From NCBI GenBank assembly GCA_949358305.1, contig OX442314.1:66163369-66227368 (forward strand): a stretch of DNA of 64,000 bases, read 5' to 3'. The translations under genes were made by a program, and so were the position numbers. Origin of the DNA: Strigamia acuminata (Eukaryota > Arthropoda > Chilopoda > Geophilomorpha > Linotaeniidae). The notes beneath the pieces were generated by a model, which did not search any database, was not told where the DNA came from, and was given only the letters and a program-made list of their open reading frames with translations. Shown piece by piece: positions 1 through 64,000 of this stretch (the stretch's first letter is position 1; each line of letters begins with the position of its first letter).

Positions 1-1694
1 TAAGGTTTAAACACTATTTCTGAACATTCAGAGACATTGGTGTTTGTGCTAAGTCAACTGCGATCTGAAATAAGCTCAAAATTTTTTTTTCAAAATTTAT
101 TGCTTGGGTGTTGCTAAAACTTACATTTAAGGCTTCTACAAAGGTTTAAACACTATTTATAAACATTCAGACACATTGGACTTGTGGTGTTTGTGCTAAG
201 TCAACTGTGATGAGATCAAAAGTCTATTCTCCCAAATCATTGGTTGGATGTTTCTAAAACTTACATTGGAGCCTTCTACTAAGGTTTAAACACTATTTCT
301 GAACATTCAGAGACATTGGTCTTGTGGTGTTTGTGCTAAGTCAACTGTGATGAGATCAAAAGTCTATTCTCCTAAATCAATGGTTGAATGTTTCTAAAAC
401 TTACATTGGAGCCTTCTACTAAGGTTTAAACACTATTTCTGAACATTCAGAGACATTGGACTTGTGGTGTTTCTGCTAAGTCAACTGTGATGAGATCAAA
501 AGTCTATTCTCCCAAATCATTGGTTGGATGTTTCTAAAACTTACATTGGAGCCTTCTACTAAGGTTTAAACACTATTTCTGAACATTCAGAGACATTGGT
601 CTTGTGGTGTTTGTGCTAAGTCAACTGTGATGAGATCAAAAGTCTATTTTCCTAAATCAATGGTTGAATGTTTCTAAAACTTACATTGGAGCCTTCTACT
701 AAGGTTTAAACACTATTTCTGAACATTCAGAGACATTGGACTTGTGGTGTTTCTGCTAAGTCAACTGTGATGAGATCAAAAGTCTATTCTCCCAAATCAT
801 TGGTTGGATGTTTCTAAAACTTACATTGGAGCCTTCTACTAAGGTTTAAACACTTTTTCTGAACATTCAGAGACATTGGTCTTGTGGTGTTTGTGCTAAG
901 TCAACTGTGATGAGATCAAAAGTCTATTCTCCCAAATCATTGGTTGGATGTTTCTAAAACTTACATTGGAGCCTTCTACTAAGGTTTAAACACTATTTCT
1001 GAACATTCAGAGACATTGGTGTTTGTGCTAAGTCAACTGCGATCTGAAATGAGCTCAAAATTTTTTTTTCAAAATTTATTGCTTGGGTGTTGCTAAAACT
1101 TACATCTACAAAGGTTTAAACACTATTTATAAACATTCAGACACATTGGACTTGTGGTGTTTGTGCTAAGTCAACTGTGATGAGATCAAAAGTCTATTCT
1201 CCCAAATCATTGGTTGGATGTTTCTAAAACTTACATTAGAGCCTTCTACTAAGGTTTAAACACTATTTCTAAACATTCAGAGACATTGGTCTTGTGGTGT
1301 TTGTGCTAAGTCAACTGTGATTAGATCAAAAGTCTATTCTCCCAAATCATTGGTTGGATGTCTCTAAAACTTACATTGGAGCCTTCTACTAAGGTTTAAA
1401 CACTATTTCTGAACATTCAGAGACATTGGTCTTGTGGTGTTTGTGCTAAGTCAACTGTGATGAGATCAAAAGTCTATTCTCCCAAATCATTGGTTGGATG
1501 TTTCTAAAACTTACATTGGAGCCTTCTACTAAGGTTTAAACACTATTTCTGAACATTCAGAGACATTGGTCTTGTGGTGTTTGTGCTAAGTCAACTGTGA
1601 TGAGATCAAAAGTCTATTCTCCTAAATCAATGGTTGAATGTTTCTAAAACTTACATTGGAGCCTTCTACTAAGGTTTAAACACTATTTCTGAAC
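1..1694 (+). repeat. 140-bp satellite array, forward orientation
   Basis: Tandem monomers start at the GTTTAAAC-containing motif, seen for example at 281, 421, 561, 701, 841 and 981, which gives a 140-bp period. Most monomers differ at a few positions (CTCCCAAATCATTGG versus CTCCTAAATCAATGG; GTGCTAAG versus CTGCTAAG). A more diverged, slightly shorter monomer with a poly-T run occurs near 1 and 1003 and marks a higher-order period. The stretch reappears from about 7987 with the same variants. No coding potential is seen. The array is broken at 1694 by element A. Confidence 0.97.
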
Positions 1695-3414
1695 TGTAGC
1701 TATCAGCCTCGCTAAAGATGAGAGATGCTGCAGCTGGCGGGCTCGCTTAGGAGCGGTGCGAATTGGTGATTGAAGCAATTCGCCTTGTACTGGAAAAACT
1801 CCTTGCCCTGTTGTGTGCAGGACAAACTTGTTCTGTGACAAGAAATAATGATTTATTTCTCTAAGCAAACTTTACAGACTTTCGCACAGTTGAAGGTTGA
1901 AAGCAAAAGTGTTTTAATAATCAGTTTAGATTAATAAAGAAAACTTATTACAAGGAAATCACGTGTGCAATAATTGTAACTAAGTATAAGATCAAGAAAC
2001 AGGTTAACAGAGACACCAAATGCTGAACTTGAGAATTATAAACTGAGAAACAAGTTGTAGGTGCCACCAAGGCTACAGTACAGTGTTACAAAGATTTCGT
2101 TATTTAAACAGCTCAAACAACGCTTATATTTAAAGATTTATACATTAAAGCTTACAGAAACAAATAAAGTTACTAAATCCCTACTTAATTCTAAGACTGG
2201 TGGTAAAGAATGTCGAAATACGAGAGAACGAACATTAGGCCGGGTCGGTAACGCTAAAACCCGGGGCAAAGTGTTCCAATTCGGTTAACGAACTCGGATA
2301 AGAACGCCAGGGCAACGTTAACTTCTACAAACCTCCCAATTTCAATGCATTGACCAAGAATAACGTTTATTAGGCAAAACATTAAAGAAACCGGGACAAA
2401 TCATTCCGAAAACCGCGTTGGAGCGTAAGAAGCGGGTGTTGAGAAAACCCGAAGACAACAAGAACGAAAAGCAGAGACAATGGCCGCCAAGGCCAAAGCA
2501 AGCAGAGATGAGAATGTACCAAGAAATCTGCGGAACCACTTAGAAGGTAATGCATAACGGGAATAATTGCTAATAATTAGAGCACTAATTAATCTACAGA
2601 GTATTCTAAATATCGGAACAACAAATTTAATTACCACAAATGACAGGCGAGAGCAGGTTCGAGCAAACCAAGATGGCGGACCCGGATCGCCTCCAACTCT
2701 CCACGAGGCCAAACGAAGCTTCTCACGGCTCAGGACTCATTCCCCGGTACTTATGACGGTAAGAAATATTTATTCTAATGCATGATCAAAGTTCCCACGA
2801 CATAATCAGCAATGTGTCGTTCCAGCAAAAACCACGAGAACCGCTTCGAGATACAGACGAGCGCCAGCCAGCCAGACTGACTCGACACCCGCGAACATGC
2901 AAACACGAGAAGGAAACGACCGTCAGATGAGTATTTAAAGTGCAAACTATAAATAACAAGACAAATATTAAAAACCTATATTTTTTCCTACAGGGAATCG
3001 TCGGCCCCATGCAACCATCCGAGGCGAGCTTGCCAAATGTGCGCGCCGATCGATTTGGACACAACGAAACAAAACGACAGCTTCAAGACACGGAAAACGA
3101 TCTTAACAGGTAAGAAAAACCTATCTGCTACTTGCAAATAAGCCTCCTCAGTTTTACTAACGAAAATGCACCTTTTTCAGTAACCTGTATAAGAAAAAAG
3201 GCCTCAGACTCATCACACAACCGGACTGGAAGTGGAAGAAAACGCCAAGATGACGAGAAAATGATAATTCGGAAAGGAATTCGATCAGATAAGCTAAACT
3301 AGTTGATACCTTGCGTAGTTAATTATTTAAAAACTTAACTTTTACTTTTTACAGAGAGATTGGAAGTTTTATCCGCTACAACAACACTCTCTGTTGCTAA
3401 TGCTGCTAGCAACA
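1695..3414 (-). repeat. Element A 3' LTR
   Basis: 1720 bp, repeated at 5310-7029. Read in sense, the LTR starts with a perfect 8-bp inverted repeat, TGTTGCTA and TAGCAACA around a 7-base loop, and ends AGCTACA. Short open frames inside it (60-100 codons) are the same in both copies and show no recognisable domain. The plus strand carries intron-like signals, listed separately. Confidence 0.92.
2600..3253 (+). other. Candidate spliced antisense transcript in element A LTR
   Basis: On the plus strand, opposite to the element, several canonical splice signals follow one another. There is a donor AAG|GTAATG at 2547 and an acceptor CTACAG at 2599. A second donor ACG|GTAAGA lies at 2759, with an acceptor TTTTTTCCTACAG at 2993. 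A third donor CAG|GTAAGA at 3110 is followed by a perfect TACTAAC branch site at 3155-3161 and an acceptor CCTTTTTCAG at 3180. Joining 2600-2758, 2994-3109 and 3181 onward keeps one frame open from ATG 2753 to TGA 3251-3253, about 64 codons. No domain is recognised in the product. Transcription is not shown; this could be a captured host gene fragment or chance. Confidence 0.35.
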
Positions 3415-4342
3415 GAGTTTTTCCCGGGGGCGGGAATGGAAGAAAGAAACAAATCGATTTTCGCCTTGTTTTTAACGAATGACGTCACCACGAACCTGAC
3501 TTTACATGAACCTTGGTACGAAAAACCTTCATCTTCAGCTGCGTAACTCATTCTGTTACCAAAACACCAGGCCGAAATTAAACATTAAACTAAACATAAA
3601 TTACCCTAATCTAATTCCAGAAACCTCAGAAAACACAGAAAAACCCAAGTTCCATCCGCTAAATTTTTCCGAGACACAAGATCTAATTTTTCGTCAAAAA
3701 AGGGACAAGTGCCTCGGAAAAAGAAACCCCATCTCTCGTCAGAGAGAGGTTCCCGGGAAAGGGGGAAGGAACCGACGAAGGACTGTGTACCTCAATAACC
3801 GGACAGTAAACGAAAATTAAAACAAGTATATGAAAAAATAGGAACTTTAAACGTATAAATACCACTTCAACTTTCAATTTTTCCTAGGCAGGAGGGAACT
3901 AGCGACAAAGAGTTGAATTTCCTACGTCTTAAGCGGGACGTACCTGTACACCTGATGCAAACTGGGGAAGAAAACAACGTCACGTGTCAAGACGTATTCA
4001 TCTGTTCGCGCTTACATCGGTACGGAAAATAACGAGACTTAACTGACGGCCTAGCGGAAACTAATTGAAACAGAAAAGGGCGTCACCCACTGCAATTCTA
4101 ATCTCCTGGGCAAGGGACATGAGAACTTATGGAAAGGGACCTGCTGTTGGCCACCTTATACTTACTAAACAAGGCGCAACTGTACACTCGATAAAACTGG
4201 GGAAAAAAAAAACCAAACCCAGGTAATTTCCTCCTTTCGCGCTTCTACCTGTACAGAGGGAAACTTTGCTAACTAACGGCCCACTGGATAAGTTAAAATG
4301 CAAGAAATAAATGACGAGAAGCCCTAACTGACATTCTTAAAA
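3415..4342. other. Element A internal region without recognised gene
   Basis: This is the stretch between the 3' LTR and the 220-codon ORF. A plus-strand 104-codon open frame at 3506-3820 starts at ATG but has no recognisable features. Pyrimidine-rich AG acceptor-like sites occur on the plus strand near 3354, 3887 and 4368. No canonical polypurine tract is visible at the LTR edge. Confidence 0.5.
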
Positions 4343-5005
4343 CTAAGCATTGCTGTTACCTTTTGCAGAATATCCCAAAAGGAACCCTCCTATCATAAGA
4401 AGAACGATCACGACGCTGAACAACATGATAACGCTGTATGGCCAACTGTTCAACGAGTGTGTGGCAACTGGATTTATCACCTGACCTACTACCTGACCTG
4501 TTGACGACGCAACAGTTTGCGTTGGAGCTGTCGCATCCGCGTCATTGCTCTTGGAGACGGAAACACGCTTGGATACTCCACTCGGACCAGGCTGATCAAA
4601 TTCTACTGGAAAACTCGAACCAAAAGTCGTCGCGGGCTTGACTGAGATGCCTAATTTCTTTGGGGTGGTCCCACATGGAAACTGGCCAACAAACATGACA
4701 TCCTCGTCGGCCTCAGAGCCGGGGCCGGGAAGGACGGGGGGACATTCTGGATCACCGTATGCTAATGTGCGGACCTGGGCGCAATAGCGGTCAATTTCCG
4801 CGAGCCAAACTCTGGACATGAATGGATTGAAAAACATCTCCAATACTCGTTGGTCCCGATGCAGTTGGTTTAACTTTTGCTCCATGTCCCGTCTTGCGGT
4901 TTCGATACGGAGGTCCTCTTCTGTCCGATACATGGTTGGGGAGAACGGGAGTAAACGTTGGATCCCCCAAAAAATCTTATTGGTATGAAAACTTAAAACT
5001 AACAT
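4343..5005 (-). CDS. Unknown 220-aa protein with C-terminal transmembrane segment
   Basis: This is the only substantial sense ORF of element A. It starts at ATG 5003-5005; a second Met at residue 25 is an equally plausible start. Residues 26-80 are charged and probably helical. Residues 85-180 are rich in Pro, Ser, Thr and Gly and look disordered. Residues about 190-211 form one strongly hydrophobic segment, followed by a 9-residue polar tail. That is a tail-anchored or type II-like arrangement without a signal peptide. No Gag, protease, RT or known envelope motif is recognised. Some BEL/Pao elements carry an envelope-like third ORF, so a membrane-associated role is possible but unsupported by similarity. 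Function is unknown. Confidence 0.55.
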   Translation of the reverse strand: MLVLSFHTNKIFWGIQRLLPFSPTMYRTEEDLRIETARRDMEQKLNQLHRDQRVLEMFFNPFMSRVWLAEIDRYCAQVRTLAYGDPECPPVLPGPGSEADEDVMFVGQFPCGTTPKKLGISVKPATTFGSSFPVEFDQPGPSGVSKRVSVSKSNDADATAPTQTVASSTGQVVGQVINPVATHSLNSWPYSVIMLFSVVIVLLMIGGFLLGYSAKGNSNA

Positions 5006-5102
5006 TCACGTTTAAGACTAAATCTCTTAAAACTACTTTTTTCTCTTTGCAGGTGAAGAAAACCAAGGTGGATCTTGCTTGATTCTGGTCGACTGGACTA
5101 GT

Positions 5103-5115
5103 ACATTGCGTTGTG
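5103..5115 (-). promoter_or_regulatory. Shared 13-base leader motif (element A)
   Basis: In sense this reads CACAACGCAATGT, 195 bases inside the 5' LTR edge. The identical 13 bases occur in the leaders of both BEL elements and all three TK elements, in different reading frames. A packaging, dimerisation or splicing role is inferred only. Confidence 0.6.
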
Positions 5116-5290
5116 CTTTTTCTTTCTACTGGTGTGGCTGGCTGGGAGAGCAAGTCACGGTTGAACTGGGGTCGACTTGGCGACTGGACTCGACGTGGTC
5201 CGACTTCGAAGTTCACCGGTTCCTCCACGCTGACGGGGAGGTATCTGGACGGAGGTCACGCGGCGTCTTGGCTTGACCTCGAGTACGTAT

Positions 5291-5306
5291 CCTGGTCACG
5301 GCACCA
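5291..5306 (-). promoter_or_regulatory. Primer-binding site, element A
   Basis: In sense it reads TGGTGCCGTGACCAGG, three bases after the end of the 5' LTR. It begins TGG, as expected for pairing with a tRNA CCA end, and matches the corresponding sites of the BEL and TK elements at TGGTNCCGTGA. This fixes the sense direction of element A as minus. Confidence 0.75.
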
Positions 5307-5309
5307 AAT

Positions 5310-7029
5310 TGTAGCTATCAGCCTCGCTAAAGATGAGAGATGCTGCAGCTGGCGGGCTCGCTTAGGAGCGGTGCGAATTGGTGATTGAAGCAATTCGCCT
5401 TGTACTGGAAAAACTCCTTGCCCTGTTGTGTGCAGGACAAACTTGTTCTGTGACAAGAAATAATGATTTATTTCTCTAAGCAAACTTTACAGACTTTCGC
5501 ACAGTTGAAGGTTGAAAGCAAAAGTGTTTTAATAATCAGTTTAGATTAATAAAGAAAACTTATTACAAGGAAATCACGTGTGCAATAATTGTAACTAAGT
5601 ATAAGATCAAGAAACAGGTTAACAGAGACACCAAATGCTGAACTTGAGAATTATAAACTGAGAAACAAGTTGTAGGTGCCACCAAGGCTACAGTACAGTG
5701 TTACAAAGATTTCGTTATTTAAACAGCTCAAACAACGCTTATATTTAAAGATTTATACATTAAAGCTTACAGAAACAAATAAAGTTACTAAATCCCTACT
5801 TAATTCTAAGACTGGTGGTAAAGAATGTCGAAATACGAGAGAACGAACATTAGGCCGGGTCGGTAACGCTAAAACCCGGGGCAAAGTGTTCCAATTCGGT
5901 TAACGAACTCGGATAAGAACGCCAGGGCAACGTTAACTTCTACAAACCTCCCAATTTCAATGCATTGACCAAGAATAACGTTTATTAGGCAAAACATTAA
6001 AGAAACCGGGACAAATCATTCCGAAAACCGCGTTGGAGCGTAAGAAGCGGGTGTTGAGAAAACCCGAAGACAACAAGAACGAAAAGCAGAGACAATGGCC
6101 GCCAAGGCCAAAGCAAGCAGAGATGAGAATGTACCAAGAAATCTGCGGAACCACTTAGAAGGTAATGCATAACGGGAATAATTGCTAATAATTAGAGCAC
6201 TAATTAATCTACAGAGTATTCTAAATATCGGAACAACAAATTTAATTACCACAAATGACAGGCGAGAGCAGGTTCGAGCAAACCAAGATGGCGGACCCGG
6301 ATCGCCTCCAACTCTCCACGAGGCCAAACGAAGCTTCTCACGGCTCAGGACTCATTCCCCGGTACTTATGACGGTAAGAAATATTTATTCTAATGCATGA
6401 TCAAAGTTCCCACGACATAATCAGCAATGTGTCGTTCCAGCAAAAACCACGAGAACCGCTTCGAGATACAGACGAGCGCCAGCCAGCCAGACTGACTCGA
6501 CACCCGCGAACATGCAAACACGAGAAGGAAACGACCGTCAGATGAGTATTTAAAGTGCAAACTATAAATAACAAGACAAATATTAAAAACCTATATTTTT
6601 TCCTACAGGGAATCGTCGGCCCCATGCAACCATCCGAGGCGAGCTTGCCAAATGTGCGCGCCGATCGATTTGGACACAACGAAACAAAACGACAGCTTCA
6701 AGACACGGAAAACGATCTTAACAGGTAAGAAAAACCTATCTGCTACTTGCAAATAAGCCTCCTCAGTTTTACTAACGAAAATGCACCTTTTTCAGTAACC
6801 TGTATAAGAAAAAAGGCCTCAGACTCATCACACAACCGGACTGGAAGTGGAAGAAAACGCCAAGATGACGAGAAAATGATAATTCGGAAAGGAATTCGAT
6901 CAGATAAGCTAAACTAGTTGATACCTTGCGTAGTTAATTATTTAAAAACTTAACTTTTACTTTTTACAGAGAGATTGGAAGTTTTATCCGCTACAACAAC
7001 ACTCTCTGTTGCTAATGCTGCTAGCAACA
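5310..7029 (-). repeat. Element A 5' LTR
   Basis: 1720 bp, matching 1695-3414. It presumably drives minus-strand transcription of the element. It also carries the second copy of the antisense splice-signal series, shifted by 3615 bases (exon candidates from 6215 to 6868). Confidence 0.92.
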
Positions 7030-10000
7030 GAACATTCAAAGACATTGGACTTGTGGTGTTTGTGCTAAGTCAACTGTGATGAGATCAAAAGTCTATTCTC
7101 CCAAATCATTGGTTGGATGTTTCTAAAACTTACATTGAAGCCTTCTACTAAGGTTTAAACACTATTTCTGAACATTCAGAGACATTGGACTTGTGGTGTT
7201 TGTGCTAAGTCAACTGTGATGAGATCAAAAGTCTATTCTCCCAAATCATTGGTTGGATGTTTCTAAAACTTACATTGGAGCCTTCTACTAAGGTTTAAAC
7301 ACTATTTCTGAACATTCAGAGACATTGGTGTTTGTGCTAAGTCAACTGCGATCTGAAATGAGCTCAAAATTTTTTTTTCAAAATTTATTGCTTGGGTGTT
7401 GCTAAAACTTACATTTAAGGCTTCTACAAAGGTTTAAACACTATTTATAAACATTCAGACACATTGGACTTGTGGTGTTTGTGCTAAGTCAACTGTGATG
7501 AGATCAAAAGTCTATTCTCCCAAATCATTGGTTGGATGTTTCTAAAACTTACATTGGAGCCTTCTACTAAGGTTTAAACACTATTTCTGAACATTCAGAG
7601 ACATTGGTCTTGTGGTGTTTGTGCTAAGTCAACTGTGATGAGATCAAAAGTCTATTCTCCTAAATCAATGGTTGAATGTTTCTAAAACTTACATTGGAGC
7701 CTTCTACTAAGGTTTAAACACTATTTCTGAACATTCAGAGACATTGGACTTGTGGTGTTTCTGCTAAGTCAACTGTGATGAGATCAAAAGTCTATTCTCC
7801 CAAATCATTGGTTAGATGTTTCTAAAACTTACATTGGAGCCTTCTACTAAGGTTTAAACACTATTTCTGAACATTCAGAGACATTGGACTTGTGGTGTTT
7901 GTGCTAAGTCAACTGTGATGAGATCAAAAGTCTATTCTCCCAAATCATTGGTTGGATGTTTCTAAAACTTACATTGGAGCCTTCTACTAAGGTTTAAACA
8001 CTATTTCTGAACATTCAGAGACATTGGTGTTTGTGCTAAGTCAACTGCGATCTGAAATAAGCTCAAAATTTTTTTTTCAAAATTTATTGCTTGGGTGTTG
8101 CTAAAACTTACATTTAAGGCTTCTACAAAGGTTTAAACACTATTTATAAACATTCAGACACATTGGACTTGTGGTGTTTGTGCTAAGTCAACTGTGATGA
8201 GATCAAAAGTCTATTCTCCCAAATCATTGGTTGGATGTTTCTAAAACTTACATTGGAGCCTTCTACTAAGGTTTAAACACTATTTCTGAACATTCAGAGA
8301 CATTGGTCTTGTGGTGTTTGTGCTAAGTCAACTGTGATGAGATCAAAAGTCTATTCTCCTAAATCAATGGTTGAATGTTTCTAAAACTTACATTGGAGCC
8401 TTCTACTAAGGTTTAAACACTATTTCTGAACATTCAGAGACATTGGACTTGTGGTGTTTCTGCTAAGTCAACTGTGATGAGATCAAAAGTCTATTCTCCC
8501 AAATCATTGGTTGGATGTTTCTAAAACTTACATTGGAGCCTTCTACTAAGGTTTAAACACTATTTCTGAACATTCAGAGACATTGGTCTTGTGGTGTTTG
8601 TGCTAAGTCAACTGTGATGAGATCAAAAGTCTATTTTCCTAAATCAATGGTTGAATGTTTCTAAAACTTACATTGGAGCCTTCTACTAAGGTTTAAACAC
8701 TATTTCTGAACATTCAGAGACATTGGACTTGTGGTGTTTCTGCTAAGTCAACTGTGATGAGATCAAAAGTCTATTCTCCCAAATCATTGGTTGGATGTTT
8801 CTAAAACTTACATTGGAGCCTTCTACTAAGGTTTAAACACTTTTTCTGAACATTCAGAGACATTGGTCTTGTGGTGTTTGTGCTAAGTCAACTGTGATGA
8901 GATCAAAAGTCTATTCTCCCAAATCATTGGTTGGATGTTTCTAAAACTTACATTGGAGCCTTCTACTAAGGTTTAAACACTATTTCTGAACATTCAGAGA
9001 CATTGGACTTGTGGTGTTTGTGCTAAGTCAACTGTGATGAGATCAAAAGTCTATTCTCCCAAATCATTGGTTGGATGTTTCTAAAACTTACATTGGAGCC
9101 TTCTACTAAGGTTTAAACACTATTTCTGAACATTCAGAGACATTGGTGTTTGTGCTAAGTCAACTGCGATCTGAAATGAGCTCAAAATTTTTTTTTCAAA
9201 ATTTATTGCTTGGGTGTTGCTAAAACTTACATCTACAAAGGTTTAAACACTATTTATAAACATTCAGACACATTGGACTTGTGGTGTTTGTGCTAAGTCA
9301 ACTGTGATGAGATCAAAAGTCTATTCTCCCAAATCATTGGTTGGATGTTTCTAAAACTTACATTAGAGCCTTCTACTAAGGTTTAAACACTATTTCTAAA
9401 CATTCAGAGACATTGGTCTTGTGGTGTTTGTGCTAAGTCAACTGTGATTAGATCAAAAGTCTATTCTCCCAAATCATTGGTTGGATGTCTCTAAAACTTA
9501 CATTGGAGCCTTCTACTAAGGTTTAAACACTATTTCTGAACATTCAGAGACATTGGTCTTGTGGTGTTTGTGCTAAGTCAACTGTGATGAGATCAAAAGT
9601 CTATTCTCCCAAATCATTGGTTGGATGTTTCTAAAACTTACATTGGAGCCTTCTACTAAGGTTTAAACACTATTTCTGAACATTCAGAGACATTGGTCTT
9701 GTGGTGTTTGTGCTAAGTCAACTGTGATGAGATCAAAAGTCTATTCTCCTAAATCAATGGTTGAATGTTTCTAAAACTTACATTGGAGCCTTCTACTAAG
9801 GTTTAAACACTATTTCTGAACATTCAAAGACATTGGACTTGTGGTGTTTGTGCTAAGTCAACTGTGATGAGATCAAAAGTCTATTCTCCCAAATCATTGG
9901 TTGGATGTTTCTAAAACTTACATTGAAGCCTTCTACTAAGGTTTAAACACTATTTCTGAACATTCAGAGACATTGGACTTGTGGTGTTTGTGCTAAGTCA

Positions 10001-13000
10001 ACTGTGATGAGATCAAAAGTCTATTCTCCCAAATCATTGGTTGGATGTTTCTAAAACTTACATTGGAGCCTTCTACTAAGGTTTAAACACTATTTCTGAA
10101 CATTCAGAGACATTGGTGTTTGTGCTAAGTCAACTGCGATCTGAAATGAGCTCAAAATTTTTTTTTCAAAATTTATTGCTTGGGTGTTGCTAAAACTTAC
10201 ATTTAAGGCTTCTACAAAGGTTTAAACACTATTTATAAACATTCAGACACATTGGACTTGTGGTGTTTGTGCTAAGTCAACTGTGATGAGATCAAAAGTC
10301 TATCCTCCCAAATCATTGGTTGGATGTTTCTAAAACTTACATTGGAGCCTTCTACTAAGGTTTAAACACTATTTCTGAACATTCAGAGACATTGGTCTTG
10401 TGGTGTTTGTGCTAAGTCAACTGTGATGAGATCAAAAGTCTATTCTCCTAAATCAATGGTTGAATGTTTCTAAAACTTACATTGGAGCCTTCTACTAAGG
10501 TTTAAACACTATTTCTGAACATTCAGAGACATTGGACTTGTGGTGTTTCTGCTAAGTCAACTGTGATGAGATCAAAAGTCTATTCTCCCAAATCATTGGT
10601 TAGATGTTTCTAAAACTTACATTGGAGCCTTCTACTAAGGTTTAAACACTATTTCTGAACATTCAGAGACATTGGTCTTGTGGTGTTTGTGCTAAGTCAA
10701 CTGTGATGAGATCAAAAGTCTATTTTCCTAAATCAATGGTTGAATGTTTCTAAAACTTACATTGGAGCCTTCTACTAAGGTTTAAACACTATTTCTGAAC
10801 ATTCAGAGACATTGGACTTGTGGTGTTTCTGCTAAGTCAACTGTGATGAGATCAAAAGTCTATTCTCCCAAATCATTGGTTGGATGTTTCTAAAACTTAC
10901 ATTGGAGCCTTCTACTAAGGTTTAAACACTTTTTCTGAACATTCAGAGACATTGGTCTTGTGGTGTTTGTGCTAAGTCAACTGTGATGAGATCAAAAGTC
11001 TATTCTCCCAAATCATTGGTTGGATGTTTCTAAAACTTACATTGGAGCCTTCTACTAAGGTTTAAACACTATTTCTGAACATTCAGAGACATTGGACTTG
11101 TGGTGTTTGTGCTAAGTCAACTGTGATGAGATCAAAAGTCTATTCTCCCAAATCATTGGTTGGATGTTTCTAAAACTTACATTGGAGCCTTCTACTAAGG
11201 TTTAAACACTATTTCTGAACATTCAGAGACATTGGTGTTTGTGCTAAGTCAACTGCGATCTGAAATGAGCTCAAAATTTTTTTTTCAAAATTTATTGCTT
11301 GGGTGTTGCTAAAACTTACATCTACAAAGGTTTAAACACTATTTATAAACATTCAGACACATTGGTCTTGTGGTGTTTGTGCTAAGTCAACTGTGATGAG
11401 ATCAAAAGTCTATTCTCCTAAATCAATGGTTGAATGTTTCTAAAACTTACATTGGAGCCTTCTACTAAGGTTTAAACACTATTTCTGAACATTCAGAGAC
11501 ATTGGACTTGTGGTGTTTCTGCTAAGTCAACTGTGATGAGATCAAAAGTCTATTCTCCCAAATCATTGGTTGGATGTTTCTAAAACTTACATTAGAGCCT
11601 TCTACTAAGGTTTAAACACTATTTCTAAACATTCAGAGACATTGGTCTTGTGGTGTTTGTGCTAAGTCAACTGTGATTAGATCAAAAGTCTATTCTCCCA
11701 AATCATTGGTTGGATGTCTCTAAAACTTACATTGGAGCCTTCTACTAAGGTTTAAACACTATTTCTGAACATTCAGAGACATTGGTCTTGTGGTGTTTGT
11801 GCTAAGTCAACTGTGATGAGATCAAAAGTCTATTCTCCCAAATCATTGGTTGGATGTTTCTAAAACTTACATTGGAGCCTTCTACTAAGGTTTAAACACT
11901 ATTTCTGAACATTCAGAGACATTGGTCTTGTGGTGTTTGTGCTAAGTCAACTGTGATGAGATCAAAAGTCTATTCTCCTAAATCAATGGTTGAATGTTTC
12001 TAAAACTTACATTGGAGCCTTCTACTAAGGTTTAAACACTATTTCTGAACATTCAAAGACATTGGACTTGTGGTGTTTGTGCTAAGTCAACTGTGATGAG
12101 ATCAAAAGTCTATTCTCCCAAATCATTGGTTGGATGTTTCTAAAACTTACATTGAAGCCTTCTACTAAGGTTTAAACACTATTTCTGAACATTCAGAGAC
12201 ATTGGACTTGTGGTGTTTGTGCTAAGTCAACTGTGATGAGATCAAAAGTCTATTCTCCCAAATCATTGGTTGGATGTTTCTAAAACTTACATTGGAGCCT
12301 TCTACTAAGGTTTAAACACTATTTCTGAACATTCAGAGACATTGGTGTTTGTGCTAAGTCAACTGCGATCTGAAATGAGCTCAAAATTTTTTTTTCAAAA
12401 TTTATTGCTTGGGTGTTGCTAAAACTTACATTTAAGGCTTCTACAAAGGTTTAAACACTATTTATAAACATTCAGACACATTGGACTTGTGGTGTTTGTG
12501 CTAAGTCAACTGTGATGAGATCAAAAGTCTATTCTCCCAAATCATTGGTTGGATGTTTCTAAAACTTACATTGGAGCCTTCTACTAAGGTTTAAACACTA
12601 TTTCTGAACATTCAGAGACATTGGTCTTGTGGTGTTTGTGCTAAGTCAACTGTGATGAGATCAAAAGTCTATTCTCCTAAATCAATGGTTGAATGTTTCT
12701 AAAACTTACATTGGAGCCTTCTACTAAGGTTTAAACACTATTTCTGAACATTCAGAGACATTGGACTTGTGGTGTTTCTGCTAAGTCAACTGTGATGAGA
12801 TCAAAAGTCTATTCTCCCAAATCATTGGTTAGATGTTTCTAAAACTTACATTGGAGCCTTCTACTAAGGTTTAAACACTATTTCTGAACATTCAGAGACA
12901 TTGGTCTTGTGGTGTTTGTGCTAAGTCAACTGTGATGAGATCAAAAGTCTATTTTCCTAAATCAATGGTTGAATGTTTCTAAAACTTACATTGGAGCCTT

Positions 13001-15188
13001 CTACTAAGGTTTAAACACTATTTCTGAACATTCAGAGACATTGGACTTGTGGTGTTTCTGCTAAGTCAACTGTGATGAGATCAAAAGTCTATTCTCCCAA
13101 ATCATTGGTTGGATGTTTCTAAAACTTACATTGGAGCCTTCTACTAAGGTTTAAACACTTTTTCTGAACATTCAGAGACATTGGTCTTGTGGTGTTTGTG
13201 CTAAGTCAACTGTGATGAGATGAAAAGTCTATTCTCCCAAATCATTGGTTGGATGTTTCTAAAACTTACATTGGAGCCTTCTACTAAGGTTTAAACACTA
13301 TTTCTGAACATTCAGAGACATTGGACTTGTGGTGTTTGTGCTAAGTCAACTGTGATGAGATCAAAAGTCTATTCTCCCAAATCATTGGTTGGATGTTTCT
13401 AAAACTTACATTGGAGCCTTCTACTAAGGTTTAAACACTATTTCTGAACATTCAGAGACATTGGTGTTTGTGCTAAGTCAACTGCGATCTGAAATGAGCT
13501 CAAAATTTTTTTTTCAAAATTTATTGCTTGGGTGTTGCTAAAACTTACATCTACAAAGGTTTAAACACTATTTATAAACATTCAGACACATTGGTCTTGT
13601 GGTGTTTGTGCTAAGTCAACTGTGATGAGATCAAAAGTCTATTCTCCTAAATCAATGGTTGAATGTTTCTAAAACTTACATTGGAGCCTTCTACTAAGGT
13701 TTAAACACTATTTCTGAACATTCAGAGACATTGGACTTGTGGTGTTTCTGCTAAGTCAACTGTGATGAGATCAAAAGTCTATTCTCCCAAATCATTGGTT
13801 GGATGTTTCTAAAACTTACATTGGAGCCTTCTACTAAGGTTTAAACACTATTTCTGAACATTCAGAGACATTGGACTTGTGGTGTTTCTGCTAAGTCAAC
13901 TGTGATGAGATCAAAAGTCTATTCTCCCAAATCATTGGTTGGATGTTTCTAAAACTTACATTGGAGCCTTCTACTAAGGTTTAAACACTTTTTCTGAACA
14001 TTCAGAGACATTGGTCTTGTGGTGTTTGTGCTAAGTCAACTGTGATGAGATCAAAAGTCTATTCTCCCAAATCATTGGTTGGATGTTTCTAAAACTTACA
14101 TTGGAGCCTTCTACTAAGGTTTAAACACTATTTCTGAACATTCAGAGACATTGGACTTGTGGTGTTTGTGCTAAGTCAACTGTGATGAGATCAAAAGTCT
14201 ATTCTCCCAAATCATTGGTTGGATGTTTCTAAAACTTACATTAGAGCCTTCTACTAAGGTTTAAACACTATTTCTAAACATTCAGAGACATTGGTCTTGT
14301 GGTGTTTGTGCTAAGTCAACTGTGATTAGATCAAAAGTCTATTCTCCCAAATCATTGGTTGGATGTCTCTAAAACTTACATTGGAGCCTTCTACTAAGGT
14401 TTAAACACTATTTCTGAACATTCAGAGACATTGGTCTTGTGGTGTTTGTGCTAAGTCAACTGTGATGAGATCAAAAGTCTATTCTCCCAAATCATTGGTT
14501 GGATGTTTCTAAAACTTACATTGGAGCCTTCTACTAAGGTTTAAACACTATTTCTGAACATTCAGAGACATTGGTCTTGTGGTGTTTGTGCTAAGTCAAC
14601 TGTGATGAGATCAAAAGTCTATTCTCCTAAATCAATGGTTGAATGTTTCTAAAACTTACATTGGAGCCTTCTACTAAGGTTTAAACACTATTTCTGAACA
14701 TTCAAAGACATTGGACTTGTGGTGTTTGTGCTAAGTCAACTGTGATGAGATCAAAAGTCTATTCTCCCAAATCATTGGTTGGATGTTTCTAAAACTTACA
14801 TTGAAGCCTTCTACTAAGGTTTAAACACTATTTCTGAACATTCAGAGACATTGGACTTGTGGTGTTTGTGCTAAGTCAACTGTGATGAGATCAAAAGTCT
14901 ATTCTCCCAAATCATTGGTTGGATGTTTCTAAAACTTACATTGGAGCCTTCTACTAAGGTTTAAACACTATTTCTGAACATTCAGAGACATTGGTGTTTG
15001 TGCTAAGTCAACTGCGATCTGAAATGAGCTCAAAATTTTTTTTTCAAAATTTATTGCTTGGGTGTTGCTAAAACTTACATTTAAGGCTTCTACAAAGGTT
15101 TAAACACTATTTATAAACATTCAGACACATTGGACTTGTGGTGTTTGTGCTAAGTCAACTGTGATGAGATCAAAAGTCTATTCTCCCA
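7030..15188 (+). repeat. 140-bp satellite with higher-order repeats, forward orientation
   Basis: About 58 monomers of the same satellite. A diagnostic monomer containing CATTCAAAGACATTGG lies at 7033, 9821, 12050 and 14699. The spacings of 2788, 2229 and 2649 differ by whole monomers (about 4 and 3). Diverged poly-T monomers (for example near 7320, 8020, 9150, 10110, 11230, 12340, 13460 and 14990) give the same phasing. This is a higher-order repeat of roughly 16-20 monomers shaped by unequal exchange. No gene is seen. Confidence 0.96.
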
Positions 15189-16154
15189 TGTTGCAACTCG
15201 CCACTGCCGTGCTGCGACGAGTTGTAACGCGGTGGGGAATTATTGGCAAATTTCCCATAGGCCTATACTTTGCTTAGCTGAGAGGAGAAGTGAAGTAACT
15301 TGAGTTTCTGCCATGGATCTTGACTGTAGCTGCTCCAGGGAGTTTGGGGTTAAATCTCCCTACTCACACATGTTGGATGTTGAATAAAATAAACCTTTGT
15401 GTAGAAAAATCCAGATAATGCTTTTAATCATTTCAAAACATTAACATGGAGGCAAATTCAACTTAACTACATCTAATTCTTCATAACAAGAGTGTAACAA
15501 CTTCATAACAACAACAATTCTATAGCAACAACAAATTCATGAGGCACCTAGTGACTAAATTCATAAATAACATAAGTTAAAGCTTGCATTGTGCCTCATA
15601 ATAGAGATAAAATCAACTAAAATTAACAGAAATCATTGGAAAGAATTATAACAAATAGAATAGGAATAAACTTAACTAAATATGCAAATAACGCATCTAA
15701 AGCAAGTCAAATACACTGTAAAAATGCATTAATTGCAATCCATTACAAAATTAACAATTCCTTCTTTTCCAATGCACCTTTAAAGCAACTCAGATGCTTC
15801 AAACCCGTCATTCCGCCTTCACAACTGAACTGGGAACAGGACAAGACTTAGAAATAGGTAAACATAGCATGAAAACATTGGAAAACAAGACTAAAAATTC
15901 CTAAACCTTGACCTTGTCATTCTAAGAGATAAAATACCTAACAAACATTGTCTTTACTGAAAATTGGCACACAAAAAAGACATGTAAAATTCCTATTACA
16001 ACAGAAAAAGATTAGATATTTGCTAAATAAATAATACAATTATAAGACCGAAATTAGTAACTCTTCTTTACATTTTCGAACACATAAAATCAAACTACTA
16101 TCAAATTGACGAGCAGTTGTGGTCTCTCTTTCCTCCTTTCTGTTGCTCGAAACA
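15189..16154 (-). repeat. TK element copy 1, 3' LTR
   Basis: 966 bp. In sense it starts TGTTTCGAGCAA, 11 of 12 bases like the BEL LTR start, and ends with the 10-base palindrome TGTTGCAACA. An inverted repeat, GTTGCAACTCG against CGAGTTGTAAC, lies at the same end. A 71-codon AT-rich open frame (15636-15851) lies inside and is not considered a gene. Confidence 0.94.
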
Positions 16155-16247
16155 GAGATTGCCGCCGAAAAGAAAAGAAGGTGAAGAAGAACCTCTTAGC
16201 AATCTGAAAACTTCTCATCCACCTAGGATCAGCTCCCTAATGACTCC

Positions 16248-19235
16248 TTAAGGTAAGCGCAATTTTTTGCGGATCAAACTGGCCACCCATGGAGGTAATC
16301 TTCGATTCAAAATCGCTAAACTTAAATGTGCCGCTCCATTAATTAGCTTTCTCTTGACTTCTATAGAATTGATTGATTTCTGAAAACAGGTACGACACGT
16401 TGGCTTGTATCTCTCTTCTCCTCCCACAACCTGAACTTGCGTTTCACCCGATATTCGTTTGGTGAACGACGCTTGGTTTCCACAAAAGTGGCATTTGGCA
16501 TGAAGTTTGACAATAGTTTCCGCTAGTGGAATGAGATTAGATACTGCCTTGAATTCCTGTCTCTTAAAATCACCATTTAAAGCGGCAATTATTACATTCT
16601 TTCCTTCGTTCGCCATTTTGTCGGAAAACGAATCGATGTCTCCGAAAAATTGCCCTTCGTCGATACCTATCGTCTTGACCGACTCCGCAATTTTCTTGAT
16701 TTCCTGTAACGACGCGACCCGAACCGCTGGACGTCGTTGTCCGGTGTGGCTAACCATTTCATCTTTACTATATCTAACGTCTGTCAAATGCTTAACAAGC
16801 AGGCAAGAATTTTCTTCTTCATTTCGGATTACATTAAGTAAAGCAGTAGTTTTTCCAGAAAACATTGGGCCAATTACTAAATGTATATTTCCCGTGGCCT
16901 TTGTGACTGCATTTGATCTTCTGTGCGAATTGGTGAGTTTCTTGCGACTCCATTTCAATATCTTCCTCCATTTACTTAAACCCTTTTCTTCATCTTTTTT
17001 GAAATTTTTCGGAAATTCTCCTTTCTTTTCCGTAGACTCCAGTGTGTCAGGACTCTGAGAAATCGCCATCTTGCCCGACCTTATCCCTTTAAACGTCCGC
17101 TTTCCATCCATTTCCAATTCGATGGGGACGTCAGGACGCCTTACCTCCAGCTCGCTAGAGCGGCTCGCGGCAAAACGAGAAGCGATGACGCCTTTTGCTC
17201 GTACTCCACCCTTTTCGCTTTTCTCGTCGGGCATTGATGTGGAATTCGCCTGTCCAAACCCGCCTTTGTCCTTTTTTGAAGTGTTGAAAGTCATCTTCTT
17301 TCCAGAATCGATCGCCATACACGATACATCTCCCAGTGAGATATCGTCTTTGTAGATGGAAGGCTCTTTTGAGTTAATTTGTCCGTTTAAAATCCATCCA
17401 AAAACTGTTTTCATCATTCCTAATTCTGGACTAATTCTCTTCGTTCCCGCTTGAATTATTTTCCACCATGCTCCGCTTCCGATCAAGACATCTACCTCAT
17501 CTGACACGGAGGGATGTGGTTCTGCCATCTCAAGATTAAACGACTTGATTTGTTGCAGCGTCTGGTGATCTACCACTCCCTTTATATTGGGAAGTGTGTC
17601 GGTATCAAGAGCAAATACAGACACTTTCTGCTTGTCGTGACGAGACTGCAACTCGAATCTAAACACGTCATGAGTTGTAGGAACTGGTTCCTTGTTCAGC
17701 AGACACTGGGTCATGGTGTGATACGTCTCAATCTTGTTTAGGTGTAATTTCTTTGCTAACCGCTTCGTAATATATGAACGATGACTACCCGGATCGAGTA
17801 ATCCACGAACTGGGATTGTTTCGCCACTCTTTCGGACGAACAATGCTGTGAAAACCATTAGCTGGACGTCACTTGAGACCGACAACGAGACGTTGGCGGA
17901 GACGTTCTCTTCTTTGGTATCAGTTGGCTTTTCCGCATGACCTCTGTTACAAATTGAAGAATGGTGTCGACCACCGCATGATCGGCAACAAAATTTTACA
18001 GGGCAGTTACCCACTGTATGGCTTGGTCTCAGGCAATTAAAGCATAGACGTTTTCGCTTAACGATGTCGTATTTCTCCGAAACTTCCAGATTTGCGTCGC
18101 AATTATTGTTGAAATGATCTCCTTCACAGAAGGCACAGATCAATTTCCGGACTGGACCTGATTTTGGTTTGAATGATTCTTTCGTATTGGACCCGAATGA
18201 CGTATTTTGCGCAACCGCGCAAGATGACATGGTCCCTCGTAATTCTTCTTTTTGCTCTCTAGTTGCTGGTTTCTCACTTTTCTTGGTGACTTTCTGACTG
18301 GTAAATACGCTATCGTCTGATAATTCTGCTACTCTGACTTCGCTTGCTACAAATTCGAGAAATAAATTAACGTTTTCTACGTTTCCTTTGTAAATCCTAT
18401 GAAATCGTCTTCCCAATTCCGGTGGAAACTTCCGCAATAATTCCGGGATTAGAAATAATCCAGTAGTCGTAACTGGGAACTTCAACTGTTCTAATGTTCG
18501 GAAAGCACCGGTGAGGGACGTCAATAGAGATTTTACTGGCTTGATTGGGTACAAATCTTTAACTGCTTCAGCTTCACGAATTTTCCTCGCCAGAGCGTTC
18601 TTTTGGGCTACTTCCGACCCAAAAAGTCCTTCTAAGCTACTAAGTGCCATTAAATACGAATCGTTAGTAAGTGGGTACGACTTGATTGCCACTTCCGCTT
18701 CCCCGATACAACTTGATTTCAGGTATTGAAGTTTTTCGACGTTCGATAACTCGGCATCGGCGTCAACTGTGGTTGAAAACATATCCATGAAGCTCTTATA
18801 CTCCATCGGATTCCCGTCAAATTTCTGAAGAGTCAGCTTTGGAAGCTTTGTAGTCTTCCGTGATATGATTGATGAGTTGTTCAGAAATCCCGAATTCATT
18901 AACGTATTGCCGCCTGGATGGGCCCCAAACTTGTCCTGCATCTGCTTCGAAAACTTTGTCCTTTGCTTAAGAAGATTGACCTTTGTCCTAATGTCTTCAA
19001 GACGTCTCAAACCAAGCAGGTAATCTGAACGTTCTATTTTGTCTTTAAAGACAGCGAGCTCATCAATAAGGTCACTCAACTGCGCATCTATTGTTGCGTG
19101 GAGAGCTTCAAGCTCACCCCCGTCGAGAACGTTTGCAGATGTCAAGAGCAGATCCTCTGCTCCTTGGGCCTTGGCTTGCCATTGTGTTTCTTTCTCTTCC
19201 GCTGCTTCCGCGGTCAATCCAGCTGCAGTTGCCAT
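16248..19235 (-). CDS. Gag-protease-thymidine kinase fusion polyprotein (copy 1)
   Basis: 995 residues from ATG 19233-19235 to TAA. Residues 1-125 are mainly helical. Residues about 130-300 resemble the DUF1759 Gag region of BEL/Pao elements. Three zinc knuckles follow: C367-C370-H374-C379, C398-C401-H406-C411 and C417-C420-H424-C429. Residues about 445-620 match the DUF1758 retropepsin-like region, with catalytic-type DPGS at 481-484. A basic linker spans 620-780. Residues 782-955 are a complete type II thymidine kinase: P-loop GPMFSGKTT at 789-797, the DEGQFF motif at 859-864 with the expected catalytic Glu860, the FTKR lasso at 924-927, and structural zinc cysteines 915, 918, 947 and 950. 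That enzyme family phosphorylates thymidine to dTMP. No RT or integrase follows. The frame is intact and intronless. That the enzyme supports reverse transcription where dTTP is scarce is inference. Confidence 0.95.
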   Translation of the reverse strand: MATAAGLTAEAAEEKETQWQAKAQGAEDLLLTSANVLDGGELEALHATIDAQLSDLIDELAVFKDKIERSDYLLGLRRLEDIRTKVNLLKQRTKFSKQMQDKFGAHPGGNTLMNSGFLNNSSIISRKTTKLPKLTLQKFDGNPMEYKSFMDMFSTTVDADAELSNVEKLQYLKSSCIGEAEVAIKSYPLTNDSYLMALSSLEGLFGSEVAQKNALARKIREAEAVKDLYPIKPVKSLLTSLTGAFRTLEQLKFPVTTTGLFLIPELLRKFPPELGRRFHRIYKGNVENVNLFLEFVASEVRVAELSDDSVFTSQKVTKKSEKPATREQKEELRGTMSSCAVAQNTSFGSNTKESFKPKSGPVRKLICAFCEGDHFNNNCDANLEVSEKYDIVKRKRLCFNCLRPSHTVGNCPVKFCCRSCGGRHHSSICNRGHAEKPTDTKEENVSANVSLSVSSDVQLMVFTALFVRKSGETIPVRGLLDPGSHRSYITKRLAKKLHLNKIETYHTMTQCLLNKEPVPTTHDVFRFELQSRHDKQKVSVFALDTDTLPNIKGVVDHQTLQQIKSFNLEMAEPHPSVSDEVDVLIGSGAWWKIIQAGTKRISPELGMMKTVFGWILNGQINSKEPSIYKDDISLGDVSCMAIDSGKKMTFNTSKKDKGGFGQANSTSMPDEKSEKGGVRAKGVIASRFAASRSSELEVRRPDVPIELEMDGKRTFKGIRSGKMAISQSPDTLESTEKKGEFPKNFKKDEEKGLSKWRKILKWSRKKLTNSHRRSNAVTKATGNIHLVIGPMFSGKTTALLNVIRNEEENSCLLVKHLTDVRYSKDEMVSHTGQRRPAVRVASLQEIKKIAESVKTIGIDEGQFFGDIDSFSDKMANEGKNVIIAALNGDFKRQEFKAVSNLIPLAETIVKLHAKCHFCGNQASFTKRISGETQVQVVGGEERYKPTCRTCFQKSINSIEVKRKLINGAAHLSLAILNRRLPPWVASLIRKKLRLP

Positions 19236-19562
19236 TTATTCTCGAGAAAGAGAGAATGAGAATAAAAATTCTATTCAACAACTCAATCACTGCTAATTAA
19301 ATCCCCACGAATATTCTCCGAACTTCACAGACTCTTACTTATACTTGCTTAACGTTAATTCAAATGCGGTGTGCAAATGAAAAACGACCTCGAAATAAAA
19401 TGCTAAACTCAACTCCGAAATGCCACAGACAATCTGACTTGACACACTATACGTAATACACTGGGACGGAATTATTGACCGCACAAATAAACTTATCCGC
19501 ATAAATATCTTGATAATTCCCCCAAAATGCACTTAGTTCGAAATTAATAATTAATATCTAAC

Positions 19563-19800
19563 CGCACAACCGAGATAAATAGTTATCTTTTACAATAACA
19601 CTGCACAAAGGAGATAAATAGTTATATTTTACAATAACCCCGCACAAAGAGATAAATAGTTATATTTTACAATAACCCCGCACAAAAAGAGATAATAGCT
19701 ATAGTTTATAATAGCGCTGCACAAAAGAGATAATTAGCTATCATATACAATAGCTCCGCACTTAAGAGATAATAACTTGATGTTTAAAATTATTGACATA
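19563..19800 (-). repeat. Tandem hairpin array in TK leader (copy 1)
   Basis: Six tandem units of about 38-40 bases lie 330-570 bases upstream of the start codon. In five, an 8-base loop is enclosed by a 5-bp stem: GTTAT with ATAAC in three units, GCTAT with ATAGC in two. The T-A to C-G change occurs on both arms together, which is a compensatory change. A sixth unit pairs AATAA with TTATT over a longer loop. This points to a selected RNA structure in the genomic RNA leader, such as a packaging, export or translation element; the role is not known. Confidence 0.7.
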
Positions 19801-19964
19801 AAAAACCCCTTTTAAACTCCCCAAACACAGCTCGAAATTGGCAGAAACTTCCTTGAAAAATCAGATAAAGAATTAATTTAAATAAATATAATTCTTAAAT
19901 TCTAACAGCAATTGAGTTAAAATTAATCTTGTTCTTTATCATCAGCAGATGAACTTGAAGATTG

Positions 19965-19977
19965 ACATTGCGTTGTG
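19965..19977 (-). promoter_or_regulatory. Shared 13-base leader motif (TK copy 1)
   Basis: Reads CACAACGCAATGT in sense, about 430 bases from the 5' LTR edge. It is identical to the motif in element A and both BEL elements. A short upstream frame happens to cross it here, but the reading frame differs in the other families, so it probably acts as nucleic acid. Confidence 0.6.
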
Positions 19978-20179
19978 TTTCTCAAATTGTTGACCAGGAA
20001 ATCGCTTGCTTGTCTCCTTATGTTGACCGCCACAGTAGAAAGACTCCGAACTCGTTACACTTGACATAAAATCCACTGACGAATCAACTCCCTGACGCCT
20101 GCGAAGGACGACACAGCACAAACACACTTCTGTCGCAATTGGCGACAATAATCCAGTGGAAATAAATCGAAAAACGCGT

Positions 20180-20310
20180 CGCCACACACTTCACACCACG
20201 AAAATCGGCACCACACACTGCTTACTGCGAACTAGATGCCACACACTGCTCACTGTGAAGTCGGGAACACACACGCATCTCACTATGAAATCGATGTCAC
20301 ACACCTGGCT
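20180..20310 (-). repeat. Imperfect tandem repeats beside the primer-binding site
   Basis: About four imperfect units of 28-36 bases built on CCACACACTG-CACTGTGAA-like sequence lie between the primer-binding site and the leader motif. Copies occur in all three TK elements. They may fold, but no compensatory changes were identified. Confidence 0.5.
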
Positions 20311-20385
20311 AAAAATGCAATGACATGCACTGTAATCCACTGGAAAAACTGGACGAAAATCCTGGTTGGCAACAACAAAATCCTT

Positions 20386-20399
20386 GGGTCACGGTACCA
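20386..20399 (-). promoter_or_regulatory. Primer-binding site, TK copy 1
   Basis: In sense TGGTACCGTGACCC, four bases after the LTR end, inside the shared context TTTGGTNCCGTGA. It is complementary to a tRNA 3' end ending in ACGGTACCA. The primer tRNA species was not identified. Confidence 0.75.
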
Positions 20400-20403
20400 A
20401 AAA

Positions 20404-21369
20404 TGTTGCAACTCGCCACTGCCGTGCTGCGACGAGTTGTAACGCGGTGGGGAATTATTGGCAAATTTCCCATAGGCCTATACTTTGCTTAGCTGAGAGG
20501 AGAAGTGAAGTAACTTGAGTTTCTGCCATGGATCTTGACTGTAGCTGCTCCAGGGAGTTTGGGGTTAAATCTCCCTACTCACACATGTTGGATGTTGAAT
20601 AAAATAAACCTTTGTGTAGAAAAATCCAGATAATGCTTTTAATCATTTCAAAACATTAACATGGAGGCAAATTCAACTTAACTACATCTAATTCTTCATA
20701 ACAAGAGTGTAACAACTTCATAACAACAACAATTCTATAGCAACAACAAATTCATGAGGCACCTAGTGACTAAATTCATAAATAACATAAGTTAAAGCTT
20801 GCATTGTGCCTCATAATAGAGATAAAATCAACTAAAATTAACAGAAATCATTGGAAAGAATTATAACAAATAGAATAGGAATAAACTTAACTAAATATGC
20901 AAATAACGCATCTAAAGCAAGTCAAATACACTGTAAAAATGCATTAATTGCAATCCATTACAAAATTAACAATTCCTTCTTTTCCAATGCACCTTTAAAG
21001 CAACTCAGATGCTTCAAACCCGTCATTCCGCCTTCACAACTGAACTGGGAACAGGACAAGACTTAGAAATAGGTAAACATAGCATGAAAACATTGGAAAA
21101 CAAGACTAAAAATTCCTAAACCTTGACCTTGTCATTCTAAGAGATAAAATACCTAACAAACATTGTCTTTACTGAAAATTGGCACACAAAAAAGACATGT
21201 AAAATTCCTATTACAACAGAAAAAGATTAGATATTTGCTAAATAAATAATACAATTATAAGACCGAAATTAGTAACTCTTCTTTACATTTTCGAACACAT
21301 AAAATCAAACTACTATCAAATTGACGAGCAGTTGTGGTCTCTCTTTCCTCCTTTCTGTTGCTCGAAACA
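20404..21369 (-). repeat. TK element copy 1, 5' LTR
   Basis: 966 bp, reading the same as 15189-16154. It is the presumed promoter-bearing LTR for minus-strand transcription. It is followed on the right by the CCCA duplication and uninterrupted satellite. Confidence 0.94.
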
Positions 21370-24300
21370 CCCAAATCATTGGTTGGATGTTTCTAAAACT
21401 TACATTGGAGCCTTCTACTAAGGTTTAAACACTATTTCTGAACATTCAGAGACATTGGTCTTGTGGTGTTTGTGCTAAGTCAACTGTGATGAGATCAAAA
21501 GTCTATTCTCCCAAATCATTGGTTGGATGTTTCTAAAATTTACATTGGAGCCTTCTACTAAGGTTTAAACACTATTTCTGAACATTCAAAGACATTGGAC
21601 TTGTGGTGTTTGTGCTAAGTCAACTGTGATGAGATCAAAAGTCTATTCTCCCAAATCATTGGTTGGATGTTTCTAAAACTTACATTGAAGCCTTCTACTA
21701 AGGTTTAAACACTATTTCTGAACATTCAGAGACATTGGACTTGTGGTGTTTGTGCTAAGTCAACTGTGATGAGATCAAAAGTCTATTCTCCCAAATCATT
21801 GGTTGGATGTTTCTAAAACTTACATTGGAGCCTTCTACTAAGGTTTAAACACTATTTCTGAACATTCAGAGACATTGGTGTTTGTGCTAAGTCAACTGCG
21901 ATCTGAAATGAGCTCAAAATTTTTTTTTCAAAATTTATTGCTTGGGTGTTGCTAAAACTTACATTTAAGGCTTCTACAAAGGTTTAAACACTATTTATAA
22001 ACATTCAGACACATTGGACTTGTGGTGTTTGTGCTAAGTCAACTGTGATGAGATCAAAAGTCTATTCTCCCAAATCATTGGTTGGATGTTTCTAAAACTT
22101 ACATTGGAGCCTTCTACTAAGGTTTAAACACTATTTCTGAACATTCAGAGACATTGGTCTTGTGGTGTTTGTGCTAAGTCAACTGTGATGAGATCAAAAG
22201 TCTATTCTCCTAAATCAATGGTTGAATGTTTCTAAAACTTACATTGGAGCCTTCTACTAAGGTTTAAACACTATTTCTGAACATTCAGAGACATTGGACT
22301 TGTGGTGTTTCTGCTAAGTCAACTGTGATGAGATCAAAAGTCTATTCTCCCAAATCATTGGTTAGATGTTTCTAAAACTTACATTGGAGCCTTCTACTAA
22401 GGTTTAAACACTATTTCTGAACATTCAGAGACATTGGTCTTGTGGTGTTTGTGCTAAGTCAACTGTGATGAGATCAAAAGTCTATTTTCCTAAATCAATG
22501 GTTGAATGTTTCTAAAACTTACATTGGAGCCTTCTACTAAGGTTTAAACACTATTTCTGAACATTCAGAGACATTGGACTTGTGGTGTTTCTGCTAAGTC
22601 AACTGTGATGAGATCAAAAGTCTATTCTCCCAAATCATTGGTTGGATGTTTCTAAAACTTACATTGGAGCCTTCTACTAAGGTTTAAACACTTTTTCTGA
22701 ACATTCAGAGACATTGGTCTTGTGGTGTTTGTGCTAAGTCAACTGTGATGAGATGAAAAGTCTATTCTCCCAAATCATTGGTTGGATGTTTCTAAAACTT
22801 ACATTGGAGCCTTCTACTAAGGTTTAAACACTATTTCTGAACATTCAGAGACATTGGACTTGTGGTGTTTGTGCTAAGTCAACTGTGATGAGATCAAAAG
22901 TCTATTCTCCCAAATCATTGGTTGGATGTTTCTAAAACTTACATTGGAGCCTTCTACTAAGGTTTAAACACTATTTCTGAACATTCAGAGACATTGGTGT
23001 TTGTGCTAAGTCAACTGCGATCTGAAATGAGCTCAAAATTTTTTTTTCAAAATTTATTGCTTGGGTGTTGCTAAAACTTACATCTACAAAGGTTTAAACA
23101 CTATTTATAAACATTCAGACACATTGGTCTTGTGGTGTTTGTGCTAAGTCAACTGTGATGAGATCAAAAGTCTATTCTCCTAAATCAATGGTTGAATGTT
23201 TCTAAAACTTACATTGGAGCCTTCTACTAAGGTTTAAACACTATTTCTGAACATTCAGAGACATTGGACTTGTGGTGTTTCTGCTAAGTCAACTGTGATG
23301 AGATCAAAAGTCTATTCTCCCAAATCATTGGTTGGATGTTTCTAAAACTTACATTGGAGCCTTCTACTAAGGTTTAAACACTATTTCTGAACATTCAGAG
23401 ACATTGGACTTGTGGTGTTTCTGCTAAGTCAACTGTGATGAGATCAAAAGTCTATTCTCCCAAATCATTGGTTGGATGTTTCTAAAACTTACATTGGAGC
23501 CTTCTACTAAGGTTTAAACACTTTTTCTGAACATTCAGAGACATTGGTCTTGTGGTGTTTGTGCTAAGTCAACTGTGATGAGATCAAAAGTCTATTCTCC
23601 CAAATCATTGGTTGGATGTTTCTAAAACTTACATTGGAGCCTTCTACTAAGGTTTAAACACTATTTCTGAACATTCAGAGACATTGGACTTGTGGTGTTT
23701 GTGCTAAGTCAACTGTGATGAGATCAAAAGTCTATTCTCCCAAATCATTGGTTGGATGTTTCTAAAACTTACATTGGAGCCTTCTACTAAGGTTTAAACA
23801 CTATTTCTGAACATTCAGAGACATTGGTGTTTGTGCTAAGTCAACTGCGATCTGAAATGAGCTCAAAATTTTTTTTTCAAAATTTATTGCTTGGGTGTTG
23901 CTAAAACTTACATCTACAAAGGTTTAAACACTATTTATAAACATTCAGACACATTGGACTTGTGGTGTTTGTGCTAAGTCAACTGTGATGAGATCAAAAG
24001 TCTATTCTCCCAAATCATTGGTTGGATGTTTCTAAAACTTACATTAGAGCCTTCTACTAAGGTTTAAACACTATTTCTAAACATTCAGAGACATTGGTCT
24101 TGTGGTGTTTGTGCTAAGTCAACTGTGATTAGATCAAAAGTCTATTCTCCCAAATCATTGGTTGGATGTCTCTAAAACTTACATTGGAGCCTTCTACTAA
24201 GGTTTAAACACTATTTCTGAACATTCAGAGACATTGGTCTTGTGGTGTTTGTGCTAAGTCAACTGTGATGAGATCAAAAGTCTATTCTCCCAAATCATTG

Positions 24301-24991
24301 GTTGGATGTTTCTAAAACTTACATTGGAGCCTTCTACTAAGGTTTAAACACTATTTCTGAACATTCAGAGACATTGGTCTTGTGGTGTTTGTGCTAAGTC
24401 AACTGTGATGAGATCAAAAGTCTATTCTCCTAAATCAATGGTTGAATGTTTCTAAAACTTACATTGGAGCCTTCTACTAAGGTTTAAACACTATTTCTGA
24501 ACATTCAAAGACATTGGACTTGTGGTGTTTGTGCTAAGTCAACTGTGATGAGATCAAAAGTCTATTCTCCCAAATCATTGGTTGGATGTTTCTAAAACTT
24601 ACATTGAAGCCTTCTACTAAGGTTTAAACACTATTTCTGAACATTCAGAGACATTGGACTTGTGGTGTTTGTGCTAAGTCAACTGTGATGAGATCAAAAG
24701 TCTATTCTCCCAAATCATTGGTTGGATGTTTCTAAAACTTACATTGGAGCCTTCTACTAAGGTTTAAACACTATTTCTGAACATTCAGAGACATTGGTGT
24801 TTGTGCTAAGTCAACTGCGATCTGAAATGAGCTCAAAATTTTTTTTTCAAAATTTATTGCTTGGGTGTTGCTAAAACTTACATTTAAGGCTTCTACAAAG
24901 GTTTAAACACTATTTATAAACATTCAGACACATTGGACTTGTGGTGTTTGTGCTAAGTCAACTGTGATGAGATCAAAAGTCTATTCTCCCA
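21370..24991 (+). repeat. Satellite between the two tandem TK elements
   Basis: Forward-orientation 140-bp satellite. It largely repeats the satellite to the left of copy 1. For example, the rare variant GATGAGATGAAAAG occurs at about 13216 and 22748, an offset of about 9532, whereas the TK elements are offset by 9803. The offset therefore changes by about 270 bases, two monomers, inside the duplicated block. Diagnostic CATTCAAAG monomers lie at 21583 and 24502. Confidence 0.95.
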
Positions 24992-25957
24992 TGTTGCAAC
25001 TCGCCACTGCCGTGCTGCGACGAGTTGTAACGCGGTGGGGAATTATTGGCAAATTTCCCATAGGCCTATACTTTGCTTAGCTGAGAGGAGAAGTGAAGTA
25101 ACTTGAGTTTCTGCCATGGATCTTGACTGTAGCTGCTCCAGGGAGTTTGGGGTTAAATCTCCCTACTCACACATGTTGGATGTTGAATAAAATAAACCTT
25201 TGTGTAGAAAAATCCAGATAATGCTTTTAATCATTTCAAAACATTAACATGGAGGCAAATTCAACTTAACTACATCTAATTCTTCATAACAAGAGTGTAA
25301 CAACTTCATAACAACAACAATTCTATAGCAACAACAAATTCATGAGGCACCTAGTGACTAAATTCATAAATAACATAAGTTAAAGCTTGCATTGTGCCTC
25401 ATAATAGAGATAAAATCAACTAAAATTAACAGAAATCATTGGAAAGAATTATAACAAATAGAATAGGAATAAACTTAACTAAATATGCAAATAACGCATC
25501 TAAAGCAAGTCAAATACACTGTAAAAATGCATTAATTGCAATCCATTACAAAATTAACAATTCCTTCTTTTCCAATGCACCTTTAAAGCAACTCAGATGC
25601 TTCAAACCCGTCATTCCGCCTTCACAACTGAACTGGGAACAGGACAAGACTTAGAAATAGGTAAACATAGCATGAAAACATTGGAAAACAAGACTAAAAA
25701 TTCCTAAACCTTGACCTTGTCATTCTAAGAGATAAAATACCTAACAAACATTGTCTTTACTGAAAATTGGCACACAAAAAAGACATGTAAAATTCCTATT
25801 ACAACAGAAAAAGATTAGATATTTGCTAAATAAATAATACAATTATAAGACCGAAATTAGTAACTCTTCTTTACATTTTCGAACACATAAAATCAAACTA
25901 CTATCAAATTGACGAGCAGTTGTGGTCTCTCTTTCCTCCTTTCTGTTGCTCGAAACA
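24992..25957 (-). repeat. TK element copy 2, 3' LTR
   Basis: 966 bp, reading the same as the copy 1 LTRs, with the same palindromic end and embedded AT-rich frame. Confidence 0.93.
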
Positions 25958-26050
25958 GAGATTGCCGCCGAAAAGAAAAGAAGGTGAAGAAGAACCTCTT
26001 AGCAATCTGAAAACTTCTCATCCACCTAGGATCAGCTCCCTAATGACTCC

Positions 26051-29038
26051 TTAAGGTAAGCGCAATTTTTTGCGGATCAAACTGGCCACCCATGGAGGTA
26101 ATCTTCGATTCAAAATCGCTAAACTTAAATGTGCCGCTCCATTAATTAGCTTTCTCTTGACTTCTATAGAATTGATTGATTTCTGAAAACAGGTACGACA
26201 CGTTGGCTTGTATCTCTCTTCTCCTCCCACAACCTGAACTTGCGTTTCACCCGATATTCGTTTGGTGAACGACGCTTGGTTTCCACAAAAGTGGCATTTG
26301 GCATGAAGTTTGACAATAGTTTCCGCTAGTGGAATGAGATTAGATACTGCCTTGAATTCCTGTCTCTTAAAATCACCATTTAAAGCGGCAATTATTACAT
26401 TCTTTCCTTCGTTCGCCATTTTGTCGGAAAACGAATCGATGTCTCCGAAAAATTGCCCTTCGTCGATACCTATCGTCTTGACCGACTCCGCAATTTTCTT
26501 GATTTCCTGTAACGACGCGACCCGAACCGCTGGACGTCGTTGTCCGGTGTGGCTAACCATTTCATCTTTACTATATCTAACGTCTGTCAAATGCTTAACA
26601 AGCAGGCAAGAATTTTCTTCTTCATTTCGGATTACATTAAGTAAAGCAGTAGTTTTTCCAGAAAACATTGGGCCAATTACTAAATGTATATTTCCCGTGG
26701 CCTTTGTGACTGCATTTGATCTTCTGTGCGAATTGGTGAGTTTCTTGCGACTCCATTTCAATATCTTCCTCCATTTACTTAAACCCTTTTCTTCATCTTT
26801 TTTGAAATTTTTCGGAAATTCTCCTTTCTTTTCCGTAGACTCCAGTGTGTCAGGACTCTGAGAAATCGCCATCTTGCCCGACCTTATCCCTTTAAACGTC
26901 CGCTTTCCATCCATTTCCAATTCGATGGGGACGTCAGGACGCCTTACCTCCAGCTCGCTAGAGCGGCTCGCGGCAAAACGAGAAGCGATGACGCCTTTTG
27001 CTCGTACTCCACCCTTTTCGCTTTTCTCGTCGGGCATTGATGTGGAATTCGCCTGTCCAAACCCGCCTTTGTCCTTTTTTGAAGTGTTGAAAGTCATCTT
27101 CTTTCCAGAATCGATCGCCATACACGATACATCTCCCAGTGAGATATCGTCTTTGTAGATGGAAGGCTCTTTTGAGTTAATTTGTCCGTTTAAAATCCAT
27201 CCAAAAACTGTTTTCATCATTCCTAATTCTGGACTAATTCTCTTCGTTCCCGCTTGAATTATTTTCCACCATGCTCCGCTTCCGATCAAGACATCTACCT
27301 CATCTGACACGGAGGGATGTGGTTCTGCCATCTCAAGATTAAACGACTTGATTTGTTGCAGCGTCTGGTGATCTACCACTCCCTTTATATTGGGAAGTGT
27401 GTCGGTATCAAGAGCAAATACAGACACTTTCTGCTTGTCGTGACGAGACTGCAACTCGAATCTAAACACGTCATGAGTTGTAGGAACTGGTTCCTTGTTC
27501 AGCAGACACTGGGTCATGGTGTGATACGTCTCAATCTTGTTTAGGTGTAATTTCTTTGCTAACCGCTTCGTAATATATGAACGATGACTACCCGGATCGA
27601 GTAATCCACGAACTGGGATTGTTTCGCCACTCTTTCGGACGAACAATGCTGTGAAAACCATTAGCTGGACGTCACTTGAGACCGACAACGAGACGTTGGC
27701 GGAGACGTTCTCTTCTTTGGTATCAGTTGGCTTTTCCGCATGACCTCTGTTACAAATTGAAGAATGGTGTCGACCACCGCATGATCGGCAACAAAATTTT
27801 ACAGGGCAGTTACCCACTGTATGGCTTGGTCTCAGGCAATTAAAGCATAGACGTTTTCGCTTAACGATGTCGTATTTCTCCGAAACTTCCAGATTTGCGT
27901 CGCAATTATTGTTGAAATGATCTCCTTCACAGAAGGCACAGATCAATTTCCGGACTGGACCTGATTTTGGTTTGAATGATTCTTTCGTATTGGACCCGAA
28001 TGACGTATTTTGCGCAACCGCGCAAGATGACATGGTCCCTCGTAATTCTTCTTTTTGCTCTCTAGTTGCTGGTTTCTCACTTTTCTTGGTGACTTTCTGA
28101 CTGGTAAATACGCTATCGTCTGATAATTCTGCTACTCTGACTTCGCTTGCTACAAATTCGAGAAATAAATTAACGTTTTCTACGTTTCCTTTGTAAATCC
28201 TATGAAATCGTCTTCCCAATTCCGGTGGAAACTTCCGCAATAATTCCGGGATTAGAAATAATCCAGTAGTCGTAACTGGGAACTTCAACTGTTCTAATGT
28301 TCGGAAAGCACCGGTGAGGGACGTCAATAGAGATTTTACTGGCTTGATTGGGTACAAATCTTTAACTGCTTCAGCTTCACGAATTTTCCTCGCCAGAGCG
28401 TTCTTTTGGGCTACTTCCGACCCAAAAAGTCCTTCTAAGCTACTAAGTGCCATTAAATACGAATCGTTAGTAAGTGGGTACGACTTGATTGCCACTTCCG
28501 CTTCCCCGATACAACTTGATTTCAGGTATTGAAGTTTTTCGACGTTCGATAACTCGGCATCGGCGTCAACTGTGGTTGAAAACATATCCATGAAGCTCTT
28601 ATACTCCATCGGATTCCCGTCAAATTTCTGAAGAGTCAGCTTTGGAAGCTTTGTAGTCTTCCGTGATATGATTGATGAGTTGTTCAGAAATCCCGAATTC
28701 ATTAACGTATTGCCGCCTGGATGGGCCCCAAACTTGTCCTGCATCTGCTTCGAAAACTTTGTCCTTTGCTTAAGAAGATTGACCTTTGTCCTAATGTCTT
28801 CAAGACGTCTCAAACCAAGCAGGTAATCTGAACGTTCTATTTTGTCTTTAAAGACAGCGAGCTCATCAATAAGGTCACTCAACTGCGCATCTATTGTTGC
28901 GTGGAGAGCTTCAAGCTCACCCCCGTCGAGAACGTTTGCAGATGTCAAGAGCAGATCCTCTGCTCCTTGGGCCTTGGCTTGCCATTGTGTTTCTTTCTCT
29001 TCCGCTGCTTCCGCGGTCAATCCAGCTGCAGTTGCCAT
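26051..29038 (-). CDS. Gag-protease-thymidine kinase fusion polyprotein (copy 2)
   Basis: 995 residues, with the same translation as the copy at 16248. It has the DUF1759-like Gag region, three zinc knuckles between residues 367 and 429, a DPGS protease motif at 481-484, a basic linker, and a complete type II thymidine kinase at 782-955 with P-loop, DEGQFF and four zinc-binding cysteines. The start is ATG 29036-29038. Its leader (29039-30188) contains the hairpin array. Nothing in the sequence separates it functionally from copy 1. Confidence 0.94.
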   Translation of the reverse strand: MATAAGLTAEAAEEKETQWQAKAQGAEDLLLTSANVLDGGELEALHATIDAQLSDLIDELAVFKDKIERSDYLLGLRRLEDIRTKVNLLKQRTKFSKQMQDKFGAHPGGNTLMNSGFLNNSSIISRKTTKLPKLTLQKFDGNPMEYKSFMDMFSTTVDADAELSNVEKLQYLKSSCIGEAEVAIKSYPLTNDSYLMALSSLEGLFGSEVAQKNALARKIREAEAVKDLYPIKPVKSLLTSLTGAFRTLEQLKFPVTTTGLFLIPELLRKFPPELGRRFHRIYKGNVENVNLFLEFVASEVRVAELSDDSVFTSQKVTKKSEKPATREQKEELRGTMSSCAVAQNTSFGSNTKESFKPKSGPVRKLICAFCEGDHFNNNCDANLEVSEKYDIVKRKRLCFNCLRPSHTVGNCPVKFCCRSCGGRHHSSICNRGHAEKPTDTKEENVSANVSLSVSSDVQLMVFTALFVRKSGETIPVRGLLDPGSHRSYITKRLAKKLHLNKIETYHTMTQCLLNKEPVPTTHDVFRFELQSRHDKQKVSVFALDTDTLPNIKGVVDHQTLQQIKSFNLEMAEPHPSVSDEVDVLIGSGAWWKIIQAGTKRISPELGMMKTVFGWILNGQINSKEPSIYKDDISLGDVSCMAIDSGKKMTFNTSKKDKGGFGQANSTSMPDEKSEKGGVRAKGVIASRFAASRSSELEVRRPDVPIELEMDGKRTFKGIRSGKMAISQSPDTLESTEKKGEFPKNFKKDEEKGLSKWRKILKWSRKKLTNSHRRSNAVTKATGNIHLVIGPMFSGKTTALLNVIRNEEENSCLLVKHLTDVRYSKDEMVSHTGQRRPAVRVASLQEIKKIAESVKTIGIDEGQFFGDIDSFSDKMANEGKNVIIAALNGDFKRQEFKAVSNLIPLAETIVKLHAKCHFCGNQASFTKRISGETQVQVVGGEERYKPTCRTCFQKSINSIEVKRKLINGAAHLSLAILNRRLPPWVASLIRKKLRLP

Positions 29039-29365
29039 TTATTCTCGAGAAAGAGAGAATGAGAATAAAAATTCTATTCAACAACTCAATCACTGCTAAT
29101 TAAATCCCCACGAATATTCTCCGAACTTCACAGACTCTTACTTATACTTGCTTAACGTTAATTCAAATGCGGTGTGCAAATGAAAAACGACCTCGAAATA
29201 AAATGCTAAACTCAACTCCGAAATGCCACAGACAATCTGACTTGACACACTATACGTAATACACTGGGACGGAATTATTGACCGCACAAATAAACTTATC
29301 CGCATAAATATCTTGATAATTCCCCCAAAATGCACTTAGTTCGAAATTAATAATTAATATCTAAC

Positions 29366-29603
29366 CGCACAACCGAGATAAATAGTTATCTTTTACAATA
29401 ACACTGCACAAAGGAGATAAATAGTTATATTTTACAATAACCCCGCACAAAGAGATAAATAGTTATATTTTACAATAACCCCGCACAAAAAGAGATAATA
29501 GCTATAGTTTATAATAGCGCTGCACAAAAGAGATAATTAGCTATCATATACAATAGCTCCGCACTTAAGAGATAATAACTTGATGTTTAAAATTATTGAC
29601 ATA
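29366..29603 (-). repeat. Tandem hairpin array in TK leader (copy 2)
   Basis: Same six-unit array as at 19563-19800, with GTTAT/ATAAC and GCTAT/ATAGC stems around 8-base loops. Confidence 0.68.
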
Positions 29604-29767
29604 AAAAACCCCTTTTAAACTCCCCAAACACAGCTCGAAATTGGCAGAAACTTCCTTGAAAAATCAGATAAAGAATTAATTTAAATAAATATAATTCTTA
29701 AATTCTAACAGCAATTGAGTTAAAATTAATCTTGTTCTTTATCATCAGCAGATGAACTTGAAGATTG

Positions 29768-29780
29768 ACATTGCGTTGTG
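29768..29780 (-). promoter_or_regulatory. Shared 13-base leader motif (TK copy 2)
   Basis: CACAACGCAATGT in sense, at the position equivalent to 19965-19977. Confidence 0.58.
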
Positions 29781-30188
29781 TTTCTCAAATTGTTGACCAG
29801 GAAATCGCTTGCTTGTCTCCTTATGTTGACCGCCACAGTAGAAAGACTCCGAACTCGTTACACTTGACATAAAATCCACTGACGAATCAACTCCCTGACG
29901 CCTGCGAAGGACGACACAGCACAAACACACTTCTGTCGCAATTGGCGACAATAATCCAGTGGAAATAAATCGAAAAACGCGTCGCCACACACTTCACACC
30001 ACGAAAATCGGCACCACACACTGCTTACTGCGAACTAGATGCCACACACTGCTCACTGTGAAGTCGGGAACACACACGCATCTCACTATGAAATCGATGT
30101 CACACACCTGGCTAAAAATGCAATGACATGCACTGTAATCCACTGGAAAAACTGGACGAAAATCCTGGTTGGCAACAACAAAATCCTT

Positions 30189-30202
30189 GGGTCACGGTAC
30201 CA
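30189..30202 (-). promoter_or_regulatory. Primer-binding site, TK copy 2
   Basis: TGGTACCGTGACCC in sense, four bases from the start of the partial 5' LTR at 30207. Confidence 0.73.
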
Positions 30203-30206
30203 AAAA

Positions 30207-30631
30207 TGTTGCAACTCGCCACTGCCGTGCTGCGACGAGTTGTAACGCGGTGGGGAATTATTGGCAAATTTCCCATAGGCCTATACTTTGCTTAGCTGAG
30301 AGGAGAAGTGAAGTAACTTGAGTTTCTGCCATGGATCTTGACTGTAGCTGCTCCAGGGAGTTTGGGGTTAAATCTCCCTACTCACACATGTTGGATGTTG
30401 AATAAAATAAACCTTTGTGTAGAAAAATCCAGATAATGCTTTTAATCATTTCAAAACATTAACATGGAGGCAAATTCAACTTAACTACATCTAATTCTTC
30501 ATAACAAGAGTGTAACAACTTCATAACAACAACAATTCTATAGCAACAACAAATTCATGAGGCACCTAGTGACTAAATTCATAAATAACATAAGTTAAAG
30601 CTTGCATTGTGCCTCATAATAGAGATAAAAT
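30207..30631 (-). repeat. TK element copy 2, partial 5' LTR
   Basis: The first 425 of an expected 966 bases (plus-strand order), identical in reading to the other LTRs. The remainder lies in or beyond the run of N. Confidence 0.9.
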
Positions 30632-30831
30632 NNNNNNNNNNNNNNNNNNNNNNNNNNNNNNNNNNNNNNNNNNNNNNNNNNNNNNNNNNNNNNNNNNNNN
30701 NNNNNNNNNNNNNNNNNNNNNNNNNNNNNNNNNNNNNNNNNNNNNNNNNNNNNNNNNNNNNNNNNNNNNNNNNNNNNNNNNNNNNNNNNNNNNNNNNNNN
30801 NNNNNNNNNNNNNNNNNNNNNNNNNNNNNNN
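30632..30831. other. Assembly gap of 200 N
   Basis: Exactly 200 unknown bases, a round number typical of a placeholder. It cuts a TK LTR on the left and meets satellite on the right. The satellite is in forward orientation before the gap and reverse orientation after it. Open frames spanning the gap are meaningless. Confidence 0.99.
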
Positions 30832-31644
30832 CAACTTAGCACAAACACCACAAGACCAATGTCTCTGAATGTTCAGAAATAGTGTTTAAACCTTAGTAGA
30901 AGGCTCCAATGTAAGTTTTAGAAACATCCAACCAATGATTTGGGAGAATAGACTTTTGATCTCATCACAGTTGACTTAGCACAAACACCACAAGTCCAAT
31001 GTCTCTGAATGTTCAGAAATAGTGTTTAAACCTTAGTAGAAGGCTCCAATGTAAGTTTTAGAAACATCCAACCAATGATTTGGGAGAATAGACTTTTGAT
31101 CTCATCACAGTTGACTTAGCACAAACACCACAAGTCCAATGTCTCTGAATGTTCAGAAATAGTGTTTAAACCTTAGTAGAAGGCTCCAATGTAAGTTTTA
31201 GAAACATCCAACCAATGATTTGGGAGAATAGACTTTTGATCTCATCACAGTTGACTTAGCACAAACACCACAAGACCAATGTCTCTGAATGTTCAGAAAT
31301 AGTGTTTAAACCTTAGTAGAAGGCTCCAATGTAAGTTTTAGAGACATCCAACCAATGATTTGGAAGAATAGACTTTTGATCTAATCACAGTTGACTTAGC
31401 ACAAACACCACAAGACCAATGTCTCTGAATGTTCAGAAATAGTGTTTAAACCTTAGTAGAAGGCTCCAATGTAAGTTTTAGAAACATCCAACCAATGATT
31501 TGGGAGAATAGACTTTTGATCTCATCACAGTTGACTTAGCACAAACACCACAAGACCAATGTCTCTGAATGTTCAGAAATAGTGTTTAAACCTTAGTAGA
31601 AGGCTCCAATGTAAGTTTTAGAAACATCCAACCAATGATTTGGG
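30832..31644 (-). repeat. 140-bp satellite, reverse orientation
   Basis: About six monomers of the same satellite as the reverse complement, beginning CAACTTAGCACAAACACC. It ends with TGGG at 31641-31644, which is duplicated at 40759-40762 around BEL-1. Confidence 0.96.
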
Positions 31645-33198
31645 TGTTGCGAGCAAGAACGCAACAAAAAGATCTGGAGATTTCACGTTGTTTATCTTCT
31701 GAAAGGAAGAAAAGGCTTTTTTAATTTTGTTGTCAAGTTTGAATAGATTTTTAACACATATCTGACCTGTCCAGTTGGTTTGCTGCTTTGTTGACACGAT
31801 CCTGGAAGTTCAAGGGGGTTGCCACTTCGCCTGCCACACCTGGAATGTTTGAAAGTTGTGTTTTTAGTCTTTTGTAATTGTTTTATGTGTCTTTTTCACT
31901 TTTAGGTGTTGTTTCTAGTATTTGTAAGTTCTCTCCCGTTTCCAGTTCACTTGCGAGGGAGATAGTCGTGCACCGGCAAGATGGCCGCCATAGCGCAAGT
32001 GAACTGGGAGACGGGAAGAACCTGAAATAAGCACAATTGCAGTTTTAGTGCTTGTTTTGCTTGTGATTTAATTTATACTAACTTGTATTGGTGTTTAAGG
32101 AACTCCCCAGGTGTCCTGGGTCGCTGGATGAACGTTGGACATCGTTTGTGAGCGTTCGGGAGCGTCGGGCGTGAGCGCACGCCTTGCGACGCCTCTCGTG
32201 GTCGTGTGGGTCCTGCAAATGAGTTGAATTGGTCGGGTTTCAATGTCCAAGCACTGGGAAAGTTGTACTGACCGTTCTAGGACGCAGATCCATCGTTGAG
32301 AAGGCCTGTGAGTCGCTTGCGACCTTGTTTGGCTCCATTCACGTCATTTTAGCAGTTGCATGGTCGCCATCTTGGATTTGGTGCTGCACTGGTGCCCTGT
32401 TATTATTTAGTTTGGGGTTTTAATGAAACCTGGACATAGGGAATATATACTAGTTATTGTTTGTATAAATTACCAATATTAAGAGTTATTAATCTAAGCC
32501 TTTACCTTTGTTATTGCATGGTTGTAAAGGGGTTAAAACTGTGACACGTTGCGCCCTCTGTTGGTGGTGATTGGGTTTGGGCTAAGCATTGTGTTTTGAG
32601 TGTAATTAATATTAGTTTTAGCCTTTGAATTATCTGTTAAGTTTAAGTGAAGTGCTGTTTGCACAGGTCATAATGTTATCAAGGTGTTAGGTTAAGTTTT
32701 GCCTTTACTTATGTTAAGTTTGACATCTGTTGTAGAAATACGGAAACCTTGTTGGCACTATTGTTATTATGCAAATCTGTATTGTTTGGTCACTGATATT
32801 TATTGTAAGCAGGTGACCAGTTGTTGTGTGGTTGCTAAAGAAGCAATCAGTTGTTACTTGTTGTTAAGATTAAAAAGTTGATGTGTTTTCACTCCTGCTT
32901 TGAACATTCTTTTCTGATCTTATTTCCTACTCAGGGAAATATGCAAATGAGTGAGTAGAAAGCTTTGCATGCTCTCCTCCTCACTGGAGGCACAAGGTTT
33001 TCCCCAGTATCCAGAGAGCTTCCTTTATCATTTTCAACTGAATGCAGTTAGGCCTGATTTCTCATGATGCAGTTAGGCCTAGAGTTTGGGCTGAGAGGTC
33101 AACTTGTTTCATCAACCACTATACAGTCTCGGGCGGTCTCCAGAGTTTACAGACCAATTCGCCAGTATTCCTTGTGAGAGCCAAGGTTGTTTGCTACA
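31645..33198 (+). repeat. BEL-1 5' LTR
   Basis: 1554 bp. It begins with a perfect hairpin, TGTTGCG and CGCAACA around 8 bases, and ends TTTGCTACA. It contains a long inverted repeat (31929-32020), a GC-rich hairpin at 32162-32192 (GCGTCGGGCGTG against CACGCC and CGACGC), and a doubled ATGCAGTTAGGCCT near 33042. Short frames (64 and 60 codons) are not considered genes. Confidence 0.95.
31929..32020 (+). promoter_or_regulatory. Long inverted repeat with YY1/Pho-like core in loop
   Basis: The arms are about 26 bases each (core CAGTTCACTTGCG and CGCAAGTGAACTG) and enclose about 38 bases that include AAGATGGCCGCCAT. The corresponding BEL-2 stem differs at several positions but keeps pairing: CCCG/CGGG becomes CCTG/CAGG, and a C-G pair near the loop becomes T-A. 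The loop motif is kept. The second copy is at 39489-39580. Regulatory function is inferred. Confidence 0.55.
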
Positions 33199-33212
33199 GG
33201 GAGCTGAGTTTT

Positions 33213-33230
33213 TGGTACCGTGATTCCAGG
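33213..33230 (+). promoter_or_regulatory. Primer-binding site, BEL-1
   Basis: TGGTACCGTGATTCCAGG, 14 bases after the LTR. It matches 18 bases in BEL-2 and the first 11 bases (one substitution in element A) of the TK and element A sites. Confidence 0.78.
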
Positions 33231-33420
33231 ATTTCGTGCACGTTTGCGCAGCGTGTGCGTTTCAGTGGTCATTTGGGCGTTCAGCAAGTGGCTCAAGTGG
33301 TTTGGTGCGCGCCAGTTGGTTCGTCTTGTGCGGCTGGTTCCGCGAGCGTCCGGCATCAAGTGCGCACGCCAGAGAGTCATGTGAGAGCGGCCATGGACAT
33401 CCTGAGTCTGCCAAGTCATT

Positions 33421-33433
33421 CACAACGCAATGT
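33421..33433 (+). promoter_or_regulatory. Shared 13-base leader motif (BEL-1)
   Basis: CACAACGCAATGT, 223 bases inside the 5' LTR edge. It is identical in the other families. Confidence 0.6.
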
Positions 33434-33878
33434 GCAAGTTGATCAGTTGCTGCCACCTGAAAGAAGAAGATCATTTAGTTGATTAAAGTGGTTTTGGTTG
33501 GGTTTTTATTGGGATTACTTGATGTGCCCTCTCAGGGGGGAGGGGAAGTGTGTTTTTTTGCATTTAAGTAGCAATTTAAGTTTGTCTCGCTCTAGATAAC
33601 TGCACAAGCAGGAGAGCACAGTTTAGAAGTAGTTAACAGGAAATAGTCTACTTTAGAGTTCAGGGAATTTTTGGGTGTTGCATCACTCAATTTCCTCAGC
33701 ATAGAAAAGTTTAGCACCAGTTAAGAGAATTTTTGAGTGTTGTGTCACTCAGTTCTTTAGTTTAGCAGTTAGTGTATTTGGTCACTGTTTGGCCAACTGG
33801 TACTTGTGTTTTGTCTGGTGTGTGTCTTTGGTTTTTGGCTGATTGATTGTCTTCACTTTCTGCCATTCCAGGTCTGAC

Positions 33879-36800
33879 ATGGCTACAGGAGGTGGATCAA
33901 GGTCAGGATCAGGGAGAACGACGCCAACAACGGTTGAGCAACAACCGCCAGAAGAAATGGACGTGTTGGCTGGTAGATTCACGACGATTGGAATCTCCTT
34001 GGATGCGGTTTTGAGAAGGTCTTTGACCTTAAAAGACACAGGAGAGTTGGAAGCCATAGAAATGGTCGCCGATGAAAAGATCATGAAAATGATTAACGAC
34101 CTGAACACTATGCAGCCAAAGCTGACAAGGGAGCAGTATTTAGGATATCTAAGGGAAATCGAAGAGTTAGAGACACCGATTTCAGTTCTTAAAAGCAGAA
34201 CACAGATGTCCAAGAAGCACGTGACTCATTGGTCAGCTAACCCGGCAAATGCTTCAGCGTCAATGACCAATACGTCCCAGGGTTCGATTTTGAACCAGAC
34301 CTTGTCACAGTCGACAAGAAGGCATAATAATGCAAAGCTTCCTAAGTTGGAAATGCAGAAATTTAATGGAGATGTGACGACATTCCGTCCCTTCCTAAGC
34401 AGCTTTGACTCGGCGGTCCACAGCAACCCTGATTTATCAGAAATTGAGAAGTTGCAATACTTGCAGTCGCTGTGTACAGGAGAAGCCGCCATGCTGATCT
34501 CTGCATTCCCTTTAGTGGATGGTAATTACAATTTAGCAAGAGAAGAGTTGGTCCGTTCCTATGGGGACGATGAAGCCCAGAGAGTGGCTCTGGTCAAGTC
34601 CATAAGGGACATGAGACAGGTTGCTGAGTTGCATCCGGTCAAAGCTGTCAGGACACAATTGACCAAGGTGTCCACTGCTATCCGCTTGCTGGAACAGTTG
34701 AGCGTTCCAGTACAGACTGCTGGTCTGCTTCTGGCACCAGACGTGCTGAGAAAATTTCCACCTGCCATGGTAATGAGGTTTTACCAGCAGCAAGGAGCTA
34801 AGACCTCAAATTTAGTGACAATTTTGAATTTCTTTGCGGCTGAAGTTCAGCTCTTAGAGCAAATGGAAGACGTCATGGGAACAGGAGGTCTCGCAACAAA
34901 GAAAGACAAGTCTGGAAGTTCCGACAAGGATAAAGATCAACGCAAGGGCACAATGTCTACATGCGCTACATCCAAAAGAGCCAAAGAGTCTTCTAGCCCA
35001 AAGCTGACCGTGGAAAGCGCAATTTGCATTTTTTGCAAAGAAGGCCATGCCAACACCTTCTGTAAAAAAGAAATGAGCGTGGCAGAGAAGTCCACCATAG
35101 CCCAACAAAACAGACTTTGCTTCAATTGCCTGCAAGAAGGACACAGAGCAATGCGATGTCAGGTTAAAACCAGCTGCAGGACTTGCGGCGGACGACATCA
35201 CTCGTCCATCTGCAGGAAATTGAATGCCCAGAGTAGAGGTGGTGTAGAGAAGCCCAAGGACGTGAGTGCAAACGTCTCCTTGGCGATCTCATCAACGCTT
35301 CAGTTGATGATATTCACAGCGGAGTTAAAAACAAAGTCTGGAGGTTCGCACACGATACGTGGCATGTTAGATCCGGGCAGCCATCGGTCCTACATTTTAA
35401 AGAGTGTAGCCGACCGGATACGGTTGAAGAGTTGTGGGTCGATCGAAGCCACCGCACAACGCCTCAATGAGGAGAAAGCTGGATCGGCGTCTTATGACGT
35501 TTATAGGATACTCCTTCAGTCTAGACACGGAGCCAGAGAGCTCAAGGTGACGGCTTTAAGTGCAAGAAGCCTACCGCATGTGTATGGGATAGCCAGCCCT
35601 GATACCATTCAGAAGGTTAAAGATTTGGGGTTCGAATTGGCTGAAGACTTACCTTCGACTGCAGGCAATGTTGATATCTTGCTTGGGGTTGATGTTTGGT
35701 GGGAAATCTGCCTTGACGGACGGAAGCGATTGGATAACCGCTTGGGTTTGGTCAATACCATTTTTGGGTGGGTGTTGTCAGGAGCCGCTGGGTCGACAGA
35801 TGTCTTCTCCGAGAGCTCGCGTGACGTTTCTTGCTGCAACACCTGTGAGATTAAGACTGACCGTGACTTGGAAAAGCTTTGGAGTCTGGAGGCTGTTGGA
35901 ATTACAGCAGGCGAACGCGATTCAGATTTTGTTCGAGATCGCTTTGAGAAGTCGCACAAGCGAATGGAGGATGGTCGCTACCAGGTTTGCTTGCCCTTCA
36001 ACGATAAGATTGGGGCTTTGGAGTCGAACTGGGAGTTGGCTCTGAATCAACTATCACATACGCTTAGGCGAATTGATAGTAACAGCGACCACAAGGAACG
36101 TTATAACAAAGCCATGTGGGACTACGTCAAAGAAGAGCACGCGGAAGTAGTACCTCTGGCAGAGAGATACAAGAAGACTAGCGTTTATGTTATTCCGCAC
36201 CATCCAGTGATCAAGGAGGACCGGGAAACGACCAAGTTCCGTGTCGTTTTCAACGCGTCGTCGGCGAAGAAGGGGCTACCTTCGCTGAACGACTGCCTGT
36301 ATCCTGGCCCCTCTTTAAATCCGGATATTGTCCCAGTTATGATCCGTTTTCGCCTTTTCTGTGTAGTGGCGATAGCAGACATTAAGCAGGCTTTCCTGCA
36401 AGTGCTGATTAATCCGGACCATTGCGATTTTTTGCGATTCCTTTGGGTTTCAGAAGAATACTTCCAAGAAGGATATTCTTGGCAGAATTTGTGGGATCAT
36501 CTGGTCGTTTTAAGAATGATAGTCGTACCATTCGGGGTGAATTCGTCGCCATTCTTGTTGTGCGCTGTGATCCGCGCGCAAGGGCGATTGTATTTGGTGC
36601 TTTTCCCCAAAGAGGCAGATGCCCTAGACAAGGGCATCTACATGGACGACTTGACGTCCGGTGCCGATGGAACCAAAGAGACAGTAAAACACTGTGTCAA
36701 TCTACGCAGAATCCTTGACGAGGGAAAGCTGCCTCTCGTCAAGTGGGCAACATCAAAGGCAGAGGTCTTTGACGCACTCAAAGACAAAGATTTCCACATG

Positions 36801-39152
36801 CGTGCAGACAAGTTTGAAGATTTAGGCATTGTCAAAATGCTGGGCATCCTTTGGAGTGTCCAAGACGACACGCTTATGTTCAGGATCCCCACCGGTGTTG
36901 AGATCCCCCGGTCCAGGAGGGGCATTCTGTCATTATTGGCATCAGTCTTCGACCCCTTGGGGTTGATAGCTCCAGTCATTTTGAGGATGAAGATACTCTT
37001 GCAGAGTATGTGGGGTCACGACATCAGATGGGACGACATTATCTCAGAAGAGAACCGAGAGATAGTGGCCAAATGGTACGCCGATCTTCAGCGCCTCACC
37101 GAAGCCCGGGTGAAGCGTTGGATGGGGACGTACTCGGGCCAAGAGATGGACATTGACGTTTTTTGCGACGCAAGTCCACAGGCGTACGGGTGCGCAATCT
37201 ACGTTCGAGCTGCGTCAGGCGCAACCCAACTGCTCTTGAGCAAAAGCAGAATTGCCCCCACCACTAAGTTGACTTTACCTCGCCTTGAGTTGACAGCAAC
37301 GGTTGTTGGAGTCCGGATGGTGGAGTACATCTTAGAAGATTTCTTACCGGGTTATCCGATTGGGAAGATAAGGTATTACTCGGACTCAATGGTCGCGCTC
37401 GGGTGGTTGAAGTCTAATAAGAACAGGTGGAAGCCATATGTCTCCAACAGAGTGGCAGAAGTTCTTGAGAAGTCAAGTCCGAGTCAGTGGGCATACGTCC
37501 CGACGGATCGAAATCCGGCGGACGTATTGACACGCCCATGCGAGGCAAAGAGCCTTTTGGCCAACCGTCTCTGGTGGGACGGGCCTGGTCAGTTGGAAGA
37601 CCTCGTGGACGAACCCGAAGACGTTGACCTCCCAATGGAAGAGGCAAAGAAGGAAAAGGTAGCTTTAGTTGCGTCAGATGGAGAAGCGCATATATGCGAG
37701 GTTTTCAAGCGGTTTAGCAGTTTTAATCGCCTCGTACGAGTTTTCGCATTCATGCGGCGCTGGCTTCCTTTTTCCGCCCGCGGGAGGGACCTCGAGGTTC
37801 TCGAGATAGAAGTTGCCGAGGAAAGAGTCATCCGCTTGGCTCAGGTCTTGAGTTTTCCAGACGAAAGACAAGCCGCGATGGTGAAGGAGAAGGTGGCAAA
37901 GGGCTCCATCCTGAAAAATTTCGACATATTTCTGGATGAGAGAGATTTACTACGACTAAGGAGCCGTCTAGGGAAGTCAGAGCTTCCCTTCGACGAGACG
38001 TTTCCCATCTTGTTACACCCGGATAGTTGGGTAACAAGGCTAATCATCAAGAAGGTTCACTTGCAGCTCCTGCATGGTGAGCTGAGTGAGACGTTTTATC
38101 GGTTGAGAGACAAGTATTGGATTGTAAGAGGACGCCGAACGGTCAAGGCTGTGATCCGGAGTTGCTTGGTCTGCAAACGAGAACGGTTGGACCGCAATAA
38201 CCCATCCACTGGTGACCCGCCGATGGAGCGCGTCACGCCGGCAGCCCCGTTCCAGCATACAGGAATTGACCACCTCGGTCCTCTCACAGTCAGGCATAAG
38301 GAGAAAGGAAGGAAAGTCTATATTCTATTATTTACTTGCCTAGTAACGCGAGCGATACATTTGGAAGTTTCCGAGAATCTTTCAGTGGAAAAGTTTCTTC
38401 TGGCCTTCCGTCGTTTCGGCGCAAGATTTGGGTATCCGGCGAAAGTGTTCTCCGATAACTCCAAAACTTTCGAGCGAGGAAGCCAGGAGATACAGTCGTG
38501 GGGTAAATTGCTGACCAAGGATGGGATCCGGACGTTCCTTTCGGAGAAGCGAGTGGTTTGGTCGTTCATTCCACCATTGTCACCATGGGCCGGAGGAGCC
38601 TGGGAGAGGCTTGTGCGGTCGGTGAAAGATAAATTGCGTAAGATGCTGCTGCGCAGGACCGTAGATTTGGAGACGCTACAGACGCTAGCCGCCGAGATAG
38701 GTTCCGTGCTTAACTCAAGGCCACTGTCCTACGTGCATGAGGAGGTTGACGGCGGGAGAATTCTCAGCCCTGAGAATTTCCTCACTGGAGGAATGCCCAA
38801 GTGGGTAATCAACCGTCCGCTGCACGCGATACAGAAAAAAGACCTACGGCGATTGGATAGAAAGAGACGACTTTTCATTTGGGAGTTCTGGCGGATTTGG
38901 CGCGAGAGTTACCTGAAACAACTAAGAAATTTTCATGAAGTTAAGGGCGACTCACGTTTCAAGAATCCGGAGGTCAACCAGATAGTATTGCTGGAAAAGG
39001 TCGGCTGCAATCCGTACTTCTGGCCGCTGGCACGGGTCATCGAGGTCCTACCCGGCGAAGATGGGTTTGTGCGCGTCGTGAGAGTAGTTACAGCCAATGG
39101 AAAGGAATACCGCCGCTCGGTCAAACACGTGAGGGCCTTGGAGCTGGATTAG
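33879..39152 (+). CDS. gag-pol: BEL/Pao gag-pol polyprotein (BEL-1)
   Basis: 1757 residues from ATG 33879. The same ATG begins the BEL-2 protein, so an in-frame upstream TTG was not used. Residues about 150-325 are DUF1759-like Gag. Three zinc knuckles lie at C383-C386-H390-C395, C414-C417-H422-C427 and C433-C436-H440-C445. The retropepsin region has DPGS at 498-501. In RT, Asp834 and YMDD 921-924 form the active site. RNase H has Asp1097, Glu1137, Asp1169 and Asp1215. Integrase has an H1394-H1399-C1429-C1432 zinc site and a catalytic triad Asp1464, Asp1526, Glu1576, then a DUF5641-like C-terminal region from about 1660. All catalytic residues expected for the family are present, so the protein is predicted to be active. 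It is probably the source of RT and integrase for the other elements. Confidence 0.97.
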   Translation: MATGGGSRSGSGRTTPTTVEQQPPEEMDVLAGRFTTIGISLDAVLRRSLTLKDTGELEAIEMVADEKIMKMINDLNTMQPKLTREQYLGYLREIEELETPISVLKSRTQMSKKHVTHWSANPANASASMTNTSQGSILNQTLSQSTRRHNNAKLPKLEMQKFNGDVTTFRPFLSSFDSAVHSNPDLSEIEKLQYLQSLCTGEAAMLISAFPLVDGNYNLAREELVRSYGDDEAQRVALVKSIRDMRQVAELHPVKAVRTQLTKVSTAIRLLEQLSVPVQTAGLLLAPDVLRKFPPAMVMRFYQQQGAKTSNLVTILNFFAAEVQLLEQMEDVMGTGGLATKKDKSGSSDKDKDQRKGTMSTCATSKRAKESSSPKLTVESAICIFCKEGHANTFCKKEMSVAEKSTIAQQNRLCFNCLQEGHRAMRCQVKTSCRTCGGRHHSSICRKLNAQSRGGVEKPKDVSANVSLAISSTLQLMIFTAELKTKSGGSHTIRGMLDPGSHRSYILKSVADRIRLKSCGSIEATAQRLNEEKAGSASYDVYRILLQSRHGARELKVTALSARSLPHVYGIASPDTIQKVKDLGFELAEDLPSTAGNVDILLGVDVWWEICLDGRKRLDNRLGLVNTIFGWVLSGAAGSTDVFSESSRDVSCCNTCEIKTDRDLEKLWSLEAVGITAGERDSDFVRDRFEKSHKRMEDGRYQVCLPFNDKIGALESNWELALNQLSHTLRRIDSNSDHKERYNKAMWDYVKEEHAEVVPLAERYKKTSVYVIPHHPVIKEDRETTKFRVVFNASSAKKGLPSLNDCLYPGPSLNPDIVPVMIRFRLFCVVAIADIKQAFLQVLINPDHCDFLRFLWVSEEYFQEGYSWQNLWDHLVVLRMIVVPFGVNSSPFLLCAVIRAQGRLYLVLFPKEADALDKGIYMDDLTSGADGTKETVKHCVNLRRILDEGKLPLVKWATSKAEVFDALKDKDFHMRADKFEDLGIVKMLGILWSVQDDTLMFRIPTGVEIPRSRRGILSLLASVFDPLGLIAPVILRMKILLQSMWGHDIRWDDIISEENREIVAKWYADLQRLTEARVKRWMGTYSGQEMDIDVFCDASPQAYGCAIYVRAASGATQLLLSKSRIAPTTKLTLPRLELTATVVGVRMVEYILEDFLPGYPIGKIRYYSDSMVALGWLKSNKNRWKPYVSNRVAEVLEKSSPSQWAYVPTDRNPADVLTRPCEAKSLLANRLWWDGPGQLEDLVDEPEDVDLPMEEAKKEKVALVASDGEAHICEVFKRFSSFNRLVRVFAFMRRWLPFSARGRDLEVLEIEVAEERVIRLAQVLSFPDERQAAMVKEKVAKGSILKNFDIFLDERDLLRLRSRLGKSELPFDETFPILLHPDSWVTRLIIKKVHLQLLHGELSETFYRLRDKYWIVRGRRTVKAVIRSCLVCKRERLDRNNPSTGDPPMERVTPAAPFQHTGIDHLGPLTVRHKEKGRKVYILLFTCLVTRAIHLEVSENLSVEKFLLAFRRFGARFGYPAKVFSDNSKTFERGSQEIQSWGKLLTKDGIRTFLSEKRVVWSFIPPLSPWAGGAWERLVRSVKDKLRKMLLRRTVDLETLQTLAAEIGSVLNSRPLSYVHEEVDGGRILSPENFLTGGMPKWVINRPLHAIQKKDLRRLDRKRRLFIWEFWRIWRESYLKQLRNFHEVKGDSRFKNPEVNQIVLLEKVGCNPYFWPLARVIEVLPGEDGFVRVVRVVTANGKEYRRSVKHVRALELD

Positions 39153-39204
39153 CGTGGTCGATTTGTTTGAGCCGGCTGTCTGCTTCTTTTTCGGCTGGCA
39201 GCGA

Positions 39205-40758
39205 TGTTGCGAGCAAGAACGCAACAAAAAGATCTGGAGATTTCACGTTGTTTATCTTCTGAAAGGAAGAAAAGGCTTTTTTAATTTTGTTGTCAAGTTT
39301 GAATAGATTTTTAACACATATCTGACATGTCCAGTTGGTTTGCTGCTTTGTTGACACGATCCTGGAAGTTCAAGGGGGTTGCCACTTCGCCTGCCACACC
39401 TGGAATGTTTGAAAGTTGTGTTTTTAGTCTTTTGTAATTGTTTTATGTGTCTTTTTCACTTTTAGGTGTTGTTTCTAGTATTTGTAAGTTCTCTCCCGTT
39501 TCCAGTTCACTTGCGAGGGAGATAGTCGTGCACCGGCAAGATGGCCGCCATAGCGCAAGTGAACTGGGAGACGGGAAGAACCTGAAATAAGCACAATTGC
39601 AGTTTTAGTGCTTGTTTTGCTTGTGATTTAATTTATACTAACTTGTATTGGTGTTTAAGGAACTCCCCAGGTGTCCTGGGTCGCTGGATGAACGTTGGAC
39701 ATCGTTTGTGAGCGTTCGGGAGCGTCGGGCGTGAGCGCACGCCTTGCGACGCCTCTCGTGGTCGTGTGGGTCCTGCAAATGAGTTGAATTGGTCGGGTTT
39801 CAATGTCCAAGCACTGGGAAAGTTGTACTGACCGTTCTAGGACGCAGATCCATCGTTGAGAAGGCCTGTGAGTCGCTTGCGACCTTGTTTGGCTCCATTC
39901 ACGTCATTTTAGCAGTTGCATGGTCGCCATCTTGGATTTGGTGCTGCACTGGTGCCCTGTTATTATTTAGTTTGGGGTTTTAATGAAACCTGGACATAGG
40001 GAATATATACTAGTTATTGTTTGTATAAATTACCAATATTAAGAGTTATTAATCTAAGCCTTTACCTTTGTTATTGCATGGTTGTAAAGGGGTTAAAACT
40101 GTGACACGTTGCGCCCTCTGTTGGTGGTGATTGGGTTTGGGCTAAGCATTGTGTTTTGAGTGTAATTAATATTAGTTTTAGCCTTTGAATTATCTGTTAA
40201 GTTTAAGTGAAGTGCTGTTTGCACAGGTCATAATGTTATCAAGGTGTTAGGTTAAGTTTTGCCTTTACTTATGTTAAGTTTGACATCTGTTGTAGAAATA
40301 CGGAAACCTTGTTGGCACTATTGTTATTATGCAAATCTGTATTGTTTGGTCACTGATATTTATTGTAAGCAGGTGACCAGTTGTTGTGTGGTTGCTAAAG
40401 AAGCAATCAGTTGTTACTTGTTGTTAAGATTAAAAAGTTGATGTGTTTTCACTCCTGCTTTGAACATTCTTTTCTGATCTTATTTCCTACTCAGGGAAAT
40501 ATGCAAATGAGTGAGTAGAAAGCTTTGCATGCTCTCCTCCTCACTGGAGGCACAAGGTTTTCCCCAGTATCCAGAGAGCTTCCTTTATCATTTTCAACTG
40601 AATGCAGTTAGGCCTGATTTCTCATGATGCAGTTAGGCCTAGAGTTTGGGCTGAGAGGTCAACTTGTTTCATCAACCACTATACAGTCTCGGGCGGTCTC
40701 CAGAGTTTACAGACCAATTCGCCAGTATTCCTTGTGAGAGCCAAGGTTGTTTGCTACA
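39205..40758 (+). repeat. BEL-1 3' LTR
   Basis: 1554 bp, offset 7560 from the 5' LTR, with one visible substitution. It starts 52 bases after the gag-pol stop codon. The junction upstream reads CTTTTTCGGCTGGCAGCGA, not a purine tract. Confidence 0.95.
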
Positions 40759-42042
40759 TGGGAGAATAGACTTTTGATCTCATCACAGTTGACTTAGCAG
40801 AAACACCACAAGTCCAATGTCTCTGAATGTTCAGAAATAGTGTTTAAACCTTAGTAGAAGGCTCCAATGTAAGTTTTAGAAACATTCAACCATTGATTTA
40901 GGAGAATAGACTTTTGATCTCATCACAGTTGACTTAGCACAAACACCACAAGACCAATGTCTCTGAATGTTCAGAAATAGTGTTTAAACCTTAGTAGAAG
41001 GCTCCAATGTAAGTTTTAGAAACATCCAACCAATGATTTGGGAGAATAGACTTTTGATCTCATCACAGTTGACTTAGCACAAACACCACAAGTCCAATGT
41101 CTCTGAATGTTCAGAAATAGTGTTTAAACCTTAGTAGAAGCCTTCAATATAAGTTTTAGCAACACCCAAGCAATAAATTTTAAAAAAAAAATTTTGAGTT
41201 CATTTCACATCGCAGTTGACTTAGCACAAACACCACAAGACCAATGTCTCTGAATTTTCAGAAATAGTGTTTAAACCTTAGTAGAAGGCTCCAATGTAAG
41301 TTTTAGAAACATCCAACCAATGATTTGGGAGAATAGACTTTTGATCTCATCACAGTTGACTTAGCACAAACACCACAAGTCCAATGTCTCTGAATGTTCA
41401 GAAATAGTGTTTAAACCTTAGTAGAAGGCTCCAATGTAAGTTTTAGAAACATCCAACCAATGATTTGGGAGAATAGACTTTTGATCTCATCACAGTTGAC
41501 TTAGCACAAACACCAATGTCTCTGAATGTTCAGAAATAGTGTTTAAACCTTAGTAGAAGGCTCCAATGTAAGTTTTAGAAACATCCAACCAATGATTTGG
41601 GAGAATAGACTTTTGATCTCATCACAGTTGACTTAGCACAAACACCACAAGTCCAATGTCTCTGAATGTTCAGAAATAGTGTTTAAACCTTAGTAGAAGG
41701 CTCCAATGTAAGTTTTAGAAACATTCAACCAATGATTTAGGAGAATAGACTTTTGATCTCATCACAGTTGACTTAGCACAAACACCACAAGACCAATGTC
41801 TCTGAATGTTCAGAATTAGTGTTTAAACCTTAGTAGAAGGCTCCAATGTAAGTTTTAGAAACATCCAACCAATGATTTGGGAGAATAGACTTTTGATCTC
41901 ATCACAGTTGACTTAGCACAAACACCACAAGTCCAATGTCTCTGAATGTTCAGAAATAGTGTTTAAACCTTAGTAGAAGGCTCCAATGTAAGTTTTAGAA
42001 ACATCCAACCAATGATTTGGGAGAATAGACTTTTGATCTCAT
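40759..42042 (-). repeat. Satellite between BEL-1 and BEL-2, reverse orientation
   Basis: About nine monomers, starting with the TGGG duplication of BEL-1 and ending with TCAT (42039-42042), the duplication of BEL-2. It includes one diverged poly-A monomer near 41140-41220 and one monomer shortened by about 10 bases near 41515. Confidence 0.96.
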
Positions 42043-43616
42043 TGTAGCAAACAACCTTGGATCTCACAGGAAAAAACTGGCGAATTGGTCACCAAACTCT
42101 GGAAACCGCCCGAGACTGTATAGTGGTTGAAGAGACAAGTTGAAATCCTCTCTCTGAGCATAAGCCTAACTTGAAGAAGGGTTAGGCCTGACTGCATGAA
42201 ACTAGGCCTGACTGCATTTAGATGAAGTGATTGGCAAAACCTCTTTAGCTGCTGGGTAGAAATTCCGTGCTCCCAGGGAGGAGGAGAGCAGGCAAAGCTC
42301 TCTACTCACAAGTCATCATGAATGTTGAAGTAAAAGAAACCCAGGAATAAATTATCCAAAGAAGGAGGAAAAATAACAACTGGTTTTAATACTTAACAAC
42401 TGATAACAACTGTTGCTTCTTTAGCAACCTACTCTCAACAACTGGTCACCTGATTACAATAAATGTCAGTGACCAAACAATACAGATTTGAATAATAACA
42501 ATAGTGCCAACAAGGTTTCCGTATATCTACAACAGATGTCAAACTTAACATAAATAAAGACAAAACTTAACCTAACACCTTGATAACAGTATGATCTGTG
42601 CAAACAGCACTTCACTTAAAATTAACAGACAAATCAAAGGCTAAAACTAACATTATCTACACTCAAAAACACAATGCTGAACCCAAAACCAATCACCACC
42701 AAAAGAGGGCACAACGTGTCACAGTTTTAACCCCTTAACAACCATGCAATAACAAAGGTAAAAGCTTAGATTAATAACTCTTAATATTGGTAATTTATAC
42801 AAACAATAACTAGTAAATATTCCCTATGTCCAGGTTCCATTAAAACCCCAAAAGAAACAATGACAGGGCACCAGTGCAGCACCAAATCTAAGATGGCGAC
42901 CATGCAACTGCTAAAATGACGTGAATGGAGCCAGACAAGGTCGCGGGCGACTCACAGGCCTTCTCAACGATGGATCTGCGTCCTAGAACGGTCAGTACAA
43001 CTTTCCCAGTGCTTGGACATTGAAACCCGACCGATTCAACTCATTTGCAGGACCCATACGACCACGAGAGGCGTCGCAAGGCGTGCGCTCACGCCCGACG
43101 CTCGCAAACGCTCACAAACGATGTCCAACGTCCATCCAGCGACCCAAGACACCTGTGGACTACCTTAAACACCAATACAAGTTAGTATAAATTAAATTAC
43201 CAGTGAAACAAGCACTAAAACTGCAATTGTGCTTATTTCAAGTTCTCCTGTTTCCCAGCTCACTTATGCTATGGCGGCCATCTTGCCGATGCACGCCTAT
43301 CTCTCTCACAAGTGAACTGGAAACAGGAGAAAACTTATAAATACTAGAAATAACACAAACAAGTGAAAAAGACACATAAAACAATGCCAAAAGACTAAAA
43401 ACACAACTTCCAAACATTCCAGGTGTGGCAAGCGAAGTGACAACCCCCTTGAACTTCCAGGATCGTGACAACAAGGCAGCAAACCAACTGGACATGTCAG
43501 ATAAGAGTTGCAAATCTATTCAAACTTGACAACAAAATTAAAAAGCCTTTTCTCTCTTTCAGAAGATAAACAACGTGAAATCTCCAGATCTTTTTGTTGC
43601 GTTCTTGCTCGCAACA
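42043..43616 (-). repeat. BEL-2 3' LTR
   Basis: 1574 bp, matching 55855-57428. In sense it begins with the perfect TGTTGCG/CGCAACA hairpin. It contains the conserved long inverted repeat at 43243-43331 with AAGATGGCCGCCAT in the loop. Confidence 0.95.
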
Positions 43617-43668
43617 TCGCTGCCAGCCGAAAAAGAAGCGGACAGCCGGCCTAAGCGACTCGACCACG

Positions 43669-46600
43669 CTAGTCCAGCTCCAAAGCCCTTACGTGTTTGA
43701 CCGAGCGTCGATATTCCTTTCCATTGGCTGTAACCACTCTCACGACGCGCACAAAACCATCTTCGCCTGGTAGGACTCCGATGACCCGTGCCAGCGGCCA
43801 GAAGTACGGATTGCAGCCGACCTTTTCCAGCAATACTATCTGGTCGACTTCCGGATTCTTGAAACGGGAGTCGCCCTTGACTTCATGAAAATTTCTTAGC
43901 TGTTTCAGGTAACTCTCGCGCCAAATCCGCCAGAACTCCCAAACGAAAAGTCGTCTTTTTCTATCCAATCTCCGTAGGTCTTTCTTCTGTATCGCGTGCA
44001 GTGGACGGTTGATAACCCACTTGGGCATTCCTCCAGTGAGAAAATTCTCAGGGCTGAGAATTCTCCCGCCGTCAACCTCCTCATGTACGTAAGACAAGGG
44101 CCTTGAGTTAAGCACGGAGCTTATCTCGACGGCTAGCGTCTGAAGCGTCTCCAAGTCTACAGTCCTACGCAGCAGCATCTTACGTAGTTTATCTTTTACC
44201 GAACGCACAAGTCTCTCCCAGGCTCCTCCAGCCCAAGGTGACAATGGTGGGATGAACGACCAAACCACTCTCTTCTCCGAAAGGAACGTCCGGATCCCAT
44301 CCTTGGTCAGCAATTTACCCCACGACTGTATCTCCTGGCTTCCTCGCTCGAAAGTTTTGGAGTTGTCGGAGAACACTTTCGCCGGGTACCCAAATCTGGC
44401 GCCGAAACGACGGAAGGCCAGAAGGAACTTTTCCACCGAAAGGTTCTCAGAGACTTCCAAATGGATCGCTCGTGTTACTAGGCAGGTAAACAACAGAATA
44501 TAGACTTTTCTTCCTTTCTCCTTATGCTTGACTGTGAGAGGGCCGAGGTGGTCAATTCCTGTATGCTGGAACGGGGCTGCCGGCGTGACGCGCTCCATAG
44601 GAGGGTCACCAGTGGCTGGGTTATTGCGTTCCAACCGCTCTCGTTTGCAGACCAAGCAACTCCGGATCACAGCCTTGACCGTTCGGCGTCCTCTTACAAT
44701 CCAATACTTGTCTCTCAACCGGTAAAACGTCTCACTCAGCTCACCATGCAGGAGCTGTAAGTGGACCTTCTTGATGATTAGTCTTGTTACCCAACTATCC
44801 GGGTGTAAAATGATGGGAAATGCCTCGTCGAAGGGAAGCGCTGACTTCCCTAGACGGCTCCTTAGTCTTAGTAAATCTCTCTCATCCAGAAAAACGTCGA
44901 AATTTTTCAGGATAGAGCCCTTTGCCACTTTCTCTTTCAACATTGCGGCTTGTCTTTCGTCTGGAAAACTCAAGACCTGGGCCAAGCGGATGACTCTTTC
45001 TTCGGCAACTTCTATCTCGAGAACCTCGAGGTCCCTCCCGCGGGCGAAAAAAGGAAGCCAGCGCCGCATGAGCGCGAAAACTCGCACGAGGCGATTAAAA
45101 CTACTAAATCGCTTGAAAACCTCGCACATATGCGCTTCTCCATCTGACGCAACCAAAGCTACCTTTTCCTTTTTTGCCTCTTCCATTGGGAGGTCAACGT
45201 CCTCAGGTTCGTCTGCGAGGTCTTCCAACTGACCGGGCCCGTCCCACCAGAGACGGTTGGCCAAAAGGTTCTTTGCCTCGCATGGGCGTGTCAATACGTC
45301 CGCTGGATTCCTGTCCGTCGGGACGTATGCCCACTGACTCGGACTTGACTTTTCAAGAACTTCTGCCACTCTGTTGGAGACATATGGCTTCCACCTGTTC
45401 TTATCAGACTTCAACCACCCGAGCGCAACCATTGAGTCCGAGTAATACCTTATCTTCCCAACTGGATAACCTGGTAGGAAATCCTCTAGGATGTACTCCA
45501 CCATCCGGACTCCAACAACAGTTGCGGTCAATTCTAGGCGTGGCAAAGTCAATTTGGTGGTGGGGGCAATTCGGCTTTTGCTCAAGAGCAGTTGGGTCGC
45601 GCCTGACGCAGCTCGAACGTAGATTGCGCACCCGTACGCCTGTGGACTTGCGTCGCAAAAGACGTCAATGTCCATTTCTTGGCCCGAGTACGTCCCCATC
45701 CAACGCTTCACCCGGGCTTCGGTGAGGCGCTGAAGATCGGCGTACCATTTGACCACTATCTCTCGGTTTTCTTCTGAGATTATGTCATCCCATTTGATGT
45801 CGCGACCCCACATACTCTGTAAAAGTAGCTTCATCCGCAAAATGACTGGAGCTATCAACCCCAAGGGGTCGAAGACTGATGCCAATAATGACAGAATGCC
45901 CCTCCTTGACTGGGGAATCTCAACACCGGTTGGGATCCTGAACATTAGCGTATCATCTTGGACGCTCCAAAGGATGCCCAGCATCTTGACAACTCCTAGA
46001 TCTTCAAACTTGTCTGCACGCATGTGGAAATCCTTGTCTTTGAGTGCGTCAAAGACATCTGCCTTTGATGATGCCCACTTGACGAGAGGCATCTTTCCCT
46101 CGTCAAGGATCCTGCGTAGATTGACACAGTGCGTAACTGTCTCTTGGGTTCCATCGGCCCCGGACGTCAAGTCGTCCATGTAGATGCCCTTATCGAGGGC
46201 GTCTGCCTCTTTGGGGAAAAGCACCAAATACAATCGCCCTTGCGCGCGGATGACAGCGCACAACAAGAATGGCGAAGAATTCACCCCGAAAGGGACGACT
46301 ATCATTCTTAAAACGACCAGGTGATCCCACAAATTCTGCCAAGAATATCCTTCTTGGAAATATTCTTCTGAGACCCAAAGGAACCGCAAAAAATCGCAGT
46401 GGTCAGGATTAATCAGCACTTGCAGGAAAGCCTGCTTGATGTCGGCTATCGCCACTACACAAAAAAGGCGAAAACGGATCATAACTGGGACAATATCCGG
46501 ATTTAAAGAAGGGCCAGGATACAGACAGTCGTTCAGCGAAGGTAGCCCCTTCTTCGCCGACGACGCGTTGAAAACGACACGGAACTTGGTCGTTTCCCGG

Positions 46601-48945
46601 TCCTCCTTGATCACTGGATGGTGCGGAATAACATAAACTCCAGTTTTCTTGTATCTCTCTGCAAGAGGTACTACTTCCGCGTGCTCTTCTTTGACGTAGT
46701 CCCACATGGCTTTGTTATAACGTTCCTTGTGGTCGCTGTTACTATCAATTCGCCTAAGCGTATGTGATAGTTGATTCAGAGCCAACTCCCAGTTCGACTC
46801 CAAAGCCCCGATCTTATCGTTAAAGGGCAAGCAAACTTGGTAGCGACCATCCTCCATTCGCTTGTGCGACTTCTCAAATCGATCTCGAACAAAATCTGAA
46901 TCGCGTTCGCCAGCGGTAATTCCAACAGCCTCCAAACTCCAAAGCTTTTCCAAGTCACGGTCAGTCTTAATCTCACAGGTGTTGCAGCAAGACACGTCAC
47001 GCGAGCTCTCTGAGAAGACATCTGTCGACCCAGCGGCTCCGGACAACACCCACCCAAAAATGGTATTGACCAAACCCAAGCGGTTATCCAATCGTTTTCG
47101 TCCGTCAAGGCAGATTTCCCACCAAACATCAACTCCAAGCAAGATATCAACATTGCCCGCAGTCGAAGGTAAGTCTTCAGCCAATTCGAACCCCAAATCT
47201 TTAACTTTCTGAATGGTATCAGGGCTGGCTATCCCATACACATGCGGTAGGCTTCTTGCACTTAAAGCCGTCACCTTGAGCTCTCTGGCTCCGTGTCTAG
47301 ACTGAAGGAGTAGCTTGTAAACGTCGTAAGACGTCGATCCAGCATTATCCTCTTCATTGAGGCGTTGGGCTGTGGCTTCGATTGACCCGCAACTCTTCAA
47401 CCGTATCCGGTCGGCTACACTCTTTAAAATGTAGGACCGATGGCTGCCCGGATCTAACATGCCACGTATCGTGTGCGAACCTCCAGACTTTGTTTTTAAC
47501 TCCGCTGTGAATATCATCAACTGAAGTGTTGAGGAGATCGCCAAGGAAACGTTCGCGCTCACGTCCTTGGGCTTCTCTATCCCACCTCCACTTCCTGTGT
47601 TCAATTTCCGGCAGATGGACGAATGATGTCGTCCGCCGCAAGTCCTGCAGCTGGTTTTAACCTGGCACCGCATTGCCCTGTGTCCTTCTTGCAGGCAATT
47701 GAAGCAAAGTCGGTTCTGTTGAATAATCGTGGTCTTCTCTGCCACGCTCATTTCTTTCCTACAGAAAGCGTTAGCATGACCTTCTTTGCAAAAAATGCAA
47801 ATTGCGCTTCCCACGGTCAGCTTTGGGCTAAAAGACTCTTTGGCTTTTTTGGACGTAGCGCAGGTGGACATCGTGCCCTTGCGTTGATCCTTATCCTTGT
47901 CGGAACTTCCAGACTTGTCTTTCTTAGTTGCAAGACCTCCTGCCCCCATGACATCTTCCATCTGCTCTAAGAGCTGAACTTCAGCCGCAAAGAAATTCAA
48001 GATTGTCACTAAATTTGAGGTCTTAGCCCCTTGCTGCTGGTAAAACCTCATCACCATGGCAGGTGGAAATTTCCTCAGCACGTCGGGTGCCAGAAGCAGA
48101 CCAGCAGTCTGTACTGGAACGCTCAACTGCTCCAGCAAGCGGATAGCAGTGGACACCTTGGTCAACTGTGTACGGACAGCTTTGACCGGATGCAATTCCG
48201 TAACCTGTTTCATATCCCTTATGGACTTGACCAATGCCACTCTCTGGGCTTCATCGTCCCCGTAGGAACGTTCCAACTCTTCTCTTGCCAAATTGTAATT
48301 ACCGTCCACTAAAGGGAATGCAGAGATCAGCATGGCAGCTTCTCCCGTGCACAGCGACTGCAAGTATTGCAACTTCTCAATTTCTGATAAATCAGGGTTG
48401 CTGTGAACAGCAGAGTCAAAGCTGCTTAGGAAGGGACGAAATGTCGTCACATCTCCATTGAATTTCCGCATTTCCAACTTAGGAAGCTTTGCATTATTAT
48501 GCCTTCTTGTCGATTGCGACAAGGTCTGGTTCAAAATCGAACTCTGAGACGTACTGGTCGTCAACGCTGAAGCATTTGCTGGATTTGCTGACCAATGCGT
48601 CACGAACTTCTTTGACATTCGGGTTCTGTGCTTAAGAACTGAAATCGGTGTCTCTAACTCTTCGATTTCCCTTAGATTTGCCAAGTACTGATCTCTTGTC
48701 AGGTTGGGCTGCATCGTGTTCAGGTCGTTTATCATTCTCATCATCTGTTCATCTGCAGCCATTTCTACAGCTTCCAGCTCGCCGGTATCTTTTAGTGTCA
48801 AGGACCTTCTCAAAAGCGCGTCCAAAGAGATCCCCAAAGTCGTGAACCTCTCAGACAACACGTCCATTTCTTCCGGCGGTTGTTGCTCAACCGTTGTTGG
48901 CGTTGTTCTCCCTGAACCTGACCTTGATCCACCTCCTGTAGCCAT
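43669..48945 (-). CDS. gag-pol: BEL/Pao gag-pol polyprotein (BEL-2)
   Basis: 1758 residues from ATG 48943-48945, intact. It is co-linear with the BEL-1 protein, with one extra residue near position 533. It has Gag (DUF1759-like), three zinc knuckles, the DPGS protease motif, RT with YMDD at 922-925, RNase H, an HHCC plus DDE integrase and the C-terminal DUF5641-like region. Differences from BEL-1 are denser in the first 130 residues and after about residue 930; residues about 545-930 are almost identical. The stop codon lies 52 bases from the 3' LTR, as in BEL-1. The protein looks functional, but its own leader is split by the nested TK element, so expression of full-length RNA may be reduced or altered. 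Confidence 0.96.
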   Translation of the reverse strand: MATGGGSRSGSGRTTPTTVEQQPPEEMDVLSERFTTLGISLDALLRRSLTLKDTGELEAVEMAADEQMMRMINDLNTMQPNLTRDQYLANLREIEELETPISVLKHRTRMSKKFVTHWSANPANASALTTSTSQSSILNQTLSQSTRRHNNAKLPKLEMRKFNGDVTTFRPFLSSFDSAVHSNPDLSEIEKLQYLQSLCTGEAAMLISAFPLVDGNYNLAREELERSYGDDEAQRVALVKSIRDMKQVTELHPVKAVRTQLTKVSTAIRLLEQLSVPVQTAGLLLAPDVLRKFPPAMVMRFYQQQGAKTSNLVTILNFFAAEVQLLEQMEDVMGAGGLATKKDKSGSSDKDKDQRKGTMSTCATSKKAKESFSPKLTVGSAICIFCKEGHANAFCRKEMSVAEKTTIIQQNRLCFNCLQEGHRAMRCQVKTSCRTCGGRHHSSICRKLNTGSGGGIEKPKDVSANVSLAISSTLQLMIFTAELKTKSGGSHTIRGMLDPGSHRSYILKSVADRIRLKSCGSIEATAQRLNEEDNAGSTSYDVYKLLLQSRHGARELKVTALSARSLPHVYGIASPDTIQKVKDLGFELAEDLPSTAGNVDILLGVDVWWEICLDGRKRLDNRLGLVNTIFGWVLSGAAGSTDVFSESSRDVSCCNTCEIKTDRDLEKLWSLEAVGITAGERDSDFVRDRFEKSHKRMEDGRYQVCLPFNDKIGALESNWELALNQLSHTLRRIDSNSDHKERYNKAMWDYVKEEHAEVVPLAERYKKTGVYVIPHHPVIKEDRETTKFRVVFNASSAKKGLPSLNDCLYPGPSLNPDIVPVMIRFRLFCVVAIADIKQAFLQVLINPDHCDFLRFLWVSEEYFQEGYSWQNLWDHLVVLRMIVVPFGVNSSPFLLCAVIRAQGRLYLVLFPKEADALDKGIYMDDLTSGADGTQETVTHCVNLRRILDEGKMPLVKWASSKADVFDALKDKDFHMRADKFEDLGVVKMLGILWSVQDDTLMFRIPTGVEIPQSRRGILSLLASVFDPLGLIAPVILRMKLLLQSMWGRDIKWDDIISEENREIVVKWYADLQRLTEARVKRWMGTYSGQEMDIDVFCDASPQAYGCAIYVRAASGATQLLLSKSRIAPTTKLTLPRLELTATVVGVRMVEYILEDFLPGYPVGKIRYYSDSMVALGWLKSDKNRWKPYVSNRVAEVLEKSSPSQWAYVPTDRNPADVLTRPCEAKNLLANRLWWDGPGQLEDLADEPEDVDLPMEEAKKEKVALVASDGEAHMCEVFKRFSSFNRLVRVFALMRRWLPFFARGRDLEVLEIEVAEERVIRLAQVLSFPDERQAAMLKEKVAKGSILKNFDVFLDERDLLRLRSRLGKSALPFDEAFPIILHPDSWVTRLIIKKVHLQLLHGELSETFYRLRDKYWIVRGRRTVKAVIRSCLVCKRERLERNNPATGDPPMERVTPAAPFQHTGIDHLGPLTVKHKEKGRKVYILLFTCLVTRAIHLEVSENLSVEKFLLAFRRFGARFGYPAKVFSDNSKTFERGSQEIQSWGKLLTKDGIRTFLSEKRVVWSFIPPLSPWAGGAWERLVRSVKDKLRKMLLRRTVDLETLQTLAVEISSVLNSRPLSYVHEEVDGGRILSPENFLTGGMPKWVINRPLHAIQKKDLRRLDRKRRLFVWEFWRIWRESYLKQLRNFHEVKGDSRFKNPEVDQIVLLEKVGCNPYFWPLARVIGVLPGEDGFVRVVRVVTANGKEYRRSVKHVRALELD

Positions 48946-49031
48946 GTCAAACCTGGAATGGCAGAAAGTGAAGACAATCAGTCAGTCAAAAACCAAAGAC
49001 ACACAACTCTAAACACAGGTGATATTTGGAC
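48946..49031 (-). other. BEL-2 leader, start-codon-proximal part
   Basis: 86 bases of leader between the gag-pol ATG and the TK insertion. It includes the splice-acceptor-like CCATTCCAG just before the ATG and ends at the GGAC target duplication (49028-49031). Confidence 0.85.
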
Positions 49032-49987
49032 TGTTGCAACTCGCCACTGCCGTGATGCGACGAGTTGTAACGCGATGGGGAATTCTTGGCAAATTTCCCA
49101 TAGGCCTATACTGAGAGGAGAAATGAGTTGACTTGAGTTTCTGCACTGGATCTTGTGGGGAGCTGCTCCAGGGAGTTTGGGGTTAAATTTCCCTACTCAC
49201 ACATGTTGGATGTTGAATAAAATAAACCTTTGTGTAGAAAAATCCAGATAATGCTTTTAATCATTTCAAAACATTAACATGGAGGCAAATTCAACTTAAC
49301 TACATCTAATTCTTCATAACAAGAGTGTAACAACTTCATAACAACAACAATTCTATAGCAACAACAAATTCATGAGGCACCTAGTGACTAAATTCATAAA
49401 TAACATAAGTTAAAGCTTGCATTGTGCCTCATAATAGAGATAAAATCAACTAAAATTAACAGAAATCATTGGAAAGAATTATAACAAATAGAATAGGAAT
49501 AAACTTAACTAAATATGCAAATAACGCATCTAAAGCAAGTCAAATACACTGTAAAAATGCATTAATTGCAATCCATTACAAAATTAACAATTCCTTCTTT
49601 TCCAATGCACCTTTAAAGCAACTCAGATGCTTCAAACCCGTCATTCCGCCTTCACAACTGAACTGGGAACAGGACAAGACTTAGAAATAGGTAAACATAG
49701 CATGAAAACATTGGAAAACAAGACTAAAAATTCCTAAACCTTGACCTTGTCATTCTAAGAGATAAAATACCTAACAAACATTGTCTTTACTGAAAATTGG
49801 CACACAAAAAAGACATGTAAAATTCCTATTACAACAGAAAAAGATTAGATATTTGCTAAATAAATAATACAATTATAAGACCGAAATTAGTAACTCTTCT
49901 TTACATTTTCGAACACATAAAATCAAACTACTATCAAATTGACGAGCAGTTGTGGTCTCTCTTTCCTCCTTTCTGTTGCTCGAAACA
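49032..49987 (-). repeat. TK element copy 3, 3' LTR
   Basis: 956 bp, matching 54237-55192. It ends in sense with the same TGTTGCAACA palindrome and 11-bp inverted repeat as the other copies. Confidence 0.94.
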
Positions 49988-50080
49988 GAGATTGCCGCCG
50001 AAAAGAAAAGAAGGTGAAGAAGAACCTCTTAGCAATCTGAAAACTTCTCATCCACCTAGGATCAGCTCCCTAATGACTCC

Positions 50081-53068
50081 TTAAGGTAAGCGCAATTTTT
50101 TGCGGATCAAACTGGCCACCCATGGAGGTAATCTTCGATTCAAAATCGCTAAACTTAAATGTGCCGCTCCATTAATTAGCTTTCTCTTGACTTCTATAGA
50201 ATTGATTGATTTCTGAAAACAGGTACGACACGTTGGCTTGTATCTCTCTTCTCCTCCCACAACCTGAACTTGCGTTTCACCCGATATTCGTTTGGTGAAC
50301 GACGCTTGGTTTCCACAAAAGTGGCATTTGGCATGAAGTTTGACAATAGTTTCCGCTAGTGGAATGAGATTAGATACTGCCTTGAATTCCTGTCTCTTAA
50401 AATCACCATTTAAAGCGGCAATTATTACATTCTTTCCTTCGTTCGCCATTTTGTCGGAAAACGAATCGATGTCTCCGAAAAATTGCCCTTCGTCGATACC
50501 TATCGTCTTGACCGACTCCGCAATTTTCTTGATTTCCTGTAACGACGCGACCCGAACCGCTGGACGTCGTTGTCCGGTGTGGCTAACCATTTCATCTTTA
50601 CTATATCTAACGTCTGTCAAATGCTTAACAAGCAGGCAAGAATTTTCTTCTTCATTTCGGATTACATTAAGTAAAGCAGTAGTTTTTCCAGAAAACATTG
50701 GGCCAATTACTAAATGTATATTTCCCGTGGCCTTTGTGACTGCATTTGATCTTCTGTGCGAATTGGTGAGTTTCTTGCGACTCCATTTCAATATCTTCCT
50801 CCATTTACTTAAACCCTTTTCTTCATCTTTTTTGAAATTTTTCGGAAATTCTCCTTTCTTTTCCGTAGACTCCAGTGTGTCAGGACTCTGAGAAATCGCC
50901 ATCTTGCCCGACCTTATCCCTTTAAACGTCCGCTTTCCATCCATTTCCAATTCGATGGGGACGTCAGGATGCCGTACCTCCAGCTCGCTAGAGCGGCTCG
51001 CGGCAAAACGAGAAGCGATGACGCCTTTTGCTCGTACTCCACCCTTTTCGCTTTTCTCGTCGGACATTGATGTGGAATTCGCCTGTCCAAACCCGCCTTT
51101 GTCCTTTTTTGAAGTGTTGAAAGTCATCTTCTTTCCAGAATCGATCGCCATACACGATACATCTCCCAGTGAGATATCGTCTTTGTAGATGGAAGGCTCT
51201 TTTGAGTTAATTTGTCCGTTTAAAATCCATCCAAAAACTGTTTTCATCATTCCTAATTCTGGACTAATTCTCTTCGTTCCCGCTTGAATTATTTTCCACC
51301 ATGCTCCGCTTCCGATCAAGACATCTACCTCATCTGACACGGAGGGATGTGGTTCTGCCATCTCAAGATTAAACGACTTGATTTGTTGCAGCGTCTGGTG
51401 ATCTACCACTCCCTTTATATTGGGAAGTGTGTCGGTATCAAGAGCAAATACAGACACTTTCTGCTTGTCGTGACGAGACTGCAACTCGAATCTAAACACG
51501 TCATGAGTTGTAGGAACTGGTTCCTTGTTCAGCAGACACTGGGTCATGGTGTGATACGTCTCAATCTTGTTTAGGTGTAATTTCTTTGCTAACCGCTTCG
51601 TAATATATGAACGATGACTACCCGGATCGAGTAATCCACGAACTGGGATTGTTTCGCCACTCTTTCGGACGAACAATGCTGTGAAAACCATTAGCTGGAC
51701 GTCACTTGAGACCGACAACGAGACGTTGGCGGAGACGTTCTCTTCTTTGGTATCAGTTGGCTTTTCCGCATGACCTCTGTTACAAATTGAAGAATGGTGT
51801 CGACCACCGCATGATCGGCAACAAAATTTTACAGGGCAGTTACCCACTGTATGGCTTGGTCTCAGGCAATTAAAGCATAGACGTTTTCGCTTAACGATGT
51901 CGTATTTCTCCGAAACTTCCAGATTTGCGTCGCAATTATTGTTGAAATGATCTCCTTCACAGAAGGCACAGATCAATTTCCGGACTGGACCTGATTTTGG
52001 TTTGAATGATTCTTTCGTATTGGACCCGAATGACGTATTTTGCGCAACCGCGCAAGATGACATGGTCCCTCGTAATTCTTCTTTTTGCTCTCTAGTTGCT
52101 GGTTTCTCACTCTTCTTGGTGACTTTCTGACTTGTAAATACGCTATCGTCTGATAATTCTGCTACTCTGACTTCGCTTGCTACAAATTCGAGAAATAAAT
52201 TAACGTTTTCCACGTTTCCTTTGTAAATCCTATGAAATCGTCTTCCCAATTCCGGTGGAAACTTCCGCAATAATTCCGGGATTAGAAATAATCCAGTAGT
52301 CGTAACTGGGAACTTCAACTGTTCTAATGTTCGGAAAGCACCGGTGAGGGACGTCAATAGAGATTTTACTGGCTTGATTGGGTACAAATCTTTAACTGCT
52401 TCAGCTTCACGAATTTTCCTCGCCAGAGCGTTCTTTTGGGCTACTTCCGACCCAAAAAGTCCTTCTAAGCTACTAAGTGCCATTAAATACGAATCGTTAG
52501 TAAGTGGGTACGACTTGATTGCCACTTCCGCTTCCCCGATACAACTTGATTTCAGGTATTGAAGTTTTTCGACGTTCGATAACTCGGCATCGGCGTCAAC
52601 TGTGGTTGAAAACATATCCATGAAGCTCTTATACTCCATCGGATTCCCGTCGAATTTCTGCAATGTCAGCTTTGGAAGCTTTGTAGTCTTCCTTGAGATT
52701 ATCGATGAGTTGTTCAGAAATCCAGAATTCATTAGCGTATTTCCGCCTGGATGGGCCCCAAACTTATCCTGCATCTGTTTTGAAAATTTCGTCCTTTGCT
52801 TAAGAAGATTGACCTTCGTCCTAATGTCTTCGAGACGTCTCAAACTAAGCAGGTAATCTGAACGTTCTATCTTGTCTTTAAAGACAGCGAGCTCATCAAT
52901 AAGGTCACTCAACTGCGCATCTATTGTTGCGTGGAGAGCTTCAAGCTCACCCCCGTCGAGAACGTTTGCAGATGTCGAGAGCAGATCCTCTGCTCCTTGG
53001 GCCTTGGCTTGCCATTGTGTTTCTTTCTCCTCCGCTGCTTCCGCGGTCAAACCAGCCGCAGTTGCCAT
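50081..53068 (-). CDS. Gag-protease-thymidine kinase fusion polyprotein (copy 3)
   Basis: 995 residues from ATG 53066-53068. I find four amino-acid differences from copies 1 and 2: residue 31 Leu to Ser, 75 Gly to Ser, 669 Pro to Ser and 700 Arg to His. All lie outside the thymidine kinase domain (782-955), which is unchanged, including the P-loop, DEGQFF, lasso and four zinc cysteines. Several further nucleotide differences are silent. Intact reading frames in two lineages with an unchanged kinase suggest the fusion is maintained as a working protein, although the elements are young enough that this is weak evidence of selection. The domain order is as described for the copy at 16248. Confidence 0.95.
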   Translation of the reverse strand: MATAAGLTAEAAEEKETQWQAKAQGAEDLLSTSANVLDGGELEALHATIDAQLSDLIDELAVFKDKIERSDYLLSLRRLEDIRTKVNLLKQRTKFSKQMQDKFGAHPGGNTLMNSGFLNNSSIISRKTTKLPKLTLQKFDGNPMEYKSFMDMFSTTVDADAELSNVEKLQYLKSSCIGEAEVAIKSYPLTNDSYLMALSSLEGLFGSEVAQKNALARKIREAEAVKDLYPIKPVKSLLTSLTGAFRTLEQLKFPVTTTGLFLIPELLRKFPPELGRRFHRIYKGNVENVNLFLEFVASEVRVAELSDDSVFTSQKVTKKSEKPATREQKEELRGTMSSCAVAQNTSFGSNTKESFKPKSGPVRKLICAFCEGDHFNNNCDANLEVSEKYDIVKRKRLCFNCLRPSHTVGNCPVKFCCRSCGGRHHSSICNRGHAEKPTDTKEENVSANVSLSVSSDVQLMVFTALFVRKSGETIPVRGLLDPGSHRSYITKRLAKKLHLNKIETYHTMTQCLLNKEPVPTTHDVFRFELQSRHDKQKVSVFALDTDTLPNIKGVVDHQTLQQIKSFNLEMAEPHPSVSDEVDVLIGSGAWWKIIQAGTKRISPELGMMKTVFGWILNGQINSKEPSIYKDDISLGDVSCMAIDSGKKMTFNTSKKDKGGFGQANSTSMSDEKSEKGGVRAKGVIASRFAASRSSELEVRHPDVPIELEMDGKRTFKGIRSGKMAISQSPDTLESTEKKGEFPKNFKKDEEKGLSKWRKILKWSRKKLTNSHRRSNAVTKATGNIHLVIGPMFSGKTTALLNVIRNEEENSCLLVKHLTDVRYSKDEMVSHTGQRRPAVRVASLQEIKKIAESVKTIGIDEGQFFGDIDSFSDKMANEGKNVIIAALNGDFKRQEFKAVSNLIPLAETIVKLHAKCHFCGNQASFTKRISGETQVQVVGGEERYKPTCRTCFQKSINSIEVKRKLINGAAHLSLAILNRRLPPWVASLIRKKLRLP

Positions 53069-53399
53069 TTATTCTCGAGAAAGAGAGAATGAGAATAAAA
53101 ATTCTATTCAACAACTCAATAACTGCGAATTAAATTCCCACGAATATTCTCCGAACTTCACAGACTCTTACTTATACTTGCTTAACGTTAATTCAAATGC
53201 GGTGTGCAAATGAAAAACGACCTCGAAATAAAATGCTAAACTCAACTCCGGAATACTACAGACAAATTGACTTAACACACTATACGTAATACACTGGGAC
53301 GGAATTATTGATTGCACAAATGAACTTATCCGCATAAATATCTAGATAATTCCCCCAAAATGCACTTAATTCGAAATTAATATTCAATATCTAACCGCA

Positions 53400-53640
53400 C
53401 AACCGAGATAAATAGTTATCTTTTACAATAACACTGCACAAAAGAGATAAATAGTTATATTTTACAATAACCCCGCACAAAGAGATAATAGCTATATTTA
53501 ATAATAGCGCCGCACAAAAGAGATAATAGCTATCATATACAATAGCGCCGCACAATAGAGATAATAGCTATATTTAATAATAGCCCCGCACAAAAGAGAT
53601 AATAACTTGATATTCAAACTTATTGACATGAAAAAAAACC
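53400..53640 (-). repeat. Tandem hairpin array in TK leader (copy 3)
   Basis: Six units as in copy 1, but the stems are distributed differently: two GTTAT/ATAAC, then three GCTAT/ATAGC, then AATAA/TTATT. Loops remain 8 bases in the first five although loop sequences differ. Relative to copy 1, the third unit has switched stem type on both arms, keeping base pairing. Confidence 0.7.
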
Positions 53641-53794
53641 CCTTTTAAACTCCCCAAATACAGCTCGAAATTGGCAGAAACTCCCTTGGAAAATCAGATA
53701 AAGAATTAATTTAAATAAATATAATTCTTAAATTCTAACAGCAATTGAGTTAAAATTAATCTTGTTCTTTATCATCAGCAGATGAACTTGAAGA

Positions 53795-53807
53795 TTGACA
53801 TTGCGTT
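53795..53807 (-). promoter_or_regulatory. Shared 13-base leader motif (TK copy 3)
   Basis: CACAACGCAATGT in sense, same position in the leader as in copies 1 and 2. The sequence around it is again identical to those copies, unlike the diverged stretch just downstream in sense. Confidence 0.58.
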
Positions 53808-54218
53808 GTGTTTCTCAAATTGTTGACCAGGAAATCGCTTGCTTGTCTCCTTATGTTGACCGCCACAGTAGAAAGACTCCGAACTCGTTACACTTGACAT
53901 AAAATCCACTGACGAATCAACTCCCTGACGCCTGCGAAGGACGACACAGCACAAACACACTTCTGTCGCAATTGGCGACAATAATCCAGTGGAAATAAAT
54001 CGAAAAACGCGTCGCCACACACTTCACACCACGAAAATCGGCACCACACACTGCTTACTGCGAACTAGATGCCACACACTGCTCACTGTGAAGTCGGGAA
54101 CACACACGCATCTCACTATGAAATCGATGTCACACACCTGGCTAAAAATGCAATGACATGCACTGTAATCCACTGGAAAAACTGGACGAAAATCCTGGTT
54201 GGCAACAACAAAATCCTT

Positions 54219-54232
54219 GGGTCACGGTACCA
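54219..54232 (-). promoter_or_regulatory. Primer-binding site, TK copy 3
   Basis: TGGTACCGTGACCC in sense, four bases from the 5' LTR at 54237. Confidence 0.75.
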
Positions 54233-54236
54233 AAAA

Positions 54237-55192
54237 TGTTGCAACTCGCCACTGCCGTGATGCGACGAGTTGTAACGCGATGGGGAATTCTTGGCAAATT
54301 TCCCATAGGCCTATACTGAGAGGAGAAATGAGTTGACTTGAGTTTCTGCACTGGATCTTGTGGGGAGCTGCTCCAGGGAGTTTGGGGTTAAATTTCCCTA
54401 CTCACACATGTTGGATGTTGAATAAAATAAACCTTTGTGTAGAAAAATCCAGATAATGCTTTTAATCATTTCAAAACATTAACATGGAGGCAAATTCAAC
54501 TTAACTACATCTAATTCTTCATAACAAGAGTGTAACAACTTCATAACAACAACAATTCTATAGCAACAACAAATTCATGAGGCACCTAGTGACTAAATTC
54601 ATAAATAACATAAGTTAAAGCTTGCATTGTGCCTCATAATAGAGATAAAATCAACTAAAATTAACAGAAATCATTGGAAAGAATTATAACAAATAGAATA
54701 GGAATAAACTTAACTAAATATGCAAATAACGCATCTAAAGCAAGTCAAATACACTGTAAAAATGCATTAATTGCAATCCATTACAAAATTAACAATTCCT
54801 TCTTTTCCAATGCACCTTTAAAGCAACTCAGATGCTTCAAACCCGTCATTCCGCCTTCACAACTGAACTGGGAACAGGACAAGACTTAGAAATAGGTAAA
54901 CATAGCATGAAAACATTGGAAAACAAGACTAAAAATTCCTAAACCTTGACCTTGTCATTCTAAGAGATAAAATACCTAACAAACATTGTCTTTACTGAAA
55001 ATTGGCACACAAAAAAGACATGTAAAATTCCTATTACAACAGAAAAAGATTAGATATTTGCTAAATAAATAATACAATTATAAGACCGAAATTAGTAACT
55101 CTTCTTTACATTTTCGAACACATAAAATCAAACTACTATCAAATTGACGAGCAGTTGTGGTCTCTCTTTCCTCCTTTCTGTTGCTCGAAACA
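54237..55192 (-). repeat. TK element copy 3, 5' LTR
   Basis: 956 bp, reading the same as 49032-49987. It is followed by the GGAC duplication and the rest of the BEL-2 leader. Confidence 0.94.
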
Positions 55193-55621
55193 GGACAAAC
55201 AATGACCAAACACACTAACTGCTCAACTAAACCGCTAGTGAACCGAATGATATACAGACAGACTCACTGTAAACTCTATGCTACTAAAGATCTGAGTGGC
55301 GCAACACCCAGTCTCTAATTCCTATAGTAGACTAATTCCTGTTAACTGCTAAACTCTCTAAATTCCTAAGGATTTGAGTGGTGCAACACCCAAAAACTCT
55401 AAGCTGTCAAGCAGACTCTTTTAACTACTAGGCTATCTAAATCTCCCCTGCCTAAGCAGTTATAGTGGAGAAAAACTTAAACTTTAACTTAAACACGAAA
55501 ATGCACACTTCCCCTCCCCCCAGAAGGGACACATAAAAAAAACCCAAAAAACAGCCCACCAAAAAACACTTTAAAAACTAAAACTGTTCTTCTTCTTTCA
55601 GGCTGTAGCTGTTCAACTTGC

Positions 55622-55634
55622 ACATTGCGTTGTG
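55622..55634 (-). promoter_or_regulatory. Shared 13-base leader motif (BEL-2)
   Basis: CACAACGCAATGT in sense, 221 bases from the 5' LTR edge, nearly the same distance as in BEL-1. Confidence 0.6.
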
Positions 55635-55823
55635 TTTGACTTGGCAGACTCAGGACGTCAATGTCCGCTCTCACGTGACTCTCTGGCGTGCGCACTTGAT
55701 GCCGGTCGCTCACGGAACCAGCCGTACAAACAAACCAACTGGCACGCACCAAACCACTTGAATCACTTGCTGAACGTCCGAATGGCCTCTTTTTCATGCG
55801 CGCTGTACACACGCGCATGAAAT

Positions 55824-55841
55824 CCTGGAATCACGGTACCA
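55824..55841 (-). promoter_or_regulatory. Primer-binding site, BEL-2
   Basis: TGGTACCGTGATTCCAGG in sense, 13 bases after the 5' LTR. It is identical over 18 bases to the BEL-1 site. Confidence 0.78.
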
Positions 55842-55854
55842 AAAAACAGCTCCC

Positions 55855-57428
55855 TGTAGCAAACAACCTTGGATCTCACAGGAAAAAACTGGCGAATTGG
55901 TCACCAAACTCTGGAAACCGCCCGAGACTGTATAGTGGTTGAAGAGACAAGTTGAAATCCTCTCTCTGAGCATAAGCCTAACTTGAAGAAGGGTTAGGCC
56001 TGACTGCATGAAACTAGGCCTGACTGCATTTAGATGAAGTGATTGGCAAAACCTCTTTAGCTGCTGGGTAGAAATTCCGTGCTCCCAGGGAGGAGGAGAG
56101 CAGGCAAAGCTCTCTACTCACAAGTCATCATGAATGTTGAAGTAAAAGAAACCCAGGAATAAATTATCCAAAGAAGGAGGAAAAATAACAACTGGTTTTA
56201 ATACTTAACAACTGATAACAACTGTTGCTTCTTTAGCAACCTACTCTCAACAACTGGTCACCTGATTACAATAAATGTCAGTGACCAAACAATACAGATT
56301 TGAATAATAACAATAGTGCCAACAAGGTTTCCGTATATCTACAACAGATGTCAAACTTAACATAAATAAAGACAAAACTTAACCTAACACCTTGATAACA
56401 GTATGATCTGTGCAAACAGCACTTCACTTAAAATTAACAGACAAATCAAAGGCTAAAACTAACATTATCTACACTCAAAAACACAATGCTGAACCCAAAA
56501 CCAATCACCACCAAAAGAGGGCACAACGTGTCACAGTTTTAACCCCTTAACAACCATGCAATAACAAAGGTAAAAGCTTAGATTAATAACTCTTAATATT
56601 GGTAATTTATACAAACAATAACTAGTAAATATTCCCTATGTCCAGGTTCCATTAAAACCCCAAAAGAAACAATGACAGGGCACCAGTGCAGCACCAAATC
56701 TAAGATGGCGACCATGCAACTGCTAAAATGACGTGAATGGAGCCAGACAAGGTCGCGGGCGACTCACAGGCCTTCTCAACGATGGATCTGCGTCCTAGAA
56801 CGGTCAGTACAACTTTCCCAGTGCTTGGACATTGAAACCCGACCGATTCAACTCATTTGCAGGACCCATACGACCACGAGAGGCGTCGCAAGGCGTGCGC
56901 TCACGCCCGACGCTCGCAAACGCTCACAAACGATGTCCAACGTCCATCCAGCGACCCAAGACACCTGTGGACTACCTTAAACACCAATACAAGTTAGTAT
57001 AAATTAAATTACCAGTGAAACAAGCACTAAAACTGCAATTGTGCTTATTTCAAGTTCTCCTGTTTCCCAGCTCACTTATGCTATGGCGGCCATCTTGCCG
57101 ATGCACGCCTATCTCTCTCACAAGTGAACTGGAAACAGGAGAAAACTTATAAATACTAGAAATAACACAAACAAGTGAAAAAGACACATAAAACAATGCC
57201 AAAAGACTAAAAACACAACTTCCAAACATTCCAGGTGTGGCAAGCGAAGTGACAACCCCCTTGAACTTCCAGGATCGTGACAACAAGGCAGCAAACCAAC
57301 TGGACATGTCAGATAAGAGTTGCAAATCTATTCAAACTTGACAACAAAATTAAAAAGCCTTTTCTCTCTTTCAGAAGATAAACAACGTGAAATCTCCAGA
57401 TCTTTTTGTTGCGTTCTTGCTCGCAACA
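55855..57428 (-). repeat. BEL-2 5' LTR
   Basis: 1574 bp, reading the same as 42043-43616, with the inverted repeat at 57055-57143. It is followed by the TCAT duplication and satellite. Confidence 0.95.
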
Positions 57429-60400
57429 TCATCACAGTTGACTTAGCACAAACACCACAAGTCCAATGTCTCTGAATGTTCAGAAATAGTGTTTAAACCT
57501 TAGTAGAAGGCTCCAATGTAAGTTTTAGAAACATTCAACCATTGATTTAGGAGAATAGACTTTTGATCTCATCACAGTTGACTTAGCACAAACATCACAA
57601 AACCAATGTCTCTGAATGTTCAGAAATAGTGTTTAAACCTTAGTAGAAGGCTCCAATGTAAGTTTTAGAGACATCCAACCAATGATTTGGGAGAATAGAC
57701 TTTTGATCTAATCACAGTTGACTTAGCACAAACACCACAAGACCAATGTCTCTGAATGTTCAGAAATAGTGTTTAAACCTTAGTAGAAGGCTCCAATGTA
57801 AGTTTTAGAAACATTCAACCAATGATTTAGGAGAATAGACTTTTGATCTCATCACAGTTGACTTAGCACAAACACCACAAGACCAATGTCTCTGAATGTT
57901 CAGAATTAGTGTTTAAACCTTAGTAGAAGGCTCCAATGTAAGTTTTAGAAACATCCAACCAATGATTTGGGAGAATAGACTTTTGATCTCATCACAGTTG
58001 ACTTAGCAGAAACACCACAAGTCCAATGTCTCTGAATGTTCAGAAATAGTGTTTAAACCTTAGTAGAAGGCTCCAATGTAAGTTTTAGAAACATTCAACC
58101 ATTGATTTAGGAGAATAGACTTTTGATCTCATCACAGTTGACTTAGCACAAACACCACAAGACCAATGTCTCTGAATGTTCAGAAATAGTGTTTAAACCT
58201 TAGTAGAAGGCTCCAATGTAAGTTTTAGAAACATCCAACCAATGATTTGGGAGAATAGACTTTTGATCTCATCACAGTTGACTTAGCACAAACACCACAA
58301 GTCCAATGTCTCTGAATGTTCAGAAATAGTGTTTAAACCTTAGTAGAAGCCTTCAATATAAGTTTTAGCAACACCCAAGCAATAAATTTTGAAAAAAAAA
58401 TTTTGAGTTCATTTCACATCGCAGTTGACTTAGCACAAACACCACAAGACCAATGTCTCTGAATGTTCAGAAATAGTGTTTAAACCTTAGTAGAAGGCTC
58501 CAATGTAAGTTTTAGAAACATCCAACCAATGATTTGGGAGAATAGACTTTTGATCTCATCACAGTTGACTTAGCACAAACACCACAAGTCCAATGTCTCT
58601 GAATGTTCAGAAATAGTGTTTAAACCTTAGTAGAAGGCTCCAATGTAAGTTTTAGAAACATCCAACCAATGATTTGGGAGAATAGACTTTTGATCTCATC
58701 ACAGTTGACTTAGCACAAACACCACAAGTCCAATGTCTCTGAATGTTCAGAAATAGTGTTTAAACCTTAGTAGAAGGCTCCAATGTAAGTTTTAGAAACA
58801 TTCAACCATTGATTTAGGAGAATAGACTTTTGATCTCATCACAGTTGACTTAGCACAAACACCACAAGACCAATGTCTCTGAATGTTCAGAAATAGTGTT
58901 TAAACCTTAGTAGAAGGCTCCAATGTAAGTTTTAGAAACATCCAACCAATGATTTGGGAGAATAGACTTTTGATCTCATCACAGTTGACTTAGCACAAAC
59001 ACCACAAGTCCAATGTCTCTGAATGTTCAGAAATAGTGTTTAAACCTTAGTAGAAGGCTCCAATGTAAGTTTTAGAAACATCCAACCAATGATTTGGGAG
59101 AATAGACTTTTGATCTCATCACAGTTGACTTAGCACAAACACCACAAGTCCAATGTCTCTGAATGTTCAGAAATAGTGTTTAAACCTTAGTAGAAGGCTC
59201 CAATGTAAGTTTTAGAAACATCCAACCAATGATTTGGGAGAATAGACTTTTGATCTCATCACAGTTGACTTAGCACAAACACCACAAGACCAATGTCTCT
59301 GAATGTTCAGAAATAGTGTTTAAACCTTAGTAGAAGGCTCCAATGTAAGTTTTAGAGACATCCAACCAATGATTTGGAAGAATAGACTTTTGATCTAATC
59401 ACAGTTGACTTAGCACAAACACCACAAGACCAATGTCTCTGAATGTTCAGAAATAGTGTTTAAACCTTAGTAGAAGGCTCCAATGTAAGTTTTAGAAACA
59501 TCCAACCAATGATTTGGGAGAATAGACTTTTGATCTCATCACAGTTGACTTAGCACAAACACCACAAGACCAATGTCTCTGAATGTTCAGAAATAGTGTT
59601 TAAACCTTAGTAGAAGGCTCCAATGTAAGTTTTAGAAACATCCAACCAATGATTTGGGAGAATAGACTTTTGATCTCATCACAGTTGACTTAGCAGAAAC
59701 ACCACAAGTCCAATGTCTCTGAATGTTCAGAAATAGTGTTTAAACCTTAGTAGAAGGCTCCAATGTAAGTTTTAGAAACATTCAACCATTGATTTAGGAG
59801 AATAGACTTTTGATCTCATCACAGTTGACTTAGCACAAACACCACAAGACCAATGTCTCTGAATGTTCAGAAATAGTGTTTAAACCTTAGTAGAAGGCTC
59901 CAATGTAAGTTTTAGAAACATCCAACCAATGATTTGGGAGAATAGACTTTTGATCTCATCACAGTTGACTTAGCACAAACACCACAAGTCCAATGTCTCT
60001 GAATGTTCAGAAATAGTGTTTAAACCTTAGTAGAAGCCTTCAATATAAGTTTTAGCAACACCCAAGCAATAAATTTTAAAAAAAAAATTTTGAGTTCATT
60101 TCACATCGCAGTTGACTTAGCACAAACACCACAAGACCAATGTCTCTGAATTTTCAGAAATAGTGTTTAAACCTTAGTAGAAGGCTCCAATGTAAGTTTT
60201 AGAAACATCCAACCAATGATTTGGGAGAATAGACTTTTGATCTCATCACAGTTGACTTAGCACAAACACCACAAGTCCAATGTCTCTGAATGTTCAGAAA
60301 TAGTGTTTAAACCTTAGTAGAAGGCTCCAATGTAAGTTTTAGAAACATCCAACCAATGATTTGGGAGAATAGACTTTTGATCTCATCACAGTTGACTTAG

Positions 60401-60681
60401 CACAAACACCAATGTCTCTGAATGTTCAGAAATAGTGTTTAAACCTTAGTAGAAGGCTCCAATGTAAGTTTTAGAAACATCCAACCAATGATTTGGGAGA
60501 ATAGACTTTTGATCTAATCACAGTTGACTTAGCACAAACACCACAAGACCAATGTCTCTGAATGTTCAGAAATAGTGTTTAAACCTTAGTAGAAGGCTCC
60601 AATGTAAGTTTTAGAAACATCCAACCAATGATTTGGGAGAATAGACTTTTGATCTCATCACAGTTGACTTAGCACAAACAC
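57429..60681 (-). repeat. Satellite bordering the rDNA-like block, reverse orientation
   Basis: About 23 monomers of the 140-bp satellite, with diverged poly-A monomers near 58350-58420 and 60040-60110. The array stops abruptly within a monomer at CACAAACAC (60673-60681), where GC-rich spacer repeats begin with no intervening sequence. Confidence 0.96.
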
Positions 60682-61040
60682 GGGCGGAGGGGCGAACCCC
60701 GGTCGGCCGAGAGAAAGAGAGTCGATGGCCGGGACTCCCGCCGACGGGCGGAGGAGCGAGCCCCGGTCGGCCGAGAGAGAGAGAGACGATGGCCGGGACT
60801 CCCGCCGACGGGCGGAGGGGCGAACCCCGGTCGGCCGAGAGAAAGAGAGTCGATGGCCGGGACTCCCGCCGACGGGCGGAGGAGCGAGCCCCGGTCGGCC
60901 GAGAGAGAGAGAGACGATGGCCGGGACTCCCGCCGACGGGCGGAGGGGCGAGCCCCGGTCGGCCGAGAAAAAGAGAGACGATGGCCGGGACTCCCGCCGA
61001 CGGGCGGAGGGGCGAGCCCCGGTCGGCCGAGAGAGAGAGG
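60682..61040 (+). repeat. rDNA spacer 64-bp repeats, array 1
   Basis: About 5.6 units of a 64-bp GC-rich repeat (GATGGCCGGGACTCCCGCC onward, ending in GAGAGAAAGAGAGAC). Units start with ATGGCC at 60725, 60789, 60853, 60917 and 60981. Open frames of hundreds of codons occur on both strands only because the repeat lacks stop codons; they are not genes. Assignment to rDNA spacer rests on the promoter-like blocks and the 18S-like motif downstream. Confidence 0.75.
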
Positions 61041-61345
61041 ATGGCCGGGCGAGATAGCCGATGCTCCTGTCGACGGGCGGACCAAAGAGCCTCGGCTCCC
61101 GCCGAATGTCGGAAAAAAACGAAAAAAAGTCAATTGTTGGGCCGCTCCACCCCCCGGGCGGGCGTCTCGTGACAGGGGTTCGTGCCAGCCCCGCACTCGA
61201 GCACGGAGGTCGGGCGAGCGTTCCCGGCGCCGGGCCACCGGTCGCGGCATCGACCGAGAGTCGGGCCCGTGCTCGAAAGGCCCCTACTTTCTCGATTCGC
61301 GACTTAAGAGATACCGTACTTTCCATATATAAGGGGGACCCTCTC
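61041..61345 (+). promoter_or_regulatory. Candidate RNA polymerase I spacer promoter
   Basis: A non-repetitive block ending in CCATATATAAGG (61323-61334) followed by GGGACCC. A second copy, at 62697-62999, has the same element at exactly the same distance of 282 bases from the block start. TATATAAGG-type sequence next to a G-rich start resembles arthropod polymerase I start sites, and duplicated promoters are typical of rDNA spacers. The direction would be plus. Confidence 0.55.
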
Positions 61346-61488
61346 TGGAAAAACAAGTCCGGAAAAAGTGCAGGCGTGCGGGCGGGCGGCGTGGCCCGAG
61401 ATCCCGCCGACTTGCGGACGAGAGGGCCGGGGCTCCCGCCGACGGGCGGAGGGGCGAGTCCCGGGCGGCCGAGAGAAAGGATCAGAGG
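61346..61488 (+). other. Short spacer segment between promoter block and array 2
   Basis: About 140 GC-rich bases joining the first promoter-like block to the second 64-bp array, including an imperfect repeat unit from about 61430. No gene is seen. Confidence 0.6.
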
Positions 61489-62696
61489 ATGGCCGGGACT
61501 CCCGCCGACGGGCGGAGGGGCGAGCCCCGGTCGGCCGAGAGAAAGAGAGACGATGGCCGGGACTCCCGCCGACGGGCGGAGGGGCGAGCCCCGGTCGGCC
61601 GAGAGAAAGAGAGACGATGGCCGGGACTCCCGCCGACGGGCGGAGGGGCGAGCCCCGGTCGGCCGAGAGAAAGAGAGACGATGGCCGGGACTCCCGCCGA
61701 CGGGCGGAGGGGCGAGCCCCGGTCGGCCGAGAGAAAGAGAGACGATGGCCGGGACTCCCGCCGACGGGCGGAGGGGCGAGCCCCGGTCGGCCGAGAGAAA
61801 GAGAGACGATGGCCGGGACTCCCGCCGACGGGCGGAGGGGCGAACCCCGGTCGGCCGAGAGAAAGAGAGACGATGGCCGGGACTCCCGCCGACGGGCGGA
61901 GGGGCGAGCCCCGGTCGGCCGAGAAAAAGAGAAACGATGGCCGGGACTCCCGCCGACGGGCGGAGGGGCGAACCCCGGTCGGCCGAGAGAAAGAGAGTCG
62001 ATGGCCGGGACTCCCGCCGACGGGCGGAGGAGCGAGCCCCGGTCGGCCGAGAGAGAGAGAGACGATGGCCGGGACTCCCGCCGACGGGCGGAGGGGCGAG
62101 CCCCGGTCGGCCGAGAAAAAGAGAGACGATGGCCGGGACTCCCGCCGACGGGCGGAGGGGCGAACCCCGGTCGGCCGAGAGAGAGAGAGTCGATGGCCGG
62201 GACTCCCGCCGACGGGCGGAGGGGCGAGCCCCGGTCGGCCGAGTGAAAGAGAGACGATGGCCGGGACTCCCGCCGACGGGCGGAGGGGCGAGCCTCGGGC
62301 GGACGAGAGAGAGAGGATGGCCGGGACTCCCGCCGACGGGCGGAGGGGCGAGCCCCGGTCGGCCGAGAGAAAGAGAGACGATGGCCGGGACTCCCGCCGA
62401 CGGGCGGAGGGGCGAGCCCCGGTCGGCCGAGAGAAAGAGAGACGATGGCCGGGACTCCCGCCGACGGGCGGAGGGGCGAGCCCCGGTCGGCCGAGTGAAA
62501 GAGAGACGATGGCCGGGACTCCCGCCGACGGGCGGAGGGGCGAGCCCCGGTCGGCCGAGAGAAAGAGAGACGATGGCCGGGACTCCCGCCGACGGGCGGA
62601 GGGGCGAGCCCCGGTCGGCCGAGAGAGAGAGAGTCGATGGCCGGGACTCCCGCCGACGGGCGGAGGGGCGAGCCTCGGGCGGACGAGAGAGAGAGG
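61489..62696 (+). repeat. rDNA spacer 64-bp repeats, array 2
   Basis: Nineteen units: twelve of 64 bp, one of 60 bp (62257-62316), five of 64 bp, and a final 60-bp unit (62637-62696). The 60-bp form carries CCTCGGGCGGACGAG and also precedes the promoter-like block. Internal variants (GGAGCGAG versus GGGGCGAG, AAAAAGAG versus GAAAGAG) recur in array 1, showing exchange between the arrays. Confidence 0.85.
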
Positions 62697-62999
62697 ATGG
62701 CCGGGCGAGATAGCCGAGGCTCCCGTCGACGGGCGGACCAAAGAGCCTCGGCTCCCGCCGAATGTCGGAAAAAAACGAAAAAAAGTCAATTGTAGGGCCG
62801 CTCCACCCCCCGGGCGGGCGTCTCGTGACAGGGGTTCGTGCCACCCCCGCGCTCGAGCAAGGAGGTCGTGCGAGCGGTCGCGGCGCGGGGACGCCGTTTG
62901 CGGCATCGACCGAGAGTCGGTCCCGCGCTCGAAACGCCTTCGCTTTCTCGATTCTCGACTTCACAGATACCGTACTTTCCATATATAAGGAGGTGTTGT
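62697..62999 (+). promoter_or_regulatory. Candidate rDNA gene promoter (second copy)
   Basis: Second copy of the block at 61041, with CCATATATAAGG at 62979-62990. Both copies keep CGATTC-CGACTT and ATACCGTACTTTCCATATATAAGG-type context, while the region about 60-150 bases upstream is more variable. Being the more downstream copy, it may be the gene promoter, with 63000 onward as external transcribed spacer. Confidence 0.5.
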
Positions 63000-63340
63000 T
63001 CCAGAAAGGAAGCGTGCGACGAGCGTCGTGTTTGGTGTCCCGAGTTAAGCCATGCGCTCGGCACGAACGTTAGCAATGCACGTAGACTCTCCCCAGGGCG
63101 GCGTAGTTGACTGACGTAGAGGGGACAGGGGCGGCCGACCCTGATCCCCGTCAGCCCGCCCGAACGTTTGGAAGAAGGGAATGGGGTACCGACCGCGTGT
63201 CTTTGGCGGCGCGTCTGACGGTGCATCTGCCGGTGCATCTCGACGACGTCCGCGGAAGGTCCTCTCCCATTGGGTAGTTCAACTGGTCAGTCGTGTGGAG
63301 GGCGTAGATGCTAGGCGCTTCGGCGGTCTAGCCCGAACTC
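63000..63340 (+). other. Unique GC-rich sequence, possible 5' external transcribed spacer
   Basis: Non-repetitive sequence downstream of the second promoter-like element. A small direct repeat (CGGTGCATCT) occurs near 63218-63240. No protein-coding gene is credible and no mature rRNA is present. Confidence 0.4.
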
Positions 63341-64000
63341 CGTGCGCAAAAAGGAATTGACGGCAGGCTGAAACTAAAAGGAATTGACGGAGGGCTTGCC
63401 CGAAAAAGAAATTTTCGGCGGGCTTGCCCGAGAAAGGAATTGACGGCGGGCCCTTGCCCGAGAAAGGAATCGACGGCCGGGACTCCCGCCGACGGGCGGA
63501 GGGGCGAGTCCCGGGACGTACGAGAGAGAGAGAGAGAGAGAGACGATGGCCGGGGCTCCCGCCGACGGGCGGAAAGGCGAGCCTCGGCGGCCGAGAGAGA
63601 AAGAAATTAACGGCAGGCTGGAACTAAAAAGAATCGACGGCCGGGACTTCCGCCGACGGGCGGAGGTGCGAGTCCCGGGGCGTACGAGAGAGAGAGAAAG
63701 ACGATGGCCGGGGCTCCCGCCGACGGGCGGAGGGGCGAGCCTCGGCGGCCGAGAGAGAAAGAAATTGACGGCAGGCTGGAACTAAAAAGAATCGACGGCC
63801 GGGACTTCCGCCGACGGGCGGAGGAGCGGGTCCCGGGGCGTACGAGAGAGAGAGAGACGATGGCCGGGGCTCCCGCCGACGGGCGGAGAAGCGAGTCTCG
63901 GCGGCCGAGAGAGAAAGAAATTGACGGCAGGCTGGAACTAAAAAGAATCGACGGCCGGGACTCCCGCCGACGGGCGGAGGGGCGAGTCCCGGGACGTACG
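63341..64000 (+). repeat. Spacer repeats of about 157 bp containing an 18S-like motif
   Basis: The start is a cluster of AAAGGAATTGACGG copies (63349, 63377, 63434) and a related GGAATCGACGG (63465). Then come units of 156-158 bp, marked by CGGCAGGCTGGAACT at 63611, 63769 and 63925. Each unit combines a degenerate copy of this motif with one or two copies of the 64-bp repeat core. The best motif copy, 63367-63395, nearly matches a conserved 18S rRNA segment. The window ends inside the array. Confidence 0.75.

What the first reader, a model, noticed from the sequence alone, without database searches (positions are those of the whole stretch)
16248..19235. Retrotransposon polyprotein with a complete thymidine kinase in place of RT, RNase H and integrase
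One uninterrupted ORF joins BEL-type Gag, three zinc knuckles and a DPGS protease region to a type II thymidine kinase with all diagnostic motifs. It is present in three copies, in two sequence lineages with defined LTRs and target duplications. I know of dUTPase capture by retroviruses and of thymidine kinases in large DNA viruses, but not of a TK1-type enzyme fused to a BEL Gag-protease. A salvage kinase could raise dTTP for reverse transcription in non-dividing germline or somatic cells.
Basis: partly seen in the sequence, partly recalled or inferred. Interest (0 to 1): 0.92.

Follow-up and report, generated by a model that had tools for sequence, protein, structure and literature searches.

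The report
Retrotransposon carrying a thymidine kinase
A centipede genome holds scores of copies of a jumping gene that lacks its own copying enzymes and instead carries a well-preserved enzyme that makes a DNA building block, a combination for which I found no published precedent.

Summary
The 995-aa frame at 16248-19235 (minus strand) joins BEL/Pao Gag, three CCHC knuckles and a DPGS protease to a complete TK1-type thymidine kinase (PF00265, 185 bits; predicted fold matches human TK1 at 44% identity). RT, RNase H and integrase are absent. By mitochondrial COX2 and assembly size the genome is that of the centipede Strigamia acuminata. Of 150 scored TK places, 91 belong to two Gag-Pro-TK families; 84 keep the full frame. 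Exact 4-5-bp target duplications at 12 of 13 distinct flank pairs show LTR-type integration. The kinase evolves under purifying selection (dN/dS about 0.12) beside a loosely constrained linker (0.47-0.99). Corrections: copy 2 duplicates copy 1 together with its flank, and copy 3 sits inside a full-length BEL element. In a third family the two copies read keep the layout but have lost the kinase core, so the kinase is not indispensable. Three further lineages of standalone TK repeats lie in the same genome. Best reading: a non-autonomous BEL element mobilised in trans, whose Gag-linked kinase supplies dTMP for reverse transcription. Structure, integration and selection are shown; kinase activity and benefit are inferred.

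The parts
15189..21369 (-). Copy 1: whole Gag-Pro-TK element, LTR to LTR (6181 bp), inserted in a 140-bp satellite array
   Evidence: Self-comparison and coordinates read back
20404..21369 (-). Copy 1 5' LTR (966 bp, TGTTTCGAGC...GTTGCAACA), identical to the 3' LTR
15189..16154 (-). Copy 1 3' LTR (966 bp)
21370..21373 (-). Copy 1 target-site duplication TGGG (5' side)
15185..15188 (-). Copy 1 target-site duplication TGGG (3' side)
20386..20403 (-). Primer-binding-site-like TTTTTGGTACCGTGACCC directly after the 5' LTR; same core in both full-length BEL elements of the window
16155..16180 (-). Motif before the 3' LTR (CTTCTTTTCTTTTCGGCGGCAATCTC); kin in families A2 and A3 and, diverged, in the full-length elements
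16248..19235 (-). Gag-Pro-TK polyprotein, 995 aa, one frame
18390..18821 (-). Gag domain (DUF1759, residues 139-282)
   Evidence: E 3.9e-15
17949..18137 (-). Three CCHC zinc knuckles (residues 367-379, 398-411, 417-429)
17379..17813 (-). Retropepsin-like protease region with DPGS (residues 475-619)
   Evidence: Below Pfam cut-off but aligned to the protease region of a full-length BEL element
16911..17315 (-). Fast-evolving linker between protease and kinase (residues 641-775)
   Evidence: dN/dS 0.47 and 0.99 in the two informative pairs
16383..16892 (-). Thymidine kinase domain (residues 782-951): P-loop GPMFSGKT at 789, DEGQFF at 859, cysteines 915/918/947/950
16251..16370 (-). C-terminal tail (residues 956-995); residues 961-992 have a counterpart in family A3, where the kinase core is lost
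26051..29038 (-). Copy 2 ORF (protein identical to copy 1); 3' LTR 24992-25957, 5' LTR partial 30207-30631, cut by N gap 30632-30831; shares copy 1's 3' flank
49032..55192 (-). Copy 3: whole element (6161 bp; LTRs 956 bp identical; TSD GTCC at 55193-55196 and 49028-49031), nested in a full-length BEL element; ORF 50081-53068
31645..40758 (+). Full-length BEL/Pao element (LTRs 1554 bp, ORF 33843-39152, 1769 aa); TSD TGGG at the same satellite position as copy 1
   Evidence: Pfam: DUF1759, A17, H2C2, DUF5641 above cut-off, RVT_1 and rve below it
42043..57428 (-). Second full-length BEL/Pao element (ORF 43669-48945, 1758 aa; LTRs identical over 1576 bp; TSD ATGA), interrupted in its leader by copy 3

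Best explanation
This is a non-autonomous BEL/Pao LTR retrotransposon. It has Gag, the protease, LTRs, a primer site and the 3' priming region, lacks RT, RNase H and integrase, and carries a captured animal-type thymidine kinase 1 domain in the same frame. It most likely moves by using the RT and integrase of full-length BEL elements in the same genome (two with open polyprotein frames lie in this window, one of them interrupted in its leader by a TK element). Translation of one frame makes TK in one-to-one ratio with Gag, so the kinase would ride in or near the particles in which reverse transcription takes place, converting thymidine to dTMP and easing dTTP supply where host nucleotide synthesis is low. 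Shown here: fusion, LTR-type integration with target duplications, copy number, frame conservation, purifying selection on the kinase. Inferred: mobilisation in trans, kinase activity, packaging, and the benefit to reverse transcription.
For: TK identity: PF00265 185 bits; human TK1 1xbt E 6.7e-44 over residues 778-953; AlphaFold model pLDDT 89.3, pTM 0.85, best PDB match 1xbt, TM 0.94 by target length, 44% identity; P-loop, DEGQFF and four cysteines present. Capture point: homology to a full-length polyprotein ends at residue 639. Integration: 12 of 13 distinct flank pairs among 17 A1 copies compared have exact 4-5-bp duplications; identical LTR pairs in copies 1 and 3. Selection: TK dN/dS 0.121 (95% 0.067-0.190) against 0.469 for the linker in the A1/A1' pair, and 0.126 against 0.989 in the A2 pair; TK below linker in 1995 of 1995 and 1990 of 1990 usable bootstraps of 2000. 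84 of 91 scored copies keep the full-length frame. Cis signals shared with full-length elements: primer-site core and LTR start. No longer element with the same LTR was seen: the pairs that can be formed among the 40 LTRs scored (of 101 candidates) lie about 5.2 kb apart. Precedent for a nucleotide enzyme in this slot: dUTPase between PR and RT in rotifer and planarian LTR elements (passages of PMC5408684; PMC6431247).
Against: No activity, expression or packaging data. Family A3 (27 listed places, 19 with an 892-codon frame) has the same layout, but in both copies read the kinase core is gone, so the kinase is not required for spread of every lineage. The helper was not identified: Gag-protease is only 39% identical to the full-length element compared, and the nearer autonomous relative L071 was not linked by LTR; repeated searches for its copies did not complete. 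Only two of seven pairs tell TK from linker well; a third (A1/L024) has few changes (0.11 against 0.27), A1/A2 and A1'/A2 are saturated, and dS of A1/A1' is about 1.
Confidence: 0.6

Rival explanations
1. The kinase is a passenger: a host TK1 sequence fused by chance to a Gag-Pro element and spread by it, kept intact only because the copies are young. Its activity does nothing for the element.
For: LTR pairs are identical in copies 1 and 3, so young age alone would keep frames open within a family. Family A3 reached 27 listed places although both copies read have lost the kinase core.
Against: Between diverged copies the kinase is constrained (dN/dS 0.12) while the neighbouring linker in the same copies is much less so (0.47, 0.99). 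A1 and A2 share the fusion at 53% TK identity, so the kinase has been kept through long divergence.
Confidence: 0.2
2. The kinase acts for the host or for the element in a way other than dTTP supply, for example as a nucleic-acid-binding or structural C-terminal module of Gag, or by supplying thymidine salvage for the host, which may have no ordinary TK1 gene.
For: The C-terminal tail outlives the kinase in family A3, so the C-terminus may have a role of its own. Two degenerate-codon patterns for canonical animal TK1 motifs found 0 places in the genome, and the TK matches listed are multi-copy.
Against: The catalytic-site motifs are retained, which a structural module would not need. Absence of a host TK1 is not shown: patterns miss intron-split or variant motifs, and only 150 of 202-205 candidates were scored.
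Confidence: 0.15
3. The fusion is an assembly or annotation artefact.
For: The window is satellite-rich, and copy 2 abuts an N gap.
Against: 91 scored places on many scaffolds, two families 53% identical in TK, 13 distinct flank pairs, 12 with exact target duplications; the assembly is HiFi with QV 59.6 (PMC10556566, passages).
Confidence: 0.01

Closest known systems
BEL/Pao LTR retrotransposons (full-length elements at 31645-40758 and 42043-57428)
   Same: DUF1759 Gag, DPGS protease region, TG...CA LTRs, same primer-site core, 4-bp duplications
   Different: No RT, RNase H or integrase; a linker and a TK stand in their place
LTR elements and retroviruses with a dUTPase next to PR (bdelloid Juno/Vesta/TelKA, planarian giant Gypsy-like elements; passages of PMC5408684 and PMC6431247)
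   Same: A nucleotide-pool enzyme in the polyprotein right after the protease
   Different: Different enzyme (TK1, not dUTPase), and those elements have RT after it
TR-GAG type non-autonomous LTR elements (plants; seen only in the search listing, definition recalled)
   Same: LTRs plus Gag, no pol; thought to move in trans
   Different: Animal BEL lineage, protease present, and an extra enzyme domain under selection
Cellular and poxviral type II thymidine kinases (human TK1 1xbt, vaccinia 2j87)
   Same: Family, fold, motifs
   Different: Here the C-terminal domain of a Gag-Pro polyprotein, in high copy number

Membership tests
Type II (TK1-like) thymidine kinase | PF00265 profile above its cut-off over the whole domain | tested here: met
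   185 bits against 20.6, profile 1-176 of 176
Type II (TK1-like) thymidine kinase | P-loop, DEGQ(F) catalytic motif, four zinc-binding cysteines (roles of the motifs recalled) | tested here: met
   invariant columns include GPMF, GK, DEGQFF and the four cysteines
Type II (TK1-like) thymidine kinase | TK1 fold | tested here: met
   Predicted model matches 1xbt, E 1.2e-19, TM 0.94 by target
Type II (TK1-like) thymidine kinase | Phosphorylates thymidine | not testable with these tools
   needs enzyme assay
BEL/Pao LTR retrotransposon | BEL-type Gag (DUF1759) | tested here: met
   3.9e-15, 56.6 bits against 25.4
BEL/Pao LTR retrotransposon | Retropepsin-like protease (DUF1758) | tested here: inconclusive
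   19.4 bits, below the cut-off of 22; aligned with the protease region of a full-length BEL element, 39% over Gag-PR
BEL/Pao LTR retrotransposon | LTRs, primer-binding site, short target duplication | tested here: met
BEL/Pao LTR retrotransposon (autonomous) | RT, RNase H and integrase encoded | tested here: not met
   no such Pfam match up to E 1 in P0001 or P0002; homology to the full-length polyprotein ends at residue 639. Filed as a non-autonomous BEL-derived element
Non-autonomous Gag-only LTR element (TR-GAG-like) | LTR element with Gag, mobilised by a partner's pol | tested here: inconclusive
   Gag and LTRs present, pol absent; mobilisation in trans inferred, partner not identified

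The most novel reading that the evidence does not exclude
A nucleotide-supply satellite: a Gag-Pro element that depends on autonomous BEL elements for RT and integrase and brings a packaged thymidine kinase to the shared particles, in a genome where thymidine kinase itself has become a mobile gene (five TK lineages in repeats, possibly from one lineage-specific ancestor) and may survive only in repeats.
Probability: 0.18. Interest if true: 0.92.

Novelty: new variant of a known kind. Interest (0 to 1): 0.8.

Why it matters
Retroelements are known to carry dUTPase, but I found no printed case of a thymidine kinase in an LTR retrotransposon (searches; open-access papers only, listings seen). If the enzyme is active in particles, nucleotide supply becomes a trait that retroelements can carry themselves, and a direct test of whether dTTP limits reverse transcription in germ cells becomes possible. 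Three related families, two with an intact kinase and one with a lost one, form a natural comparison. Several kinds of repeats with TK in one genome raise the question whether a cellular metabolic gene can become wholly mobile.

Tried and rejected
Assembly artefact: rejected (13 distinct flank pairs, two diverged families).

TK-bearing autonomous BEL element: looked for, none seen. The frames of 1118 and 1999 codons with TK (C130) are TK genes of class C beside stretches that are open in all six frames, as repeats are. The LTR pairs formed lie about 5.2 kb apart. Of the two places with frames of 2105 and 2043 codons the one read, L071, is a full-length element without TK.

Site-specific insertion: copy 1 and the full-length element at 31645 share the exact satellite position, but other copies lie elsewhere in the satellite or outside it, so no site specificity is claimed.

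Host TK1: two degenerate patterns gave 0 places; a spider TK1 query returned the five known classes among 150 scored of 202 candidates. Not proof of absence.

Capture from a DNA virus: 8 TK-like loci in viral contigs are 27-39% identical in their best segments; three of them in a tree gave very long branches. The 27 cellular or metagenomic homologues aligned are 40-49% identical. A viral source is not supported, and not excluded (poxviral TKs were compared only through, at 38-42%).

TK trees: rows were picked by hand. One search used 48 rows out of the 120 listed homologues, leaving out the proteins of about 350 aa except one domain of P0032. One search used 27 of those 48 (the three rows flagged long and 18 others were left out) plus 3 of 8 viral loci. 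The clade of all kinases of this genome's repeats had 84/98 and 92/91 support, below the program's star threshold, so a single origin is likely, not shown; one search warned of long branches and an unsettled bootstrap. The BEL kinases A1+A2 form a clade at 98/94 and 97/93 (starred).

Gag-protease tree: A1+A2 88/96; with A4 88/99; place of A3 and of L071 unresolved; long branches warned of.

Cis signals: A4 showed no match to the primer-site or LTR-start motif, A3 none to the primer site, in the stretches fetched.

Led nowhere: Rfam scan of the window (0 matches); P0001 in viral contigs (0 relatives); protein search with residues 700-995 (1 match at E 1e-3 or better, a Trebouxia protein, among 1708 candidates; candidates were limited to lengths of 0.55-1.75 times the query); neighbours of class B and C kinases (no Pfam match above its cut-off).
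Full report
What was checked. The frame 16248-19235 is on the minus strand and is open for 995 codons. Pfam finds DUF1759 (Gag) at 139-282 and PF00265 (thymidine kinase) at 782-951 with 185 bits; the protease model DUF1758 stays just under its cut-off. Three CCHC motifs lie at 367-429, DPGS at 481, the P-loop at 789, DEGQFF at 859, and four cysteines at 915/918/947/950. Human TK1 (1xbt) matches residues 778-953 at E 6.7e-44. The AlphaFold model of the domain (pLDDT 89.3, pTM 0.85) matches human TK1 1xbt best (E 1.2e-19, TM 0.94 by target length). No RT, RNase H or integrase match up to E 1 occurs in the frame.

Anatomy. Copy 1 spans 15189-21369 with identical 966-bp LTRs and TSD TGGG inside a 140-bp satellite array. 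Copy 2 (ORF 26051-29038) is identical to copy 1 over 5929 bp including 288 bp of 3' flank, and its 5' LTR is cut by an N gap, so it is a duplicate and not a second insertion. Copy 3 (49032-55192) has identical 956-bp LTRs and TSD GTCC, and is nested in the leader of a full-length BEL element at 42043-57428 whose own LTRs are identical over 1576 bp. Another full-length element lies at 31645-40758. Both encode Gag to the C-terminal integrase-linked domain in one frame; DUF1759, A17, H2C2 and DUF5641 pass their cut-offs, RVT_1 and rve do not. The TK protein aligns with the first of these at 39% identity over residues 29-639 and stops there. So linker and kinase stand in the place of the rest of pol. 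Differences between copies 1 and 3 are clustered in the ends of the LTRs, the leader and Gag, with few elsewhere, which looks like recombination between copies.

The organism. COX2 of the assembly's mitochondrial contig is 91% identical to Strigamia maritima; the next of the 120 hits listed is at 77%. The assembly size of 237.5 Mb equals that of Strigamia acuminata (PMC10556566, passages; 158 scaffolds there, 157 contigs here). One scaffold, C13, has the length given for the Y chromosome (10.34 Mb).

Genome-wide. Of 205 TK candidates 150 were scored. By hand these are 41 of family A1 (one a divergent relative, A1', locus L028), 51 of family A2, 40 of class B, 13 of class C and 5 of class D. 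A1 and A2 are Gag-Pro-TK. Of them 37 of 40 A1 (without A1') and 47 of 51 A2 have the full-length frame (995 or 1002; 1009 or 1013). The LTR search scored 40 of 101 candidates, and the pairs that can be formed are about 5.2 kb apart. I compared both flanks of 15 further A1 copies and of copies 1 and 3. They form 13 distinct flank pairs; 10 have an exact 4-bp duplication, 2 an exact 5-bp one, and 1 (C1:64.62 Mb) an imperfect one. Flanks of A2 copies were not tested.

Selection. Nei-Gojobori on codon alignments: A1 against A1', TK 0.121 (bootstrap 95% 0.067-0.190), linker 0.469 (0.296-0.770), protease 0.063; A2 pair, TK 0.126 (0.051-0.270), linker 0.989 (0.434-3.6). Of seven pairs these two are informative; A1 against L024 has few changes (TK 0.11, linker 0.27), two more A1 pairs have next to none in TK, and A1 or A1' against A2 is saturated at synonymous sites. 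dS of the A1/A1' pair is about 1, so absolute values are rough; the contrast with the linker of the same copies is the better evidence.

Against. A search with a 116-aa protease piece (150 of 963 candidates scored) disclosed a further family, A3: 27 places, 19 with an 892-codon frame. Two copies were read (L069, L070). The C-terminus of L069 is homologous to linker, TK and tail of A2 (score 106 against shuffles 36.5 with s.d. 5.4, 0 of 1000 as high); against the TK part alone the likeness is weaker (1 of 1000 shuffles as high). Only a spoiled P-loop region and the tail remain of the kinase. It has amplified nevertheless. A fourth family, A4 (L072), has a C-terminus rich in hydrophobic stretches without likeness to TK. 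So the C-terminal slot of these Gag-Pro elements is changeable and the kinase can be lost.

Distribution. Intervals of 250 kb on either side of the A1 copies cover 7.7 Mb (3.4% of an approximate 225 Mb). On scaffolds C1-C13 they hold 27 of 41 A2 and 9 of 18 A3 copies, but 3 of 145 of the top-scoring other BEL Gags and 1 of 32 class B kinases; with 100 kb the figures are 13, 4, 1 and 1, with 500 kb 35, 15, 3 and 7 (positions typed; one search scored 150 of 1045). The non-autonomous families thus crowd in shared domains and on the scaffold of the Y's length. Of 19 A1 copies whose flanks one search compared with the 140-bp satellite, 11 matched it.

Helper. The primer-site core TTGGTACCGTGA is found in A1, A2 (L023) and the two full-length elements; the LTR start TGTT[TG]C.AGCAA in A1, A2, A3, the full-length elements and, with one change allowed, L071; the motif before the 3' LTR in A1, A2, A3 and, diverged, the full-length ones. 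A4 showed neither primer site nor LTR start in the stretch fetched, A3 no primer site. This fits mobilisation by BEL enzymes in trans but names no helper. In a Gag-protease tree L071 falls near A1-A4, while the window's full-length elements form another clade with others (99/100).

Origin of the kinase. A1 and A2 kinases form a clade (98/94 and 97/93). All five TK lineages of the genome group together with 84/98 and 92/91, which is suggestive only. Class B and C kinases are under constraint too (B against C dN/dS 0.13). Class B lies in a repeated block of at least about 17.7 kb, compared in two copies at 98-99%; tested neighbours of B and C have no Pfam match above cut-off. No ordinary TK1 was seen by two motif patterns or a spider query, which is not proof of absence.

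Literature. Ten searches gave no title or abstract start of a TK in an LTR retrotransposon; 'thymidine kinase' with 'Bel-Pao' gave 0 papers. Only listings were seen except for passages of PMC10556566, PMC5408684, PMC6431247 and PMC7999308. In the main texts of the two papers on captured genes 'dUTPase' occurs and 'thymidine' and 'kinase' do not. The library is open-access only, and repeat databases were not searchable here.

Verdict. Observation confirmed with corrections; a non-autonomous BEL element with a captured and constrained TK1. New variant of a known kind (LTR element with a captured nucleotide enzyme), with an enzyme for which I found no precedent. Function inferred.

Noticed in passing
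L019-L021, L031-L034 (G000:C3:2.36 Mb, C1:3.66 Mb, C1:32.57 Mb): Class B: a 185-aa standalone TK gene in at least 40 places on many scaffolds; two copies compared are 98-99% alike over at least about 17.7 kb, both ends set by what was fetched. Possibly a giant mobile element.
   Followed up: partly
L009-L014, L017, L018: Class C: 181-aa TK in 13 scored places, in two of them beside stretches open in all six frames; TK 78% identical to class B with dN/dS 0.13.
   Followed up: partly
L015, L016 (G000:C13:1.19 Mb, C3:1.82 Mb): Class D: 210-aa TK in 5 places, the closest of the five lineages to a spider TK1 (52%); may be a duplicated host gene.
   Followed up: partly
L069, L070 (read) and 25 further places listed: Family A3: Gag-Pro element, 891 aa, with a decayed TK and a conserved tail; 19 of 27 places have the 892-codon frame.
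   Followed up: partly
L072 (G000:C14:37500-42500): Family A4: Gag-Pro element whose C-terminal part has several hydrophobic, membrane-like stretches instead of pol or TK.
   Followed up: partly
window 21370-21373 and 31641-31644: A TK element and a full-length BEL element are inserted at the same base of the 140-bp satellite unit (TSD TGGG both).
   Followed up: partly
G000:C13: The scaffold of the Y chromosome's length carries many A1, A2 and A3 copies (7 of 40, 12 of 51, 11 of 27 typed places) and 2 of 150 other BEL Gags.
   Followed up: partly
window 15189-21369 against 49032-55192: Differences between copies 1 and 3 are clustered in the LTR ends, the leader and Gag, with few in the rest, as if made by recombination.
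   Followed up: partly
window 60680-64000: GC-rich minisatellite (64-bp unit over most of it) with long open frames on both strands; those ORFs are not genes on this evidence.
   Followed up: no
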